From assembly GCF_002286975.1 (NCBI RefSeq), contig NZ_NSKB01000006.1, positions 248,001 through 312,000 on the forward strand: a DNA stretch of 64,000 nt, read 5' to 3'. The translations under genes were made by a program, and so were the position numbers. Positions 1 to 64,000 of the stretch are shown one piece after another (position 1 is the first letter of the stretch; each line of letters opens with the position of its first letter). The notes below the pieces were generated by a model. It searched no databases, had not been told where the DNA came from, and worked only from the letters and a program-made list of their open reading frames with translations. The stretch is from Halomonas salipaludis (lineage in GTDB: Bacteria; Pseudomonadota; Gammaproteobacteria; Pseudomonadales; Halomonadaceae).

Positions 1-96
1 AACGTCGTCAATGGCGAGGCGGCGGATATCTACCGCTATATGAACTTCGACCAGATCAAGGAGTTTGCCGACGTGGCCGAGACGGTGAAGGTGTAG
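1..96 (+). CDS. C-terminal end of an unidentified protein (partial)
   Basis: The window opens inside a reading frame of 31 codons that ends at TAG 94-96. The visible tail is acidic and helical in character and finishes AETVKV. It is too short to assign to a family. It runs convergently toward the DUF4387 gene, with about 100 bases between. That gap holds a small inverted repeat (cttaat/attaag, about 161-178) but no convincing terminator. Confidence 0.5.
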   Translation, partial: NVVNGEAADIYRYMNFDQIKEFADVAETVKV

Positions 97-197
97 GCCT
101 TGGGCGCCGGTTGAACGAACCGTCCAACTATTGGGGGTAAGCTCAAAGCGGCGGAGTCTTAATCTTTCCATTAAGGCTCGCGCCGGCCGCTGTGCGG

Positions 198-506
198 TTA
201 AGGGATATTCAGGGTGATGAGGGGTGCGTACTGCTGCCCGCCATGGGAGTCGGTATCGCCAACGTCGCCTTGGAAGATCGGCCTGGGAATGGAGGCTTTG
301 ATCGCCAGCGCGTTGTCCACGAAGAAGAACAGCACCTGCTCTTGCGGTAGCCGGTAGATCCGGCTGATCGCCTCGCGGCTCACCACGCCGGAGCGCTTCA
401 CCCGTTCGTAGACGGCCGGATCGTTGAACATGATGTCGAAGGTCAGCTGAAAGGGCCCCGCATTCTTGCTGCGGATCAGACTTGCGAGTTCGCCAAGCTT
501 GGCCAT
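198..506 (-). CDS. DUF4387 domain protein
   Basis: This 102-residue protein matches the small DUF4387 family over its whole length. Recognisable features are the SKNAGPFQLTFDIMF segment near residues 14-28 and the conserved run around YRLP, about residue 51. The family has no established function. It is normally encoded beside, or fused to, the AtuA/DUF1446 protein, and here it lies 21 bases downstream of that gene on the same strand. A strong ribosome site (GGAGGAG) precedes the ATG at 506. The two are very likely co-transcribed and may form one complex. Family assignment is from sequence memory; any function in acid or terpene catabolism is inference. Confidence 0.8.
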   Translation of the reverse strand: MAKLGELASLIRSKNAGPFQLTFDIMFNDPAVYERVKRSGVVSREAISRIYRLPQEQVLFFFVDNALAIKASIPRPIFQGDVGDTDSHGGQQYAPLITLNIP

Positions 507-527
507 GGAATTCTCCTCCGGCGGTAA

Positions 528-1913
528 TCAGATCTCAACGATCTCGATTGGAAACATCTCGTAGGCATTATCCGGCTCGACCACGTGGTTGACGTTGAAC
601 CGATAGGTGGCGCCGCGCTCGATGTAGGCGGGGCTGTAGGGGCAGGCCACGCCGGTGATGAGGCCACTCCACTCGGGAATGGGGAAGTGAATGGCCTGGT
701 GTCGGGTCATGGCGGCGATGGTGCTGGCGAGCTCCTGGGTTTGCGCGGTGACCTCGAAAATCAAACAGGCCTCGTGCCCCTGGAATTCCTGCACAGGCTC
801 GAGCGCGCCCATGGTGCCGTTCTTGCCGTAAACGCGGATGTTGAGTGCGTACTCGTCGGGAGCCAGGCCGGTGACATCCTTCACCCGCCACTCGATGCGC
901 GCCCGGATGCGGGTGAGCCAGTCATCGAGCTGGCGTAGGATATAGGGGTCGCGGACGCCGCCAATCAAAATAGTCTGGTAGCCGGCGAGCTCCGCGCCCT
1001 CGAGCTTGATGGTGTAGGTCTCGGCTGGGATGAACTCGCTGCCCCTGACCCGCACCAAGCGCTCGTTGACCGCCTCGTAACGGGCGCGGGTGGTGTCGAG
1101 GGTCCCGTCGGGTTCCTTGAGCAGGAATGGGTCGGCGTTCTCGTACAGGCTGTGGGAGGCGATGCTCTGCGGCGTGCAGCGCAGATCCGGGTCGAGCGGG
1201 CCGATCTCGAAATGATCGTCGCGGATCGTGGCGAGCATGCAGTCTGGGGTCTTGCGCTGGACGACGGCGGCGGTGCCGCACTCGAGGATCTTCGCCGCGT
1301 GCAGCGCGATGCCTGCCGAAAAGCCGTGCATGTGCGGTAGCGCGCAGAACATGGAGGTATCGCTGGAGCGGCCGGCCAGGATGACCTCGACGCCCATCTC
1401 CAAGGCGCGTACGTAGGGCTCGGTGCCCATCATGCCGACGATGCGCTCGCTGCGGTCGATGACCTCTTCGTCGAACTCCGGCGCCGGGTGTAGCGGCTTG
1501 ATGCGGCCCTGTCGCAGCCGGGTCTTGAGGTAATCCTTGTCCTGTTCGGCGTGAATCAGGGCGAGTTTGAAGCTCAGCCCTTCCTCGCGGGCGATCTCGC
1601 GGACGATCTCATGCACGATCTGCAGATGAACTTCGCCGCCGGCGGTGCCGCAGGAGCCGATCAGCAGCGGCACTTTGATGCGCCGCGCGCCCAGCAATAT
1701 CAGGCGTAAATCGCGCTTGACGGCGAGGCGAGGAAAGGAGGGCTTGCCGGCTCCCAGTGCAAAGGGCCCGCCGTCGGTGGTGCCGGCATCGCAGCCGATG
1801 ACATGGGGTTGTTGCTCAAGAGCGGCATTGAAGGAGCTTTCCAAGAAGCCGGAACCGAGCGCGCCCGTTGGTGATAGGATACGAAGTTCTCGTGCGGCGG
1901 TGTGTTTTGACAT
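528..1913 (-). CDS. AtuA family protein (DUF1446)
   Basis: The product has 461 residues, normal for the acyclic terpene utilisation AtuA (DUF1446) family. The N-terminal part carries the glycine-rich motif GCDAGTTDGGP (about residues 40-50), then a second conserved patch, GSCGTAGG, near residue 86. The ATG at 1913 has GGAG seven bases upstream. In Pseudomonas, AtuA belongs to the citronellol/geraniol pathway, but its reaction is not settled. Many relatives sit outside terpene clusters with a DUF4387 partner, as here. No other terpene genes are visible. The divergent GntR regulator at 2050 is the likely controller. Specific substrate unknown. Confidence 0.8.
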   Translation of the reverse strand: MSKHTAARELRILSPTGALGSGFLESSFNAALEQQPHVIGCDAGTTDGGPFALGAGKPSFPRLAVKRDLRLILLGARRIKVPLLIGSCGTAGGEVHLQIVHEIVREIAREEGLSFKLALIHAEQDKDYLKTRLRQGRIKPLHPAPEFDEEVIDRSERIVGMMGTEPYVRALEMGVEVILAGRSSDTSMFCALPHMHGFSAGIALHAAKILECGTAAVVQRKTPDCMLATIRDDHFEIGPLDPDLRCTPQSIASHSLYENADPFLLKEPDGTLDTTRARYEAVNERLVRVRGSEFIPAETYTIKLEGAELAGYQTILIGGVRDPYILRQLDDWLTRIRARIEWRVKDVTGLAPDEYALNIRVYGKNGTMGALEPVQEFQGHEACLIFEVTAQTQELASTIAAMTRHQAIHFPIPEWSGLITGVACPYSPAYIERGATYRFNVNHVVEPDNAYEMFPIEIVEI

Positions 1914-2001
1914 TATTTAGCTCCTGAGCGGTAGTCAACGGTTCGTGCAAACAACTATCTTTTGTGGGATTTTATCCAAACAAAATACCAAAATATTGCA
2001 T

Positions 2002-2018
2002 GGAGCGCTAGCCGCTCC
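2002..2018. promoter_or_regulatory. Small palindrome in the atuA/GntR divergent spacer
   Basis: A perfect 6-bp inverted repeat (ggagcg / cgctcc, 5-base loop) lies 31 bases before the GntR start codon. It follows an AT-rich stretch (about 1955-2000), the most plausible place for the divergent promoters of the regulator and the AtuA operon. It could be an operator or a leader hairpin. The sequence alone does not decide. Confidence 0.3.
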
Positions 2019-2049
2019 TCGGTGCGCTCGCGGTCTCGGAGGAAGTGAA

Positions 2050-2925
2050 ATGAAACAGACGCGGCTGTCGGAGCAGATCGCCGGCCAGATTCGGGAGTAC
2101 ATTTTTGAAAAACGCTTCGTAGTGGGTGAACCTCTGCCTGAGCGATCGCTGGCAGAGCAACTGCGGGTATCACGCTCGCCGGTGCGCGAGGCACTGAGAC
2201 AACTGGCGACTGAGGGGATACTCGTCACACGGGAAGGTGGCGGTTTCACTGTCGCAACCACCGAAGTGAACAAGGGGCCCCTTACGCTGGCGACCAATGA
2301 GGAAGATGAAGACATCTATCTGGCGATTGCCGATGATCGCCTCGCCGGGCGCTTGCCCGATCGTGTCAGCGAGAACGAATTGATGCGGCGCTACCAGCTT
2401 CCTCGCGGACGGCTATCAAAACTGCTGCGCCGGATCGCCGGCGAGGGTTGGCTGGAACGACTGCCGGGACACGGCTGGGCCTTCGTTCCGACGTTAATGT
2501 CGGCTGCTGCCTATGAGGAGAGCTATCGATTCCGGTTGCTGATCGAGCCCGCTGCTATTCTGGAGCAGACTTTTCAGTTGGATCAGCCTTTGCTGGAGCG
2601 CTGTCGTGCGCAGCAGCAGGCCCTGCTCTCAGCGTCCCGCCACAAGGCGCCGCCGGCTCAGCTTTTCGAGCTCAATAGCAAGCTCCATGAAGCTATCGCC
2701 CAGTGCTCAGGGAACCCTTTCATTCTTGACGCCTTACGGCGAGTTAACCGGTTGAGACGGCTCATCGTTTATCGCAGAATCCGTGCACGTCCCGTCGATC
2801 AATCGCATTGCGCCGAACATATCCAATTGTTGGATAAGTTGCTTGAGGGCGACAGAGGGGGCGCGGCCGAACTTTTGAGACAGCACCTAGAGGAGGGGAT
2901 GGCGCGGTCGACGGCCGGGCTCTGA
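2050..2925 (+). CDS. GntR family regulator with two winged-helix domains and FCD-type C-terminus
   Basis: The start is taken at ATG 2050 because GAGGAAGTG lies just upstream and the GntR helix-turn-helix begins immediately after it; 291 residues. Residues about 1-72 form a canonical GntR winged helix (LAEQLRVSRSPVREALRQL). Residues about 85-147 look like a second winged helix (ENELMRRYQLPRGRLSKLLR, then a GEGWLER wing). The remainder is an FCD-like helical ligand domain with EPAA and LHEAIAQCSGNPF. FadR-subfamily members usually have one DNA-binding domain, so the duplicated head is notable. It is divergent from the AtuA/DUF4387 operon and probably regulates it. Confidence 0.85.
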   Translation: MKQTRLSEQIAGQIREYIFEKRFVVGEPLPERSLAEQLRVSRSPVREALRQLATEGILVTREGGGFTVATTEVNKGPLTLATNEEDEDIYLAIADDRLAGRLPDRVSENELMRRYQLPRGRLSKLLRRIAGEGWLERLPGHGWAFVPTLMSAAAYEESYRFRLLIEPAAILEQTFQLDQPLLERCRAQQQALLSASRHKAPPAQLFELNSKLHEAIAQCSGNPFILDALRRVNRLRRLIVYRRIRARPVDQSHCAEHIQLLDKLLEGDRGGAAELLRQHLEEGMARSTAGL

Positions 2926-3058
2926 GCCGACAGGATTTACTTACTGTCTAGATGCTCCCGGCGAGTTCTTTCGCCTCTCGTCCTGCCAGCGTAGAGGGGC
3001 GGTCTCAATGACCAAGTGCAACACCTGACCTACCAGGTATCGTGTTGCCATGACCCAT

Positions 3059-4389
3059 TGTATGGACGCCTCCCGTTTAGCAAGGCTCGCTGTGATGTGA
3101 TGAACGGACAGGACACGGCTGCAGTTTTGTATCCGGCCTTCGATGCAGGTCTGGATACCTGCTGGCCCTGATGGAATTCGCTGACCCACGCCTCATTTGC
3201 TACCAGGACTCGAAGTCCGATGAGTCATTCAGGTTTGGTGGGTCACGGTCCGACCTGTTCGCCATCACTTCTACACGTACCTTGCGCAACCTTCTCAGCA
3301 GACCATCCCTTGTTGGAGTGGAAAACGCGCGAGCGAGCGGCTTACGCTGGCTGGCTCACGTACCCGGGTTGGTACTCACGTTCGTGGGCCAGGAGCGCCC
3401 ACAGCGTACGTGCCGTCTTGTTGGCCATTGCCACCACCGCCACGTTGACGGAACGACGCCGGGCCAGGTTCGTCGCCCATTCAGGTGACTCTTTGCCGTT
3501 CATGACCACCGAGCGGGCACCGTGAATCAGCAGCGTACGCAGATAGGTATCCCCGCGCTTGCTGATGCCCAGCAGCCTCACTCGACCGCCGGTGCCGGTC
3601 TGTCACGGTACCAGTCCCAGCCAGGCGGCGAACTCCCGGCCGGACTTGAAGGCCTTCGCATTCCCATCGTGGCGACCTGCTCATCGAGCTGGCCGATCCG
3701 CGCGAACTGCTCACGCAAGGTCTCGATCAGCACGGCTGGCAGCCGATCCGTCAAGCGCGCGAAGGCGTCCGGTAGCCTTTTGGCCATGGCATGGCGTCCT
3801 TGGGGCATGACCTCGCCGTACTCGGCCAACAGACCGCGTAGCGCATTTATCTGCGCCGTACGGAACTTCACAACTGTTGGCGCATCCGATGCATCGCCAA
3901 CACGGCTTGCTGGGCTTCGGTCTTGACCGCTACAGCCTTGATCCTGGGCTGCTGTACCGCCGTCCAGATCGCCCGGGCATCGGCCATGTCGTTCTTGTTG
4001 CCGCTCACAAAGGGGCGAACCCTACTGGCCGGCAACAGCTTCACTGTGTGACCCAGCGCAGTCAGCTGACGAGCCCAATGCTGGGCGCCGCCGGAGGCCC
4101 CCATGCCGATCAGGCACGTCGAACGGTTGGTGAAATGTTCCAGAAACTTCTCGCGCTTGAGCTGCACGCTCACGATATCTCCCGTCGTCGTATCGACCTC
4201 ATGTACCTAAAACACCCGCTTGGCGATATCCACGCCGATCACGTTTTCGGTAATGTTCATCTCGGACCCTCCGGTTTGCCTGGTGGAGACTCTGGTCCAT
4301 CACGCCTTGGCACCTGGATGCCGTCAGTCCGGAGGGGCCACCGTTAACGATCACCTTCACGTTGTAGAGTGGGAGGCGTCCATCCCATT
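3059..4389 (-). mobile_element. IS1111-type element (IS110 family), degenerate
   Basis: A 13-bp perfect inverted repeat (atggacgcctccc at 3062-3074, gggaggcgtccat at 4371-4383) brackets a broken IS110/IS1111 transposase on the minus strand. IS1111 elements are known for subterminal repeats with a few element bases outside them. Removing 3059-4389 rejoins the IS30 frame as ATG ACC CAT / TGC TAC, which restores a sensible IS30 N-terminus (MTHCYRHLT). The boundaries therefore fit 3 bases outside the left repeat and 6 outside the right. Bases 3075-3341 are non-coding tail of the element. Confidence 0.75.
3342..4260 (-). pseudogene. IS1111-type transposase, frameshifted and with stop codons
   Basis: Translation from ATG 4260 gives MNITENVIGVDIAKRVF, the typical DEDD-transposase start, then an amber codon at 4207-4209. 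The frame continues with conserved blocks (IGMGASGGAQHWAR, NKNDMADARAIW) to a one-base frameshift near 3870. It resumes at KFRTAQINALRGLL. About 25 codons expected around the proline-glycine motif are missing near 3665-3680, with another frameshift, followed by an opal codon at 3603-3605. The last block (LLGISKRGDTYLRTLLIHGA) ends at 3342. No functional transposase can be made. Confidence 0.85.
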
Positions 4390-5396
4390 TGCTACCGCCA
4401 CCTCACCGCTGAAGACCGTGACGCCATCATGATGATGTACGCCACTCACTCGATCCGCGCTATTGCCCGTCACCTGGGGCGAGCACCCAGTACCGTGTCA
4501 CGGGAACTGGCTCGTCACACCGTCAGCCCCGCTGGAGGCTACGATGCCAGCCTGGCCGCGCATCGGGCCCGTTTGACGTGTCATCGTCCTCGTCGGCGCT
4601 TAAGCTGCACCCCGACGGTGAACTGTTCGAGGTGGTGGTGTATCTGCTGCGTAAGTACTGGTCACCCGAGCAGATAACCCGCACACTAAAGCGTATGTCT
4701 CCCAACGATACCACGCCGCCGGGTCTCGCATGAGGCCATCTACAACGCGCTCTACGTGATGCCTCGGGGCACGCTCAAGAAGGAACTGGTCGCTTGCTTA
4801 CGGCAGGGTAACGGCAAGCGCCGGCCTCGGAGCCGTGGCCAGGATCGGCGCAACCAGATTCCCGAGCTGGTCAGCATTCATAGGCGGCCGCCTGAGATCA
4901 AGGATCGCCTGATGCCGGGCCACTGGGAAGGCGATCTCATCATGGGCGCCAACAACCGCTTTGCCGTCGGTACGCTGGTGGAGCGCACCATGCGACTGGT
5001 GATCCTGGCCAAGCTGGATGGCACCATGGCAACGGCTGCCATTGGTTTCAGCGACAAACTCAACGAGGTGCCGCGCGCCCTGCGCCTGTCCATGACCTAC
5101 GACCAGGGCAGAGAGATGGTGAAGCATACCGAGATCACGCGGCGGACGGGGACGGCGATCTACTTCGCTGACCCGCATAGCCATGGCAGCGGGGTTCCAA
5201 CGAGAACACCAATGGGCTGTGGCGGCAGTACCTGCTGAAGGGCACGGACCTCTCGGTCTACAGCCAGGAAGCACTCGACGAGATCGCCGACTCACTGAAT
5301 ACACGGCCGCGCAAGACCCTGGACTGGCAAACGCCGCTGGAGGTTTATGCCGAGGTGCTCGAGAAATTCGTCACCGGTCCGAGCACGCTTCAATAG
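4384..5396 (+). pseudogene. IS30-family transposase, main body, frameshifted
   Basis: This is the bulk of an IS30 transposase whose first codons lie at 3050-3061, on the other side of the IS1111 insertion. The N-terminal helix-turn-helix reads YRHLTAEDRDAIMM and IARHLGRAPSTVSREL. Frameshifts near 4600 and 4725 interrupt the linker. The catalytic core follows (MPGHWEGDLIMGA, then MTYDQGREM). A one-base loss near 5180 breaks the segment holding the catalytic glutamate ([10 protein letters not shown]). The C-terminus ([18 protein letters not shown]) ends at TAG 5394-5396. It is inactive as it stands. Confidence 0.85.
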
Positions 5397-5442
5397 TGTT
5401 GCGGTTGGAACTTGAGACCGCCGATATCCGGGCTGGCGTACC

Positions 5443-5466
5443 TCTTATAATTTATATATAATACCT
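5443..5466. promoter_or_regulatory. AT-rich promoter-like patch in the 5423-5675 spacer
   Basis: Just outside the IS30 right end, two overlapping TATAAT hexamers occur at 5446-5451 and 5457-5462 in an otherwise high-GC replicon. No good -35 partner is seen at normal spacing. The rest of the 253-base spacer up to the GntR/UTRA gene is low in GC and shows no gene, RNA or obvious repeat. Confidence 0.3.
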
Positions 5467-5675
5467 AGATAGTGGCTCTCAGAAGAGGCTTTCAGCCGTT
5501 TAGCTCTTAAGGCATGGGCAGCGCTCATCAAGCACTGCGAATAGATCTCCTGTGGAGAGCAGTTCTGTCGTAATAGGTTTTTAGTGGTAACTCTTCTGGG
5601 AAGTGGTGTGCTGCAGTAACTACTGATATCCGGCACGGGTACACGGTAGTCCGGTAACAAAGTGAGGTCAAAAAA

Positions 5676-6491
5676 ATGAAGGGCAAAGCTTCTTACTCAT
5701 CAAGTCTGTCCGATTACGAGAAGAAGGCTAACGAGATAAAGGCGTCAACGACCGCTTCGACAAGTAAGCGGCCCGTAGCGCTGCCTCTTTACTTGCAAGT
5801 AAAGGGGCATTTGATCCGCCGCGTCTTAAGTGGAGAATGGCGCCCGGGTGAGTTATTACCGAGCGAGATGAAGTTGGCGGAGGAGTATGGGCTAAGCCAA
5901 GGTACGGTGCGTAAAGCAATTGAGGAGATGGCAGTAGAGGGCCTCGTGTCGCGACACCCTGGACGAGGAACGTTTGTGACCTCGCATAGAGGTGACTACC
6001 AAACAACTCGCTTCCGCCGATTTTACTCTAATAAAACCGGAAAGCGCATTGCGGGAAAAGACAGTCAATATATAAGCTGCGAAAAGATAAAAGCCGACGA
6101 ACAGCTCTCAAAACAACTCCAAGTTAAAACTGGTGCGGACATTGTCAAGTTCGTTCGCATACGCTATCTTGGAAACCACCCGGTTCTGTTGGAAACGATT
6201 TATCTCAACAGTGAGATTTGCCCTAGTGCCGAAGTAATTTTTGAGCAGAAAAAGCCTGATTCGATCTACTTCGCTCTCGAGCAAATGTTTAATATTCTCG
6301 TCGTTAAGGTCGGCGAGCGTTTGCGGGCGCGAGCGGCTCGTCCAGACGAGTCGGAATTGCTCGCGTTAGCTTCCAATACCCCTTTGCTGGAGGTGACTCG
6401 TCTCGCTTACAGCTTAGGTGGCGAGTGTGTCGAATGTCGCGTTTCTGTTTGTGGTGGTGATGATATTCATTATTGGAACCAGGCGGAGTGA
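5676..6491 (+). CDS. GntR/HutC family regulator with UTRA domain, low GC
   Basis: The product is 271 residues, slightly long for HutC-type regulators because of about 35 polar residues before the DNA-binding domain. Residues about 36-105 form the winged helix (LPLYLQVKGHLIRRVLSGEW, GLSQGTVRKAIEEM, PGRGTFV). The remainder is a UTRA effector domain, ending with a typical ECRVSVCGGDDIHYW-type strand. The ATG at 5676 has GAGGT upstream. Codon use is visibly poorer in GC than in the neighbouring core genes, which suggests recent acquisition. No metabolic gene lies next to it, so its target and ligand are unknown. It is the only intact gene in the insertion island. Confidence 0.85.
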   Translation: MKGKASYSSSLSDYEKKANEIKASTTASTSKRPVALPLYLQVKGHLIRRVLSGEWRPGELLPSEMKLAEEYGLSQGTVRKAIEEMAVEGLVSRHPGRGTFVTSHRGDYQTTRFRRFYSNKTGKRIAGKDSQYISCEKIKADEQLSKQLQVKTGADIVKFVRIRYLGNHPVLLETIYLNSEICPSAEVIFEQKKPDSIYFALEQMFNILVVKVGERLRARAARPDESELLALASNTPLLEVTRLAYSLGGECVECRVSVCGGDDIHYWNQAE

Positions 6492-6577
6492 ACCTGTCAG
6501 GATCGTCGTATTAGTGGAAGCGGTGGACGTCATATGGGTAGTTTATCGAATCCCGCCGCACAAGGGGAGCAGAAAGA

Positions 6578-6934
6578 CTACCCAACCGATTGAAAATCCA
6601 AGGCCTTGTGCGGCTGCATGGCGCTGAGGTCGTAGCCATCGAGAAGCCAGTTCAGCTCCTGGCCCGAGAGCATGACGGTGTCGCCTTCCAGCCGGTCGGG
6701 CCACTTGAAGCGCTCGCGCTCCAGGCGTTTGTACCAGACCACGAAGCCGTTGCGCTTCCAGAACAGCAGCTTCACCTTGTCGCGCTGGTGGTTGCCGAAC
6801 ACGAATACCGCCTCCTCGAAGGGGTTGAGCTCCATGGCCTCCTGGACCAGCAGAGCCAACCCATCGATCTGCTTGCGCATATCGACCGGCTCGCGGCACA
6901 GATAGACCCGCAGTCTGGTGTCTGGCCGGATCAT
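6578..6934 (-). CDS. tnpB: IS66 family accessory protein TnpB
   Basis: This 118-residue protein is a full-length IS66 Orf2/TnpB. It shows the family signatures VYLCREPVDMRKQIDGLALL at about residues 10-29, NPFEEAVFVFGNHQRDKVKL at about 37-56, and LFWKRNGFVVWYKRLE. IS66 TnpB is required for transposition, but its biochemical role is not settled. The start codon overlaps the tnpA stop (ATGA), the translational coupling usual for IS66. The frame is intact although the element has lost tnpC, so the protein probably has no function unless it acts on another IS66 copy. Confidence 0.9.
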   Translation of the reverse strand: MIRPDTRLRVYLCREPVDMRKQIDGLALLVQEAMELNPFEEAVFVFGNHQRDKVKLLFWKRNGFVVWYKRLERERFKWPDRLEGDTVMLSGQELNWLLDGYDLSAMQPHKALDFQSVG

Positions 6935-7140
6935 CGGGCCACCTCCACGGCGACGAAGCGCTTCGGTCGATGATGCGGCGGTACGGGGACCCCCTGCACC
7001 ACCAGGCGTTGCTCCCAGGCCAGCAGCGTTGCCAGCTCCAGCCCCTGTTCCTCGGCATACTCGCTCAGCGCCAATTGCCGGGATGAAGCATGAAACAGGT
7101 GGCCCAGCCAGTAGGCCTGTGTCGAGGTCAGCTCGATCAT
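6931..7140 (-). CDS. tnpA: IS66 family accessory protein TnpA (short form)
   Basis: The start is placed at ATG 7140 because AAGGAAGGC lies directly upstream; 69 residues. A longer frame from 7167 exists but has no better ribosome site. The protein is short and divergent for IS66 TnpA. Assignment rests mainly on its position between the IS66 terminal repeat and tnpB, and on the ATGA overlap with tnpB. The last residues (PPHHRPKRFVAVEV) resemble the end of IS66 Orf1 proteins. Confidence 0.65.
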   Translation of the reverse strand: MIELTSTQAYWLGHLFHASSRQLALSEYAEEQGLELATLLAWEQRLVVQGVPVPPHHRPKRFVAVEVAR

Positions 7141-7271
7141 GGTGCCTTCCTTCATGATGGGAGGCACCAGTCTGGCCGACGCCGATCAGCTCAAGAAGAT
7201 GGGGTTGCTGGGGCGCTTACATCAGTTCAGGTTTAGTGGTCATGGGATTTCCGTAGGTTCAATGCTGTGCC

Positions 7272-7496
7272 CTACTCATCGACGGTGGCGTTGAGTAGGG
7301 GTTGGAAGATGGTCCCTTCGGCGAGGTGCGTCTCCATCTGCCCGGCTCTCAGCATTTCGTCCCGCGAGGGGGAATGCCGGAGCAGGCGCCTGGCCTGGGT
7401 GTGGATTGACTCGGGAAGAGAAATATCCTGGCTTGCCTCGACCAAGAACTCTCGGGCCTAGATGACCGAGCGTGTTCGCTCGGAGGGCGTTGTCAT
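7272..7496 (-). pseudogene. BPSL0761-like small protein, interrupted by an amber codon
   Basis: From ATG 7496 the frame reads MTTPSERTRSVI, then TAG, then AREFLVEASQD and LRRHSPSRDEMLRAG to a stop at 7272; 74 codons in all. The pattern matches small BPSL0761-type proteins found beside integrases and other mobile DNA, where the amber position is normally Trp (TGG to TAG). GGAGGAG lies upstream of the start. Function of the family is unknown. It is probably a recent point-mutation pseudogene. Confidence 0.6.
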
Positions 7497-7636
7497 GTGG
7501 TTCTCCTCCTCCTTGACCGGGTGTGCCTACTGGCGGGGGAGGCGGTCACTCCCGGTGCCTGTCAAGTCAGATGTAAGTAGAGGTCAGCACAGATGCAATT
7601 TTCCGGTCAGATGAGTGCTATTACACAGACTGTTGC

Positions 7637-7746
7637 ATGACACTGGACTGGCAAACGCCGCTGGAAGACTATGTTGAGGTACTCAAAAAATCCGTTGCTG
7701 GTCCGAGCACCATTCAATAGCGTTGCGCTTGGAACTTGAGACCGCC
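7637..7746 (+). mobile_element. 3' remnant of a second IS30-family element
   Basis: This stretch repeats the last part of the IS30 element at about 5315-5422. It encodes [16 protein letters not shown] through a TAG stop, followed by the same right end, ttggaacttgagaccgcc. The two copies differ at many positions (roughly four in five bases agree by eye), so it is a related element, not a duplicate. Its right end abuts the recombinase pseudogene directly. Confidence 0.8.
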
Positions 7747-8589
7747 GTCTCCCTCGACGTTAAACTTGGTCACAACGCCGGTCCCAGACCCCACTCTGAT
7801 CAGGAAAAGATCATCTAGGTAAGGATCCGGTCTGGCCTGTTCTAAGCTATCAATCCTGAGCGTAGAGATGGTGCCTATACGCGCATCTGTAAAAAACCCG
7901 TTGTAAGCATGAGATGGAGTTCGACGGTCTCCTGCCTTGCTGTGAACTCAAGGAGTTCCGTCATGTGCGCGTCGCTGAGTGGTGTCAGTTCATCTTCAAT
8001 ACGAACTCCGGGAATAGCGTGATTGGGAATAGCGAGGTTGGTAGTTATACGCGTGAGTGCTCGCCTGAATCCGGCCGTGTCGTAATGGCGAATTATAAAT
8101 GGCCGCTCACGCCACATCGGCGTGGTCGTGCTGATAAAGTCTTGAGCCGCAGCGTAACGGTAGAACTGTACGGTCGCATTAATACGTGATCGTGCGGTAC
8201 TTGACGCCAAACTCCCCGTTTTAATCTGCTGGATTAGGTGACCACGGAACCGCACGACAGCGCGTTCAGAGAGGCGAATGGGGGAGTATCGCCAATCAAG
8301 ATCGTTTTTTTCAAGAAAACACGCATAGGCGTGCAGATGCTTTATCAAGCCTTTCGCGGTCTCAATGTCGCATCCTTGATGGGTGATTTTCTCTAAGGCC
8401 CAATGGTTGGCCTCGGTCCAGCCTTCGCCGTCCTCCTAGAAGATTTGGGTTAGGCGCCGAACAGCAATTCCGAGCTTGTCGTGCTCCCAGCGACGCTTCA
8501 CCAGCGTGGACCTCGCGCCAAGGCATGAAGTCCACGTACTCTAGGCATGCCATACATACCCCCGGCTCGCGACACACTAAGGCACACAA
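7747..8589 (-). pseudogene. Tyrosine recombinase (phage-type integrase) fragment
   Basis: On the minus strand, an N-terminal part (YVDFMPWREVH) shifts frame near 8500 into KRRWEHDKLGIAVRRLTQIF. An amber codon follows at 8436-8438. The frame then continues through a SAM-like core-binding region (KHLHAYACFLEKNDLDW, STARSRINATVQFYRYAA). A shift in an A/T run at 7890-7896 leads to TDARIGTISTLR, which would hold the first catalytic arginine. Coding ends at 7747, where the IS30 right end begins. The His-x-x-Arg and catalytic Tyr parts are missing. It is probably the relic of an integrative element. Confidence 0.7.
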
Positions 8590-8671
8590 AGCCCTAGCTG
8601 TTTGAGGCGTTCACGAATCCACCGTATGTCCATAACATGACACATAAAGGGTGTATGTCAATGCACTGCTA

Positions 8672-9763
8672 TTAGTTGGCGAACCGGAAGTGGATCACGT
8701 CGCCATCCTTGACCATGTACTCCTTGCCCTCCAGGCGCCACTTGCCGGCATCCTTGGCGCCCTGTTCGCCGCCCAGGCCGATATAGTCGTCATAGCCGAT
8801 CACCTCGGCGCGGATGAAGCCTTTCTGGAAGTCGGTGTGAATCACGCCCGCCGCCTCGGGGGCGGTGGCGCCAACCTTGACCGTCCAGGCGCGCACTTCC
8901 TTGACCCCTGCGGTGAAGTAGGTCTGCAGGTCGAGCAGCGCATAGCCGGCGCGGATCACTCGGTCGAGGCCGGGCTCGTCCATGCCCATCTCGTCAAGGA
9001 ACATGCTGCGCTCTTCGTCATCCAGCTCGGCGATCTCGGCCTCGATCTGGTTGCACACCGGTACCACGACCGCGCCTTCCTCGGTGGCGATCTCGCGCAC
9101 CACGTCGAGATAGGGGTTGGCCTCGAAGCCGTCCTCGTTGACGTTGGCGATATACATGGTCGGCTTGAGGGTCAAGAAGCCAAAGCTCTTGAGCTGCTGC
9201 TTGTCGTCCTCCTCCAGGCCGAAGCTCCTCAGTGGCAGGCCCTCGGCGAGATGCGGCTGGATGCGCTCGAGGATCGCCTTGGTGGCGATGGCCTCCTTGT
9301 CGCCGCCCTTGGCCACGCGCACCAGGCGCTGGATGGCGCGCTCGACGCTGTCCAGGTCGGCCAGCGCCAGTTCGAGGTTGATGGTCTCGATATCGGCGCG
9401 CGGGTCGACTTCGTTGGCAACATGGATGACGTTGTCGTTGTCGAAGCAGCGCACCACGTGGGCGATGGCCTGGGTCTCGCGGATATTGGCCAGGAACTTG
9501 TTGCCCAGCCCCTCGCCCTTGGAGGCACCGGCCACCAGGCCGGCGATGTCGACGAACTCCATGGTGGTGGGCAGCACCTTCTGCGGTTTGACGATCGCCG
9601 CCAGCTTGTCGAGGCGCGGGTCGGGCATCGGCACGATGCCGACGTTGGGCTCGATGGTGCAGAACGGGAAGTTCTCGGCGTCGATGCCGGACTTGGTCAG
9701 TGCATTGAAGAGGGTGGACTTGCCGACGTTGGGCAGGCCGACGATACCGCAGTTGAAACCCAT
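8672..9763 (-). CDS. ychF: Ribosome-associated GTPase-family ATPase YchF
   Basis: The product is 363 residues, the standard YchF/OLA1 length. The Obg-type G domain starts with GLPNVGKS at residues 9-16, and the nucleotide-specificity region reads NVNEDGF, the variant linked to ATP preference in this family. The C-terminal TGS domain ends [12 protein letters not shown]. YchF binds ribosomes and is involved in stress and translation control. Its place downstream of pth and rplY on the same strand is the usual gammaproteobacterial arrangement. A 7-bp tandem repeat lies in the spacer to pth. Confidence 0.97.
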
Positions 9764-9816
9764 TGGAGCGTCCTGAAAGGTGTTGGAAAGTAACGATTGG
9801 TCGCTATTCTATCGCT

Positions 9817-9837
9817 GCTACGAGCTACGAGCTACGA
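9817..9837. repeat. 7-bp tandem repeat, three copies
   Basis: The unit gctacga occurs three times head to tail between pth and ychF. A short gcccgaa doublet and an aagcttaaggctt palindrome follow at about 9852-9875. No function is evident. It may be a slippage-prone spacer. Confidence 0.6.
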
Positions 9838-9867
9838 GCGTTGCTTACTTAGCCCGAAGCCCGAAGC

Positions 9868-10452
9868 TTAAGGCTTGAAGCTGTGCAGCCGGTTCATGGC
9901 CCGGGCCCAGTCGCCGCTGATGGCGTCGGGCAGGGTGGCTTCGATCTCGCCGAGGGCGGCGTCGATGGCGCTGCGCTCGGCCTTGCCGGGGCGCCCCAGC
10001 ACATAGTTGACCACCTGGCCGGCTTCGCCGGGGTGGCCGATGCCGATGCGCAGGCGATGGAACGACTTGTCGTTGCCCAGTGCGCTGACGATGTCGCGCA
10101 GGCCGTTATGGCCGCCGTGGCCGCCGCCGCTCTTGTAGCGCGCGGTGCCGGGGGCGATGTCGAGTTCGTCGTGGGCGACCAGCAGTTCGTCCGGGGCGAT
10201 CTTGAAGAACTGGCACAGCGCGGCCACGGCACCGCCGCTGCGGTTCATGAAGGTCTGCGGGTTGAGCAGGTGCAGCTCCTGGCCGGCCAGCACAACCTTG
10301 GCATAGTGGCCGAGGAACTTGCGCTCGGCACGTAGCGGCGTGTGGTGGTCCTTGGCGAGTGCCTCGACCAGCCAGGCGCCGGCGTTATGGCGCGTCTCCG
10401 TGTACTTGTCGCCGGGATTGCCGAGCCCGATGAGCGCCTTGACCTGAGGCAT
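9868..10452 (-). CDS. pth: Peptidyl-tRNA hydrolase
   Basis: The ATG at 10452 is chosen because AAGGAGG lies eight bases upstream and the conserved start (MPQVKALIGLGNPG) follows at once; 194 residues. A longer in-frame start at 10482 lies within the terminator U-tract and is unlikely. Catalytic and binding residues are all present: Asn12, His22 (TRHNAG), Asn70 (FMNRSGG) and Asp95 (HDELD). The enzyme releases peptides from prematurely dropped peptidyl-tRNAs and is essential in bacteria. It lies between rplY and ychF. Confidence 0.97.
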   Translation of the reverse strand: MPQVKALIGLGNPGDKYTETRHNAGAWLVEALAKDHHTPLRAERKFLGHYAKVVLAGQELHLLNPQTFMNRSGGAVAALCQFFKIAPDELLVAHDELDIAPGTARYKSGGGHGGHNGLRDIVSALGNDKSFHRLRIGIGHPGEAGQVVNYVLGRPGKAERSAIDAALGEIEATLPDAISGDWARAMNRLHSFKP

Positions 10453-10480
10453 GTCGCGGATCCTCCTTGAGAGTGCAGGC

Positions 10481-10509
10481 AAAAAAAATCAAGCGCCGTA
10501 GCGCTTGAT
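10481..10509 (-). terminator. Intrinsic terminator downstream of rplY
   Basis: A perfect 9-bp stem (atcaagcgc / gcgcttgat) with a 4-base loop is followed on the minus strand by eight T residues. It lies between the rplY stop and the pth start. It should end much of the rplY transcript, so pth may depend on read-through or its own promoter. Confidence 0.85.
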
Positions 10510-10575
10510 CGTACCTCAGAGGGGCACTCCTGCGTATAAAGTACCGCGCGCAAGAGTGCCCCGGACGTGGCCCGA

Positions 10576-11247
10576 TTACTCGGACTTGTCCTCGCCTTCG
10601 GCGCCGTCGCTCTTGCTCTCGGGCGCTTCCGGTGCTTCCGGCGCGTCATCGTCTTCCTCGACGCGCACCTTGGACTTGGTGACGCTGAGGATGGCGTTGT
10701 CGTGATCTTCACCGTGAGTCAGCGCGACCAGGGTCACGCCGGCCGGCACCTTCAGATCGGACAGGTGCAGGGTAGTGCCCAGCTCGATATTGGTGATATC
10801 GATCTCCAGGTACTCCGGCAGGTCCTTCGGCAGGCAGCTGATTTCCACTTCGTTGGCGAGCACGTGGAGCTCGCCGTCATGGTCCTTGATCGCCGCACAC
10901 TTGTCGTCGCCCACCACGTGCAGCGGCACGTTGAGGGTGATCTCGTGGGTGGCGTCAACGCGCATGAAGTCGGCGTGGGTCACCAGCGGCTTGTAGGGGT
11001 GGCGCTGAAGATCACGCACCACGACCTGCTGCGGCTTGCCTGCGACCTCGATGGTGATCAGCGAGGAGAAGAACGCTTCGTCCTCGATCGCCTTGTAGAA
11101 GGAGGTCTTGTCCACCGCGATGGACTCAGGTGCGGCTTCACCACCGTAGATGATGGCCGGCACCTGTTGGTTCGCACGACGCAGGCGGCGGCTCGCACCT
11201 TTCCCCAGGTCGTTGCGAACGCTGGCAGTAAGAGTGAAATCTGACAT
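10576..11247 (-). CDS. rplY: 50S ribosomal protein L25, long form (Ctc/TL5 type)
   Basis: The start ATG at 11247 gives [20 protein letters not shown] with GAGG upstream; 223 residues. The N-terminal about 95 residues are the 5S-rRNA-binding L25 domain ([14 protein letters not shown]). The second half is the TL5/Ctc beta domain. The last about 30 residues form an acidic, proline- and alanine-containing tail typical of halophilic versions. L25 binds 5S rRNA in the large subunit. It lies downstream of prs, as in most gammaproteobacteria. Confidence 0.97.
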
Positions 11248-11362
11248 TGGGTATAACCTCATGGTTAATCAAGAGAACGCCATCGCCCGCGACCAGACGA
11301 ATGGCGCCCTCGGAGCCCGGCCAGTGCCGGGCACGTATCCGCGCGCTGTACCGTGACGGCTG

Positions 11363-12304
11363 TCAGTGGAACATCGCGCTGACGGATTCTTCGTTGCTGA
11401 CCCGGCGGATCGCCTCGGCGATCAGCCCGGCCACCGACAGCTGGCGAATCTTGCCGCTGCGGCGGGCGGTTTCGGACAGCGGGATGGTATCGGCGACCAC
11501 CACCTCGTCGAGCACCGAGCCCATGATGTTGTCCACCGCCGGGCCCGACAGGATCGGGTGAGTGGCGTAGGCCACCACGCGGCGAGCGCCGTGCTGCTTG
11601 AGCGCTTCGCCGGCCTTGCACAGGGTACCGGCGGTATCGATCATGTCGTCCACCACTACGCAGGTGCGGTCCTGGATTTCGCCGATGATGTGCATCACCT
11701 GGGCCTGGTTGGCCTGGGGGCGACGCTTGTCGATGATGGCGAGATCGGCATTCAGCTGCTTGGCGATGGCCCGGGCGCGGACCACGCCGCCAACGTCCGG
11801 AGAGACCACCACCAGGTCGTCGTAATTCTGGCGCTCGATGTCGTCGAGCAGGATCGGTGAACCGTAGACGTTGTCTACCGGTACGTCGAAGAAGCCCTGA
11901 ATCTGGTCGGCGTGCAGGTCCATGGTCATGACCCGGTCGACACCGGCCTTGACCATCATGTCGGCGACTACCTTGGCCGAGATCGGTACTCGGGCGGAGC
12001 GCACCCGACGATCCTGGCGAGCGTAGCCGAAATAGGGCACGACGGCGGTAATTCGCGCCGCCGAGGCGCGCCGCAGTGCATCGACCATCAGGATCAGTTC
12101 CATCAGGTTGTCATTGGTCGGCGCGCAGGTGGACTGCAGGATGAAGACATCCTTGCCGCGCACGTTCTCGTTGATCTCGACCGCGATTTCACCATCGCTG
12201 AACTGGCCGACCGTCGCATGGCCGAGGCGGTTATCGAGTCCTTCGGCAATCTTGCGGGCGAGTTCGGGATTGGCGTTCCCGGCGAAAACCATCAGTTTTG
12301 ACAC
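11363..12304 (-). CDS. prs: Ribose-phosphate pyrophosphokinase
   Basis: The protein has 313 residues, close to the usual 315. It makes PRPP from ribose 5-phosphate and ATP for nucleotide, histidine, tryptophan and NAD synthesis. Visible signatures are [20 protein letters not shown] near residue 36, the [12 protein letters not shown] region around residue 130, and the PRPP loop [12 protein letters not shown] near 218. It lies between tRNA-Gln/ispE upstream and rplY downstream, all on the minus strand. Confidence 0.97.
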
Positions 12305-12371
12305 GCGCAGCCACCTTTTGGGAGTCTTGGGTCTCGTTCAGGGATGCACAAGGCCTGGGAGGATGGGGGGA

Positions 12372-12446
12372 TGGCTGGGGTACCAGGACTCGAACCTGGG
12401 AATGCCGATACCAAAAACCGGTGCCTTACCACTTGGCTATACCCCA
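12372..12446 (-). tRNA. tRNA-Gln (anticodon TTG)
   Basis: The minus strand folds as a complete 75-base tRNA including encoded CCA. The acceptor stem pairs tggggta with tacccca, the D arm is GCC-AAGTGGTAA-GGC, and the T arm contains GGTTCGAATCC. The anticodon stem CCGGT/ATCGG holds one G-U pair and the loop TTTTGGT, with TTG at 34-36. The discriminator is G before CCA. Its place between ispE and prs is conserved in gammaproteobacteria. Confidence 0.95.
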
Positions 12447-12522
12447 ATAACCTAACCGCTCACTCCCCGTGGCATGCATCTACATGACGCCTTGGCCAAC
12501 AGAAGGCAGGCGTGCTGTCTGC

Positions 12523-13374
12523 CTATCCCAGCGCCGCATGAAGGGGAGAAACGTTATGACCACGGGCCTTGAAGGCCTGCCAGTCATGGCTTATCCGCTG
12601 CAAAATGCTATCGGCTTGCGTTTCGCTCGTCAATCTAGCGAAGAGGCAGGCGCCGGTGCCGGTCAGCATGGTCGGTGCCTGGCCAGCCAGCCAGTCGATG
12701 GCGCCGGCGACCTCGGGATAAAGCATGCGCACCGTGGTTTCGCAGTCATTGCGCCACGTTGCCGCCCCCTGCAGTGCGCGCGCCATACTAATGGGGGGGG
12801 TGTTGCGTGTCAATTGCGGGGCCTGGAACACCGCCGGGGTCGAGACCTCGACGCCGGGGTGAATCACCACGAACCAGGGGGTATCCAGCTCGACTGGGGT
12901 GAGTCGCTCGCCGATGCCTTCGGCCCAGGCCGCGCGGCCGCGCACGAACACCGGCACGTCGGCGCCCAAGGCAAGGCCCAGGGCGGCCAGGTGCTCCTCA
13001 CCGAGTTCCAGTCCCCACAGTCGATCGAGCGCCAGCAGGGTGGTGGCGGCATCCGAGCTGCCGCCGCCCAGGCCACTGCCCAGCGGCAGGCGCTTGTCGA
13101 GGTGGATGTCGGCGCCCAGCCCGCAGCCGCTTTTGGCCTGCAGCAGGCGCGCGGCGCGCAGGATCAGGTTGTCGCCGGCAGCCACGCCGGGCAGTGCCGG
13201 GCTGAGCTGGAGTTCGCCATCCTCGCGGCGACGGAAGCGCAGTTCATCGCCGTGGTCGAGAAACTGGAACAGCGTCTGCAGCTCATGGTAGCCGTCGGCG
13301 CGCCGGCCGGTGATGTGCAGCATGCGGTTGAGCTTGGCCGGCGCCGGCAGTACCAGCTCGCGGGTCTCACTCAC
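12523..13374 (-). CDS. ispE: 4-diphosphocytidyl-2-C-methyl-D-erythritol kinase
   Basis: This 283-residue GHMP kinase catalyses the ATP-dependent step of the MEP isoprenoid pathway. The N-terminal substrate motif PAPAKLNRMLHITGRRADGY and the glycine-rich ATP loop PLGSGLGGGSSDAA (about residues 95-108) are both intact. The start overlaps the end of lolB by 8 bases, so lolB-ispE are translationally coupled. This is the usual gene order next to tRNA-Gln and prs. Confidence 0.96.
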   Translation of the reverse strand: MSETRELVLPAPAKLNRMLHITGRRADGYHELQTLFQFLDHGDELRFRRREDGELQLSPALPGVAAGDNLILRAARLLQAKSGCGLGADIHLDKRLPLGSGLGGGSSDAATTLLALDRLWGLELGEEHLAALGLALGADVPVFVRGRAAWAEGIGERLTPVELDTPWFVVIHPGVEVSTPAVFQAPQLTRNTPPISMARALQGAATWRNDCETTVRMLYPEVAGAIDWLAGQAPTMLTGTGACLFARLTSETQADSILQRISHDWQAFKARGHNVSPLHAALG

Positions 13375-13987
13375 CGCTCTCCTCCAGCCGCCAGTCGTTG
13401 ACCACCAGGGTCACGCGAATCTCGTCGAAGGTCATGATCAGGCGGCGTGGTAGCCACAGCGACTCGATCTCTGTCCAGTCGCGGTATTCGATCTCCCAGC
13501 CGTCCTGGCGCAGCAGCTCGGGAAAGCCCTGGTCGTCGTGGTCGAGGTCGTGGCGGCTATCGGGGTCGGGCAGGCCGCGTACCCAGTGGTCGAGAGCCGA
13601 GACCGGCAGTGCCCAGCCGAGCTGCTCTTCCATCAGCGCCTCGGGGCTCTCGGCCTCGAAGCGGCCCTGGTTGGTGGTCAGGCTGACCCGCCCATCGCGG
13701 CCTTCAAGAATGCTGCTGCCGGCGCCGAACGGGCCGCTCAGCAGCAGGCGGTAGTAGTGGGGGCGCTGCAGCCAGTCGAGGTTGGCGGTAGTCGAGTCGC
13801 CGGGCGCGCGGATGCCGACCCGGCCGGCCAGCCGCCAGCGTTCCAGCGCCTCCACGGCGCGGCGCTGCTCGCCCCACTCGCCGCGCTCGGCGAGGGCAGC
13901 GGGGTCCGGGGCGCGCGTGGCGCAGCCGGCCATGATCAGCAGCGCGAGGAGCAACGCCAGTGACGTCACTGTCTTGGTGGAGTTCAT
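13367..13987 (-). CDS. lolB: Outer-membrane lipoprotein receptor LolB
   Basis: The product has 206 residues with a lipoprotein signal peptide: a basic start, a hydrophobic run and the lipobox IMAGC with the modified Cys at 22. The mature part matches LolB (LAGRVGIRAPGDSTTANLDW, later RRLIMTFDEIRVTLVVNDW). LolB accepts lipoproteins from LolA and inserts them in the outer membrane. It lies between the TPR lipoprotein gene and ispE, overlapping ispE. Confidence 0.95.
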   Translation of the reverse strand: MNSTKTVTSLALLLALLIMAGCATRAPDPAALAERGEWGEQRRAVEALERWRLAGRVGIRAPGDSTTANLDWLQRPHYYRLLLSGPFGAGSSILEGRDGRVSLTTNQGRFEAESPEALMEEQLGWALPVSALDHWVRGLPDPDSRHDLDHDDQGFPELLRQDGWEIEYRDWTEIESLWLPRRLIMTFDEIRVTLVVNDWRLEESGE

Positions 13988-14049
13988 AAGGGCACTCTTC
14001 CCTGTGGTCGATCGGCAATCTTGATGGTGGAAACGTCAGTTGGCCCCGC

Positions 14050-15786
14050 TTATGGCGGTGGGGCGAGTTCGGGGCGCCGTTCGAGCAGCTCGTCGACCAC
14101 CGGCCGCTCCTCGAAGCGCGCATAGGCCTCGCGGATCAGCTCGCGGGCCTCTTGTTCGCGACCGAGCTCCCACAGCACTTCGGCGAGGTGTGCGGCGATC
14201 TCCTGGTCGGGCATGCTGGCGTAGGCGCGCTCCAGGTAGAGCAGGGCGCGCTCGTCGTCGCCGAGCCGATGGTAGCCCCAACCCATGCTGTCGAGAATCG
14301 CCGGGTTGTCCGGCGCCAGGCGGTAGGCGCGCTCGACCAGCTCCATGCCCTCTGCGGTGCGTTCGGTGAGGTCGACCAGCGTATAGCCCAGCGCGTTGAG
14401 CGCCATGGCGTGATTCGGTTCGTTGTCGATGATGCGCTGCAGGTCGCGCTCCATGGCCGCCAGGTCGCCGGCATTGAAGGCGCGCATGGCGCGGAGATAG
14501 AGCAGCTCGTCGCTGTCCGGGGTCTCGTCGAGCTGCTGCTCGAGCAAGGCATCGGCCTCGGCGTCGAGGCCATGCTGCTCGAGGAGTTCGACCTCGAGGG
14601 CAGCCAGGCTGGCTGCCTGATCCGAGTGGCGCAGGCGCTCGATGCGCAGGAAGGCACGGGCGTCGGGCAGGCGGTCGGCCTCTATCAGCATGCGCGTCGC
14701 GAACAGTCGCGCCTGTAGAAAGTGTTCGCCGGACGGTACCTGGCGATAATAAAGCAGGGCGTTGTCGACCTCGCCCTCCTCTTCGGCGATGGCGCCGAGC
14801 AGGGTGAAGGCCAGCGCCGGGGTGTCGTCGGCGCTGATCAGCGGTAGCAGCAGTCGCCGCGCTGGCTCCGGGTAGTCCTCGTCGAGATACAGCTGGGCCA
14901 GCGCCAGGCGCAGGTCGCCGCTGCCGACATGGCGCTCCAGCAGGGTGTCGGTCTGCGCCTCGGCGGCCTCGACGTTGCCCAGCATCAGCTCGCTCTGGGC
15001 CAGCATCAGGATGAAGCGGCCGTCGTCCGGTGAGACCTCGAGACCGCGCCGCGAGGCGTCACGGGCGGCGGCGGCATCGCCGCGGTCGAGGGCCAGGCGG
15101 GCGCGGGTCAGCCACAGTTCGGGGAGCTCGGCGTGGCTGTCGTCGAGGCCGTCGAGGCGCTGCTGGGCGCGGCTAGGCTGGCCGCTGGCGGCCTCGAGCA
15201 GGGCGGTGGCCAGTACCGCGTCGTGGTGCTGGGTGCGCGAGGTGTCGACGACCTCGAGATGCTCGAGCAGCTTGTCGAGCAGCGGCGGCAGGTTGGCACC
15301 GGCGTCGATGGCCTGCTCGACGAAATTGGTCAGCTCGGCGTGGCCGCCGCGTCGCGCCAGCGCCAGGCGCTGGTCGAGGCCGTCCTGCCAGTCGCCACGC
15401 TGCATCGCGAGTCCGGAGAGCAGGCGCGCCGGGGCCTCGGCCTCTGGGGCCAGCTCGCGCCAGCGCCGCGCGGTGGTCTCGAACAGCTCGGGATCGTCGC
15501 TGAAGCGCGCGGCGAGGGCGGCGCGCTCGATCAGCGCTATCGACTGATAGCGCTCGGCCATGGCCAGGTAGCCCTGGCTGGCGGTGCGGTAGTCACCGCG
15601 CTGGCCGGCGAACTCGGCGGTCATCAGGGTAGCCAGGCCGTCGGCATCCAGGCCGCGCTCGATGGGCGGCGCCGATGCCAGGGGATCCTCGCGCTCGGCG
15701 AAGGGCGTCACCGCCGTGCTCTGGCAGGCGGCCAGCAGCAGTGCGGCAGAGGCCGTCACAGCGGTGAGGGGTAAACGTGCTGGCAT
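14050..15786 (-). CDS. TPR-repeat lipoprotein
   Basis: The 578-residue product starts with a lipoprotein signal (LLLAAC, Cys 21) and is otherwise a long array of helical tetratricopeptide repeats. The clearest are near the C-terminus, e.g. ALNALGYTLVDL, AILDSMGWGYHRLGDDERAL and EIAAHLAEVLWELGREQEA. It resembles the large TPR protein encoded upstream of lolB in pseudomonads and halomonads. TPR arrays mediate protein-protein contacts, and the partner is unknown. It is divergent from hemA and 62 bases upstream of lolB, so it may share lolB's transcript. Confidence 0.9.
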   Translation of the reverse strand: MPARLPLTAVTASAALLLAACQSTAVTPFAEREDPLASAPPIERGLDADGLATLMTAEFAGQRGDYRTASQGYLAMAERYQSIALIERAALAARFSDDPELFETTARRWRELAPEAEAPARLLSGLAMQRGDWQDGLDQRLALARRGGHAELTNFVEQAIDAGANLPPLLDKLLEHLEVVDTSRTQHHDAVLATALLEAASGQPSRAQQRLDGLDDSHAELPELWLTRARLALDRGDAAAARDASRRGLEVSPDDGRFILMLAQSELMLGNVEAAEAQTDTLLERHVGSGDLRLALAQLYLDEDYPEPARRLLLPLISADDTPALAFTLLGAIAEEEGEVDNALLYYRQVPSGEHFLQARLFATRMLIEADRLPDARAFLRIERLRHSDQAASLAALEVELLEQHGLDAEADALLEQQLDETPDSDELLYLRAMRAFNAGDLAAMERDLQRIIDNEPNHAMALNALGYTLVDLTERTAEGMELVERAYRLAPDNPAILDSMGWGYHRLGDDERALLYLERAYASMPDQEIAAHLAEVLWELGREQEARELIREAYARFEERPVVDELLERRPELAPPP

Positions 15787-15954
15787 GATGATCTCGTTTC
15801 CAGAGCCGAGGGCTCAGCATAAACGCCTTGCGAGGCGGCAGCAAAGCCATCTCAGGGAGTGCCCGCGTGGTGGGCTGTGGTAGAATGCGCTGTCTTGATG
15901 GACAGGATCCACCGTGACGAGTTCGCCGTTCCCCCTAGCGAAGACGCTGACTGC

Positions 15955-17226
15955 ATGACGCTTCTGGCCCTTGGAATCAACCATAAGACCGCTGCCGTGG
16001 AGGTCCGCGAGCAGGTGGCATTCACCCCCTCGCAGCTAGAGGCGGCGCTTGCCGAGCTGCGCGCCTTGCCGGGTGTCGAGGAGGCAGCGGTGCTGTCGAC
16101 CTGCAACCGCACCGAGCTCTACTGCGTCACCGACAGCCAGGGCGAGGGCCGGATCCTCGACTGGCTGGGCCGCTTCCACGGCCTCGGCGACGAGGACCTG
16201 ACGCGCTGTGCCTACCACTACCTCGACCACGATGCCGCGCGCCACCTGATGCGGGTGGCGGTGGGGCTCGACTCGATGGTGCTCGGCGAGCCGCAGATTC
16301 TCGGTCAGCTCAAGGACGCCTACCAGGCGGCGCGCCAGCACAGCGGCCTGGGCGGCGAGCTGGAGCGGCTATTCCAGCATACCTTTGCGGTGGCCAAGCA
16401 GGTGCGTACCGAAACCGGCATCGGCGAGAACCCGGTGTCGGTGGCCTATGCCGCGGTGAGCATGGCCAGCCATATTTTCGATGACTTCTCCGACTCCCGG
16501 GCGCTGCTGATCGGCGCCGGCGAGACCATCGAGCTGGTGGCCCGCCACCTGCACGAGGCCGGCGTGCGTGAACTGGTGGTGGCCAACCGCACCCGCGAGC
16601 GCGCCGAGCGCCTGGCCGGAGAGTTCGGCGGCACCGCGATCACCCTCAACGAGATCCCGCATGCCCTGGAGCGCGCCGACATCGTGATCTCCTCGACCGC
16701 CGCACCGCTGCCGATTCTCGGCAAGGGCATGGTCGAGCGGGCGCTGAAAAAGCGCCGCCATCGGCCGATCTTCATGGTCGATATCGCCGTGCCCCGCGAC
16801 ATAGAGCCGCAGGTCGGCGAACTCTCCGATATCTTCCTCTATACCGTCGACGACCTCCACGAGGTCATCGAGGAGAACCGCCGCCACCGCCAGGTGGCCG
16901 CCGACCAGGCCGAGTCGCTGATCGAGCACGGCGTCGGCAGCTGGCAGCATGAGCGCCGGGTGCGCGGTGCCGGCCAGCTGATTCGCCGCTACCGCGAGCA
17001 GGGCGAGGGCATCCGTGCCGAGGCCGAGGCCCAGGCACTGGCCCAGCTGGCCAGGGGCGAGGACCCCCAGCGGGTGGTCTCGCGGCTGGCCAGTCAGCTG
17101 GCCAATCGACTGATGCACGGCCCCACGCTGCGCCTGCGCGAGGCCTCCGGCGCCGAGCGCCACGATGTCATCGCCGCCGCCGAGACGCTGCTGATCGACC
17201 CCTCGGCGCCGTCCCAGGACGCCTAG
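15955..17226 (+). CDS. hemA: Glutamyl-tRNA reductase
   Basis: Start at ATG 15955 gives the family's [14 protein letters not shown]-terminus and 423 residues. A longer in-frame opening from 15859 has no family similarity. The catalytic Cys50 lies in [10 protein letters not shown], and the NADPH-binding region follows at [13 protein letters not shown]. The enzyme reduces glutamyl-tRNA to glutamate-1-semialdehyde, the first step of C5 tetrapyrrole synthesis. A TAGAAT hexamer at 15881-15886 may be its -10 box. hemA-prfA-prmC form a typical operon. Confidence 0.97.
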
Positions 17227-17273
17227 CCGACCCAAGCCGCGGCTCGCTTCGTTTCACCATTACAGGATCGTCA

Positions 17274-18361
<1,088 letters not shown>

Positions 18362-18362
<1 letters not shown>

Positions 18363-19201
18363 TGCGCCTCGACCAGTTGGTGGCGCGGGCTACCGAGCGA
18401 CTGGCAGGCAGCGGCTCGCCGAGCCCGCGGCTCGACGCCGAAGTGCTGCTGTGCCACGTGCTCGAGCGAGACCGTACCTGGCTCTACACCTGGGGTGACC
18501 GCGATATCGAGGCCTGGCCGCGGGCGCGCTTCGCGGCGCTGCTGGCGCTGCGCGCCACTGGCTGGCCGGTGGCCTATCTGACCGGCGAGCGCGAGTTCTG
18601 GGGACTGTCATTGGCCACCTCGCCGGCGACCCTGATCCCGCGGCCGGACACCGAGCGGCTGGTAGAGGCGGCGTTGGACAAGGCCGCGGCGGACAGCGGG
18701 GCGCTGCTCGACCTAGGCACCGGCAGCGGCGCCATCGCCCTGGCCTTTGCCAGCGAGCGCCCCGGCTGGCAGGTGGTGGGCGTCGATCATGCGCCGGGCG
18801 CCGTGGCGCTGGCTCGTGCCAATGCCGAGCGACTGGCGATTGCCAATGCGCGTTTCGCGGAGAGCGACTGGTTCGCGGCGCTGGGTGGACAGCGCTTCGC
18901 GCTGATCGTTGCCAACCCGCCCTATCTTGCCACCGACGACCCGCACCTGGGGCAGGGTGACGTGCGCTTCGAGCCGCACTCGGCGCTGGTCGCCGCGGCG
19001 TCGGGCCTGGCCGACCTCCGCTGGCTGATCGGCCAGGCTCGCGAGCACCTGCTGCCGGGGGGCTGGCTGCTGCTGGAGCACGGCATAGGCCAGGGCCAGG
19101 CGGTGCGTGCGGCGCTGGATGTGGCGGGCTATCGCCAGGTGGCGACCCTGGTCGATCTCGGCGGGCGTGAGCGGGTCAGCCTGGGTTGCGTTGATGGCTG
19201 A
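18362..19201 (+). CDS. prmC: Release factor glutamine methyltransferase
   Basis: The ATG at 18362 overlaps the prfA stop; 279 residues. An N-terminal helical domain is followed by a SAM-binding fold (LLDLGTGSGAIALAFA, about residues 115-130) and the catalytic NPPY motif (IVANPPYLATDDP). It methylates the GGQ glutamine of RF1 and RF2. The order hemA-prfA-prmC is conserved in gammaproteobacteria. Confidence 0.97.
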
Positions 19202-19387
19202 CCGGCCGCGTGGCTGGAGCGCTGTTCGGCGAATGTGGTAATAGTAATGGCAGGGCGCGCCGGTGTGCGCTCTCAATTGCTGGTAAATAGCCACAGCCTG
19301 CTGTTTATTTCTTGTTATTCTAATCTTAGCAGTGGATATTGCTGGCAAGTACCAACTCAACTGCCATTGGCCGGATAGCACACTACA

Positions 19388-19888
19388 ATGAAAGCCAAGA
19401 CACGTTCGCTGGACCGTATCGACCTCAAGATCCTGCGCTGCCTGCAGGACAACGCGCGCATCTCCTACGTTGACCTGGCTGCCCAGGTCGGGCTCTCCAC
19501 CACGCCCTGCCTGGAGCGCGTCAAGCGTCTCGAGCGCTCGGGCATCATCCGCGGCTACAAGGCGGTGCTCGACCCCAAGGCGCTCAAGGCCAACCTGCTG
19601 GTGTTCGTCGAGATCAGTCTCGAGACCCAGTCGCCGGCGGTATTCGACGAGTTTCGCCGCGCGGTAAGCAAGCTGCCGCAGATCCAGGAGTGCCATCTGG
19701 TCTCCGGCCAGTTCGACTATATCCTCAAGTGCCGAATTCCGGAAATGTCCGCCTACCGTCAGCTGCTCGGCGACGTGGTGCTGACCCTGCCCGGGGTCAA
19801 GGAGTCGAAGAGCTACGTGGTGATGGAGGAGGTCAAGGAGGAGTTCTCCCTGCACGTGCCGGATATCGAGGATTTCAGTGACAAGTGA
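19388..19888 (+). CDS. Lrp/AsnC family transcriptional regulator
   Basis: This 166-residue protein has the size and layout of Lrp. A winged helix at about residues 10-65 (LDRIDLKILRCLQDNARISY, VGLSTTPCLERVKRLE) is followed by a RAM/AsnC ligand domain. Length and pattern resemble global Lrp more than short AsnC proteins. The 186-base upstream spacer is AT-rich for this genome and could hold autoregulatory sites, though no clear operator can be named. Its end overlaps the possible GTG start of the adenylyltransferase gene. Confidence 0.9.
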   Translation: MKAKTRSLDRIDLKILRCLQDNARISYVDLAAQVGLSTTPCLERVKRLERSGIIRGYKAVLDPKALKANLLVFVEISLETQSPAVFDEFRRAVSKLPQIQECHLVSGQFDYILKCRIPEMSAYRQLLGDVVLTLPGVKESKSYVVMEEVKEEFSLHVPDIEDFSDK

Positions 19889-19895
19889 TGCCGCC

Positions 19896-20651
19896 ATGAA
19901 CGACGAGGCGCTGCTGCGCTACAGCCGCCAGATCATGCTCGAGCCGATCGAGATCGCCGGCCAGGAGCGGCTGCTGGCCAGCCATGCGCTGGTGATCGGT
20001 GCCGGCGGCCTGGGCTCGCCGGTGGCGCTCTACCTGGCCGCGGCCGGCGTCGGTAGGCTGACCCTAGCCGATGCCGACGTGGTCGAGCTTTCCAACCTGC
20101 AGCGCCAGATCGCCCACGGCATGGAAGACCTGGGGCACAACAAGGCGGCGTCGGCCCGTGAGGCGGCCCTGGCACTCAACCCCCACTGCCGGGTCGAGGT
20201 GCTCGACGCGCACCTGGATGGCGAGGCGCTGGCGGCGGCGGTGGCCGAGAGCGATGTGGTGATCGATTGCACCGATCGCTTCTCCAGCCGCTACGCCATC
20301 AATCGTGCCTCGCTGGCGGCGGGCAAGCCGCTGATTTCCGGGGCGGCGATCCGCTTTTCCGGCCAGCTGGCGGTGTTTGACCCGCGCGATGCCGAGAGCC
20401 CCTGCTACGCCTGCCTCTATCCGCCCGGCGAGGCAGGCGAGGCCGACGACGCACTGCGCTGCGCCGAAAACGGCGTGGTGGCACCGCTGGTGGGGGTGAT
20501 CGGCACCTTCCAGGCCCTCGAGGCAGTCAAGCTGCTGAGTGGTGCCGGCACGCCGCACCGCGGACTCTCCACCTTCGATGGCCTGCGCGGCGAGTGGCGC
20601 CACTTCAAGGTGCCCCGCGACCCGGCCTGCGCGGCCTGTCGGTCGCGCTGA
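19896..20651 (+). CDS. moeB: HesA/MoeB/ThiF family adenylyltransferase
   Basis: The protein has about 251 residues from ATG 19896. A GTG at 19878 with GAGG upstream is an equally possible start. The ATP-binding loop GAGGLGSPVALYLAAAGVG, the DADVVELSNLQRQ segment and two zinc CxxC pairs (CYAC and CAAC) fit MoeB, which activates the MoaD C-terminus for molybdopterin synthesis. ThiF, which activates ThiS, is the main alternative. No other moa/moe or thi gene lies nearby, so the role rests on similarity alone. Confidence 0.8.
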   Translation: MNDEALLRYSRQIMLEPIEIAGQERLLASHALVIGAGGLGSPVALYLAAAGVGRLTLADADVVELSNLQRQIAHGMEDLGHNKAASAREAALALNPHCRVEVLDAHLDGEALAAAVAESDVVIDCTDRFSSRYAINRASLAAGKPLISGAAIRFSGQLAVFDPRDAESPCYACLYPPGEAGEADDALRCAENGVVAPLVGVIGTFQALEAVKLLSGAGTPHRGLSTFDGLRGEWRHFKVPRDPACAACRSR

Positions 20652-20661
20652 GCGCGCCGTC

Positions 20662-21582
20662 ATGGTCGAGCGCAAGTCTCCGTTCCCCGGCCGGGTCAGC
20701 GACTTCGATATTCGCCTGATCCGGGTGTTCAAGGCGGTGGCCGAGTGCGGCGGCTTCACCGCCGCCGAGGTCGAGCTAGGCATCAGCCGCTCGGCGATCA
20801 GCCTGCACATGGCCGACCTCGAGAAGCGTCTCGGCCTGCGTCTCTGCCAGCGCGGCCGCAGTGGTTTCGCGCTTACCGAAGAGGGGCGCCAGGTGTATGC
20901 CGCCGGGTTGACCCTGCTGGCTTCGTTGGAGACCTTTCGTACCGAGGTCAACGGCCTGCACCGCACCCTGCGCGGCGAGCTCAACATCGGCATTACCGAC
21001 AACCTGGTCAGCCTGCCGCAGATGCGCATCACCCACTCGCTGGCCGAGCTCAAGCAGCGTGGCCCCGAGGCGCGCATCAATATCCACATGGAACCCCCCG
21101 ACAGTATCGCCCAGGGCGTGCTCGATGGCCGCCTACACCTCGGGGTGGTGCCCGAGATCAACCTGCTGGCGAGCCTCGAAAGCCGCGTGCTCTACAGTGA
21201 GCGCTCGCAGCTCTACTGCGCGGTCGGCCACCCGCTGTTCGACAGCGACGATGCCGGCCTGACACGCCAGGCGCTGGCCGACTGGGATGCGGTGCAGCCC
21301 AGCTACCCGCTGCCCGAGGCCGCCCGCGACCCCCACGCCTGGCTCAACGGTACGGCCAGCGCCTCGGACCGTGAGGGCGCGGCGTTTCTGATCCTCACCG
21401 GCTGCTATATCGGCTACCTCCCCGACCATCTCGCCGCGCCCTGGGTAAATGCCGGGCGACTGCGGGGGCTGGCGGTCAGTGGTGGTGAGTATTCGACACC
21501 CTTCGTCACCGTGATGCGCCGCGATCGGCGCCCACATCGTGTGCTGGAGGCGTTTCTCGATGCCCTGGCGCATCATCCATGA
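20662..21582 (+). CDS. LysR family transcriptional regulator
   Basis: Start at ATG 20662, just after the adenylyltransferase stop, gives 306 residues. The N-terminal winged helix (FKAVAECGGFTAAEVELGIS, SAISLHMADLEKRLGLRLC) is followed by a periplasmic-binding-like effector domain. It lies just upstream of the first polyamine gene on the same strand. It may regulate the polyamine genes or the adenylyltransferase, but nothing in the sequence ties it to either. Confidence 0.9.
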   Translation: MVERKSPFPGRVSDFDIRLIRVFKAVAECGGFTAAEVELGISRSAISLHMADLEKRLGLRLCQRGRSGFALTEEGRQVYAAGLTLLASLETFRTEVNGLHRTLRGELNIGITDNLVSLPQMRITHSLAELKQRGPEARINIHMEPPDSIAQGVLDGRLHLGVVPEINLLASLESRVLYSERSQLYCAVGHPLFDSDDAGLTRQALADWDAVQPSYPLPEAARDPHAWLNGTASASDREGAAFLILTGCYIGYLPDHLAAPWVNAGRLRGLAVSGGEYSTPFVTVMRRDRRPHRVLEAFLDALAHHP

Positions 21583-21750
21583 ACGGGGACGTTATTGGCT
21601 GAACGTTATTGAATACTTGACATGCCTTGGTGGTCTGGTGGCAGACTAGAAGCATGATCTTGCTTCACTCGTACACGCCACGCGTTACCCGTGGTGAAAG
21701 AATTCAACAACAATAACCGGCGATCAGATTCGCTCGACAAGGAACCCCGC

Positions 21751-23040
21751 ATGGCCGATTCGACCTTCGAGGCCCCCACATCCTACTACCGCGACAGCAT
21801 TGCCGTGCGCCCCGCGGCCAGCCAGCCGTTGGTCGGCGAGCACCGTGTCGACGTATGCGTGATCGGCGCCGGGGTGACCGGCTGCTCCACGGCACTGCAC
21901 CTGGCTGAGCGCGGCTACTCGGTGGCGGTGCTGGAGGCCGGTGAGATCGGCTTTGGCGCCTCGGGGCGCAGCGGCGGGCAGATACTGCCAGGGCTGGGCA
22001 CCGACATCGCCACCGTGGAGAAGGCGCTGGGGCGGCCGCGCGCCCGCGAGATCTGGGAGATGAGCCGCGAGGCGGTGCGCCTGACCGCGGCGCTGGTCGA
22101 GCGCCATGCGATTCCCTGCGACCTGGCCTGGGGCTATCTGCACGCCGCGGTCAAGCCGCGCCATGTGCGCGAGCTCCAGGCGTTTCGCGACCGCCTGGCC
22201 CGCGACTACGACTACCAGGCGCTGAGCTGGCTGGAGGGCGATGCCCTGCGTGAGCGGGTAGTCAGCGACGCCTACCCCGGGGCGCTGTTCGAGAGCGAGG
22301 CCGGTCACCTGCACCCGCTCAACTATACCCTGGGCCTGGCACGTGCCGCCGAGCAGGCCGGGGCGCAATTCTACCCGCACACCCCGGCGCTGGAGATCCA
22401 GCGCGGCGCACCGGTACGGGTGACCACCGCCCAGGGCGTGGTGATCGCCGAGAGCCTGGTGGTGGCCACCAACGCCTATCTGCGCGGCCTGGTGGCGGAG
22501 CTCGACGGCCGCATCATGCCGGCGGCCAACTACATGATCGCCACCGCGCCGCTCAGCGAGGCCCAGGCCGCCCAGGTACTGCCTCACAACGACGCCCTGT
22601 CCGACGCCAACTTCGTGCTCGACTACTATCGGTTGTCCGGCGACCGGAGGCTGATCTATGGCGGCGAGGTGAGCTACAACGGTCGCGAGCCGCCCGGGCT
22701 CGAGGCGCGCATCGATGCCAAGATCGCGCGGCTGTTCCCGGTACTGGCCGGGGTGCCCATCGAGTACCGCTGGGGTGGCGACGTGGCGATCACCGTCAAC
22801 CGCGCGCCGGACTTCGGGCGCCTCGACGCCAACCTCTATTACGCTCAAGGATATTCCGGTCACGGCATGGCCCTGGCCGGGCTGGCCGGCCAGCTGCTGG
22901 CCGAGACCATCGCCGGTCAGCACGAACGCTTCGATGTCTTCGCCGCCATGCCGCATCGGCGCTTCCCCGGCGGTCGGCGTCTGCGCACGCCGCTGTTGGT
23001 GCTGGCCACCCAGTATTACAAGCTGCGCGACAGGCTGTAA
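21751..23040 (+). CDS. puuB: FAD-dependent oxidoreductase, gamma-glutamylputrescine oxidase type (PuuB/PauB)
   Basis: Start at ATG 21751 with AAGGA upstream gives 429 residues. A DAO-type Rossmann motif (CVIGAGVTGCSTALHL) begins near residue 33, followed by FGASGRSGGQ. The C-terminal DAO region includes YYAQGYSGHGMALAG. Family members oxidise gamma-glutamylputrescine to the aldehyde with release of ammonia and hydrogen peroxide. The synthetase-like gene follows after 54 bases, then the Pot transporter, which supports a polyamine role. A paralogue lies at 28932. Preference between putrescine, cadaverine and spermidine conjugates cannot be told. Confidence 0.85.
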   Translation: MADSTFEAPTSYYRDSIAVRPAASQPLVGEHRVDVCVIGAGVTGCSTALHLAERGYSVAVLEAGEIGFGASGRSGGQILPGLGTDIATVEKALGRPRAREIWEMSREAVRLTAALVERHAIPCDLAWGYLHAAVKPRHVRELQAFRDRLARDYDYQALSWLEGDALRERVVSDAYPGALFESEAGHLHPLNYTLGLARAAEQAGAQFYPHTPALEIQRGAPVRVTTAQGVVIAESLVVATNAYLRGLVAELDGRIMPAANYMIATAPLSEAQAAQVLPHNDALSDANFVLDYYRLSGDRRLIYGGEVSYNGREPPGLEARIDAKIARLFPVLAGVPIEYRWGGDVAITVNRAPDFGRLDANLYYAQGYSGHGMALAGLAGQLLAETIAGQHERFDVFAAMPHRRFPGGRRLRTPLLVLATQYYKLRDRL

Positions 23041-23094
23041 CAGCAACAGAATTTGCTTGCCGGTGCGCCGGCCGGTAGCCACCAAGAGGTTCCC

Positions 23095-24441
23095 ATGAAA
23101 GATCTGGAAAGCTGGCTGAAAGAGCGACGCATCACCGAGGTCGAATGCCTGGTCAGCGACATCACCGGCATCGCCCGCGGCAAGATCGCGCCGGTTTCGA
23201 AGTTCGTTGCCGAGAAGGGCATGCGTCTTCCCGAGAGCGTGCTGCTGCAGACCGTGACCGGCGACTACGTCGAGGACGACATCTACTATTCGCTGCTCGA
23301 TCCTGCCGATATCGACATGATCTGCAAGCCCGATATCAGCGCCGCCTACCCGGTACCCTGGGCGCTGGAACCCACCGCCCAGGTGATCCACGACTGCTTC
23401 GACAAGCAGGGCAACCCCATCGAGCTGTCGCCGCGCAACCAGTTGAAGAAGATCCTCAGGCTCTATGCCGATCAGGGTTGGCAGCCGGTGGTGGCCCCGG
23501 AGATGGAGTTCTACCTGACCAAGCGCTGCGAGGACCCGGACCTGCCGCTGCAGCCGCCGATCGGCCGCAGCGGGCGCCAGGAGACCGGTCGCCAGTCGTT
23601 CTCCATCGACGCCGCCAACGAGTTCGATCCGCTGTTCGAGGACATGTACGACTGGTGCGAGGAGCAGGGGCTGGATATCGACACCCTGATCCACGAAGAG
23701 GGCACCGCGCAGATGGAGATCAACTTCCGTCACGGCGACCCGCTGGTGCTGGCCGACCAGGTATTCCTGTTCAAGCGCACCCTGCGCGAGGCGGCGCTCA
23801 AGCACGACGTGGCGGCAACCTTCATGGCCAAGCCGGTGACCAACGAGCCGGGCAGTGCCATGCACCTGCACCAGAGCGTACTCGACATCGCCAGCGGCGA
23901 GAGCGTATTCGCCAACGCCGACGGCACTCACAGCGACCTGTTCCTGTGGCACGTTGGGGGCTTGCAGAAGTACATCCCCGAGGCGCTGCCGCTGATGGCG
24001 CCCAACGTCAACTCGTTCCGCCGCTTCCTGCCCGATACCTCGGCGCCGGTCAACGTCGAGTGGGGCGAGGAGAACCGTACCTGCGGGCTGCGCGTGCCGG
24101 ATAGCTCGCCGCACAATCGCCGGGTCGAGAACCGCCTGCCGGGTGCCGACGCCAACGTCTACCTGGCGATAGCGGCCAGCCTGCTGTGCGGCTACATGGG
24201 CATGATCAAGCAGGTTGCCCCGAGTGCGCCGGTCAAGGGGCGCGCCTTCGAGCGGCGCAACCTGCGCCTGCCGTTCACCCTCGAGCAGGCGCTGGAGCGC
24301 ATGGAGCACTGCCATGAGCTGGAGGAGTACATGGGGCGCAAGTTCGTGCAGGGCTACGTGGCGGTGAAGCGGGTCGAGAACGAGAATTTCAAGCGCGTGA
24401 TCAGCTCCTGGGAACGTGAGTTCCTGCTGCTGAGCGTATGA
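23095..24441 (+). CDS. puuA: Gamma-glutamylpolyamine synthetase (glutamine synthetase family)
   Basis: Start at ATG 23095 with AAGAGG upstream gives 448 residues. The glutamine synthetase fold is clear: SDITGIARGKI near residue 21, EMEFYL near 137, EEGTAQMEINF near 201 and NVNSFRRFLPD near 302. It is shorter than GlnA and sits among polyamine genes, so it most likely ligates glutamate to a polyamine using ATP (PuuA/PauA). A second homologue lies at 39078. Co-orientation and close spacing suggest an operon with the FAD oxidase and potFGHI. Confidence 0.88.
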   Translation: MKDLESWLKERRITEVECLVSDITGIARGKIAPVSKFVAEKGMRLPESVLLQTVTGDYVEDDIYYSLLDPADIDMICKPDISAAYPVPWALEPTAQVIHDCFDKQGNPIELSPRNQLKKILRLYADQGWQPVVAPEMEFYLTKRCEDPDLPLQPPIGRSGRQETGRQSFSIDAANEFDPLFEDMYDWCEEQGLDIDTLIHEEGTAQMEINFRHGDPLVLADQVFLFKRTLREAALKHDVAATFMAKPVTNEPGSAMHLHQSVLDIASGESVFANADGTHSDLFLWHVGGLQKYIPEALPLMAPNVNSFRRFLPDTSAPVNVEWGEENRTCGLRVPDSSPHNRRVENRLPGADANVYLAIAASLLCGYMGMIKQVAPSAPVKGRAFERRNLRLPFTLEQALERMEHCHELEEYMGRKFVQGYVAVKRVENENFKRVISSWEREFLLLSV

Positions 24442-24565
24442 GCATGCCGAGCATCGAGCAGTAAGTGAAACCTAGCGTTGACGGCCCTCCCGGGGGCTGC
24501 GGATACGCTAGCCAGGTGCCAGCCGCCGAGGCTGACGACAACAATCCGAAGAATGAGGTGCCACG

Positions 24566-25669
24566 ATGTTTCGATATCACACGCTATCGGTAGCGGTTGC
24601 CGCTGCCACCCTGGGACTGGCGGCCGCGGCGGCCCAGGCCAACGAGGTGCGGGTCTACAACTGGTCGGACTATATCGCCGAGGACACCCTCGAGCGCTTC
24701 ACCGAGGAGACCGGCATCGAGGTGATCTACGACGTCTACGACAGCAACGAAGTGCTGGAAGCGGCGCTGCTCTCGGGACGCTCCGGCTACGACGTGGTGG
24801 TGCCCTCCAACCACTATCTGACTCGCCAGATCAGCGCCGGCGTCTATCGTGAGCTGGATCACGACCTGATCCCCAATATGGTCAACCTCAACCCCGACCT
24901 GATGGATGATCTGGAGTTCGTGGATCCGGGCAGCCAGTACTCGATCCCCTACATGTGGGGCACCAACGGCATCGGCTACAACGTCGAGCGGGTGACCGAG
25001 ATCCTCGGTGACGACGCGCCGCTGGACTCCTGGGCGCTGATCTTCGATCCCGAGGTCACCACCGCCCTCAACCAGGGCGGCTGCGGCATCTCGATGCTCG
25101 ATACCGGTGACGACATGCTGTCTGCCGGCATGGCCTACCTGGGGCTGTCGCCGCTCTCGGAGGAGACGGCAGACATCGAAGCCGCCGGTGAGATGATCGC
25201 CGCGGTGCGCGACAACATGACCTACTTCCACTCCTCGCGCTACATCTCCGACTTGGCCAACGGCGATATCTGCGTGGCCGCCGGCTACTCCGGCGATGTG
25301 TTCCAGGCCGCCGATCGTGCCGCCGAGGCGGGTCGCGACTTCACCATCGCCTACAGCATTCCCAAGGAGGGCGCGGCGCTGTGGTTCGACATGATGGCGA
25401 TTCCCGCCGACGCGCCGAACCCCGACAACGCCCACGCCTTCATCAACTTCATCCTCGAGCCCGAGATCGCCGCCGGCATCACCGAGTACGTGGTCTACGC
25501 CAACCCCAACCTGGCGGCCAATGAGTTCCTCGACCCCGAGATCCTCAACGACCCGGCGGTCTATCCCGACCAGGAGGTGATGGACAACCTCTTCGTTCAG
25601 GAAGAGAAACCGCTGGCGGTACAGCGGGTTCGCACGCGGACCTGGAACCGCGTCAAGTCCGGCCAGTAA
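24566..25669 (+). CDS. potF: Polyamine ABC transporter, periplasmic binding protein (PotF/SpuD type)
   Basis: The product is 367 residues with a Sec signal peptide ending at about AAQA-NE, residues 25-26. The mature protein begins VRVYNWSDYIAEDTLERF, the hallmark of PotD/PotF-type polyamine receptors. It continues with YDSNEVLEAALLSGRSGYDVV and a typical C-terminal tail. It would bind putrescine or spermidine in the periplasm and deliver it to PotHI. potGHI follow directly. Substrate choice between putrescine and spermidine cannot be read from the sequence by eye. Confidence 0.93.
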   Translation: MFRYHTLSVAVAAATLGLAAAAAQANEVRVYNWSDYIAEDTLERFTEETGIEVIYDVYDSNEVLEAALLSGRSGYDVVVPSNHYLTRQISAGVYRELDHDLIPNMVNLNPDLMDDLEFVDPGSQYSIPYMWGTNGIGYNVERVTEILGDDAPLDSWALIFDPEVTTALNQGGCGISMLDTGDDMLSAGMAYLGLSPLSEETADIEAAGEMIAAVRDNMTYFHSSRYISDLANGDICVAAGYSGDVFQAADRAAEAGRDFTIAYSIPKEGAALWFDMMAIPADAPNPDNAHAFINFILEPEIAAGITEYVVYANPNLAANEFLDPEILNDPAVYPDQEVMDNLFVQEEKPLAVQRVRTRTWNRVKSGQ

Positions 25670-25735
25670 CCCCGAACCGCGGCCGGCCCTGGGGCCGGCC
25701 GCCTCTCTTTCGCGAACACACTCGGGGGCTTGACG

Positions 25736-26872
25736 ATGCCGCAATCCCAGAGCCTGGAACAGGCCCATCATCGGCGTCTCGATGAAGACGCCCTGGTCGA
25801 TATTCGCCGTGTGAGCAAGCGCTTCGACGGTGCGCTGGCGGTGGACGACGTCAACCTGAGCATCCGTCGCGGCGAGATCTTTGCGCTGCTCGGCGGCTCG
25901 GGGTCGGGCAAGTCGACGCTGCTGCGCATGCTGGCAGGGTTCGAGAAGCCCAGCGAAGGGCAGGTGCTGCTCGACGGTGAGGACATCACCAAGATGGCGC
26001 CCTATGAGCGCCCGATCAATATGATGTTCCAGTCCTATGCGCTGTTTCCGCACATGACGGTGGCGCAGAACATCGCCTTCGGTCTCAAGCAGGACAAGCT
26101 GCCGCGCCAGGAGATCGACGCGCGCGTGGCCGAGATGCTCAAGCTGGTGCACATGGAGCGCTTCGCCAAGCGCAAGCCGCATCAGCTCTCCGGCGGCCAG
26201 CGCCAGCGCGTGGCGCTGGCGCGTTCGCTGGCCAAGCGGCCCAAGCTGCTGCTGCTCGACGAACCCATGGGGGCGCTGGACAAGAAGCTGCGCACCGAGA
26301 TGCAGCTCGAGGTGGTGGAGATCCTCGAGCGGGTCGGGGTGACCTGCATCATGGTCACCCACGATCAGGAGGAGGCCATGACCATGGCCGACCGGGTGGC
26401 GATCATGGCCGATGGCTGGATCGCCCAGGTCGGCTCGCCGATGGACGTCTACGAGAGTCCGGCGAGCCGTATGGTGGCGGAGTTCGTCGGCACCATGAAC
26501 CTGTTCGAGGGCGATATCGTCGTCGATGAGGCGGACCACTGTGTGATCGACAGCGCCCAGCTGGGGCGCCAGATCTACATCAGCCACGGCGTCAGCACCG
26601 AGGCCGATAACCGCCGGGTGTGGGCCGGGATTCGCCCCGAGAAGACCGGGCTGAGCCGGGAGCGCCCCAGCGGCGACTACAACTGGGCGGCGGGCAAGGT
26701 CGAGGATATCGCCTACCTAGGCGGTTTTTCGGTGTACTTCGTGCGCACCGAGCAGGGTCACCTGGTAAAGGCCAGCCTGACCAACACCGAGCGTCGCGGC
26801 GAGCGCCCCACCTGGGACGACAGCGTCTACATCCACTGGGACGACCGCAGTGCCGTGGTGCTGCGCGACTGA
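25736..26872 (+). CDS. potG: Polyamine ABC transporter, ATPase subunit (PotG type)
   Basis: ATG 25736 is preferred over the TTG at 25730; 378 residues. Walker A is GGSGSGKS (53-60), the ABC signature LSGGQRQRVALARSL, and Walker B LLLLDEP followed by MGALDKKLR. The C-terminal third is a TOBE-type regulatory domain. It powers import through the PotH-PotI pore. It lies 66 bases after potF and 14 before potH, within one clear transcription unit. Confidence 0.95.
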   Translation: MPQSQSLEQAHHRRLDEDALVDIRRVSKRFDGALAVDDVNLSIRRGEIFALLGGSGSGKSTLLRMLAGFEKPSEGQVLLDGEDITKMAPYERPINMMFQSYALFPHMTVAQNIAFGLKQDKLPRQEIDARVAEMLKLVHMERFAKRKPHQLSGGQRQRVALARSLAKRPKLLLLDEPMGALDKKLRTEMQLEVVEILERVGVTCIMVTHDQEEAMTMADRVAIMADGWIAQVGSPMDVYESPASRMVAEFVGTMNLFEGDIVVDEADHCVIDSAQLGRQIYISHGVSTEADNRRVWAGIRPEKTGLSRERPSGDYNWAAGKVEDIAYLGGFSVYFVRTEQGHLVKASLTNTERRGERPTWDDSVYIHWDDRSAVVLRD

Positions 26873-26886
26873 GTGAGGAGCGAACC

Positions 26887-27798
26887 ATGAAGTCTTCACT
26901 GCTAGCGCGGCTGCCGCGTGCGCTGCGCCCCGGTCGTGGCTGGGTGATCGCCGCGCCGCTGCTGTGGCTGACGCTGTTCTTTCTGCTGCCGTTCGGCATC
27001 GTGCTCAAGATCAGCCTCTCTAATGCGGCAATCTCGGTGCCGCCCTACAGCGCGATCTTCGACTACAGCGCCGAGACGCTGAACATCGCGCTGAATTTCG
27101 GCAACTACCTGTTCCTGACCACCGACACCCTGTATGTCGCCGCCTACTGGGGCTCGGTCAAGATCGCCTTCCTGTCGACGCTGCTGTGCCTGCTGATCGG
27201 CTACCCGATGGCCTACGCCATGGCACGCGCGCCGGCGCGCTGGCAGCTGGTATTGCTGCTGCTGGTGATGCTGCCGTCATGGACCTCGTTTCTGATCCGC
27301 GTCTACGCCTGGATGGGGATTCTCAGCAACAACGGCCTGATCAACAATGGCCTGCTGTGGCTGGGACTGATCGACTCACCGATTCGCATGATGAACACCA
27401 ACTTCGCGGTGATCCTGGGCATCGTCTACGCCTACTTGCCGTTCATGATCCTGCCGCTCTACGCCAACCTGTCGCGGCTCGACGGCTCGCTGCTGGAAGC
27501 GGCGTCGGACCTCGGTTCGCGCAAGTTCAATACCTTCCTCAAGGTGACCCTGCCGCTCTCCAAGGGCGGCATCATCGCCGGCTCGATGCTGGTATTCATT
27601 CCCGCGGTGGGCGAGTACGTGATTCCCGAACTGCTGGGTGGGCCCAATACGGTGATGATCGGCAAGGTGTTGTGGGAGGAGTTCTTCCACAACCGTGACT
27701 GGCCGGTGGCCTCGGCGCTGGCGATGGTGATGCTGGCGATCCTGATCATTCCCATCGCGCTGTTCCACCGCTATCAGAGCCGTGAGCTGAAGGAGTGA
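26887..27798 (+). CDS. potH: Polyamine ABC transporter, permease (PotH type)
   Basis: ATG 26887 with GAGGAG upstream gives 303 residues, standard for PotH. The reading frame stays open further upstream, but that part overlaps potG and is not conserved. Six hydrophobic spans are visible, and the cytoplasmic EAA-like loop reads LLEAASDLGSRKFNTFLKVT. It forms the inner-membrane channel with PotI, which starts two bases after its stop. Confidence 0.95.
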   Translation: MKSSLLARLPRALRPGRGWVIAAPLLWLTLFFLLPFGIVLKISLSNAAISVPPYSAIFDYSAETLNIALNFGNYLFLTTDTLYVAAYWGSVKIAFLSTLLCLLIGYPMAYAMARAPARWQLVLLLLVMLPSWTSFLIRVYAWMGILSNNGLINNGLLWLGLIDSPIRMMNTNFAVILGIVYAYLPFMILPLYANLSRLDGSLLEAASDLGSRKFNTFLKVTLPLSKGGIIAGSMLVFIPAVGEYVIPELLGGPNTVMIGKVLWEEFFHNRDWPVASALAMVMLAILIIPIALFHRYQSRELKE

Positions 27799-27800
27799 CC

Positions 27801-28631
27801 ATGAAGAAGCCATCCTTTACCACGCTGATGCTGATTGCCGGACTGCTGTTCCTGTACCTGCCGATGGCGATCCTGATGTTCTACTCGTTCAACTCGTCGC
27901 GGCTGGTGACGGTGTGGGCGGGGTTCTCGGGGCGCTGGTACATCGAGCTGTTCCGCGATCGCCAGATCCTGGCCGCGGTGTGGACCAGCCTGCGTATCGC
28001 CTTCTTCTCGGCGACCATGGCGGTGTGCCTGGGCACCCTGGCGGCCTTCGTCATGACCCGCTTCACGCGCTTTCGGGGCAAGACCGCGCTGTCGAGCATG
28101 GTCACCGCGCCGCTGGTAATGCCCGAGGTGATCACCGGCCTGTCGCTGCTGCTGCTGTTCGTGCACATGGCGCAGATGATCGGCTGGCCGGCGGACCGTG
28201 GCATGGTCACCATCTGGATCGCGCATACCACCTTCTGCAGCGCCTATGTGGCGGTGGTGGTGGCTTCGCGGCTGCGCGAGGTCGACCTGTCGATCGAGGA
28301 GGCGGCGCTGGATCTCGGCTCGCCGCCGCTCAAGACCTTCTTCCAGATCACCCTGCCGATGATCGCCCCGGCGCTGGCCGCCGGCTGGCTGCTGGCCTTC
28401 ACTCTGTCGCTGGATGACCTGGTGATCGCCAGCTTCGTCTCCGGCCCCGGCGCCAGTACCCTGCCGATGGTGGTGTTCTCCTCGGTGCGCATGGGCGTCT
28501 CGCCGAAGATCAACGCTCTGGCCACGCTGATCATCCTGGCGGTGTCGCTGGCGACCTTCCTGGCCTGGTACTTCATGCGTCGCAGTGAGAACAAGCGGCG
28601 TATGGCCATGGCGCAGCAGGACGCCGGCTGA
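27801..28631 (+). CDS. potI: Polyamine ABC transporter, permease (PotI type)
   Basis: ATG 27801 is preferred over a GTG at 27795; 276 residues. It is hydrophobic, with the second EAA loop (IEEAALDLGSPPLKTFFQIT) and a basic, membrane-excluded tail (RRSENKRRMAM). It is the partner of PotH. Translation is probably coupled to potH, with AAGGAG upstream. The REP-like array downstream may end or stabilise this transcript. Confidence 0.95.
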   Translation: MKKPSFTTLMLIAGLLFLYLPMAILMFYSFNSSRLVTVWAGFSGRWYIELFRDRQILAAVWTSLRIAFFSATMAVCLGTLAAFVMTRFTRFRGKTALSSMVTAPLVMPEVITGLSLLLLFVHMAQMIGWPADRGMVTIWIAHTTFCSAYVAVVVASRLREVDLSIEEAALDLGSPPLKTFFQITLPMIAPALAAGWLLAFTLSLDDLVIASFVSGPGASTLPMVVFSSVRMGVSPKINALATLIILAVSLATFLAWYFMRRSENKRRMAMAQQDAG

Positions 28632-28645
28632 TTCAGTCTGACGAT

Positions 28646-28891
28646 AATGGCGCCAAGGACAATCGTAGGAGCGACTTCAGTCGCGATGCAGTGCGAAGCG
28701 CTGCTGGTCAAGTCACCCATCGCGGCTAAAGCCGCTCCTACAAGAGCAATGGCGCCAAGGCAAAAGTGGGAGCGACTTCAGTCGCGATGCAGCGCGCAGC
28801 GCTGCTGGTCAAGCCACCCATCGCGGCTAAAGCCGCTCCTACAAGAGCAATGGCGCCAAGGCAAACGTAGGAGCGATTTCAATCGCGATGA
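28646..28891. repeat. Tandem REP-like palindromic array (about 101-bp unit, about 2.4 copies)
   Basis: Three units start at 28646, 28748 and 28849. The first two are 102 and 101 bases and the third stops after about 43. Each full unit has a left hairpin (ggagcgacttcagtcgc), a GC-rich centre and a right hairpin (gcggctaaagccgctcc). The same modules recur at 60262-60421. They fill the otherwise empty spacer between potI and the second FAD oxidase. Confidence 0.9.
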
Positions 28892-28931
28892 GGTTGCTAT
28901 CCAACATCGATACACCTTGTGGAGATAACGT

Positions 28932-30221
28932 ATGACCCAGACGCCTGCCACCCCGCACGTGGCGTCCTACTATGCCGCCACGGCCAATGCCAGCCCCGAA
29001 CGGCCCAGCCTCAGCGGCGAGATGAGCTGCGATGTATGCGTGGTCGGCGCTGGCTTCACCGGCATCTCGTCGGCGCTGCATCTCGCCGAGCGCGGCTACA
29101 AGGTGGTGGTGCTGGAGGCGGCGCGGGTGGGGTTTGGCGCCTCGGGGCGCAACGGCGGCCAGATCGTCAACAGCTATAGCCGCGACATGGATGTTATCGA
29201 GACCAAGTACGGCCTCGACACCGCCCGCGCCCTGGGCGACATGGCCTTCGAGGGCAATCGCATCATCCGCTCGCGCATCGAGCAGTACGCCATCGACTGC
29301 GATCTCAAGAATGGCAATCTGTTCGCCGCCTGCAACACCCGCCAGATGGAAGGGCTGCGTGAACACCAGGTGCTGTGGCAGCGCTACGGCAACCGCGAGC
29401 TGGAACTGCTCGAGGGTGAGGCGCTCAAGCGTGAGGTGCAAAGCGAGCGCTACGTCGGCGCGCTGGTCGACCACTCCGGCGGGCACCTGCATCCGCTCAA
29501 CCTGGTGCTCGGCCAGGCAGCGGCCTTCGAGGCGCTGGGCGGGATCATTTATGAGCAGTCGCCGCTGCTCGAGCTTACCCACGGCGAACCGGTGCGGCTG
29601 CGCACGCCCGGCGGCACGCTGGTGGCCGAGCGCGTGGTGCTGGCCGGCAATGCCTATCTGCAGGGGGTAGTGCCTGAGCTGGAGGGCAAGTCGATGCCCT
29701 GTGGCACCCAGATCGTCACCACCGAGCCCCTCGGCGAGCGCGGCCGGACGCTGCTGCCCAACGACATGGCGGTGGAGGACTGCAACTACCTGCTCGACTA
29801 TTACCGCCTCACCGGCGACGGCCGGCTGCTGTATGGCGGCGGGGTCAGCTATGGTGGCCAGGATCCCACCAGCATCGAGGCGGTGATCCGCCCCAAGCTG
29901 CTCAAGACCTTCCCCGAGCTCGGCGACGTCAAGATCGACTACGCCTGGAGCGGCAACTTCCTGATGACGCTGAATCGCCTGCCGCAGTTTGGCCGGCTCA
30001 ACGCCAATGTCTACTACGCCCAGGGCTACTCCGGTCACGGCGTGACCTGCAGCCACCTGGCCGGGCGGCTGATCGCCGAGGTGATCGAAGGCGAGAGCGA
30101 GCGCTTCGACGCCTTCGCCGGCCTGCCGCATCTGCCGTTCCCCGGCGGGCGGCTGCTGCGGGTGCCGCTATCGGCGCTGGGGGCGTGGTATTACGCCACC
30201 CGTGACCGACTCGGCGTTTAG
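28932..30221 (+). CDS. puuB: FAD-dependent oxidoreductase, gamma-glutamylputrescine oxidase type, second copy
   Basis: This 429-residue paralogue of the 21751 product has the same length and layout. The Rossmann motif (CVVGAGFTGISSALHL) is followed by FGASGRNGGQI, with YYAQGYSGHGVTCS near the C-terminus. GGAG precedes the ATG. It lies after potI but is separated from it by the REP array, so it may have its own promoter. A likely role is oxidation of a different gamma-glutamylated polyamine from the first copy, as with the multiple PauB enzymes of Pseudomonas. That division of labour is inference. Confidence 0.85.
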   Translation: MTQTPATPHVASYYAATANASPERPSLSGEMSCDVCVVGAGFTGISSALHLAERGYKVVVLEAARVGFGASGRNGGQIVNSYSRDMDVIETKYGLDTARALGDMAFEGNRIIRSRIEQYAIDCDLKNGNLFAACNTRQMEGLREHQVLWQRYGNRELELLEGEALKREVQSERYVGALVDHSGGHLHPLNLVLGQAAAFEALGGIIYEQSPLLELTHGEPVRLRTPGGTLVAERVVLAGNAYLQGVVPELEGKSMPCGTQIVTTEPLGERGRTLLPNDMAVEDCNYLLDYYRLTGDGRLLYGGGVSYGGQDPTSIEAVIRPKLLKTFPELGDVKIDYAWSGNFLMTLNRLPQFGRLNANVYYAQGYSGHGVTCSHLAGRLIAEVIEGESERFDAFAGLPHLPFPGGRLLRVPLSALGAWYYATRDRLGV

Positions 30222-30237
30222 TGGGAGGTAGAGGCAC

Positions 30238-31971
30238 TCAGAACAGGCCGCTGATCTCGCCCTGCGCGTCGATGTCGATATGCGCGGCAGCGGGGTCGGC
30301 GCCGAGTCCCGGCAGGGTGCGAATATCGCCGCACAGCGCATAGACGAAGCCCGCACCCGCCGAGAGGCGCACCTCGCGGACCGGCAAGGTCCAGCCCTCG
30401 GGAGCACCGAGGCGCGTCGGATCGGCGGAGAGCGACAGGTGACTCTTGGCAATGCACACGGGGAACTGCCCGTAGCCCTGCTGCTGATAGCGCTCCAACT
30501 GGCCTTGCGCGGTCGTCGAGAAGGCGACATCGGCGGCGCCATACAGGCGCGTGGCGATGCGTGCGATCTTGGCCTCGAGGGGCAGTTCGTCGGGATAGAG
30601 GTACTGGAAGTCGGCGCCGGCCGAGGCCTGTTCCACCACTGCTTCGGCCAGTGCCAGGGCACCATCGCCGCCATCGAGCACGTGGCTGGTGAGCACCGCC
30701 TTGACGCCCACCGACGCGGCCAACTCGACGATCGCAGCATGCTCGCTGGGGTGGTCGGAAGGGAAGGCGTTGATCGCCACGACCGGGGTGATGCCGTGGG
30801 CGCGGATATTGTCGATCTGCTTGAGCAGGTTGGCGCCGCCGGCATGAACTTGCTGTGGGTTCTCGGCCAGCAGCGAGTCGGGCAGTGGCTTGCCGGGTAG
30901 CACTTGGTGCTGGCCGCTGTGATATTTCAGGGCGCGCACCGTGGCCACCAGCACGGCGGCATCCGGCGTTAGCCCCGAGGTGCGGCATTTGATGTTGAAG
31001 AAGCGTTCGGCGCCCATATCGGCACCGAAGCCCGCCTCGGTGACCAGGAAATCGCTGCCGTGCAGGCCAATGCGATCGGCGACGATCGATGAGTTGCCGT
31101 GGGCGATATTGCCGAACGGGCCGGCATGGATCAGTGCCGGAGCGTGCTCCAGGGTCTGCAGCAGGTTGGGCTTGAGGGCTTCCTTGAGCAGGGCGGCCAT
31201 GGCCCCGGCGGCGCGTATCTGTTCGGCCGTGACCGCCTGGCCGTCGCGATCGTAGCCGATCACGATACGGCCCAGGCGCTGGCGCAGGTCGGCCAGTGAA
31301 TCGGCCAGGGCGAGGATCGCCATGACCTCGGAGGCCGCGGTGATCTCGAAGCCGCCCTGACGTGGCACCCCGTCGACCCGCTCGCCGAGGCCCAGCACGA
31401 TGTGTCGCAGCGCGCGGTCGTTGATGTCGATGGCACGCTGCCAGTGGATCTGCTGCGGATCGAGCTGCGGTTCGAGCCGATGGTGAAGGTGGTTGTCGAC
31501 CATTGCCGCGAGCAGGTTGTGGGCGGCGGCGACAGCGTGTAGGTCGCCGGTGAGGTGCAGGTTGATGCGCTCCATGGGCACCACCTGGCTGTGTCCGCCG
31601 CCGGCGGCACCGCCCTTGATGCCCAGGGTCGGCCCCATGGAGGGCTGGCGTAGCGCAACGCTGGCGCGGTGGCCGAGCCGCTGGAGGCCTTGGGTCAAGC
31701 CGATGGCGGTGGTGGTCTTGCCCTCGCCGAGTGGCGTGGGGGTGATGGCCGAGACCACGATGTAGCGCCCCCGGGGCTGCCCGGCCAGGGCGTCGATGGC
31801 GCTCAGGTCGAGTTTAGCGATGCCGCGACCATAGGGTTCCACGGCCTCACCGGGAACCCCCAGGCGGTGGGCGATCTCCTCGATGGGCCATAGCCTGGCC
31901 GTGCGTGCGATACGCAGATTGTCGTTGACTGCCGAAGTGTGCCGCTCGGCTGCGGGAGATTGGCCGCTCAT
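30238..31971 (-). CDS. fhs: Formate-tetrahydrofolate ligase
   Basis: The product is 577 residues, slightly longer than the usual 555-560. The N-terminal P-loop-like ATP site (TPLGEGKTTTAIGL, about residues 80-93) and the conserved QPSMGPTLGIKGGAAGGGH block are present. The enzyme couples formate to THF with ATP, giving 10-formyl-THF, and is reversible. It is divergent from the GbdR-like regulator and near two GcvT-domain enzymes and a MetF homologue. This suggests it handles one-carbon units released by demethylation. It is convergent with the FAD oxidase, with only 16 bases between stops. Confidence 0.95.
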   Translation of the reverse strand: MSGQSPAAERHTSAVNDNLRIARTARLWPIEEIAHRLGVPGEAVEPYGRGIAKLDLSAIDALAGQPRGRYIVVSAITPTPLGEGKTTTAIGLTQGLQRLGHRASVALRQPSMGPTLGIKGGAAGGGHSQVVPMERINLHLTGDLHAVAAAHNLLAAMVDNHLHHRLEPQLDPQQIHWQRAIDINDRALRHIVLGLGERVDGVPRQGGFEITAASEVMAILALADSLADLRQRLGRIVIGYDRDGQAVTAEQIRAAGAMAALLKEALKPNLLQTLEHAPALIHAGPFGNIAHGNSSIVADRIGLHGSDFLVTEAGFGADMGAERFFNIKCRTSGLTPDAAVLVATVRALKYHSGQHQVLPGKPLPDSLLAENPQQVHAGGANLLKQIDNIRAHGITPVVAINAFPSDHPSEHAAIVELAASVGVKAVLTSHVLDGGDGALALAEAVVEQASAGADFQYLYPDELPLEAKIARIATRLYGAADVAFSTTAQGQLERYQQQGYGQFPVCIAKSHLSLSADPTRLGAPEGWTLPVREVRLSAGAGFVYALCGDIRTLPGLGADPAAAHIDIDAQGEISGLF

Positions 31972-32166
31972 CGCCTTGCCTCCTGACTCGCCGTTGATGG
32001 GGAGTGCTGCCCACAGTATTCATGCCATGGCGGCGATGAATTGTCTCGCCGACGTCAGCGGTGTTGGTCGCAGCGACAGTTGCTTGCATCCGTTGTCAAT
32101 ACATTACACTGGGATCATGATAATGGCGTGCGACCGAGCATTCGGCTGAGCGCTTGAGGAGGTGGT

Positions 32167-33213
32167 ATGCAAGGTCATGGAAAACCGCCCAACGGCCGCT
32201 ACAACGTCGGCTTCCTGATGGTGCCGGGGTTCTCCCAACTGGCCTTCTCCTCGACGCTCGAGCCGTTGCGCATGGCTAATCATCTCGCCGACCGGGAGCT
32301 CTATCGCTGGTACTTGATCAGTCGTGACGGTGCCCCGGTCACTGCCAGCAGCGGCCTGACCAGTGACGTCGATCACGACCTGGAGCGTGCGCCGCCGCCG
32401 GACCTGCTGCTGGTATGCGCCGGCGTCGACGTGCAGCGCCACTGCGATCGCGCCACCCTGACCTGGCTCAAGCGCCTGGCGGCGCGTCGCATCCCCCTTG
32501 GGGCAGTTTGCACCGGCGGCTACATGCTGGCTCAGGCCGGGCTGCTGGATGGCTATCGCTGCACCCTGCATTGGGAGCATATCTCGAGCATCCACGAGGC
32601 ACGGATGTTTCCCGCCGTGACCTTCTCCTCGCAGCTGTTCGTCATGGACCGCGATCGCTACACCTGTTCTGGCGGTATTGCACCGCTGGATATGATGCTC
32701 AACCTGATCGGGCGTCAGCAGGGGTTGGAGCTGGCCGAGGCGATTGCCGAGGAGTTCATTCACGAGCGCATCCGCGGTGTCGGCGATCGCCAGCGCACCC
32801 CGCTGCGGGTGCGGCTGGGGCATAGCCACCCCAAGCTGGAGGAGGTCGCTACGCTGATGGAGGCCAACCTCCAGGAACCATTGTCGCTGGATGAGCTGGC
32901 CAGCTATGCCGATCTGTCGCGTCGCCAGCTGGAGCGCCTGTTCCAGCGCTACGTTGACTGCCCGCCGTTGAAGTATTATCTGGAGCTGCGGCTGGTGCGA
33001 GCCAGGCTGCTCTTGCGTCAGACCCATATGCCGATCACCGACGTCGCCCATGCCTGCGGCTTCGTCTCGCCACCGCACTTCACCAAGTGCTACCACGACC
33101 GTTTCGGCCACTCGCCGAGCCGCGAGCGCAAGCGGCGCAGCGACCGCCAGGCCGAGGCCGATGCGCTGCAGGCGGCCTCGCTGGCGGCGCGTCCGGCGCC
33201 CGACGAGGTGTGA
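32167..33213 (+). CDS. GlxA/GbdR-like AraC family regulator
   Basis: The 348-residue protein combines a DJ-1/PfpI-like amidotransferase-fold N-terminus with a C-terminal AraC double helix-turn-helix. N-terminal motifs include FLMVPGFSQLAFSSTLEPLR and GAVCTGGYMLAQAGLLDG. C-terminal motifs include SLDELASYADLSRRQLERLF and ITDVAHACGFVSPPHFTKCY. This architecture is shared by GbdR, the glycine betaine/dimethylglycine sensor of Pseudomonas, and by CdhR-type carnitine regulators. GAGGAGGTGGT precedes the ATG. It lies between fhs and the demethylation genes and probably controls them. Confidence 0.88.
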   Translation: MQGHGKPPNGRYNVGFLMVPGFSQLAFSSTLEPLRMANHLADRELYRWYLISRDGAPVTASSGLTSDVDHDLERAPPPDLLLVCAGVDVQRHCDRATLTWLKRLAARRIPLGAVCTGGYMLAQAGLLDGYRCTLHWEHISSIHEARMFPAVTFSSQLFVMDRDRYTCSGGIAPLDMMLNLIGRQQGLELAEAIAEEFIHERIRGVGDRQRTPLRVRLGHSHPKLEEVATLMEANLQEPLSLDELASYADLSRRQLERLFQRYVDCPPLKYYLELRLVRARLLLRQTHMPITDVAHACGFVSPPHFTKCYHDRFGHSPSRERKRRSDRQAEADALQAASLAARPAPDEV

Positions 33214-33216
33214 TCG

Positions 33217-35784
33217 TCAACTGCGCGGTCGCCGGTTGTCCGGGTCGTACAGCGCCCGGTAGCCTACTGCGGCGATGCGCATCGGATAGTGGGCGCCGAA
33301 GTACTCCAGCAATAGCGTCTGCCCCTGACTGGCGTAGGCTGCGGGTAGGTAGCCCAGGGCGATGTTGCTGCCCACCGAAGGGCCGTAGGCGATACTGGTG
33401 ACATAGGCGCGACGCCCCAGCTCGTCCACCGGTACCTCGCCGCTCTGCGGGTCGAGCAGCGGCGCCTGGCCGACCGGGAAGCGTGGTGTGCCGCTGGCGT
33501 CGAGGTGGTCCTCCATCACCAGGGTGCAGAGGTAGGAGGGCTGGCGATGACGTTGGCGCTGTTCGAGGTGGGCGGCCTTGCCGTAAAAGTCGGCGGCCTT
33601 GACCTTGGGGCGCGCCAGGCCTGCTTCGACCAGGTTGTAGTCGGTCAGCAGGTCGACGTTCTGCAGCCGCAGGCTCTTCTCCAGACGGCGGCTGTTGGCG
33701 TAGGTCTCGATGCCCACCGGCGTTACTCCAGCATCGAACAGCCGATCCCAGAGCGCCAGCGCGTAGCTGAAGGGCACATACAGCTCCCAGCCCTGCTCGC
33801 CCACATAGGAGATGCGGAAGGCCCACACCGGGATGCCCTGAAGGCGCAGTTCACGAGCGCTGGCAAACGGGAAGTTCGCGTCGTCGAGGGCATCGGGGGT
33901 ATCGGCCAGGGCCTGCAGGGTGCGCCGGGCATTGGGGCCCCACAGGCCCAGGGTGGCCAGGCTGTCGCTGCGATCCTCGAGGTGCCAGTGGCTCAGGCCC
34001 AGGTCCTCGGCGCGGCGGATGATCCATACCAGGTCGCGATGGCCGGTATCGCCGCCGCATACTACCCGCCAGGCGTCCGCGGCCAGGCGCACGATGGTCA
34101 GGTCCGAATGGACGCCGCCGGCGGTATCCAGGAAGTGGGTATAGACACCCTTGCCGAGCGGGGTGTCGCCGCCGACCTTGGCCACCGAGAGCGTCTCCAG
34201 CAGCGCCTCGGCATCGCGCCCCGAGATATCGTAGATGGCGAAGTGGGAAAGGTTGATCATCCCCACGTCGTCGCTCAGCGCCAGGTGCTCGGCGTTGGAG
34301 ACGCGCCAGAAGTGGCGCTGGTCCCATTCCGCGGGGCGCTCCGGAATGCGCTCCAGATAGTCGGCGAGGCGTGTCTCGTTGGCGGCATAGCCGTGGGCGC
34401 GCTCCCAGCCCGCGGCCTCCATGAAATAGCCGCCCAGTTCCTGTTCGCGATGCCAAAAGGGGCCACGGCGCAGGTTGCGGCCGTTGTCGAAGGGCTCGCG
34501 GGGGTGCACCGGCGGGTCGTAGATCTTGCGCGCGATCTCCAGGCAGCGGCCATGCACATGGTGCGGGGTCTTCTGTACCGGATAGAAACGCGCGATATCG
34601 ATGCTGCAGGGATCCAGCGTCGGGCGACCGTGGGTCAGCCATTCGGCGGTCAGCTTGCCCATGCCCGGCCCATCCTTGACCCACACCGCCTCGCAGAACC
34701 ACAGGCCGCGGGTCTCCGGTGACTCGCCGACCAGCGAGCCGCCATCCACGGTGACCGAAAGCAGGCCGTTGAAGGAGTGCTTTTCGTCCCAGCCCAGTTC
34801 GCCGAGCAGGGGGGTGAGCTCCACGGCGCGCTCGAAGGCGTCGGCGATCTGCTCGGCCTCGAGGTCGCGCATCGAGGGCGAGAGGCGCGCCTGATCACGC
34901 TCGAGGATAGCGTGGGGATGTACCAGGCGCGGTTCGCGGGCCTCGTAGTAGCCCCACTCGAGCTGGCCACCCTCGGTGGAGGTGGGATCGCCGGTGTCGC
35001 GCAGATAGGCGGAATTGCCCTGGTCGCGCAGCAGCGGGTAGCCGATCTCCAGGCCGGTGCCGGCGAAGGCGTCGTAGGGGCCGAAGAACATCAGCGGATG
35101 CTCCACCGGCATCAGCGGCAGCGCGGCGCCACCCATGGCGGCAGGAATCGGCCCCCAGATGCCGGCGCACACCAGCACCAGCGGCGTTTCGATATAGCCC
35201 TTGGCGGTCTCCACGCCGCATACCCGGCCAGCCTGAACGTCGATATCCAGCGCCGGGGTATCGGCGAAGACGCTGAGATGGCCGCTCTCGACCCCGCGTT
35301 CGATCAGTTCGCCGGCAACGCGCTGGGAGCGCGGCACCACCAGGCCGGCATCGGGGTCCCACATGCCGCCCAGCAGCAGGTCCCGTTCCAGCAGCGGGAA
35401 GCGCTCGACCACTTCGTCGGCGTCGATCATGCTCACGCGAGTGCCGAATGCCTTGCCCGAGGCGACCTTGCGCTGCAACTCCGCCAGGCGTGCCTCGTCG
35501 CCGACCCGGGCGATTTCCAGGCCGCCGATGCGGCGATAGCGTCCCATCGCCTCATAGAAGCGTTGGCTGTAGGTCGTGGTGTAGCACGACAGCTTGTCAT
35601 GGGCGGTCATGAAGCAGAAATCGGAGGCGTGGGAGGTCGACCCGATATCCGAAGGGATGGCGGACTTGTCGAGACCCACCAGCCGGGTCCAGCCCAGCTC
35701 GATCAGGTGGTGAGCCAGCGAGGCGCCGACGATGCCGCCCTGACCGATGATCACCGCGTCCGCGTGCCGAGGGAGTGTCGCCAT
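33217..35784 (-). CDS. FAD-dependent oxidase fused to GcvT domain (dimethylglycine/sarcosine dehydrogenase type)
   Basis: ATG 35784 with AGGAGG upstream gives 855 residues. The N-terminal about 430 residues are a DAO-type FAD oxidase (IIGQGGIVGASLAHHL), with His in GSTSHAS where relatives attach FAD covalently. The C-terminal half is a folate-binding GcvT domain (LSHFAIYDISGRDAEALLE, GEQGWELYVPFSY). Such fusions oxidise an N-methyl group and pass it to THF as 5,10-methylene-THF. Dimethylglycine or sarcosine are the usual substrates, but the family is broad. It ends 3 bases from the convergent regulator gene. Confidence 0.88.
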   Translation of the reverse strand: MATLPRHADAVIIGQGGIVGASLAHHLIELGWTRLVGLDKSAIPSDIGSTSHASDFCFMTAHDKLSCYTTTYSQRFYEAMGRYRRIGGLEIARVGDEARLAELQRKVASGKAFGTRVSMIDADEVVERFPLLERDLLLGGMWDPDAGLVVPRSQRVAGELIERGVESGHLSVFADTPALDIDVQAGRVCGVETAKGYIETPLVLVCAGIWGPIPAAMGGAALPLMPVEHPLMFFGPYDAFAGTGLEIGYPLLRDQGNSAYLRDTGDPTSTEGGQLEWGYYEAREPRLVHPHAILERDQARLSPSMRDLEAEQIADAFERAVELTPLLGELGWDEKHSFNGLLSVTVDGGSLVGESPETRGLWFCEAVWVKDGPGMGKLTAEWLTHGRPTLDPCSIDIARFYPVQKTPHHVHGRCLEIARKIYDPPVHPREPFDNGRNLRRGPFWHREQELGGYFMEAAGWERAHGYAANETRLADYLERIPERPAEWDQRHFWRVSNAEHLALSDDVGMINLSHFAIYDISGRDAEALLETLSVAKVGGDTPLGKGVYTHFLDTAGGVHSDLTIVRLAADAWRVVCGGDTGHRDLVWIIRRAEDLGLSHWHLEDRSDSLATLGLWGPNARRTLQALADTPDALDDANFPFASARELRLQGIPVWAFRISYVGEQGWELYVPFSYALALWDRLFDAGVTPVGIETYANSRRLEKSLRLQNVDLLTDYNLVEAGLARPKVKAADFYGKAAHLEQRQRHRQPSYLCTLVMEDHLDASGTPRFPVGQAPLLDPQSGEVPVDELGRRAYVTSIAYGPSVGSNIALGYLPAAYASQGQTLLLEYFGAHYPMRIAAVGYRALYDPDNRRPRS

Positions 35785-35872
35785 GGCAAGCCTCCTGTAA
35801 GCCGGTGACGGGATGCCTGGGATCAGGATAATCCACTCTGCACTGCCGCGCTGTCCCGCGACGACGCCGTCT

Positions 35873-35916
35873 TTGGCGGCGGCGACAGCGGCGCCAGGCG
35901 ATGTCGCCGCCACCAA
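35873..35916. promoter_or_regulatory. Long imperfect palindrome in the divergent spacer
   Basis: A 15-bp inverted repeat with one mismatch (ttggcggcggcgaca / tgtcgccgccaccaa, 14-base loop) lies between the divergent FAD-GcvT gene and the DmdA-like gene. It could be an operator for the GbdR-like regulator, a leader hairpin or an attenuator. No T-run follows on either side, so it is not a simple terminator. Confidence 0.4.
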
Positions 35917-36018
35917 AATAGCCGGCGTCGAGGGTGACATGCGCTGTCCCGTGGCGCGCTAGCTTCGCTAGTTAGAAGCGGCGCTGACGGCCGTTTCGCC
36001 GCGAAGAGGAGGCAGGTC

Positions 36019-37215
36019 ATGTCCCATGTCATCGAAAGCGTCGAGCACACTCAGGCTGCGCCCGAGATCCTGCTCTATCCGCGCATCCGCAAGTCGCCGT
36101 TCTTCTACGCCTCGCGGCGCCATGGGGTGCGCAAGTACAGCGTCTACAACCACCACTATCATCCGCGTCTCTACACCGATCCGGTGGACGAGTACTGGGC
36201 GCTGGTGCAGGGCGTCACCCTGTGGGACGTCGGTGTCGAGCGCCAGATCGAGATCAGCGGTCCGGATGCTTTCACCTTCGTGCAGCGGCTGGTGCCCCGC
36301 GATATGCACCAGTGCCAGGCGGGGCAGTGCAAGTACGTCTTCGTCACGGCGGCGGACGGCGGGATCATCAACGACCCGGTGCTGCTGCGCGTCGAGGAGG
36401 AGCGCTTCTGGCTGTCGCTGGCCGATAGCGACGTGCTGCTCTGGTGCCAGGGCCTCGCCTATCATGCCGGCCTGGATGTCAGTATCCAGGAGGTGGACGT
36501 GGCGCCGGTCCAGGTCCAGGGGCCCAAGGCCAAGGCGGTGATGGTCGACCTGTTCGGCGAGGCGGTGTTGGCGATGCGCTATTACCACCTGATGGAGGCC
36601 ACGCTCGACGGCATGTCGGTGGTGATCTCGCGCACCGGCTACTCCGGCGAGATCGGCTACGAGATCTACCTGCGCGAGGCCAGCCGCCATGGTGAAGCGC
36701 TCTGGCAGCGGGTCTTCGAGGCCGGTCGGCCGCATGGCATGCAGGTCATCGGTCCCTGCCACATCCGCCGCATCGAGGGCGGCATCCTGGCCTTCGGCTG
36801 CGACATCTGGTACGACACCAACCCCTTCGAGGTGGGTATGGGCTACGACTGGATGGTCGACCTGCGCGGCGACGACGACTTCATCGGCCGTGCCGCCCTG
36901 GAGCGGATCAAGGCCGAGGGGGTATCGCGCAAGCTGGTGGGGGTGGAGATCGACGGCCCCAGTGTCGGCCACTTCACCGATGGTGCCATGATTGACGTTT
37001 TCCCGGTGCTCGACGGTCACGGCACGCGTATCGGCCAGGTGACCTCGGCCACCCACTCGCCGCGTCAGCAGCGCAATATCGGCTATGCCATGGTGCCGAT
37101 CGAGTATGCCGAACTGGGGACGCCGCTGCGCATCGATGCCAATACCGGCATGCAGGAGGCGCGGGTGGTAGCCAAGCCGTTCCATGATCCGGGCAAGGAA
37201 ATTCCCAAGGGCTGA
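36019..37215 (+). CDS. GcvT family methyltransferase, DMSP-demethylase (DmdA)-like
   Basis: The 398-residue protein is a stand-alone folate-binding GcvT-type enzyme. Its N-terminal half follows the DmdA pattern closely, from memory of that family: RIRKSPF, YSVYNHHYHP, LWDVGVERQIEISGPDAF, IINDPVLLRVEEERFWLSL, then ADSDVLL. DmdA moves a methyl group from dimethylsulfoniopropionate to THF, giving 5-methyl-THF. Related proteins may act on other methylated compounds. The MetF-like gene starts 3 bases after its stop, which would reoxidise 5-methyl-THF. Substrate is uncertain. Confidence 0.8.
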   Translation: MSHVIESVEHTQAAPEILLYPRIRKSPFFYASRRHGVRKYSVYNHHYHPRLYTDPVDEYWALVQGVTLWDVGVERQIEISGPDAFTFVQRLVPRDMHQCQAGQCKYVFVTAADGGIINDPVLLRVEEERFWLSLADSDVLLWCQGLAYHAGLDVSIQEVDVAPVQVQGPKAKAVMVDLFGEAVLAMRYYHLMEATLDGMSVVISRTGYSGEIGYEIYLREASRHGEALWQRVFEAGRPHGMQVIGPCHIRRIEGGILAFGCDIWYDTNPFEVGMGYDWMVDLRGDDDFIGRAALERIKAEGVSRKLVGVEIDGPSVGHFTDGAMIDVFPVLDGHGTRIGQVTSATHSPRQQRNIGYAMVPIEYAELGTPLRIDANTGMQEARVVAKPFHDPGKEIPKG

Positions 37216-37218
37216 TGC

Positions 37219-38112
37219 ATGAACGACCTGCTACGTCTGGCCACACTGCCGAGCGATGAACGCGCCTGTCAGGCGCTGGCAGCGCCGCGCTACGAATTGC
37301 TGCCCCTCGCCGATCTGCAGCAGGCCGCCGATGCGCTGCCCGCGGGCGCCGTGGTCACGGTGACCTGCTCACCGCGCCACGGCCTGGAGCGTACCCTGGC
37401 GGCCAGCGAAACGCTGGCGGCGGCGGGGTTCCGGGTGGTGCCGCATCTTGCCGCCCGGCTGGTGCGCGATCGTTGGCATCTCGCCGAGGCGGTGGTACGG
37501 CTGACGAGCTTGGGCATCGATGAGTGTTTCGTGGTCGGCGGCGATGCCGAGGCAGCGGAAGGCGACTTCGCTACCGGCCTGGCGCTGCTCGAGGCGCTCG
37601 TCGAGTTGCCGACGCGGCCGAACCGGGTCGGGGTGCCGGCCTATCCGGAAGGGCATCCGCACATTCCTGCGCAGCACTTGCAGCAGGATCTCGAGGCCAA
37701 GGCGTGGCTCGCCGACTACGTCGTCACCCAGCTCTGCTTCGAGGCCGCGCCCCTGCTGGCCTGGCGCGAGCATCAGCGACAACGCGGCATGTCGCTGCCG
37801 ATTCACGTTGGGCTGCCCGGGGTGCTATCGCGCAAGCGGCTGTTGGGGCTCGCGACCCGCCTCGGCCTGGGCGCCTCGACCCGTGCGCTGGGGCGTCAGA
37901 AAGGGTTGGTCGCGCGCCTGCTGCGACCCACTCGATATCGGCCCGATGCTCTGCTGGAGGCGCTCTGGCCATGGCTCGGCGACGTCGCCGAAGGCTTCGC
38001 CGGGGTGCACCTCTACACCTTCAATCAGACTGCTGACACTCGCGCCTGGTGCGAAGCACAGTGTCGCCGGCAGTGCGCCTGGCAATCCCCTCAGTCGTCG
38101 CCCTCTCTATGA
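37219..38112 (+). CDS. Methylenetetrahydrofolate reductase-like protein (divergent MetF)
   Basis: The 297-residue protein has the length of MetF but is divergent. The glutamate of the catalytic FEFFP motif appears in RYELLPL. The aspartate of the GD motif appears in VVGGDAEA, and TVTCSPRHG, VPHLAARLVRD and YVVTQLCFEA mark the flavin barrel. MetF enzymes interconvert 5,10-methylene-THF and 5-methyl-THF. Coupled to the DmdA-like gene, it most likely oxidises 5-methyl-THF made by demethylation, rather than serving methionine synthesis. The C-terminus is cysteine-containing (CEAQCRRQC). Confidence 0.8.
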   Translation: MNDLLRLATLPSDERACQALAAPRYELLPLADLQQAADALPAGAVVTVTCSPRHGLERTLAASETLAAAGFRVVPHLAARLVRDRWHLAEAVVRLTSLGIDECFVVGGDAEAAEGDFATGLALLEALVELPTRPNRVGVPAYPEGHPHIPAQHLQQDLEAKAWLADYVVTQLCFEAAPLLAWREHQRQRGMSLPIHVGLPGVLSRKRLLGLATRLGLGASTRALGRQKGLVARLLRPTRYRPDALLEALWPWLGDVAEGFAGVHLYTFNQTADTRAWCEAQCRRQCAWQSPQSSPSL

Positions 38113-38259
38113 GTGTCGCCATCTGGAGACGCGGCATGGGGATTATGAAAGCAATGTTGAACGCCGCCAAAAACTGATGCCGAACGCTGTTCACGAACTA
38201 TACTCTGACTATCGCATTGCGCCGTCTGGCGCCAAGTCGAGAGACATCAGGAGGCAGGA

Positions 38260-38805
38260 ATGAACAAGTCAATCGTGATCGGGTCGACATTGGCGGTGCT
38301 GGGCCTGGGTGGTCTGGCGGTAGGCGCCTATCAGGTGCAGACCTTCGACCGTGAACCGACCTACGCCGATATCTTGAGCGTCGACACCGTGACCCGCAGC
38401 GTCGAGACGCCGCGCGAGGTCTGCGAAGACGTGGTGGTGCACCAGCAGGCGCCGAGCCGCGACCCCAACCGCCTGCTGGGTACCGCCGCCGGGGCGGTGG
38501 TCGGCGGCGTGCTGGGTAATCAGGTCGGCGGCGGCAGCGGCAAGAAGCTGGCCACCGTGGCCGGTGCCGTAGGCGGGGGCCTGGCCGGCCGCGAAGTCCA
38601 GGGCCGGGTCGAGGCCAACCAGGGCCGGACCACCACCCAGCGGCAGTGCAACACCGTAGTCGACACCCGCGAAGAGCACGAGGGCTACGACGTCGAGTAC
38701 CGCTTCGAGGATAGGGTCTACAGCGTACGCCTAGAGGAGGCGCCCCAGGGCAATCAGGTGCTGATGCAGGATGGGGTGCCGCAGTGGAATGTCCGCGAAG
38801 GCTGA
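38260..38805 (+). CDS. Glycine zipper 2TM domain envelope protein
   Basis: The 181-residue product starts with a hydrophobic span (about residues 5-24) lacking a lipobox, so it is probably membrane-anchored or secreted. The centre is a glycine zipper (LLGTAAGAVVGGVLGNQVGG, then GAVGGGLAGREVQG) of the Rick_17kDa/2TM type. A conserved region with CNTVVDTREEHEGYDVEYRF follows. AGGAGG precedes the ATG, and TATACT at 38199-38204 may be a -10 box. Function of the family is unclear, with envelope maintenance suggested. A strong terminator follows. Confidence 0.88.
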   Translation: MNKSIVIGSTLAVLGLGGLAVGAYQVQTFDREPTYADILSVDTVTRSVETPREVCEDVVVHQQAPSRDPNRLLGTAAGAVVGGVLGNQVGGGSGKKLATVAGAVGGGLAGREVQGRVEANQGRTTTQRQCNTVVDTREEHEGYDVEYRFEDRVYSVRLEEAPQGNQVLMQDGVPQWNVREG

Positions 38806-38823
38806 TTGCTAGCCGCGCCACTC

Positions 38824-38863
38824 ACGACACCGCCCGCGCCAATCGGCGCGGGCGGTGTCGTTT
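38824..38863 (+). terminator. Intrinsic terminator after the glycine-zipper gene
   Basis: A perfect 17-bp GC-rich stem (38824-38840 with 38845-38861) and the 4-base loop aatc are followed by a short TTT. It lies about 20 bases after the stop codon. Confidence 0.85.
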
Positions 38864-38901
38864 GCGGCAGCCAGTTTTCGTATTCAGGTTCTATCCGAAC
38901 A

Positions 38902-39060
38902 GTCGGCGAGCGACGGCCAGAGCTAGGCCTGTTCCCGACGGACCAACGCACTCCCCACATCCATGTGGGTCGCAAAGCAAAAATCGGCAAGAAGACGGAG
39001 TTTACTGGGGTGTAAATGAGTACTTCGAGCCGATTTTTAACGCCGTATGGCCGAGCGCAG
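38902..39060 (+). repeat. MITE-like dispersed element, copy 1
   Basis: This copy starts gtcggcgagcga and ends gccgagcgcag, with shared internal blocks including ggtgtaaatgag and gccgatttttaacgccg. These blocks occur in inverted orientation at 46218-46354. Its outer terminal repeats are degenerate compared with copy 2. It fills the spacer between the convergent glycine-zipper and synthetase genes. Confidence 0.75.
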
Positions 39061-39077
39061 CCACTGTTAGGACGCGC

Positions 39078-40457
39078 CTAGACCTGGCGCAGGTACCAGT
39101 CATACTCAAGCTGGCTAACCGCCTGCATCGCCTGGTCGCGCTCGGCCTGGCGGTTGGCCAGGTAGACGTGCAGGAAGCGCTCGCCGAGCGCTTCGGCCAG
39201 TACCTCGTCCTCGCCGAGCAGCGTCAGCGCCTGCTGCCAGCTATTGGTGAGGCTCGGCTCGCACTGGTCGTAGGCGTTGCCCTCGATCGGCGGCGGCGGT
39301 GTCAGCTGCTGGCGCAGGCCGTGATCGATGGAGGCCAGCAGCGTTGCCAGCAGCAAGTAAGGGTTGACGTCGGCGCCGGCCACGCGGTGCTCGATGCGTT
39401 TTGCGGCCTTGGGGCCGGAGGGGATGCGCACCGCCACCGAGCGGTTGTCGTAGCCCCAGGTCGGTGCCATGGGCACGTAGAGCCCGGGCTGGAAGCGCCG
39501 GAAGGAGTTGATGTTGGGAGCGAAGATCGCCATCGACGCCGGCATCAGGGCCAGCAGTCCGGCGACGGCGTGGTGCAGCGCAGGGGTACCCAGCGGATCG
39601 TCATCCGTGGCGGCGAAGACGTTGCGGCCGTGGGCGTCGAGCAGGCTGATGTGGACGTGGGTGCCGTTGCCGGCCTCGTCGCCGTAGGGCTTGGCCATGA
39701 AGGTGGCCTCGAAGCCGTGCTGGATGGCCACCCCCTTGATCAAGCGCTTGAGCAGCACCGAGCTGTCGCAGGCCTTGAGCACGTCGTCACAGTGGGTCAG
39801 ATTGATTTCGAACTGGCCGGGAGCGCACTCCTTGAGGGCGGTATCCAGCGGCAGCTGCTGGGCGGCGGCGGCGGCCTGGATGTCCTCGAGAAAATCGGCG
39901 TACTCGTCGAGCTCGTTGATCGAGTAGAGCTGGCTCTGGGAGGCGCGTTCGCCGGTGGTCGGCGAGCAGGGCGGCTGGGCGGAGCCGAGGGCGTCGCGGC
40001 TGCGGTCGACCAGGTAGAACTCCAGCTCCACGGCGACCACCGGGGTCAGGCCGGCGGCGGTGAAGCGCGCCAGCACTCGCTGCAGTACCTGACGCGGGTC
40101 GGCAAAGAAGCCGCTGCCGTCGGCATCGAACATGGTCATCAGCAGCTGCCCCTGACGCCCCTTGCGCAGCCAGGGGCAGGGTTTCAGGGTGCCGGCCACC
40201 GGGCGGCAGATGCGGTCGCCGTCGCCGCTGGCAAGGCCCAGGCCGGTCTCCTCGATGGTGTTGCCGTTGATATCGAGGGCGAACAGTGAGGCCGGCAGGT
40301 TGATGCCGGCACTGAAGGCCTTGGTCAGATTGTCGCGCGGGATGCGCTTACCGCGCATCACCCCGTTGAGGTCGCTGATCAGCAGGTCGACACTGTCGAT
40401 ATCGGGATGGCGCTCGAGAAAGGTCTCGGCCTCGCCAGCAGACGCGGTCACCGACAT
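39078..40457 (-). CDS. puuA: Gamma-glutamylpolyamine synthetase (glutamine synthetase family), second copy
   Basis: The 459-residue protein is a GlnA-like fold: LLISDLNGVMRGKRIPRDNL near residue 26, VELEFYLVDRS near 141, EINLTHCDD near 212 and NINSFRRFQPGLY. SDLNGVMRGKRIP is characteristic of PuuA-type ligases rather than GlnA. It is divergent from puuD, which starts 266 bases away and would act two steps later in the same pathway. It probably glutamylates putrescine or another diamine. The previous copy at 23095 is clearly diverged, so substrates may differ. Confidence 0.88.
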   Translation of the reverse strand: MSVTASAGEAETFLERHPDIDSVDLLISDLNGVMRGKRIPRDNLTKAFSAGINLPASLFALDINGNTIEETGLGLASGDGDRICRPVAGTLKPCPWLRKGRQGQLLMTMFDADGSGFFADPRQVLQRVLARFTAAGLTPVVAVELEFYLVDRSRDALGSAQPPCSPTTGERASQSQLYSINELDEYADFLEDIQAAAAAQQLPLDTALKECAPGQFEINLTHCDDVLKACDSSVLLKRLIKGVAIQHGFEATFMAKPYGDEAGNGTHVHISLLDAHGRNVFAATDDDPLGTPALHHAVAGLLALMPASMAIFAPNINSFRRFQPGLYVPMAPTWGYDNRSVAVRIPSGPKAAKRIEHRVAGADVNPYLLLATLLASIDHGLRQQLTPPPPIEGNAYDQCEPSLTNSWQQALTLLGEDEVLAEALGERFLHVYLANRQAERDQAMQAVSQLEYDWYLRQV

Positions 40458-40680
40458 GGGGAGTCCCTTGTAGTTGGAGTCATGGGGTCATCTTTTCCGA
40501 CCGGCGCGGGTGTTGTCAAATTATTTACGGTTGGTAGCTGGGCCGCACAATCCGCGTTCATCGCTTGATAGAGCCTGTTTTCGGGCTGTTTTCCGTCCGT
40601 TATGACGGCGTTGCAGGCCCGGTTGGAGGGTTGGCAGCGGCGTGTATGGCATGTAATGTTTAACAAAGAATAACAGCCCT

Positions 40681-40696
40681 GGCCCTGTATAGGGCC
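40681..40696. promoter_or_regulatory. Short palindrome upstream of puuD
   Basis: ggccct / agggcc with a 4-base loop lies 28 bases before the puuD start. It follows an AT-richer stretch (about 40645-40675, atgtaatgtttaacaaag). The divergent spacer 40458-40723 is the likely control region for both genes and a candidate target of the PuuR-like repressor. Confidence 0.3.
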
Positions 40697-40723
40697 CTAT
40701 TAGCGAGTAGTAAGGAGTCGTGT

Positions 40724-41500
40724 ATGTCCAGTCGACCGCTGGTCGGGGTCATTGCCTGCCGCCGCGAGGTGGAAGGCCACCCCGCGCATATGGTCACCGA
40801 TAAGTATCTCCAGGCGCTGCGCGACTATGGGCTTGCCCCGCTGGTGCTGCCGGTGTGGGAAGATGGCGGCGGCCTGGAGGCGGGCCTGCTCGCTGAGCTC
40901 GACGGCCTGCTGCTGACCGGCAGTTACACCAATGTGGCGCCGGCGCGCTATGGCGCCGAGCCGGCCCCACAGAATACCCGCGACGACCCGCATCGCGACG
41001 CCGCGGCGCTGGCCTGGATTCCTGCTGCGCTGGACCTGGGGGTGCCGCTGTTCGGCATCTGTCGCGGCTTCCAGGAGATCAACGTGGCGTTTGGCGGCAC
41101 CCTGCATCAGGCGCTGCAGGTGGTGCCGGGGCTGCTCGATCATCGCGAACCGCAGGGCGACAAGGCGAGCCAGTATGCGCCGAGCCATGACCTGACGATC
41201 CTGCCCGGTGGCCCGCTGGCGGCGCTGCATGCCTCGCCTGAGAGTCGCGTCAACTCGCTGCATCAGCAGGGTGTGGCCGAGCTGGGGCTGGGGCTGCGCG
41301 CCGAGGCAGTGGCGCCGGATGGGGTGATCGAGGCGCTGTCGGTGGAGGGCGCGCGGCGCTTCGCCCTGGCGGTGCAGTGGCACCCCGAGTGGCAGCCCGC
41401 CCAGCATCCTCTCTACGACGCCCTGTTTCACGGCTTCGCCGCGGCCTGCCGCGAGCGTGCCGCGGAACGTCGTGGCGCCACCATGCTGATCGACGCCTGA
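40724..41500 (+). CDS. puuD: Gamma-glutamyl-gamma-aminobutyrate hydrolase
   Basis: This 258-residue class I glutamine-amidotransferase-like hydrolase has its nucleophile Cys113 in FGICRGFQEINV and the triad completed by His220 and Glu222 (QWHPEW). PuuD cleaves gamma-glutamyl-GABA to glutamate and GABA, the last step of the gamma-glutamylation route. AAGGAG precedes the start. The aminotransferase gene follows 20 bases later in the same direction. Confidence 0.93.
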   Translation: MSSRPLVGVIACRREVEGHPAHMVTDKYLQALRDYGLAPLVLPVWEDGGGLEAGLLAELDGLLLTGSYTNVAPARYGAEPAPQNTRDDPHRDAAALAWIPAALDLGVPLFGICRGFQEINVAFGGTLHQALQVVPGLLDHREPQGDKASQYAPSHDLTILPGGPLAALHASPESRVNSLHQQGVAELGLGLRAEAVAPDGVIEALSVEGARRFALAVQWHPEWQPAQHPLYDALFHGFAAACRERAAERRGATMLIDA

Positions 41501-41520
41501 CACGCTGAGGAAATCGCACC

Positions 41521-42903
41521 ATGACCCATGATATCCAGGCGCTCGACCGCGCCCACTACCTGCACCCCTTCAGCGACTTCAAGGCGCTCAGTGAAGAGGG
41601 CAGCCGCGTCATCGTCAGCGCCCAGGGTGTGTATATCGTCGACGACCAAGGCAACCGCATCCTCGACGCCATGGCGGGGCTGTGGTGCGTCAATCTCGGC
41701 TACGGTCGCGAGGAGCTGGTCGACGCCGCCACCCGGCAGCTGCGCGAGCTGCCCTACTACAACAGCTTCTTCAAGACCACCCATCCGCCGGCGGTGAGGC
41801 TGGCCGAGATGCTGTGCCGGTTGGCGCCGGCGCATATCAATCGGGTGTTCTTCACCGGCTCGGGCTCCGAGGCCAACGACACCGTGCTGCGCATGGTGCG
41901 CCGCTACTGGGCGCTCAAGGGACGGCCCGACAAGCAGCTGGTGATTGCCCGCGAGAATGCCTATCACGGCTCCACTGTGGCCGGCATGAGCCTCGGCGGC
42001 ATGGCACCGATGCATGCCCAGGGCGGGCCGCTGGTGCCGGGCATCTGCCACATTCGCCAGCCCTACTGGTTCGGCGAGTCGAACGGTCAGGACCCCGAGG
42101 CCTTTGGCCGCGACTGCGCCGCGGCCCTGGAAGAGAGAATCCTGGCCCTCGGTGAAGAGCGGGTGGCGGCCTTTATCGCCGAGCCGGTGCAGGGCGCGGG
42201 GGGCGCGATCATTCCCCCCGAGAGCTACTGGCCGGCGGTCAAGGCGGTGCTCGACAAGTACGATATCCTGCTGGTGGTCGATGAGGTGATCTGCGGCTTC
42301 GGGCGGCTCGGCGAGTGGTTCGGCAGCATGCACTACGGCCTCGAGCCGGACCTGATGCCGATCGCCAAGGGGTTGTCGTCGGGCTACCTGCCGATTGGCG
42401 GAGTGCTGGTCGGTGACCGGGTCGCCGAGACGCTGATCGAGGAGGGCGGCGAGTTCTTCCACGGCTTCACCTACTCGGGGCATCCGGCCTGCGCCGCGGT
42501 GGCGCTCAAGAACCTCGAGCTGATGGAGAGCGAGGGTATTATCGAGCGGGTGCGCAATGATCTCGGTCCCTATCTGGCCCGGCGCTGGGCCGAGCTCGCC
42601 ACGCACCCGCTGGTTGGCGAGGCGCGTTCGCTGGGCCTGATCGGCGCCCTGGAGCTGGTCGATCCGGCCACCGGCGAGCGCTTCGACAAGTCGCTGGGCG
42701 CGGGCAACCTGTGCCGCGATATCTGCTTCGCCAGCGGGCTGGTGATGCGCTCGGTAGGCGATACCATGATCATTTCGCCGCCGCTGGTGATCGCTCACCA
42801 CGAGATCGATGAACTGGTGGACAAGGCTCGCGCGGCGCTGGACGAGACCGCGCGGCGCCTGGCCAACACCCCGACACCCCCATTGCAGGAGACCTTGGCA
42901 TGA
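41521..42903 (+). CDS. Class III aminotransferase (putrescine/GABA type, SpuC-like)
   Basis: The 460-residue PLP enzyme has the ring-stacking region GSGSEANDTVLRM (113-125), Asp254 (VVDEVICGFGRLG) and the Schiff-base Lys283 (IAKGLSSGYLPIGG). It resembles omega-amino acid or polyamine:pyruvate aminotransferases such as SpuC and YgjG more than ornithine enzymes. It would deaminate putrescine, cadaverine or a similar omega-amine to an aldehyde for the next gene. The stop overlaps the aldehyde dehydrogenase start (ATGA), so the two are coupled. Confidence 0.9.
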   Translation: MTHDIQALDRAHYLHPFSDFKALSEEGSRVIVSAQGVYIVDDQGNRILDAMAGLWCVNLGYGREELVDAATRQLRELPYYNSFFKTTHPPAVRLAEMLCRLAPAHINRVFFTGSGSEANDTVLRMVRRYWALKGRPDKQLVIARENAYHGSTVAGMSLGGMAPMHAQGGPLVPGICHIRQPYWFGESNGQDPEAFGRDCAAALEERILALGEERVAAFIAEPVQGAGGAIIPPESYWPAVKAVLDKYDILLVVDEVICGFGRLGEWFGSMHYGLEPDLMPIAKGLSSGYLPIGGVLVGDRVAETLIEEGGEFFHGFTYSGHPACAAVALKNLELMESEGIIERVRNDLGPYLARRWAELATHPLVGEARSLGLIGALELVDPATGERFDKSLGAGNLCRDICFASGLVMRSVGDTMIISPPLVIAHHEIDELVDKARAALDETARRLANTPTPPLQETLA

Positions 42904-44396
42904 GCACCCGTCCCACTACCCTGTCCGAGTGGCAGGCGCTGGCCGCCTCGCTGACCTTCGAGACCCGCGCCTTCGTCGACGACCAGTTCGTCGATGCGTT
43001 GAGCGGCGAGACCTTTGCCAGCGTCAACCCGGCCACCGGCGAGACCCTGGCCGAGGTGGCCAGCTGCGATGCCGCCGACGCCGAGCTGGCCGTCGAGCAC
43101 GCCCGCGCCGCCTTCGAGCGCGGCGAGTGGTCGCGGCTGGCGCCGGGCAGGCGCAAGGCGGTACTGCTGCGACTGGCGGACCTGATGGCGGCCCACAAGC
43201 ATGAGTTGGCGCTGCTCGATACCCTCGACATGGGCAAGCCGGTATCGAGTGCGCTGGGCGATATGGCCGGCGCCATCGGCTGCTTGCGCCATCAGGCCGA
43301 GTCCATTGACAAGCTCTACGGCGAGGTGGCGCCCACCGGCGAGGAGAGCCTGGGCCTGGTGCTGCGCGAGCCGCTCGGCGTGGTGGCGTCGATCGTGCCG
43401 TGGAACTTCCCGCTGATGATGACCGCCTGGAAGATCGCCCCGGCGCTGGCCGCCGGCAACAGCGTGATCCTCAAGCCCTCCGAGAAGTCGCCGCTGTCGG
43501 CGCTGCGCCTGGCCCAGCTGGCCCGGGAGGCGGGGCTGCCGCGTGGCGTGTTCCAGGTGCTGCCGGGCTTTGGCCACACCGTGGGCCGCGCGCTGGCGCT
43601 CTCCATGGGCGTCGACTGCCTGGCCTTCACCGGCTCGACCCAGGTCGGCAAGCAGCTGATGCAGTATGCCGGCGAGTCGAACCTCAAGCGCGTCTACCTG
43701 GAGTGCGGCGGCAAGAGCCCCAACCTGGTATTCGCCGACTGCAAGCACCTTGAGGCGGTGGCCGAGCACGCCGCGGCGGCGATCTTTCACAACCAGGGCG
43801 AGGTGTGCATCGCCGGTTCGCGGCTGTTGGTGGAGAACTCAATCCGCGAGGCGTTCGTTGACAAGGTGTTGGCCGCCGCCGAGCGCATGCAGCCCGGCGA
43901 CCCGCTGGACCCCGACAGCTTCATGGGCGCCATCGTCGACGAGACCCAGCATCGGCGCATTCTCGACTACATCCGTCAGGGTGTGGCCGAGGGCGCCCAG
44001 CTGCGCGGTGGCGGGGCGGCCCTGGAGCGCCCCGGCTACTTTATCGCGCCGACGGTATTCGACGGGGTGACGCCTGAGATGGCCATCGGTCGCGAGGAGA
44101 TCTTCGGGCCGGTACTGGCGGTATTCGGCTTCGACACCGAGGAGCAGGCCGTGGCCATGGCCAACGACAGCGACTACGGCTTGGCCGCCGGGCTGTGGAG
44201 CCAGGACATCGACCGCATCATGCGCGTCACCCGGCGCCTGCAGTCCGGCCAGGTGTTCGTCAATAACTGGGCCGGCGGCGACCAGAGCATGCCCTTCGGC
44301 GGGGTCAAGCAGTCGGGCAACGGCCGCGACAAGTCGCACCACTCGCTGGCGGAATACTCCTCGCTGAAGAGCGTATGGATCTCGCTGGAAGGCTGA
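42900..44396 (+). CDS. puuC: Aldehyde dehydrogenase (gamma-glutamyl-gamma-aminobutyraldehyde type, PuuC/PauC)
   Basis: The 498-residue NAD(P)-dependent aldehyde dehydrogenase has catalytic Glu268 (LECGGKSP) and Cys303 (NQGEVCIAGSR). The cofactor motifs PWNFPL and FTGSTQVGK are intact. Length and context match PuuC/PauC, which oxidises the aldehyde from the PuuB oxidases or from the aminotransferase. It overlaps the upstream aminotransferase by 4 bases, and puuD-aminotransferase-puuC appear to be one operon. Confidence 0.93.
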   Translation: MSTRPTTLSEWQALAASLTFETRAFVDDQFVDALSGETFASVNPATGETLAEVASCDAADAELAVEHARAAFERGEWSRLAPGRRKAVLLRLADLMAAHKHELALLDTLDMGKPVSSALGDMAGAIGCLRHQAESIDKLYGEVAPTGEESLGLVLREPLGVVASIVPWNFPLMMTAWKIAPALAAGNSVILKPSEKSPLSALRLAQLAREAGLPRGVFQVLPGFGHTVGRALALSMGVDCLAFTGSTQVGKQLMQYAGESNLKRVYLECGGKSPNLVFADCKHLEAVAEHAAAAIFHNQGEVCIAGSRLLVENSIREAFVDKVLAAAERMQPGDPLDPDSFMGAIVDETQHRRILDYIRQGVAEGAQLRGGGAALERPGYFIAPTVFDGVTPEMAIGREEIFGPVLAVFGFDTEEQAVAMANDSDYGLAAGLWSQDIDRIMRVTRRLQSGQVFVNNWAGGDQSMPFGGVKQSGNGRDKSHHSLAEYSSLKSVWISLEG

Positions 44397-44507
44397 TGAT
44401 TTGACCAGTGTTTTGGCGCCGCGGCGTGCTACCATGAGCCCGGCCTCGTAGGCGAATGTGCCGGCGGGGCCGAGTGCGTATTGTTCACCCGCTGGCGGAG
44501 CCGAGAC

Positions 44508-45827
44508 GTGACCCTTACCCCTGAGCAGATGGCGGCGCTGGCCGCCGGTGTGGCGTTTATCATCGCCTACCTACTGGCCAGCGCGCTCGCCGCGCGGCGC
44601 CAGGCTCGCGAGCGCCGCGCCGCCGAGGCAGCGCGCGAGGCGCTGAGCGCAACGCTTGCCGAGCGCGAGGCGGCGCTCAAGGCCGTCGAGCTGGAGCGCA
44701 CCCGCCTGGCCACTACCCTCGACCAGCAGCGCAGCCACTTCGAGCAGCAGCTGGCGCTGTTGCGTGACAGCCGCGAGCAGCTCAAGCAGGAGTTCGAGAA
44801 CCTCGCCAACGAGATTCTCGAGCGCAAGGGGCGCAGCTTCTCGGAGCTCTCCCAGCGCAATATCCACGGCCTGCTGCAGCCGCTGCAGGCGGAGATGAAG
44901 GGCTTTCGCGACAAGGTCGAGGCGATCCACCGCTTCGACACCGAGCAGCGCGCCAGCCTGCGCACCGAGCTGCAGCACCTGCAGGCCCTCAACCGCGAGA
45001 TCACCGACCAGGCCAGCCGCCTCACCGAGGCGCTGCAGGGCCAGAAGAAGCTGCAGGGCAACTGGGGCGAGCTGATGCTCGAGAACGTGCTCGAGGGCGC
45101 CGGCCTGCGCGCCGGCAAGGACTATCAGCGCGAGGTCAGCTTCACCACCGAGGCGGGGCGGCGGCGGCCTGACGCGCTGGTCTACCTGCCCCAGGGCAAG
45201 CACCTGGTGATCGACGCCAAGACCTCGCTTGCCGCCTATGTGCGCTACGTCAACGCCGACGACGAGGCGACCCGCGGCGAGGCGCTGGCGGCCCATGCCC
45301 GGGCGGTGGGTGAGCGCATCAACGAGCTTGCCGACAAGCACTACTACGACCTGCCGGGGCTCAACTCGCCGGATGTGGTGGTGATGTTCATTCCCGTGGA
45401 GTCGGCCTACGTCGAGGCGCTCCGGCACGATGAGTCGCTGTTCCAGCGTGCCTTGGAGCGCAACGTGCTGGTGGCAACGCCGACCACGCTGCTGACCAGC
45501 CTCAATATCGTGCGCCAGCTGTGGCGCTTCGAGGACCAGAGCCGGCATAGCGCCGAGCTGGCCAGTCGCGCCGAGAAATTCCACGCCAAGCTGCGCACCT
45601 TTCTCGCCAGCATGGAGGAGGTCGGTGGCAAGCTCGACGGCGCCCGCGAGAGCTACGACACCGCCATCGGCCAGCTGGTCAACGGCCGCGGCAACCTGAT
45701 CAAGCAGGCCGATGAGTTCCGCGAGCTGGGCGTAGCGGTCAAGCGCGAGCTGCCCGAGGCGCTGGTGGAGCGGGCGCGCCTGGAGCTGGATCCGGGGCAG
45801 GGGCGCCATGACGCCGGCAGCACTTAA
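44508..45827 (+). CDS. rmuC: DNA recombination protein RmuC
   Basis: GTG 44508 with GGAG upstream is preferred. TTG 44481 and ATG 44529 are alternatives in the same frame. The product of about 439 residues has an N-terminal membrane span (about residues 10-28) and a long coiled coil to about residue 180. The RmuC core follows (LQGNWGELMLENVLEGAGL, KDYQREVSF, LVIDAKTSL). RmuC limits inversions at short inverted repeats in E. coli and has a nuclease-like fold. It follows the polyamine operon but is probably separately expressed. Confidence 0.92.
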   Translation: MTLTPEQMAALAAGVAFIIAYLLASALAARRQARERRAAEAAREALSATLAEREAALKAVELERTRLATTLDQQRSHFEQQLALLRDSREQLKQEFENLANEILERKGRSFSELSQRNIHGLLQPLQAEMKGFRDKVEAIHRFDTEQRASLRTELQHLQALNREITDQASRLTEALQGQKKLQGNWGELMLENVLEGAGLRAGKDYQREVSFTTEAGRRRPDALVYLPQGKHLVIDAKTSLAAYVRYVNADDEATRGEALAAHARAVGERINELADKHYYDLPGLNSPDVVVMFIPVESAYVEALRHDESLFQRALERNVLVATPTTLLTSLNIVRQLWRFEDQSRHSAELASRAEKFHAKLRTFLASMEEVGGKLDGARESYDTAIGQLVNGRGNLIKQADEFRELGVAVKRELPEALVERARLELDPGQGRHDAGST

Positions 45828-45957
45828 CCAGATGTTCGGGTTGGGCTATCGCAGTCTCTCTAAGCGAGGAACGCTGGCGGCAGGTCGAAGAGGAGGTGGA
45901 TCAGTTCCGAGCAACGCTGCTACTGCGGGGCAGATGCTCCATCTAGGGGGGGGTGTT

Positions 45958-45987
45958 TTGTACAGTATTGGTATCGCTTTTGTATAG
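45958..45987 (+). promoter_or_regulatory. Possible promoter of the small DUF6435 gene
   Basis: TTGTAC at 45958-45963 resembles a -35 box and TGTATAGA at 45981-45988 a -10 region, about 17-19 bases apart. The stretch is clearly AT-rich for this genome and lies about 45 bases upstream of the small gene's start. Confidence 0.4.
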
Positions 45988-46031
45988 ATATTGGCGTAGT
46001 CTGGTCGCTCATCCAGCACCGGAGAGACGCC

Positions 46032-46199
46032 ATGGGGCTGTTCAGCCGCGATCCGAGCAAGAAGCTGCAGAAAGCGTACGAGCGCAAGCTGGAGCAGGCG
46101 ATGCTGGCGGCGCGCAACGGTGACATGCGCGCCAACGCCAGCCTCACCGAGGAGGCCGAGGCGCTGCGCCAGGAGATCGAGGCGCTAAAAGGCGACTAG
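46032..46199 (+). CDS. Small DUF6435 (Lacal_2735-like) protein
   Basis: A 55-codon frame from ATG 46032 encodes MGLFSRDPSKKLQKAYERKL, then QAMLAARNGDMRANASLTEE. The FSRDPSKKL...YE..L..AM.AARNGD pattern is that of the small Lacal_2735/DUF6435 family, charged and helical, of unknown function. GGAGAGACGCC precedes the start. The stop at 46197-46199 touches the terminal repeat of the MITE-like element. Confidence 0.75.
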   Translation: MGLFSRDPSKKLQKAYERKLEQAMLAARNGDMRANASLTEEAEALRQEIEALKGD

Positions 46200-46369
46200 G
46201 CTTTGTACGAAAACTGCCTGCGCTCGGCCATGCGGCGTTAAAAATCGGCTCGTGCGCGAGTCCGATCAAAATGCTCATTTACACCCCGTAAACTCGTGCG
46301 CGAGCCCGGTCCGTTTTCGCCGTTTTTTGCCTTGCCTGACCTTCGCTCGCCGACTTTTCGTACAAAGCC
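46199..46369 (-). repeat. MITE-like dispersed element, copy 2, with perfect terminal inverted repeats
   Basis: A 15-bp perfect inverted repeat (ggctttgtacgaaaa at 46199-46213, its complement at 46355-46369) bounds a 171-base non-coding element. Internal blocks match copy 1 at 38902-39060 in opposite orientation. ctag occurs at both outer edges (46196-46199 and 46370-46373 region). It sits exactly between the stop codons of the convergent DUF6435 and PuuR-like genes. Confidence 0.85.
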
Positions 46370-46921
46370 CTAGAAGGTCTTGGCTGGGGTGCAGCAGCTG
46401 ACCAGCCTGCAGGCCACATCGCCGGGGTTGCGGAAGCGGTGAGGCACATTGGTGTCGAAGTAGTAGGCCTCGCCGGCGCCCAGCACGCGGCTCTCGCCGC
46501 CCACGGTGATCTCGATCTCGCCCTCCAGTACCACGCCCGCTTCCTCGCCCTGGTGGGCGATCATCTCGCGGCCGGTGTCGCTACCGCCGGGGTAGGTCTC
46601 GATCATGAACGACAGCGCACGGCTGGCGCGGTTGGCGCCGACCAGCTTGAAGATCACCTCGCCGCTGCCCATGTCGGTCAGTTCGTCGGCCGAGTAGAAC
46701 ACCTGGTCGCGGCTCTCGAGGTCCATGGTGAAGAAGTCGCCGACGCTGATCGGAATGGCGTCGAGGATCTTCTTCAGCGAGCTGACCGAGGGGCTGACTT
46801 TGCCCTGTTCGATCAGCGACAGGCTCGAGTGGGTCACCCCGCAGCGCTTGGCAAGCTCGCGCTGTGATATGCCGCGCAGGGTGCGCAGTGCGCGCAGGCG
46901 TCCTCCGACATCGTCCGACAT
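46370..46921 (-). CDS. puuR: XRE-cupin transcriptional regulator (PuuR/PauR-like)
   Basis: Start at ATG 46921 gives 183 residues, near the 185 of E. coli PuuR. An upstream in-frame start (46972) overlaps the gatB end and lacks a good site. Residues about 7-62 form a HTH_XRE domain (ISQRELAKRCGVTHSSLSLI). Residues about 110-180 form a cupin (EEAGVVLEGEIEITVGGE, YYFDTNVPHRFRNPG). PuuR-type proteins repress polyamine catabolic genes and release DNA on binding putrescine. Proximity to the polyamine operon supports this role. Confidence 0.88.
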   Translation of the reverse strand: MSDDVGGRLRALRTLRGISQRELAKRCGVTHSSLSLIEQGKVSPSVSSLKKILDAIPISVGDFFTMDLESRDQVFYSADELTDMGSGEVIFKLVGANRASRALSFMIETYPGGSDTGREMIAHQGEEAGVVLEGEIEITVGGESRVLGAGEAYYFDTNVPHRFRNPGDVACRLVSCCTPAKTF

Positions 46922-46968
46922 GGCCGTCTCCTGATAAGGCGGCCGGCGAGGCGCCGGCCGCGCATGGA

Positions 46969-48435
46969 TCATGCCTGATCCAGTTTTTCTTTTAGTAGGG
47001 CGTTGACCTGCTGGGGGTTGGCGGTGCCCCGCGAGGCCTTCATCACCTGGCCGACGAAGTAGCCGATCATCTTGCCGCGCTTGTCCGGTTCGGCGTCACG
47101 ATACTGGGCGACCTGCACCGGACTGTCGGCGATCACCTGGTCGATCATTGCCTCGATGGCGCCGCTGTCGGTGACCTGCTTGAGGCCCTTGGCCTCGATG
47201 ATGGCGTCGGCGGCGTTCGCTTCACCCCCGCCCTCGCCGTTCCACAGCGCCTGGAACACCTGCTTGGCGGCCTTGCCGTTGATGGTGTCGTCGAGTACCC
47301 GCGCGACCAGCCCGCCGAGCTGTTCGGCGGCGACCGGGCTCTGCTCGATGGCCAGGTTTTCGCGGTTCAGGGCGCCGGAGAGCTCGCCCATCACCCAGTT
47401 GGCGGCGTGCTTGGCATCGCCGCAGGTGTCCTTGACCACCTCGAAGTACTCGGCCATGGCGCGGCTCGAGGCCAGTACGCTGGCGTCGTAGGCGGAGAGC
47501 CCCAGCTGGCTCTCGAAACGTGCGCGCTTTTCGGCGGGCAGCTCCGGCAGGGTGCTGCGCAGGTGGTCGACGTAGGCCCGGTCGAGCACCACCGGCAGCA
47601 GGTCGGGGCACGGGAAGTAGCGGTAGTCGTTGGCCTCCTCCTTGGTGCGCATGCTGCGGGTCTCGTCGGCCTCGGGGTCGTAGAGGCGGGTTTCCTGAAC
47701 CACCGTGCCGCCGTCCTCGAGCAGTTCGATCTGGCGCTCCACCTCGAAGGCGATGGCGCGCTCGACGAAGCGGAAGGAGTTGACGTTCTTGATCTCGGCG
47801 CGGGTGCCGAACGCTTCCTGCCCCTTGGGCCGCACCGAGACGTTGACGTCGCAGCGCATCGAGCCCTCGGCCATATTGCCGTCGGAGATGCCCAGGTAGG
47901 TGACGATGGCGTGAATCGCCTTGAGATAGGCGGCGGCCTCCTTGGCCGAGCGCATGTCGGGCTCGGAGACGATCTCCAGCAGCGGCGTGCCGGCACGGTT
48001 GAGATCGATGCCGGTCATGCCGTGGAAGTCCTCGTGGAGCGACTTGCCGGCGTCCTCCTCGAGGTGGGCGTGATGCACGCGGATGCGTTTGGTGGCCCCG
48101 TCATCGAGGCTGATCTCGACTTCCCCGGCGCCGACGATGGGGTGGTACATCTGGCTGGTCTGGTAGCCCTTGGGCAGGTCGGGGTAGAAGTAGTTCTTGC
48201 GGTCGAACACCGACACTTCGGGGATCTCGGCGTTGATGCCGAGGCCGAACTTGACCGCCATGGCCACCGCCTGCTCGTTGAGCACCGGCAGCACCCCGGG
48301 CAGGCCGAGGTCGACGGCACACGCCTGACTGTTGGGCTCGGCGCCGAAGGCGGTGGAGGCGCCGGAAAAGATCTTCGACTTGGTGGCGAGCTGGACGTGG
48401 ACCTCCAGCCCGATCACGGTTTCCCATTGCATCAT
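46969..48435 (-). CDS. gatB: Aspartyl/glutamyl-tRNA amidotransferase subunit B
   Basis: The 488-residue subunit has the GatB signature near the start ([20 protein letters not shown]) and the conserved LEEDAGKS and [13 protein letters not shown] segments. The C-terminal YqeY/tail domain ends [12 protein letters not shown]. GatB is the kinase and tRNA-binding subunit that activates Asp-tRNA(Asn) or Glu-tRNA(Gln). The start may be ATG 48435 or 48432, and both overlap the gatA stop. tRNA-Gln is encoded in the same window. Confidence 0.97.
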
Positions 48436-49892
48436 GCACTCTCCTCGGCAAGGGCGGGACGGCGCTGGTGCCAGTCGGTGGCCTGCTGGAACTGGTGGGC
48501 AACATTGAGCAGCTGCGACTCGGCGAAGTGCGGGCCGAGAATCTGCAGGCCCACGGGGCGGCTGCCGACGAAGCCGGCGGGCACGCTGATGCCGGGGATG
48601 CCGGCCAGGTTGACCGCGATGGTGTAGATGTCCTGCAGGTACATCGACACCGGATCCTTGTTGGCGCCGAGATCGAAGGCCGGGGTCGGCGAGGCCGGGC
48701 CCATCAGCACGTCGACCTCCTCGAAGGCGTCGAGGAAGTCCTGGCGGATCAGCCGGCGGACTTTCTGCGCCTGGGTGTAGTAGGCGTCGAAAAAGCCTTC
48801 CGAGAGGGTGTGGGTGCCAATCAGGATGCGCCGCTTGACCTCGCTGCCGAAGCCCTCGTCCCGCGAGCGCTTGTAGAGGTCGATCAGGTCGCTGGGCGCG
48901 TCGCAGCGGTGGCCGAAGCGCACGCCGTCAAAGCGCGACAGGTTCGAGGAGGCCTCGGCCGGGGCGATCACGTAGTAGGCCGGGATCGCATAGTGGGTAT
49001 GCGGCAGGCTGACTTCGTGGACGCTGGCACCCAGCGACTCGTAGACCTTGATCGCCTCGCGCACTGCCTGCTCGACCTCGGGGGCCAGGCCGTCGCCGAA
49101 GTACTCCCGGGGCAGACCGATCTTGAGCCCCGACAGCGACTCGCCGAGCTCGGCGCGGTAGTCGGGCACGCCGCGTGCCACGCTGGTGGAGTCGCGCAGG
49201 TCGTGGCCGGCGATGGCGCCGAGCAGCAGCGCGCAGTCCTCGGCGGTGCGCGCCATGGGACCGGCCTGGTCGAGGCTCGAGGCGTAGGCGATGATGCCGT
49301 AGCGCGACACCCGGCCGTAGGTGGGCTTGAGCCCGGTGATGCCGCAGAAGGCCGCCGGCTGGCGAATCGAGCCGCCGGTATCGGTGCCCATCGCCGCCGG
49401 TACCAGGCCCGCGGCGACCGCCGCGGCGCTGCCACCGGAGGAGCCGCCGGGTACGGCGTCGAGATCCCAGGGGTTCCTGACCGGGCCGTAGTGGCTGTTC
49501 TCATTCGACGAGCCCATGGCGAACTCGTCCATGTTGGTCTTGCCCAGGCTTACCGTGCCGGCGGACTTGAGCTTCTCGACCACGCAGGCATCGTAGGGGG
49601 CGATGAAGTTGTCGAGCATCTTCGAGCCGCAGCTGGTCTTGACGCCGTCGGTACAGAAGATGTCCTTGAGTGCCAGCGGCAGGCCGGTGAGCGGGCCGGC
49701 CTGGCCCTTGGCGCGTAGCGCATCGGCGGCATCGGCGGCGGCCAGCGCCTGCTCGTGGGTGATGCTGATGAAGCTGTTGAGGCGGCCGTCGAGGCGCTCG
49801 ATGCGCCCCAGCAGCGTTTGCGTCAGCTCGCGGCTGGAAACCTCGCCGTCGGCCAGGGCGCGGGCGAGCTGGGTCAATGTCTGGTCGTGCAT
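48432..49892 (-). CDS. gatA: Aspartyl/glutamyl-tRNA amidotransferase subunit A
   Basis: Start at ATG 49892 (AGGA upstream) gives 486 residues. An in-frame ATG at 49916 overlaps the gatC stop and is the alternative. The amidase catalytic triad is Lys76 (LALKDIFC), Ser151 (PGGSSGGSA) and Ser175 ([10 protein letters not shown]). GatA hydrolyses glutamine to supply ammonia for tRNA amidation. It sits in the gatC-gatA-gatB operon with overlapping or touching ends. Confidence 0.97.
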
Positions 49893-49912
49893 GGCAGGAT
49901 CCTGAAACGGGT

Positions 49913-50200
49913 TCATTCGACGACGCGGGGCACCAGGTAGAGGCCGTTCTCGACGGCCGGGGCGACGCGCTGGAAGTGGTCGCGCTGGTCGCGTTCGGTG
50001 ACTTCATCGGCGCGCAGACGCTGGGTGCTGTCGAGCGGGTGGGCGAGCGGCGCCACGCCGTGGGTGTCGACTTCCTGCAGCTGGTCGACCATGGCCAGGA
50101 TACGGCCGAGGTCGTCTACGTAGCCGGCGGCATCGACGTCGTTCATGGCCAGTCGCGCCAGGTGGGCCGCGCGCATTACGTCGGAGGGTTCAAGCGCCAT
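49913..50200 (-). CDS. gatC: Aspartyl/glutamyl-tRNA amidotransferase subunit C
   Basis: The start at ATG 50200 gives 95 residues, the standard size. The longer open frame reaching 50359 runs into the mreB promoter region. The sequence has HLARLAMND near residue 14 and the conserved VAPLAHPLD segment. GatC clamps GatA to GatB. It is divergent from mreB, with 192 bases between for both promoters. Confidence 0.95.
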
Positions 50201-50383
50201 GGTATAAACGTCCCCTGAGCATGATATCGATGGCAGCGTCGGACGTCGGCGACCGACATCCGCGCTGAAATAGCCGCAAACCGTACCACATCTTCGCGCG
50301 TCTGGCAGGCACTTCAGCTTGCTGGACATCGGCCGCGGTGATACCGTTTGCATCCGCACAGGGTTCCGGTCTGCACTAGGTGA

Positions 50384-51430
<1,047 letters not shown>

Positions 51431-51463
51431 CACCCGGTTATCGCTAGGCTGCTTTCGGGGGGA

Positions 51464-52369
51464 TTGCTTATCAAACCGCTGTTCTCGCACGGGCCGGTGC
51501 CAGGCTATCGCATGCTGTTGTGTGCGATAGTGGCGTTCGCCCTGATGTTTGCAGAACACCGATTTTCGCGCATGGAAGACCTGCGTGCCCAGATGACCAC
51601 CGTGGTCGCGCCGATCCTGTGGGCGGTGAGCGTGCCCAGCGACGTGCTGACCTGGGGCTCGCTGGCGCTCTCGGACCAGCGCGCGCTGGTCGACGAGAAC
51701 CGTCGCCTGCGCGAGCAGCTGTTGACCCTGTCGCATCGGGTGCAGCGCATGGCCAGCCTGACCGCCGAAAACGTGCGCTTGCGCGAGCTGCTCAATGCCG
51801 CCAGCCAGGCCGATATGCCCTATGTCACCGCCGAGCTGCTGTCGCTGGACTCCGACCCCTTCACCCACCAGATGGTCGTCGACCGCGGTCGCCGCGACGG
51901 CGCCTACGTCGGTCAGCCGGTGATGGATGCCTCGGGGCTGGTGGGACAGATCACCGCGGTGTCGGCTTATTCGAGCCGTGTGCTGATGCTGGCCGATGCC
52001 AATCACGCCATGCCGGTGCAGGTCAATCGCAATGGTCTGCGCTTCATCGTCCAGGGCTCGGGGCGCTACGATACCCTCAATGTGATGCACGTTCCCGACA
52101 CCGCCGATATCCGCGAGGGCGATCTGCTGATCACCTCGGGGCTGGCCGGGCGCTTCCCCGCCGGCTATCCGGTGGCGCGGGTCAGCGAGGTGGTCCACGA
52201 CCCCGGCCAGCCCTTTGCCCGGGTCACCGCGGCACCGGTGGCGCAGCTGCAGCGCTCACGCCACTTCCTGCTGCTGTTCCCGCCGCCGACCATCGAGCCG
52301 GAGCCGGGTGACCGGTTGTGGGACGAGACCTTCTCGATCATCGAACCGCCGCTGGAGTTGATGCAGTAA
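51464..52369 (+). CDS. mreC: Rod shape-determining protein MreC
   Basis: A TTG start at 51464 is used because GGGGGG lies just upstream and the family's N-terminus (LLIKPLFSHGP) begins there; 301 residues. A membrane span covers about residues 17-32, then a coiled coil (about 60-100). The periplasmic beta domains include VIDRGRRDGAYVGQPV-type sequence and GDLLITSGLAGRFPAGYPV. MreC links MreB to the wall synthases in the periplasm. Its stop overlaps the mreD start (TAATG). Confidence 0.96.
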   Translation: MLIKPLFSHGPVPGYRMLLCAIVAFALMFAEHRFSRMEDLRAQMTTVVAPILWAVSVPSDVLTWGSLALSDQRALVDENRRLREQLLTLSHRVQRMASLTAENVRLRELLNAASQADMPYVTAELLSLDSDPFTHQMVVDRGRRDGAYVGQPVMDASGLVGQITAVSAYSSRVLMLADANHAMPVQVNRNGLRFIVQGSGRYDTLNVMHVPDTADIREGDLLITSGLAGRFPAGYPVARVSEVVHDPGQPFARVTAAPVAQLQRSRHFLLLFPPPTIEPEPGDRLWDETFSIIEPPLELMQ

Positions 52370-52857
52370 TGGTTGCCATAGGCCTGCGCGGTACCCTGTT
52401 GATCTGGCTGAGCCTGCTGCTGGCGCTGTGCCTGCAGGTGATGCCACTGGCTGACGTGTGGCTGATCTGGCGGCCCGACTGGCTGGGGCTGATGCTGATC
52501 TACTGGTGCGTGGTGATGCCGCAGCGGGTCGGCGTGCTGCACGGTTTCGTGCTCGGCCTGCTGCTCGACCTGATCGAGGGCACTCCCTTGGGCCAGAATG
52601 CCCTGACCCTGTCGCTGTTGGCCTTCCTGTGCGCGCTGGTCTATCAGCGGTTGCGTGCCTACTCGCTGCTGCAGCAGGCGATCCTGGTGTTCATGCTGCT
52701 GGGCATCGTGCAACTGATCGAGCAGTGGTTGCGCACCATCGTCGGGCCGTTCTCCATACACCTGGCGTTTTTGCTGCCGTCACTGATCGGTGGCCTGCTG
52801 TGGCCTTGGCTGTTCACCCTGTTCCAGGTGCTGCGCCGCCGGCTGGGCATCTTCTGA
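52369..52857 (+). CDS. mreD: Rod shape-determining protein MreD
   Basis: ATG 52369 overlaps the mreC stop; 162 residues, nearly all hydrophobic, with about five membrane spans. The motif [15 protein letters not shown] near residue 30 and [20 protein letters not shown] near 60 are typical of MreD. It is an inner-membrane partner of MreC and the rod complex. maf follows after 19 bases. Confidence 0.95.
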
Positions 52858-52876
52858 ATTCTCCACGGGAGCCGTG

Positions 52877-53470
52877 ATGACCGCGACACTGCGCCTGGCC
52901 TCCGCCTCGCCGCGCCGCCGTGAGCTGCTGGCCTCGATCGGCGTGGCGGTGGAGGTGTATCCGGTAGACATCGACGAGACGCCGTGGCCCGATGAGGCGC
53001 CGCGCAGCTACGTACAGCGACTGGCGCGGGGCAAGGCGCTGGCCGGAGCGGTGGGTAGCCAGCTGCCGACTCTCGGCTCTGACACTGCGGTGGTATTGAA
53101 CGGCCAGATTCTTGGCAAGCCCCGCGACCAGGCCCACGCCACCGAGATGCTCGGCGCGCTGGCCGGCACCACCCACCAAGTGCTGACCGCGGTGGCGGTC
53201 AGCGGGCCGGCCGGGCTGCTCGAGTGCTGTGTGACCAGCCAGGTGACCCTGCGCGATATCGACGCGCACGAGATCGCCGCCTACTGGGCCACCGGCGAGC
53301 CCGCCGACAAGGCGGGTGGCTACGCCATCCAGGGGCTGGCGGCGGTGTTCGTTGCCGAGCTGCAGGGCAGTCACTCGGCGGTGGTGGGGCTGCCGCTCTA
53401 CGAGACCGCCGCACTGTTGACCCGCCAGGGCGTAGCGCTGTGGTCGAGGGCCGGGGTGGCTGTGCCATAA
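52877..53470 (+). CDS. maf: Maf family nucleotide pyrophosphatase (YhdE type)
   Basis: ATG 52877 gives 197 residues. The Maf signature [17 protein letters not shown] is at residues 7-23, and IDETPWPDE and [16 protein letters not shown] follow. Position between mreD and rng, as in E. coli yhdE, points to the dTTP/UTP pyrophosphatase subfamily. It removes modified nucleotides and can affect septation when overproduced in some bacteria. Confidence 0.94.
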
Positions 53471-53502
53471 TGCCGATATGATCACTGGATAAGGAAGCCT
53501 GC

Positions 53503-54966
53503 ATGAGTGGTGAAGTACTCATCAACCTGACGCCGATGGAAACTCGCGTGGCAGTGGTCGAGAACGGCGTCCTGCAGGAAGCCTTTATCGAGCGCAGCCG
53601 ACGCCGCGGCATCGTCGGCAATATCTACAAGGGCAAGGTGGTGCGGGTACTGCCCGGCATGCAGGCCGCCTTCGTCGACATTGGCCTGGATCGGGCGGCG
53701 TTCATTCATGCCCACGAGGTGATGCCGCCCAACACCCCCAGCGACGAACAGGTGTCGATCGGCCATCTGCTGCACGAGGGGCAGGCGCTGGTGGTGCAGG
53801 TCACCAAGGACCCTATCGGCTCCAAGGGGGCGCGCCTCACCACGCATCTGTCGGTGCCGTCGCGGTTTCTGGTCTATATGCCCGATTCGCCTCACAACGG
53901 CGTCTCCCAGCGTATCGAAGACGACGCCGAGCGCGAGCGGCTGCGCCAGCTCACCGAACAGTGCCAGAGCGAGCAGGAGCTCGAGATCAGCGGCGGTTTC
54001 ATCATCCGCACCGCCGCCGAGGGCGTGGGGCACGAGGAGCTGCATGCCGACATGTATTTCCTGCTGCGGCTGTGGCGCAAGGTCAGCGAGCGCAAGATCA
54101 CCGCGCCGGCACCCAGCGTGATCTACGACGACCTGCCGCTGTTCATCCGCACCCTGCGCGATGTGATGCGCGACGAGATCGAGAAGGTGCGCATCGACTC
54201 GCGCGAGAACTACCTCAAGCTGTACGAGTTCGCCAGCGAGTTCATGCCCGGTACCGAGAACCGCATCGAGTACTATCCGGGCGAACGGCCGATCTTCGAT
54301 CTCTACAGCGTCGAGGACGAGATCCAGAAGGCGCTGGGGCGCAAGGTGCAGCTCAAGTCCGGCGGCTACCTGGTCATCGACCCCACCGAGGCGATGACCA
54401 CCATCGACGTCAATACCGGCGGTTACGTGGGCCACCGTAACCTCGAGGAAACCATCTTCAAGACCAACCTCGAGGCGGCCACGGCGATCGCCCGTCAGCT
54501 CAGGCTGCGCAACCTGGGTGGGATCATCATCATCGATTTCATCGACATGGAAGAGCTCGAGCACCAGCGCCAGGTGCTGCGGGTACTGGAGAAGTCGCTG
54601 GAGCGCGACCATGCCAAGACCAAGTGCACCGGGGTCACCGAGCTGGGGTTGGTGCAGCTGACGCGCAAGCGCACCCGCGAAAGTCTTGAACAGACGCTGT
54701 GTGAGCCCTGTCCTACCTGTAGTGGGCGCGGCACGCTGAAGACACCGGAAACGGTGTGCTACGAGATCTTTCGCGAGATCCTCCGCGAGGAGCGCGCCTA
54801 TAGCCCGGAAACCTACATGGTGCTGGCCTCCCAGGCGGTGGTCGATCGGCTGCTCGACGAGGAGTCCACGGCGGTCGCGGATCTCGAGTCCTTCATTAAC
54901 AAGACGATTCGCTTCCAGGTCGAGGCACACTATTCTCAGGAGCAGTACGATATCGTGCTGATGTAA
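53503..54966 (+). CDS. rng: Ribonuclease G
   Basis: The 487-residue protein has an N-terminal S1 RNA-binding domain (IVGNIYKGKVVRVLPGMQAA). The RNase E/G catalytic core follows, with the metal-binding aspartates in TTIDVNTGGY and IIIDFIDME. The zinc-link CPTC lies near residue 405. It processes 16S rRNA 5' ends and some mRNAs. It lies between maf and yhdP as in E. coli. Confidence 0.97.
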   Translation: MSGEVLINLTPMETRVAVVENGVLQEAFIERSRRRGIVGNIYKGKVVRVLPGMQAAFVDIGLDRAAFIHAHEVMPPNTPSDEQVSIGHLLHEGQALVVQVTKDPIGSKGARLTTHLSVPSRFLVYMPDSPHNGVSQRIEDDAERERLRQLTEQCQSEQELEISGGFIIRTAAEGVGHEELHADMYFLLRLWRKVSERKITAPAPSVIYDDLPLFIRTLRDVMRDEIEKVRIDSRENYLKLYEFASEFMPGTENRIEYYPGERPIFDLYSVEDEIQKALGRKVQLKSGGYLVIDPTEAMTTIDVNTGGYVGHRNLEETIFKTNLEAATAIARQLRLRNLGGIIIIDFIDMEELEHQRQVLRVLEKSLERDHAKTKCTGVTELGLVQLTRKRTRESLEQTLCEPCPTCSGRGTLKTPETVCYEIFREILREERAYSPETYMVLASQAVVDRLLDEESTAVADLESFINKTIRFQVEAHYSQEQYDIVLM

Positions 54967-54969
54967 GCG

Positions 54970-57900
54970 ATGAGCCCACTCCGCGTGACGCTGCGCTGGG
55001 CGCTGACCCTGACCGCGATCGGCCTGGCGCTGCTGGCGATACTGGCGGTGGCGCTGCGCCTGGCGCTGGGCCAGGTCGACTCGCTGCGCGACAACCTCGA
55101 AACGCTGCTCTCGGCGCGCTTCAACGCCGAGGTCAGCGTGGCCGAGCTGCGCGCCGAGGTGAATCGCCTCGACCCCAGCGCCGAGCTTCACCACCTGCGC
55201 ATCGCCTCCCGCGACGGCCGCGACCTGCCGCTGCTGGAGGTCGAGCACGCCGAGCTGCGGCTGGCCAGCGCCGCTTCGCTGCGCGACTGGGTGCCGGTGG
55301 TGGAAGATGCGCGCATCCGCCAGGTCACCGTGCATCTCTACCAGACCCCGGAGCGGACCTGGCACTGGCCGGAGCCGGCCGAACTGCCCCCGGAATTTCA
55401 GCCCACCGCCGAGTTCGACCTCGAGCGTCTCGATTTCTGGGTCGGTGCGCTGCTGCGCCAGCGTGTCGAAGCCGAACAGGTGCGCCTGGTGCTGCACGGT
55501 CTCGATCGCCAGGTGGTGCTCGAAGCCCCCAGTCTGCTGATGACCGGCGACCGGCGCCGTACCCATGTCGAGGGCTGGCTGCACGTCGAGGGGCAGGAGA
55601 ACATCGCGCTGGAGGCGGCGCTGGAGATACAGCCGGGGCGCCGAGGCCTGGCCGATTTCAGCGCCGCGCTGCAGGCGCGCATGGACGTTGCCAGCCTGGT
55701 CGAGCTGGCCGAGGTGCTGAGCCGCAACGACCCGGTGCGGCTCGATGCCGCCGAGGGCAAGGCCGAGCTGTGGGGGCGCTGGCACGAGGGTGCGCTACAG
55801 GACGCCCGACTCGACCTGGATGTACCGCAGTTCGTCGTCAGCAACGCCAGCGCGACGCTGGCGCTGGACGATATTCGCGCCCGCGGCCAGTGGCTGCGCG
55901 ATGGGCCTGATGGCTGGCAGGCGTGGTTGAGCCGCGAGCCGCTGGCCGACGATGACGCCACGCGCGGGCCGGCGATTCCCGAACACTGGCATCTACGCGG
56001 TGAGGGCCGCGACTGGTGGCTCAATACCAGCGGCTTCGAGCTCGACGCACTGGCCGCCTGGCGCAACCGCGTACCGCTCCCCGAGGGGCTGGTGCGGGTG
56101 CTCGACAGCCTCGACCCCCAGGGGCGTATCAGCGGCTTCGGCGTCGGCCGCCGCAACGGCAGCTGGCAGGCCCGCGGCGCGCTGCACGAGGTGGCGGTCT
56201 CGGCGTGGCAGAACGCTCCTGGAGGCGGGCCCATCGACGCCTGGGTCGAGGCCGAGGATCTGCACGGCAAGGTCACCTTCGTCGGCGATCTCGATACCCG
56301 GCTCGATTTCCCGCGGCTGTTCCGCGAGCCGATGCAGCTGACTGCCGCGCGCGGCGTGGTCAACTGGGACTATCGCGGCGAGCGGGTGCATGTCGATGGC
56401 CAGGACCTCGAGGCGCTGTGGCGCGGCGCTCAGGTGCAGGGTGGCTTCGACCTGGCGCTGGGCGGCGCCGAGCCCGGTGAGCTGGAGCTCGAGCTGGCCT
56501 TCCGCGACATCGATGCGGTGACCACGCCGCTAAGCGACTGGCTGCCGGTGGGGGTGTTCGGCGACGGACTCAACGAGTGGCTCGAGCTGGGCGCCGCGGG
56601 TCGCGTCACCGCTGGCACCCTGGACCTGCGTCTGCCGCTGCGCGAGGGCATAGAGCCCGACGATATCGAGCTCGAGCTGGCCCTCGAACTGGTCGATGGA
56701 CATCTCCCCTTCGCCGAGGGATGGCCGGCGCTCGACGATGTCAGCGGTCGTCTGGCAATGGATGGCATGCGCCTTGAGGCCTGGGTCGAGCATGCCGAGA
56801 GCCTCGGCCTGGTGGCCCAGGAGGGGCGCGTCAGCCTCGCCGACCAGATGCTGGACGTCGTCGGCAAACTGGCCGGCAGCAGCGAGGCGGTGCTCGATTA
56901 CCTCGCCGCGTTGCCGTTCTTCGATCTCGACAGCAGTGACTTCAGCGGCAGCGGCGCCCTGGCCGGTGAACTGGCGCTGGCGCTGCCCCTCGATGACCCC
57001 GAGGCGCTGCGCCTGGATATCGAGGCCGATGTCGACGTGCCGGCACTGGTCTACCTGCCGCTGGATATCCGCATGCACAGCGTCAACGGCGCGCTGGCCT
57101 ATCGCCAGCGTGACGGTCAGGGCGGCGTCGATGGTGTGCTTGGGGCGCGGGTGTTCGGCGGCCCGCTGCGCGCCGAATTCGATACCCGCGAGCAGGGCGT
57201 CGATTTCAGCGGCAGGGCGCTGGCCAGCGGGCTGCTGAGCTGGGCCGGGCTGGATGCCGCGGCACCGATTCTCGATGGCGTATTTCCCTATACGGCGCGC
57301 CTCGATCTCGCCGAGGGTGCGACGCGCTTGCGCTTCGACAGCGACCTCAGCGGCCTGGCGATTCACCTGCCGGCGCCATTCGGCAAGGCGGCGGCCGGCA
57401 GCGCGCCGCTGTTTGTCGACGCCGACCTGGAAAATGGCGTGATCGAGGGTGAACTGGCCGAGCGCCTGCGCCTGCGCTGGCGCGAGTGGGGCGCCGGTGG
57501 CCAGGGCCAGGCGTGGCTGGAACAGTGGTCGGCGGCCCCCGCCTGGCCCGACGGCAGTGGCTGGGAAGTCGAGTGGCGCACGCCGCGGCTCGACACCAGC
57601 GCCTGGGCCGAGGCCCTCGGCGGGCTCGGCGTCGACGACCTCGAGCTGGGCGATGCAGGCCCCGATGCGCTGCGCGTGGTGCGTTTCACCACGCCCTGTC
57701 TCGACGTGATGCAGCGCTGCCTGGGCTCGGCGTATGTCAGTGCCTATCCGTGGAGCGGTGACGACTGGCGCCTCGACGTCGACGGCAGCCTGCTCGAAGG
57801 ACGCGTCGACTACCGCCCGGCCGCTGGCGGCGAGCTGGATGTCGCCCTGGTGCGGCTCAATCTGGACGCGCTGGCGCCCGAGCAGGCCGACGCCGAGGGG

Positions 57901-58767
57901 CTGCTCGACGAGATCGCCCTGGCGCCCAGTCCGGCGGCTTTTCCCGACTGGGTCGGTGAACTGCCCGACGGGCGCTTGCGGGTCGCCAGCCTGCTCCACG
58001 AAGGCAAGAGCTTCGGCCCGCTCACCGCGCGCTGGCGGGCCAGCCCCGGCTCGCTGCAGGTGGCGCCGCTGGGCTTGACCCTGGGGCGTGTCTCGGCGCG
58101 CGGCGAGATCGACTGGGAAGCCACCGGTGACGCCAGCCTGACCCGTGCGCGGCTGGCGCTGGATGGCGGCGACCTGGGCACTGCCCTGGAGCGGCTCGAC
58201 CAGCCCATCGCGATCAGCAATTCCACCACGCGGGTGCGCTCGCAGCTGGCCTGGCCCGGGGCGCCCTGGCAGTTCGGTCTCGACCGCTCGCGGGGCAGCC
58301 TGGACATCGACCTGCGCGACGGCCGCTTCCGCTACCTCGACTCGCCCTCGGCGCGCCTGGTAGGGCTGCTCAACTTCGACAACCTGTTGCGGCGCCTGCG
58401 CCTGGACTTCTCCGACGTGACCGGCCAGGGTACGGCCTTCGACAGTGTCATCGGCAACGCGACCTTGTATGGTGGCATTCTGGAAACCCGTGGCCCGGTG
58501 GTGGTCGAGGCGCCGGCTACGCGCTTCACCCTTGACGGTCAGGTCGACCTGGCGCGGCGTGAACTCGACCAGCGTCTCGGGGTCACGGTACCAGTAAGCC
58601 AAAATCTCCCGCTGGCGGCGGTAGCCGCCGGCGCCCCGGTAGTGGGCGGGGCACTGTTCATCGCGCATCGCCTGTTCGGTGGAGCCATCGATCGGGCGAC
58701 GCAGATTCATTACCGCGTGCGGGGCCCCTGGACCTCGCCGCAGATTACCCTGGAAGGTGCCGAATGA
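54970..58767 (+). CDS. yhdP: AsmA-like inner-membrane protein YhdP
   Basis: The very large 1,265-residue product has one N-terminal membrane span (about residues 9-27) and a long beta-rich, repetitive periplasmic body. The C-terminal AsmA-like domain reads [18 protein letters not shown] and ends in a [11 protein letters not shown] strand. YhdP, with TamB and YdbH, is implicated in moving phospholipids to the outer membrane. It follows rng by 3 bases and overlaps the tldD start by 4 bases. Confidence 0.95.
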
Positions 58768-60233
58768 ACCTACACTCCCGTGACCTGACGGCTCAGGACA
58801 AGCTCGATGGCGCCATCGCTACCCTGCTGACCCCGGGGGGGCTCGACCTCGACGGTCTCGATGCCGGGCTCGGCCATGCGCTGGGCGCCGGCATCGACTA
58901 CGCCGACCTCTACTTTCAGCGCAGCTGGCACGAGAGCTGGGTGCTCGAGGATGGTGAGGTCAAGGAGGGCAGCTACAGCATCGACGGCGGGGTCGGTGTG
59001 CGCGCCATGGCCGGCGAGAAGACCGGTTTCGCCTACTCCAACCAGATCACCGCCGAGGCGCTGGCCGATACCGGGCGCACCGCCTCGGGCATTGCGCGTA
59101 GCGGGGCGCGCCTGGTGCTCGCTCCGGGGCGTCTCGGCAAGGCCGACGAACGCTATGTCGGCGTCGACCCGCTGGCTGGGCTCAGTGCCGGCGACAAGAT
59201 CGCCATGCTCAAGGAGGCCGATCGCATCGCACGGGCCGAGAACCCCGCGGTGAGCCAGGTCAGTGCCTCGCTGACCGGTCTCTACGAAGTTGTGCTGGTG
59301 CGTGCCAGCGACGGCACCCTGGCCGCCGACGTGCGCCCGCTGGTGCGCTTCAACGTCAGCGTGATCGTGACCAGCAACGGCCGCCGCGAGCGTGGTAGCG
59401 CCGGCGGCGGCGGTCGCTACGCCATGGCGCGCCTGCGCGACGACCAGGCGCCGAGTCGCTTCGCCCGCGAAGCGGTGCGCCAGGCCATGGTCAACCTCGA
59501 GGCGGTGGACGCGCCGGCGGGCCAGATGCCAGTGGTGCTGGGCGCCGGCTGGCCCGGCATCCTGCTCCACGAGGCCGTCGGCCACGGCCTGGAGGGCGAC
59601 TTCAACCGCAAGGGCAGCTCGGCCTTCGCCGGTCGCATGGGCCAGCGGGTGGCCGCCAAGGGGGTGACGGTGGTCGATGACGCCACCCTGGGGGATCGCC
59701 GCGGCTCGCTGTCGATCGACGACGAGGGCACCCCGGGCGCCTATACGCCGCTGATCGAGGACGGCATCCTCACCGGCTACATGCAGGACAAGCTGAACGC
59801 GCGGCTGATGGGCATGGCGCCCACCGGCAACGCACGTCGCGAGTCCTATGCGCACATGCCGATGCCGCGCATGACCAATACCTACATGCTGGCCGGTCAC
59901 GACGCTCCCGCCGACATCATCAAGAGCGTCAAGCGCGGCCTCTATGCGGTGAGCTTCGGTGGTGGCCAGGTGGATATCACCTCGGGCAAGTTCGTGTTCT
60001 CGGCCAGCGAAGCCTACCTGATCGAGGACGGCAAGATCACCGCACCGGTCAAGGGGGCGACGCTGATCGGCAACGGCCCCGAGGCGATGGCCCAGGTATC
60101 GATGATCGGCCACGACATGGAGCTCGACACCGGGATCGGCGTGTGCGGCAAGGAGGGGCAGGGCGTGCCGGTTGGCGTCGGCCAGCCGACGCTCAAGCTC
60201 GACGAGCTGACCGTGGGGGGCACGGCGTCGTGA
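58764..60233 (+). CDS. tldD: Metalloprotease TldD
   Basis: The 489-residue protein has the zinc site HEAVGH (His269, Glu270, His274) in [19 protein letters not shown]. TldD forms a heterodimer with TldE/PmbA that degrades peptides and matures microcin B17-like substrates. Its start overlaps yhdP. The partner gene pmbA lies about 780 bases downstream beyond darP. Confidence 0.97.
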
Positions 60234-60261
60234 GCACCGACTACCGCGGTGAAGCCGGCAT

Positions 60262-60421
60262 GACCATCGCGGCTAAAGCCGCTCCCACTTTGGCCTTGGT
60301 GCCACCACACAGTGTAGGAGCGACTTCAGTCGCGATGCAGCGCGCAGCGCTGCTGCTTAGGGCTTAGCGCCACTGCCCCTGTGGGAGCGACTTCAGTCGC
60401 GATGCAGCGCGCAGCGCTGCC
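60262..60421. repeat. REP-like palindromes, dispersed cluster
   Basis: Three modules occur after tldD: a right-type arm (cggctaaagccgctccc, about 60270) and two left-type arms with core (ggagcgacttcagtcgc at about 60317 and 60384). They match the array at 28646-28891. They lie between the convergent tldD and darP genes and may serve as a bidirectional transcription block or RNA stabiliser. Confidence 0.88.
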
Positions 60422-60439
60422 ATGACGAGGGGCCGGGTG

Positions 60440-60946
60440 CTATAGGCTTGCCGTATCGCGAATCAGCTTGAACAGCTTGCGCGAACTGGTCGGCGGCTTG
60501 TCCTGGGCGCGTTCGCGCTGGGCATTGCGTATCAGCTGGCGCAGCGCCTGGCGGTCGACATCGGGGAACTCGACGATAAAGGCCTCGACGGCCTCGTCGC
60601 CTTGCTCGATCAGCCGCTCGCGCCACTTCTCCAGGCGGTGGAAGGCGTGGTCGCGCTGCAGCTTCTCCTGCTCGAATTCGTCGAAGGCAGCCTGGATCGC
60701 CGCGGTATCCTCGCGGCGCATGACCTTGCCGACGTACTGCATATGGCGGCGCCGGCCTTCGTGGGAGCGGATGCGCCCGGTCTCCTCGACCGCGGCGAGC
60801 ATCTCGTCAGAGAGCGGCAGCCGGGCGCGCTCGGCGTCGGACAGGGCGATGATCTTTTCGCCCAGTGCCTGCAGGGCCTGCATCTCCTGCTTGCGTTGGG
60901 TCTTGCTCTGCCAACCATCGTGGTCGGCGGGGGAATCGAATGACAT
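60440..60946 (-). CDS. darP: Dual-action ribosomal maturation protein DarP (YjgA)
   Basis: The 168-residue charged helical protein matches the YjgA/DUF615 family: KTQRKQEMQALQALGEKIIA near residue 15, RRRHMQYVGKVMR near 65, and LRQLIRNAQRERAQDKPP near the C-terminus. It promotes 50S subunit assembly at the peptidyl-transferase centre. It is divergent from pmbA and convergent with tldD, as in several gammaproteobacteria. Confidence 0.95.
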   Translation of the reverse strand: MSFDSPADHDGWQSKTQRKQEMQALQALGEKIIALSDAERARLPLSDEMLAAVEETGRIRSHEGRRRHMQYVGKVMRREDTAAIQAAFDEFEQEKLQRDHAFHRLEKWRERLIEQGDEAVEAFIVEFPDVDRQALRQLIRNAQRERAQDKPPTSSRKLFKLIRDTASL

Positions 60947-61012
60947 GCCATTACCATCAGCATCGGGGTGTGCGGCGAGTATACCAGCCCACCCCAGTCA
61001 AGGAGACACGAG

Positions 61013-62353
61013 ATGACACAGGCTTTTGATGCCGCCGAGCAGCAGGCGCTGCTCGAGGCGCGGGTCGCTTCAGCGCTGGATCTGGCGCGTCGGCTGGGCG
61101 CCGATGCCTGCGAAGTAGGGGCCAGCGTCGATCAGGGGATCGGCGTCAGCGTGCGGCTCGGCGAGGTGGAGAGCGTCGAGCTGTCCCGCGATCAGGGTAT
61201 CGCGGTGACGGTGTTCGTCGGCAGCCGCAAGGGCAGCGCCTCGTCGTCGGATGCCGGCGAGGCGTCGATCAGGGCCGCGGTGGAGAAGGCCATCGGCATC
61301 GCCCGCTATACCGGCGAAGACCCCCACGCCGGCCTGGCGCCGGCGGAGCTGATGGCCACCGAGCTGCCCGACCTCGAGGTGCACCATCCGTGGCGGCTGA
61401 GCACCGACGAGGCCATCGAGCTGGCGCTCGCCTGCGAGTCCGCCGGTCGCGGCGTGGCGGGCATCAGCAACTCCGACGGCGCCAGCCTGTCGAGCGGTGA
61501 GGGCGTACGCGTCTACGGCAACAGCCACGGTTTCCTGGGCAGCCAGTGCGGCAGCCGCCACTCGCTGTCGTGCATGCTGATCGCCGAGGATGATAGTGGC
61601 ATGCAGCGCGACTACGAGTACACCAGCGAGCGCGACCCGGCCCGGCTGGTGGCCGCCGAGACGATCGGCCGCCAGGCCGCCGACAAGACGCTGCGTCGGC
61701 TGGGGGCCAAGCGTCCCGGCACTGGACGCTTCCCGGTGCTGTTCGACCCACAGCTGGCGGCCGGCCTGATTGGCCATCTGATGAGCGCCATCGCTGGAGG
61801 GGCGCTGTATCGCGACGCCTCCTTCCTGTGCGGACGCCTCGGCGAGACGCTGTTCCCGAGCTGGTTCACGCTGGGCGAGCGGCCGCTGGAAGTCGGTGCC
61901 TCGGCCAGTGCCCCCTTCGACAATGACGGCGTCTACACCCGCGACAACGTGTTCATCGACCAGGGCCGGCTGGCCAGCTACATGCTCTCGGCGTATAGCG
62001 CGCGGCGGCTCGGCATGCACAGCACCGGTAATGCCGGTGGCGCCCGCAACCTGCGTCTCGAGGCGCCGCTGACGCCGCAGGCTGCGCTGCTCGAGCAGCT
62101 CGGCACCGGGGTGCTGGTCACCGAGCTGATGGGGCAGGGCGTCAACAGCGTGACCGGCGACTACTCCCGCGGTGCGGCGGGGTTCTGGGTCGAAAACGGC
62201 GTGATCCAGCACCCGGTAGAAGAGTTCACTATCGCCGGCAACCTCGAGCAGATGTTTCGTGGCCTGGTGGCGGTGGGCGATGATGTCGACACCCGCGGCA
62301 GCATCCACAGCGGCAGCTGGTTGATCGACGAGATGACGGTGGCGGGCAGCTGA
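61013..62353 (+). CDS. pmbA: Metalloprotease PmbA (TldE)
   Basis: ATG 61013 with AAGGAG upstream gives 446 residues. It is the TldD paralogue without the HExxH zinc site, as expected for PmbA/TldE. Conserved regions include GTGRFPVLFDPQLAAGLI, RDNVFIDQGRLASYMLS and the C-terminal GVNSVTGDYSRGAAGFWVEN. It pairs with TldD to form the protease. Confidence 0.96.
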   Translation: MTQAFDAAEQQALLEARVASALDLARRLGADACEVGASVDQGIGVSVRLGEVESVELSRDQGIAVTVFVGSRKGSASSSDAGEASIRAAVEKAIGIARYTGEDPHAGLAPAELMATELPDLEVHHPWRLSTDEAIELALACESAGRGVAGISNSDGASLSSGEGVRVYGNSHGFLGSQCGSRHSLSCMLIAEDDSGMQRDYEYTSERDPARLVAAETIGRQAADKTLRRLGAKRPGTGRFPVLFDPQLAAGLIGHLMSAIAGGALYRDASFLCGRLGETLFPSWFTLGERPLEVGASASAPFDNDGVYTRDNVFIDQGRLASYMLSAYSARRLGMHSTGNAGGARNLRLEAPLTPQAALLEQLGTGVLVTELMGQGVNSVTGDYSRGAAGFWVENGVIQHPVEEFTIAGNLEQMFRGLVAVGDDVDTRGSIHSGSWLIDEMTVAGS

Positions 62354-62367
62354 GGCAGGGGAAGCGC

Positions 62368-62637
62368 CTACTCGCCCTCTTCGAAGCGTGATTCGAAGAG
62401 GGCCCCCAAGGCGTCGAGCACGGCCTCGGCGTCGTCACCCTCGGCGTGAACGGTGAGCGCGCTGCCGCAGGGCGCGGCGAGCATCAGCAGCGACATGATG
62501 TTGGCGGCGTCGGCGTCGCGGTCGGCGTGGTGAACCCTGACCTTGGCGCGATACGGCTGGCAGCACTGCACCAGCTTGGTGGCCGCGCGGGCGTGCAGGC
62601 CACGCTTGTTGGTCAGGATCAGCTCACGGCTCGGCAT
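62368..62637 (-). CDS. ptsO: Nitrogen-PTS phosphocarrier protein NPr (HPr family)
   Basis: ATG 62637 gives 89 residues. The phosphorylatable His15 lies in KRGLHARAATKLV, and the second conserved region has Ser49 in NIMSLLMLAA. Its place beside rapZ and ptsN identifies it as NPr of the nitrogen phosphotransferase system rather than a sugar HPr. It passes phosphate from EI-Ntr to EIIA-Ntr (PtsN). It lies 4 bases after rapZ. Confidence 0.93.
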   Translation of the reverse strand: MPSRELILTNKRGLHARAATKLVQCCQPYRAKVRVHHADRDADAANIMSLLMLAAPCGSALTVHAEGDDAEAVLDALGALFESRFEEGE

Positions 62638-62641
62638 CGGC

Positions 62642-63565
62642 TCAACTTCCTTGAGGTGTGGTGGCGTGCTCGCTGTCCTTGGCAGCGGGGCGGGTGATGG
62701 CGGTGTGAATGCCCAGTTCGCGGTGGCGCAGGCGTACGTCGGGGTAGCGGGCAGCAAACTCAGAGGCCAGGCGTTCGACCAGATAGACCGAGCGGTGCTG
62801 GCCGCCAGTGCAGCCGATCGCCACGGTGACATAGCTGCGATGGCTGGCTTGATAGGCAGGTAGCCAGCGACTCAGCCAGCGGTGGATGTCACTGGCCATG
62901 TCGGCGACGTCGCGATAGCCCTCGAGGAACTCGACGATCTCGGCGTCGCGGCCGTTGAACGGTCGCAGCCGTGGATCCCAGTAGGGGTTGGGCAGGCAGC
63001 GGGCGTCGAACACGGTGTCGGCATCCAGCGGCACGCCGCGCTTGAAGCCGAACGACTCGAAGGTCAGGGTCAGCTGCTTGCCGACATGCTGGGCGACCTG
63101 TTCGGTAATGCGTCCGCGCAGGTCGTGAACCGACAGCCGGGTGGTATCGATGGTCAGATCGGCCAGGTCGCGGATCTCGGCCAGTGCGCTCTCCTCGGAG
63201 TCGATGGCCTCGGCCAGGGTGCGGTCGCTGTCGCGGGTCAGCGGATGGCGACGGCGGGTGGCCGAGTAGCGCTCGAGGAGGATCTTGGCGTCAGCGGTGA
63301 GGTAGACGACCTGGCAGTCGACACCGCGCTGGCGTACCTCGTCGAGCTGGCTCGGGAAGCGCTCCAGGGCGTCCGGCAGATTGCGCGCGTCGATGCTCAC
63401 GGCGATCGAGGCGCGGCGCGGCTCGCCGGCATGCAGTTCGTCGACCAGCGAGCCGAGCAGCATCGCCGGGAGGTTGTCGATGGCATAGAAGCCCAGGTCT
63501 TCGAGGGCCTGCAAGGCAATCGATTTACCCGAGCCGGATCGGCCGCTGATGATGACGAGCTGCAT
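62642..63565 (-). CDS. rapZ: RNase adapter protein RapZ
   Basis: The 307-residue product has a P-loop GRSGSGKS at residues 8-15 (MQLVIISGRSGSGKSIALQ), the FSFGFKxG-like segment FESFGFKRGVP and the C-terminal GCTGGQHRSVYL motif. In E. coli, RapZ targets the GlmZ sRNA to RNase E and senses glucosamine-6-phosphate. Its gene lies between ptsN and NPr as in the rpoN operon. The C-terminal tail is somewhat extended. Confidence 0.95.
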   Translation of the reverse strand: MQLVIISGRSGSGKSIALQALEDLGFYAIDNLPAMLLGSLVDELHAGEPRRASIAVSIDARNLPDALERFPSQLDEVRQRGVDCQVVYLTADAKILLERYSATRRRHPLTRDSDRTLAEAIDSEESALAEIRDLADLTIDTTRLSVHDLRGRITEQVAQHVGKQLTLTFESFGFKRGVPLDADTVFDARCLPNPYWDPRLRPFNGRDAEIVEFLEGYRDVADMASDIHRWLSRWLPAYQASHRSYVTVAIGCTGGQHRSVYLVERLASEFAARYPDVRLRHRELGIHTAITRPAAKDSEHATTPQGS

Positions 63566-63642
63566 GCTGCTCTCCTGCGCGAACCTGCGCTAAAACGTGC
63601 CGCCGACGTGCGTCGGGACTTCCAGGCGGCCCTGGCAAAGGC

Positions 63643-64000
63643 TCAGGGAGCGGGAGTATCGGGGTGCTGGGCCTGACGGTCGATGGCATCCATCAGGGTA
63701 TCATGAAGTTCACGCTGACTCTCGCAGTGGCGCAGCCGCGTGCGGGTGTCGGCGTCGTTCATCACGCCGGCGACTTCGGCGAGCAGTGCCAGGTGGGTGT
63801 CGTCGGCCTGTTCGGGAACCAGCAGCACGAACACCAGATCTACCGGGTCACCGTCGATGGCATCGAAGTCGACTGCCTCGCTGAGCTTGAGAAAGCCGGC
63901 CAGCGGCGTCTTGCAGTGGGGGCTGCGGGCATGGGGGATAGCGACCCCGTTGCCGATGCCGGTACTGCCCAGCCGTTCGCGTCCGATCAACCGGCTGAAG
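63643..64000 (-). CDS. ptsN: Nitrogen-PTS EIIA component PtsN (partial)
   Basis: The C-terminal about 119 residues are visible, and the N-terminus lies beyond the window. The phosphorylation-site motif GNGVAIPHARSP, with its His, and LVFVLLVPEQADDTHL are typical of EIIA-Ntr. PtsN controls potassium uptake and other systems according to its phosphorylation state. It is followed on the minus strand by rapZ after 77 bases. Confidence 0.93.
   Translation of the reverse strand, partial: FSRLIGRERLGSTGIGNGVAIPHARSPHCKTPLAGFLKLSEAVDFDAIDGDPVDLVFVLLVPEQADDTHLALLAEVAGVMNDADTRTRLRHCESQRELHDTLMDAIDRQAQHPDTPAP

Follow-up and report, generated by a model that had tools for sequence, protein, structure and literature searches.

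A candidate tetrahydrofolate-based glycine betaine catabolic cassette built around a DmdA-like protein in Halomonas salipaludis

Introduction

Glycine betaine (GB) is among the commonest osmolytes. A 2025 article (PMC12478193), which sees a gap of long standing in what is known of GB catabolism by bacteria, names three systems for its first demethylation: (i) GbcAB, a monooxygenase that releases formaldehyde, (ii) the corrinoid Mtg systems, in which MtgB together with MtgC and MtgA or MtgD moves the methyl group to tetrahydrofolate (THF), and (iii) Bhmt, which moves it to homocysteine. According to the 2012 genome paper of Arthrobacter sp. Rue61a (PMC3534580), the betaine pathway of this strain was scored incomplete, yet the strain grows on betaine. 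Two further papers describe DmdA as passing a methyl group from an onium compound to THF in a redox-neutral reaction (PMC5395565), and the MetF of strain SYK-6 as oxidizing CH3-THF alongside the THF-dependent demethylase LigM (2026 review, PMC13001107). In the portions of open-licence PMC papers covered by our literature search, we found no betaine demethylase of the GcvT/DmdA type.

Here, we analyze a 64,000-nucleotide stretch of the Halomonas salipaludis genome (the window) and suggest, on the grounds of sequence comparisons, that it probably contains a THF-based GB catabolic cassette.

Results

The initial annotation placed five genes together at 30238..38112, and the open reading frames, all of which are open through to the stop codon, and their Pfam matches bear this out. 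On the minus strand, fhs (30238..31971) codes for a formate--tetrahydrofolate ligase of 577 aa (PF01268, 804 bits) that passes the NF010030 cut-off (782.6 bits vs 652); as PF01268 has a single match in the genome, this is the sole copy found. The plus-strand gene at 32167..33213 codes for an AraC-family regulator of 348 aa with a DJ-1/PfpI domain and HTH_18 (Pfam), which is GbdR-like and lies near the curated GbdR family, not inside it (NF052371, 438.6 bits vs a cut-off of 480). A dimethylglycine oxidase (DMGO)-type fusion, listed at 33217..35940 on the minus strand, joins DAO, FAO_M, GCV_T and GCV_T_C in a single chain; because many halomonad homologues of 855-857 aa begin there, we re-set its start to the ATG at 35784 (residue 53 of the listed reading frame), which is probably the correct one and gives 855 aa. 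The DmdA-like GcvT-fold protein of 398 aa (36019..37215, plus strand; GCV_T and GCV_T_C) is the proposed GB:THF methyltransferase, and three bases downstream follows the gene for a divergent MetF-like protein of 297 aa (37219..38112, plus strand), which matches PF02219 (MTHFR) weakly (42.5 bits) and is the proposed 5-methyl-THF oxidase. The canonical metF is on a different contig of the same genome.

DmdA-like relatives at 59-98% identity define 78 loci, of which flanks of up to 10 kb were examined. These loci span Halomonadaceae, Ectothiorhodospiraceae, Actinomycetota and one Chloroflexi MAG, and 41 of the 44 non-halomonad loci are actinobacterial. A DMGO-type fusion is present in 67/78 loci, the divergent MetF in 57/78 and Fhs in 51/78, whereas in the neighboring DmdA clade a DMGO-type fusion is found nearby in 0/7 loci. 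Because the set recurs across phyla and is set off in this way from the DmdA clade, we consider the cassette to be beyond chance. The initial annotation had made its reading of the genes as one pathway depend on co-conservation elsewhere and had suggested a search in Halomonadaceae and Rhodobacteraceae; the Halomonadaceae indeed carry the set, but none of the 78 loci is from the Rhodobacteraceae. The co-conservation thus supports the proposal of a single pathway that would use two demethylation chemistries, with the DmdA-like protein generating 5-methyl-THF in a redox-neutral transfer and the fusion methylene-THF in an oxidative one.

The set is not invariant. In 17/78 loci, the DmdA-like gene has no MetF next to it despite at least 8 kb of downstream sequence (eight halomonads, one of them with a remnant, L089 and eight actinobacteria); this contradicts a strict MetF/DmdA-like pair and makes us slightly less confident in the cassette. 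The fusion is lacking in 11/78 loci, seven of which have enough upstream sequence (L095, L100, L106, L108, L120, L123, L129), and at L177-L180 and L182 (61-63% relative) the 17-20 kb examined contain no DMGO, sox, BCCT or OpuAC match. Conversely, the genomes with L052, L053, L219 and L220 carry a fusion orthologue (79-81%) and no cassette-type DmdA-like protein among the matches listed.

In relatives, the cassette has links with the transport of GB and with the oxidation of DMG and sarcosine, those with transport and sarcosine being in a minority of loci: SoxA and SoxB in 4 of the 78, an MSOX-like protein in 5, SdaA in 3, and betaine transporters in just 4 (BCCT in 3 and OpuAC in 2, with one locus common to both). 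The cassette occurs together with soxA and soxB in Actinopolyspora (L091) and Saccharopolyspora (L093). At L107, from a Rubrobacteraceae MAG, fusion, DmdA-like gene and MetF stand in a single run with a BCCT transporter (627 bits), an FTCD_C protein, another GcvT and an FAD oxidase; NCBIfam assigns this oxidase to N-methyl-L-tryptophan oxidase (509 vs 257), whereas its score as a monomeric sarcosine oxidase stays below the cut-off (309 vs 480). In the Chloroflexi MAG (L098), the DmdA-like gene and MetF are followed by a CBS-domain ATPase, a permease and a GB-binding protein of the OpuAC family (203 bits); L130 combines OpuAC, BCCT, fusion and DmdA-like gene, and at L181 the DmdA-like gene is accompanied by BCCT, IclR and a DMGO-type gene. 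Three Thermoleophilia loci (L096, L101, L132) have EtfB, EtfA and an Fe-S protein in addition, and at L184 a 57% relative adjoins a flavoprotein 49% identical to the flavoprotein next to gbcAB in the H. salipaludis genome.

Because the neighbors in some relatives are BCCT/OpuA-type transporters, sarcosine oxidase and the DMGO-type fusion, we favor GB as the substrate. Alternatively, the DmdA-like protein could demethylate one or more other betaines (proline betaine, carnitine, gamma-butyrobetaine etc.), with the fusion using the resulting N-methyl compound. BCCT and OpuAC transporters carry other betaines too, and in a side clade (55-57%) L187 has, divergent to it, genes for a proline dehydrogenase-like protein (215 bits against a cut-off of 500) and for an L-glutamate gamma-semialdehyde dehydrogenase (698 bits against 614), L188 being similar by eye. 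However, we saw proline genes in this side clade only, and the prevalence of DMGO-type fusions as well as sarcosine oxidase in four loci fit a glycine-derived betaine, and we therefore regard a different betaine as unlikely.

The best PDB relative of the fusion is dimethylglycine oxidase 1pj5 (E 7e-110, residues 62-905). In alignments to 1pj5 and to three relatives, the fusion keeps the residues aligned to DMGO H225 and Y259, which we take to be the catalytic His and Tyr, and to D552, presumably the folate-site Asp. A tree of the fusions, built without 1pj5 and leaving out the reading frames of L211, L213, L215-L217 and L219-L223, contains a 25-row clade that unites the window fusion with L091 and L093 and is separate from 10 other fusions; among the fusions outside the tree, L219 and L220 (79%) and L217 (62%) are of the window type, and L222 and L223 are more distant. 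Since the linked fusions fall in one clade, we dropped the argument that unrelated DMG oxidases had been paired repeatedly and independently with the DmdA-like gene; the OYE-type neighbor of L184 is the one remaining different enzyme paired with a DmdA-like relative.

The MetF-like protein is closest in the PDB to 7xg9 (E 2e-29), which we take to be the MetF of Sphingobium SYK-6, followed by 3apt (9e-12), and it scores 53.7 bits against a TIGR00676 cut-off of 293.7. A dedicated MetF, presumably of the SYK-6 type, in the majority of loci suggests that the DmdA-like protein forms 5-methyl-THF. It also bears on the idea that this protein, in the manner of the GcvT domain of sarcosine oxidase, just traps formaldehyde or an imine from FAD oxidases as methylene-THF. 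Such a role would agree with the GcvT fold, with the FAD oxidase partners, with D119, which is invariant in 22 sequences and presumably the aspartate at the GcvT catalytic position, and with the loci without adjoining MetF, which it would allow. Yet the fusion already has a GcvT domain of its own, the dedicated MetF points to a 5-methyl-THF product, and the sequence is far nearer DmdA than GcvT (336 vs 184 bits), so that we find mere trapping distinctly unlikely. The data support the initial proposals that MetF would oxidize 5-methyl-THF and that Fhs would close the C1 branch, the loci without adjoining MetF notwithstanding.

The relationship to DmdA also raises the question of whether this is a DMSP demethylase locus, as DmdA is the closest PDB relative of the DmdA-like protein (3tfh, E 3e-65) and its nearest NCBIfam family, and 72 conserved positions are common to the window protein and both DmdA groups. 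However, the protein scores 336.1 bits (335.8 in the genome search) against a cut-off of 410 for the DMSP demethylase family NF009133, and its clade lies outside those of DmdA. In a tree of 69 rows that drew on 32 of the 78 cassette loci, all 17 DmdA_cut and DmdA_sub rows share one branch (18 rows including one 'other'; 95/81), and the window protein groups with actinobacterial rows (36 rows, 93/66; minus the 55-57% rows, 32 rows, 91/96). With row L163 excluded from the DmdA sub-group, H48, T67, G245, C247, W278 and M279 are conserved in the window clade and different in both DmdA groups. The neighbors differ as well: DMG oxidase is the usual neighbor of the window clade, unlike DmdA, and an acyl-CoA ligase adjoins the DmdA-clade loci L193 and L195, at L193 together with an enoyl-CoA hydratase, whereas those cassette loci whose genes were read contain no such pair. 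The actinobacterial origin of nearly all non-halomonad loci also argues against DMSP. The DmdA-clade loci L192 and L040, with MetF, FolD or PurU adjoining, do resemble the cassette. Because family cut-off, clade and usual neighbors disagree with DMSP demethylation, it is not our first choice and seems very improbable; of the betaine or sulfonium osmolyte initially envisaged as substrate, the betaine is retained (GB from the neighbors in relatives, DMG for the fusion) and the sulfonium compound is unlikely.

Hardly plausible is a function of the halomonad fusion and its partners in the metabolism of N-methylated polyamines, as might be read from the flanking PotFGHI-like transporter with a DAO-family oxidase and the PuuA/PuuD/aminotransferase/aldehyde dehydrogenase group (most of these names being our assumption), from a puu-group glutamine synthetase near 30/78 loci, all halomonad and one (L070) just 33% identical, and from the fusion inside such a pot/puu cluster without a DmdA-like gene at L052 and L053, since the 44 non-halomonad loci and the halomonads L066, L069, L074 and L082 have no match to this glutamine synthetase.

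The initial annotation had remarked that GbcAB and soxBDAG are not visible here, which holds for the window but not for the genome, where GbcA (848 bits, cut-off 670), GbcB (683 bits, cut-off 500; locus L138, contig C31) and soxB (738 bits, cut-off 529) are encoded elsewhere; their presence weighs against the GB reading of the cassette. In its favor, a GbcA search of 48 cassette genomes, from 50 of the 78 loci, gave no match (E<=0.001) in 18, none of which has an MTTB/MtgB protein; the MTTB family is present in 2/49 genomes searched. Among the matches listed for 250 halomonads, GbcA occurs in 26/33 genomes with and 165/217 without the cassette; because the expected anticorrelation is absent, we dropped the idea that the cassette simply replaces GbcAB. 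In five non-halomonad carriers (G369, G372, G374, G377, G388), a Rieske match that does not reach the GbcA cut-off lies within 7 kb of soxB and is perhaps another betaine oxygenase.

With the fusion start at 35784, 234 bp (35785..36018) separate the fusion from the DmdA-like gene, and this divergent promoter region was aligned across halomonads. It contains a conserved inverted repeat, GGCGACAG...TGTCGCC (35881..35908), a candidate operator for the local AraC regulator, the gene for which is present in 32/78 related loci, exclusively halomonad ones. CGACAG-N(8-40)-TGTCG occurs in 25/33 related upstream regions, with a gap of 12-14 bases in 24 of those 25, compared with a mean of 0.1 and a maximum of 2/33 in single-base shuffles; as the 33 regions are kin, this reflects conservation and not 33 independent cases. 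The repeat is found in 0/13 gbcA upstream regions and the gbcA motif itself in only 4/13, and we therefore claim no operator or regulon shared by the cassette and gbcA.

Discussion

In the pathway that we propose, the DmdA-like protein would transfer one N-methyl group of GB to THF in a redox-neutral reaction, giving DMG and 5-methyl-THF, and the MetF-like protein, the gene of which is probably co-transcribed with the DmdA-like gene, would convert 5-methyl-THF to 5,10-methylene-THF. The divergently encoded fusion would oxidize DMG to sarcosine and load the methyl group on THF as methylene-THF, and a sarcosine oxidase encoded elsewhere would yield glycine. Fhs would operate between formyl-THF and formate plus ATP, thereby closing the C1 branch, and the divergent promoter is probably the target of the GbdR-like AraC regulator.

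More broadly, we lean towards the view that the DmdA-like clade represents an additional class of GB demethylase, a single GB:THF methyltransferase independent of O2 and cobalamin, in a fully folate-linked pathway from GB to glycine (with DMG oxidase, Fhs and mostly its own MetF) that would be common to Actinomycetota and Chloroflexota and have moved horizontally into halophilic Gammaproteobacteria. If true, this would provide a marker gene for the first GB demethylation in actinobacteria and halophiles and a GB demethylation step free of O2 and B12, in which the methyl group stays on folate and no formaldehyde is released. It would also call for caution in naming such proteins DMSP demethylases based on similarity.

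How does the proposed route compare with known systems? The Rieske GB monooxygenase GbcAB performs the same overall step, GB to DMG, but uses O2 and releases formaldehyde, whereas this step of the cassette would proceed without O2 and without releasing formaldehyde. The corrinoid Mtg systems move the methyl group of GB to THF, as proposed for the cassette, but require cobalamin proteins, and Bhmt, which also moves a methyl group of GB, requires homocysteine, unlike the proposed route. The fusion matches Arthrobacter dimethylglycine oxidase over near full length with the catalytic positions kept, and it is farther from the crystallized enzyme (372 bits) than is the Actinopolyspora fusion (901 bits, residues 7-829 of 830). 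With DmdA, the window protein shares the family and a conserved core, and we propose for it the type of reaction described for DmdA, in which THF accepts a methyl group from an onium compound without a redox change. Finally, the LigM-MetF-LigH system of SYK-6, with LigH presumably being its formate-THF ligase, follows the logic proposed here, i.e. a THF-dependent demethylase combined with a 5-methyl-THF-oxidizing MetF and a formate-THF ligase. LigM belongs to a different GcvT branch (the DmdA-like protein scores 56.6 bits against an NF047885 cut-off of 580) and acts on aryl methyl ethers, whereas for the cassette we propose an aliphatic betaine.

Results

All five open reading frames of the initial annotation are present in the window (30238-38112) and open, in the order fhs (minus strand), an araC-type regulator gene (plus), the FAD-GcvT fusion gene (minus), the DmdA-like gcvT (plus) and the metF-like gene (plus), with three bases between the last two. 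The start of the fusion was set to 35784, probably its true start, because many halomonad homologues have 855-857 residues. The fusion and the DmdA-like gene are separated by a divergent region of 234 bp. It contains an inverted repeat, CGACAG ... TGTCG, which recurs in 25 of 33 halomonad versions, 24 of them with a 12-14-base spacer, compared with a mean of 0.1 and a maximum of 2 in single-base shuffles. The cassette interrupts a polyamine uptake and catabolism cluster (21691-30221 and 39078-44396), with genes for PotFGHI-like transport, DAO-family oxidases, a PuuD-like protein, an aminotransferase, an aldehyde dehydrogenase and a glutamine synthetase-like protein.

Fhs, the sole copy found in the genome, passes its NCBIfam cut-off (782.6 versus 652 bits); the regulator comes near that of the GbdR family, yet stays below it (438.6 versus 480), and the DmdA-like protein does not reach that of the DMSP demethylase family (336 versus 410). 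The best solved relatives are DmdA (3tfh, E 3e-65) for the DmdA-like protein and dimethylglycine oxidase (DMGO; 1pj5, E 7e-110) for the fusion, which, counted on the alignment to 1pj5, retains the residues aligned with DMGO H225, Y259 and D552, as do three of its relatives; in DMGO these are the catalytic His and Tyr and the folate-site Asp. The MetF-like protein is a second, divergent copy (PF02219, 38.5 bits versus 285.8 for the canonical MetF on another contig) and its best solved relative is 7xg9 (E 2e-29; runner-up 9e-12), which we take to be MetF of Sphingobium SYK-6. According to a 2026 review, SYK-6 MetF belongs to a subfamily that prefers CH3-THF oxidation, and has coevolved with LigM, a THF-dependent demethylase (PMC13001107).

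Scanning species genomes for relatives of the DmdA-like protein gave 78 loci among the best 80 matches, 59-98% identical: 34 in Halomonadaceae (L057-L088, L092, L133), 41 in Actinomycetota (Brachybacterium, Nesterenkonia, Microbacterium, Rubrobacter, Saccharopolyspora, Actinopolyspora, Thermoleophilia and others), two in Ectothiorhodospiraceae (L089, L131) and one in a Chloroflexi MAG (L098). Flanks of up to 10 kb contain a DMGO-type fusion in 67 of these 78 loci, MetF in 57 and Fhs in 51; IclR-type genes occur in 26 and GbdR-like genes in 32, the latter all halomonad. The fusion is thus the most constant partner; MetF is a common one. In 17 of the 78 loci a laxer second look, over at least 8 kb after the DmdA-like gene, confirmed the absence of MetF. 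These comprise eight halomonad loci (L059, L062, L068, L070, L071, L076, L077, L085), L089 and eight actinobacterial loci (L100, L103, L105, L106, L108, L119, L120, L122). MetF seems to have been lost at times beside the DmdA-like gene, e.g. in L077 and in L085, where a 39-residue remnant persists. No fusion was found in 11 of the 78 loci, four of which have less than 1.2 kb of upstream sequence (L089, L113, L114, L133) and seven of which have enough.

A DMGO fusion lies near none of the seven loci of a sub-cut-off DmdA clade (L040, L041, L192-L196) and near one of the eight loci of another GcvT-like clade (L042-L047, L189, L190). The latter clade of DmdA relatives carries INLRQSGPTPVEM near the N-terminus and is adjoined by a MetF homologue in five of the eight loci; L047 has a DMGO-type fusion (67% identical to that of the window), a serine deaminase, a GbdR-like regulator and Fhs.

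Among the 69 proteins of a tree, those from Gammaproteobacteria group in a single branch (100/100), inside a 36-row set otherwise made up of actinobacterial and Chloroflexi rows. This set stands apart from both the DmdA clades (95/81) and the INLRQ clade, with modest support of its own (93/66). The topology fits a transfer of the DmdA-like gene into halophilic Gammaproteobacteria, in a tree that is midpoint-rooted and so carries no direction. Linked fusions form one 25-row clade together with the unlinked fusions of L052 and L053, apart from 10 other fusions. Orthologues of the fusion with 79-81% identity occur at L052, L053, L219 and L220 in genomes lacking a cassette-type DmdA-like match, at L052 and L053 beside the glutamine synthetase of a polyamine cluster. 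In four genomes (G772, G656, G672, G680) the match to the actinobacterial DmdA-like protein is listed with one in-frame stop.

The window itself gives no clue to the substrate, but some relatives do. soxA and soxB lie beside the cassette in Actinopolyspora (L091) and Saccharopolyspora (L093), and in two Microbacterium loci in which no fusion was found (L106, L120). Against 1pj5, the L091 fusion aligns over nearly the full length and scores 901 bits, compared with 523 for a Nesterenkonia fusion and 372 for that of the window. One run of genes in a Rubrobacteraceae MAG (L107) encodes a BCCT transporter, the fusion, the DmdA-like protein, MetF, an FTCD_C protein, another GcvT, an FAD oxidase and IclR; NCBIfam assigns this oxidase to N-methyl-L-tryptophan oxidase (509 bits, cut-off 257), and it does not reach the cut-off of monomeric sarcosine oxidase (309 versus 480). 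The Chloroflexi locus L098 encodes IclR, the DmdA-like protein and MetF together with a CBS-domain ATPase, a permease, the glycine-betaine-binding protein OpuAC and an FAD oxidase truncated by the contig end, and L130 combines OpuAC, BCCT, the fusion and the DmdA-like gene. In total, four of the 78 loci have betaine transporters (BCCT in L107, L117 and L130; OpuAC in L098 and L130). Three Thermoleophilia loci additionally have EtfB, EtfA and an Fe-S protein, and a serine deaminase is near the cassette in L089, L106 and L120. At L181 the DmdA-like gene occurs with BCCT, IclR and a DMGO-type gene; in L184 a 57% identical relative adjoins a flavoprotein that shares 49% identity with the one next to gbcAB in the window's genome, which we take to be DgcA and for which NCBIfam gives only an OYE-type label, below cut-off.

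Discussion

Given that the onium methyl donor yielding dimethylglycine is glycine betaine, we infer from these sequences that glycine betaine is the substrate of the DmdA-like protein. In this model, the DmdA-like protein would act as a glycine betaine:THF methyltransferase, the fusion would convert dimethylglycine to sarcosine and the MetF-like protein would oxidise 5-methyl-THF.

Of 48 cassette genomes searched, 12, all among the 16 halomonads, have a GbcA (of the Rieske monooxygenase GbcAB) above its cut-off; none of the 32 non-halomonads reaches it, four having matches of 376-416 bits. In five of these non-halomonads (G369, G372, G374, G377, G388) a Rieske match below cut-off lies within 7 kb of soxB. 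Eighteen of the 48 have no GbcA match at E<=0.001, and none of these 18 has a corrinoid methyltransferase of the MTTB/MtgB family, which occurs in two of 49 genomes searched; soxB is found in 29 of the 49 at E<=1e-60, over cut-off in 24. Halomonas icarae (L084, G362) combines the cassette with soxB and has neither a GbcA nor an MTTB match. By contrast, the window's own genome has GbcAB and soxB and, among the matches listed for 250 genomes of its family, 33 have the cassette and GbcA is independent of it (26 of 33 with versus 165 of 217 without). In halomonads the cassette would therefore be an extra route, perhaps one that spares O2 and leaves the methyl group bound to folate. Elsewhere in this genome (L139, contig C33, 6858-13892) a Rieske oxygenase gene (GbcA family, 122.8 bits versus 670) sits, by eye, in a row of oxidoreductase-like genes; its product may act on another onium compound.

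Not all relatives fit glycine betaine. Seven loci from the Nesterenkonia family (L177-L183) have 61-63% identical relatives. In five of them (L177-L180, L182) the 17-20 kb examined contain no match to DMGO, sox, BCCT or OpuAC, and in L183 just BCCT and IclR are present; the MFS symporter of L178 falls short of the cut-offs for both shikimate and ProP transporters. Relatives with 55-57% identity are divergent to proline catabolism genes in L187 (10667-13279, family search) and L188 (10805-12253, by eye). The substrate range may therefore vary, and this neighbourhood hints at a proline betaine version of the DmdA-like protein in the L187/L188 clade.

In a 2025 PNAS study (PMC12478193), the betaine demethylases named are GbcAB, Bhmt and the corrinoid MtgBC with MtgA or MtgD. 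We found no proposal of a GcvT/DmdA-type betaine demethylase in the searchable portions of open-licence PMC papers, nor such an enzyme in the corresponding portions of a 2011 SAR11 study (PMC3160333). The fold and chemistry of the DmdA-like cassette are known; its proposed substrate and pathway would be new. That SAR11 study describes GcvT-like proteins, their substrate unknown, which are encoded close to opu genes and to a monomeric sarcosine oxidase. In L107 (12792-15343), L111, L117, L126 and L127 a second stand-alone GcvT is paired with an N-methyltryptophan/monomeric sarcosine oxidase-type FAD oxidase, and the L107 pair resembles SAR11_1303/1304, a pair of unknown substrate in that study (PMC3160333).
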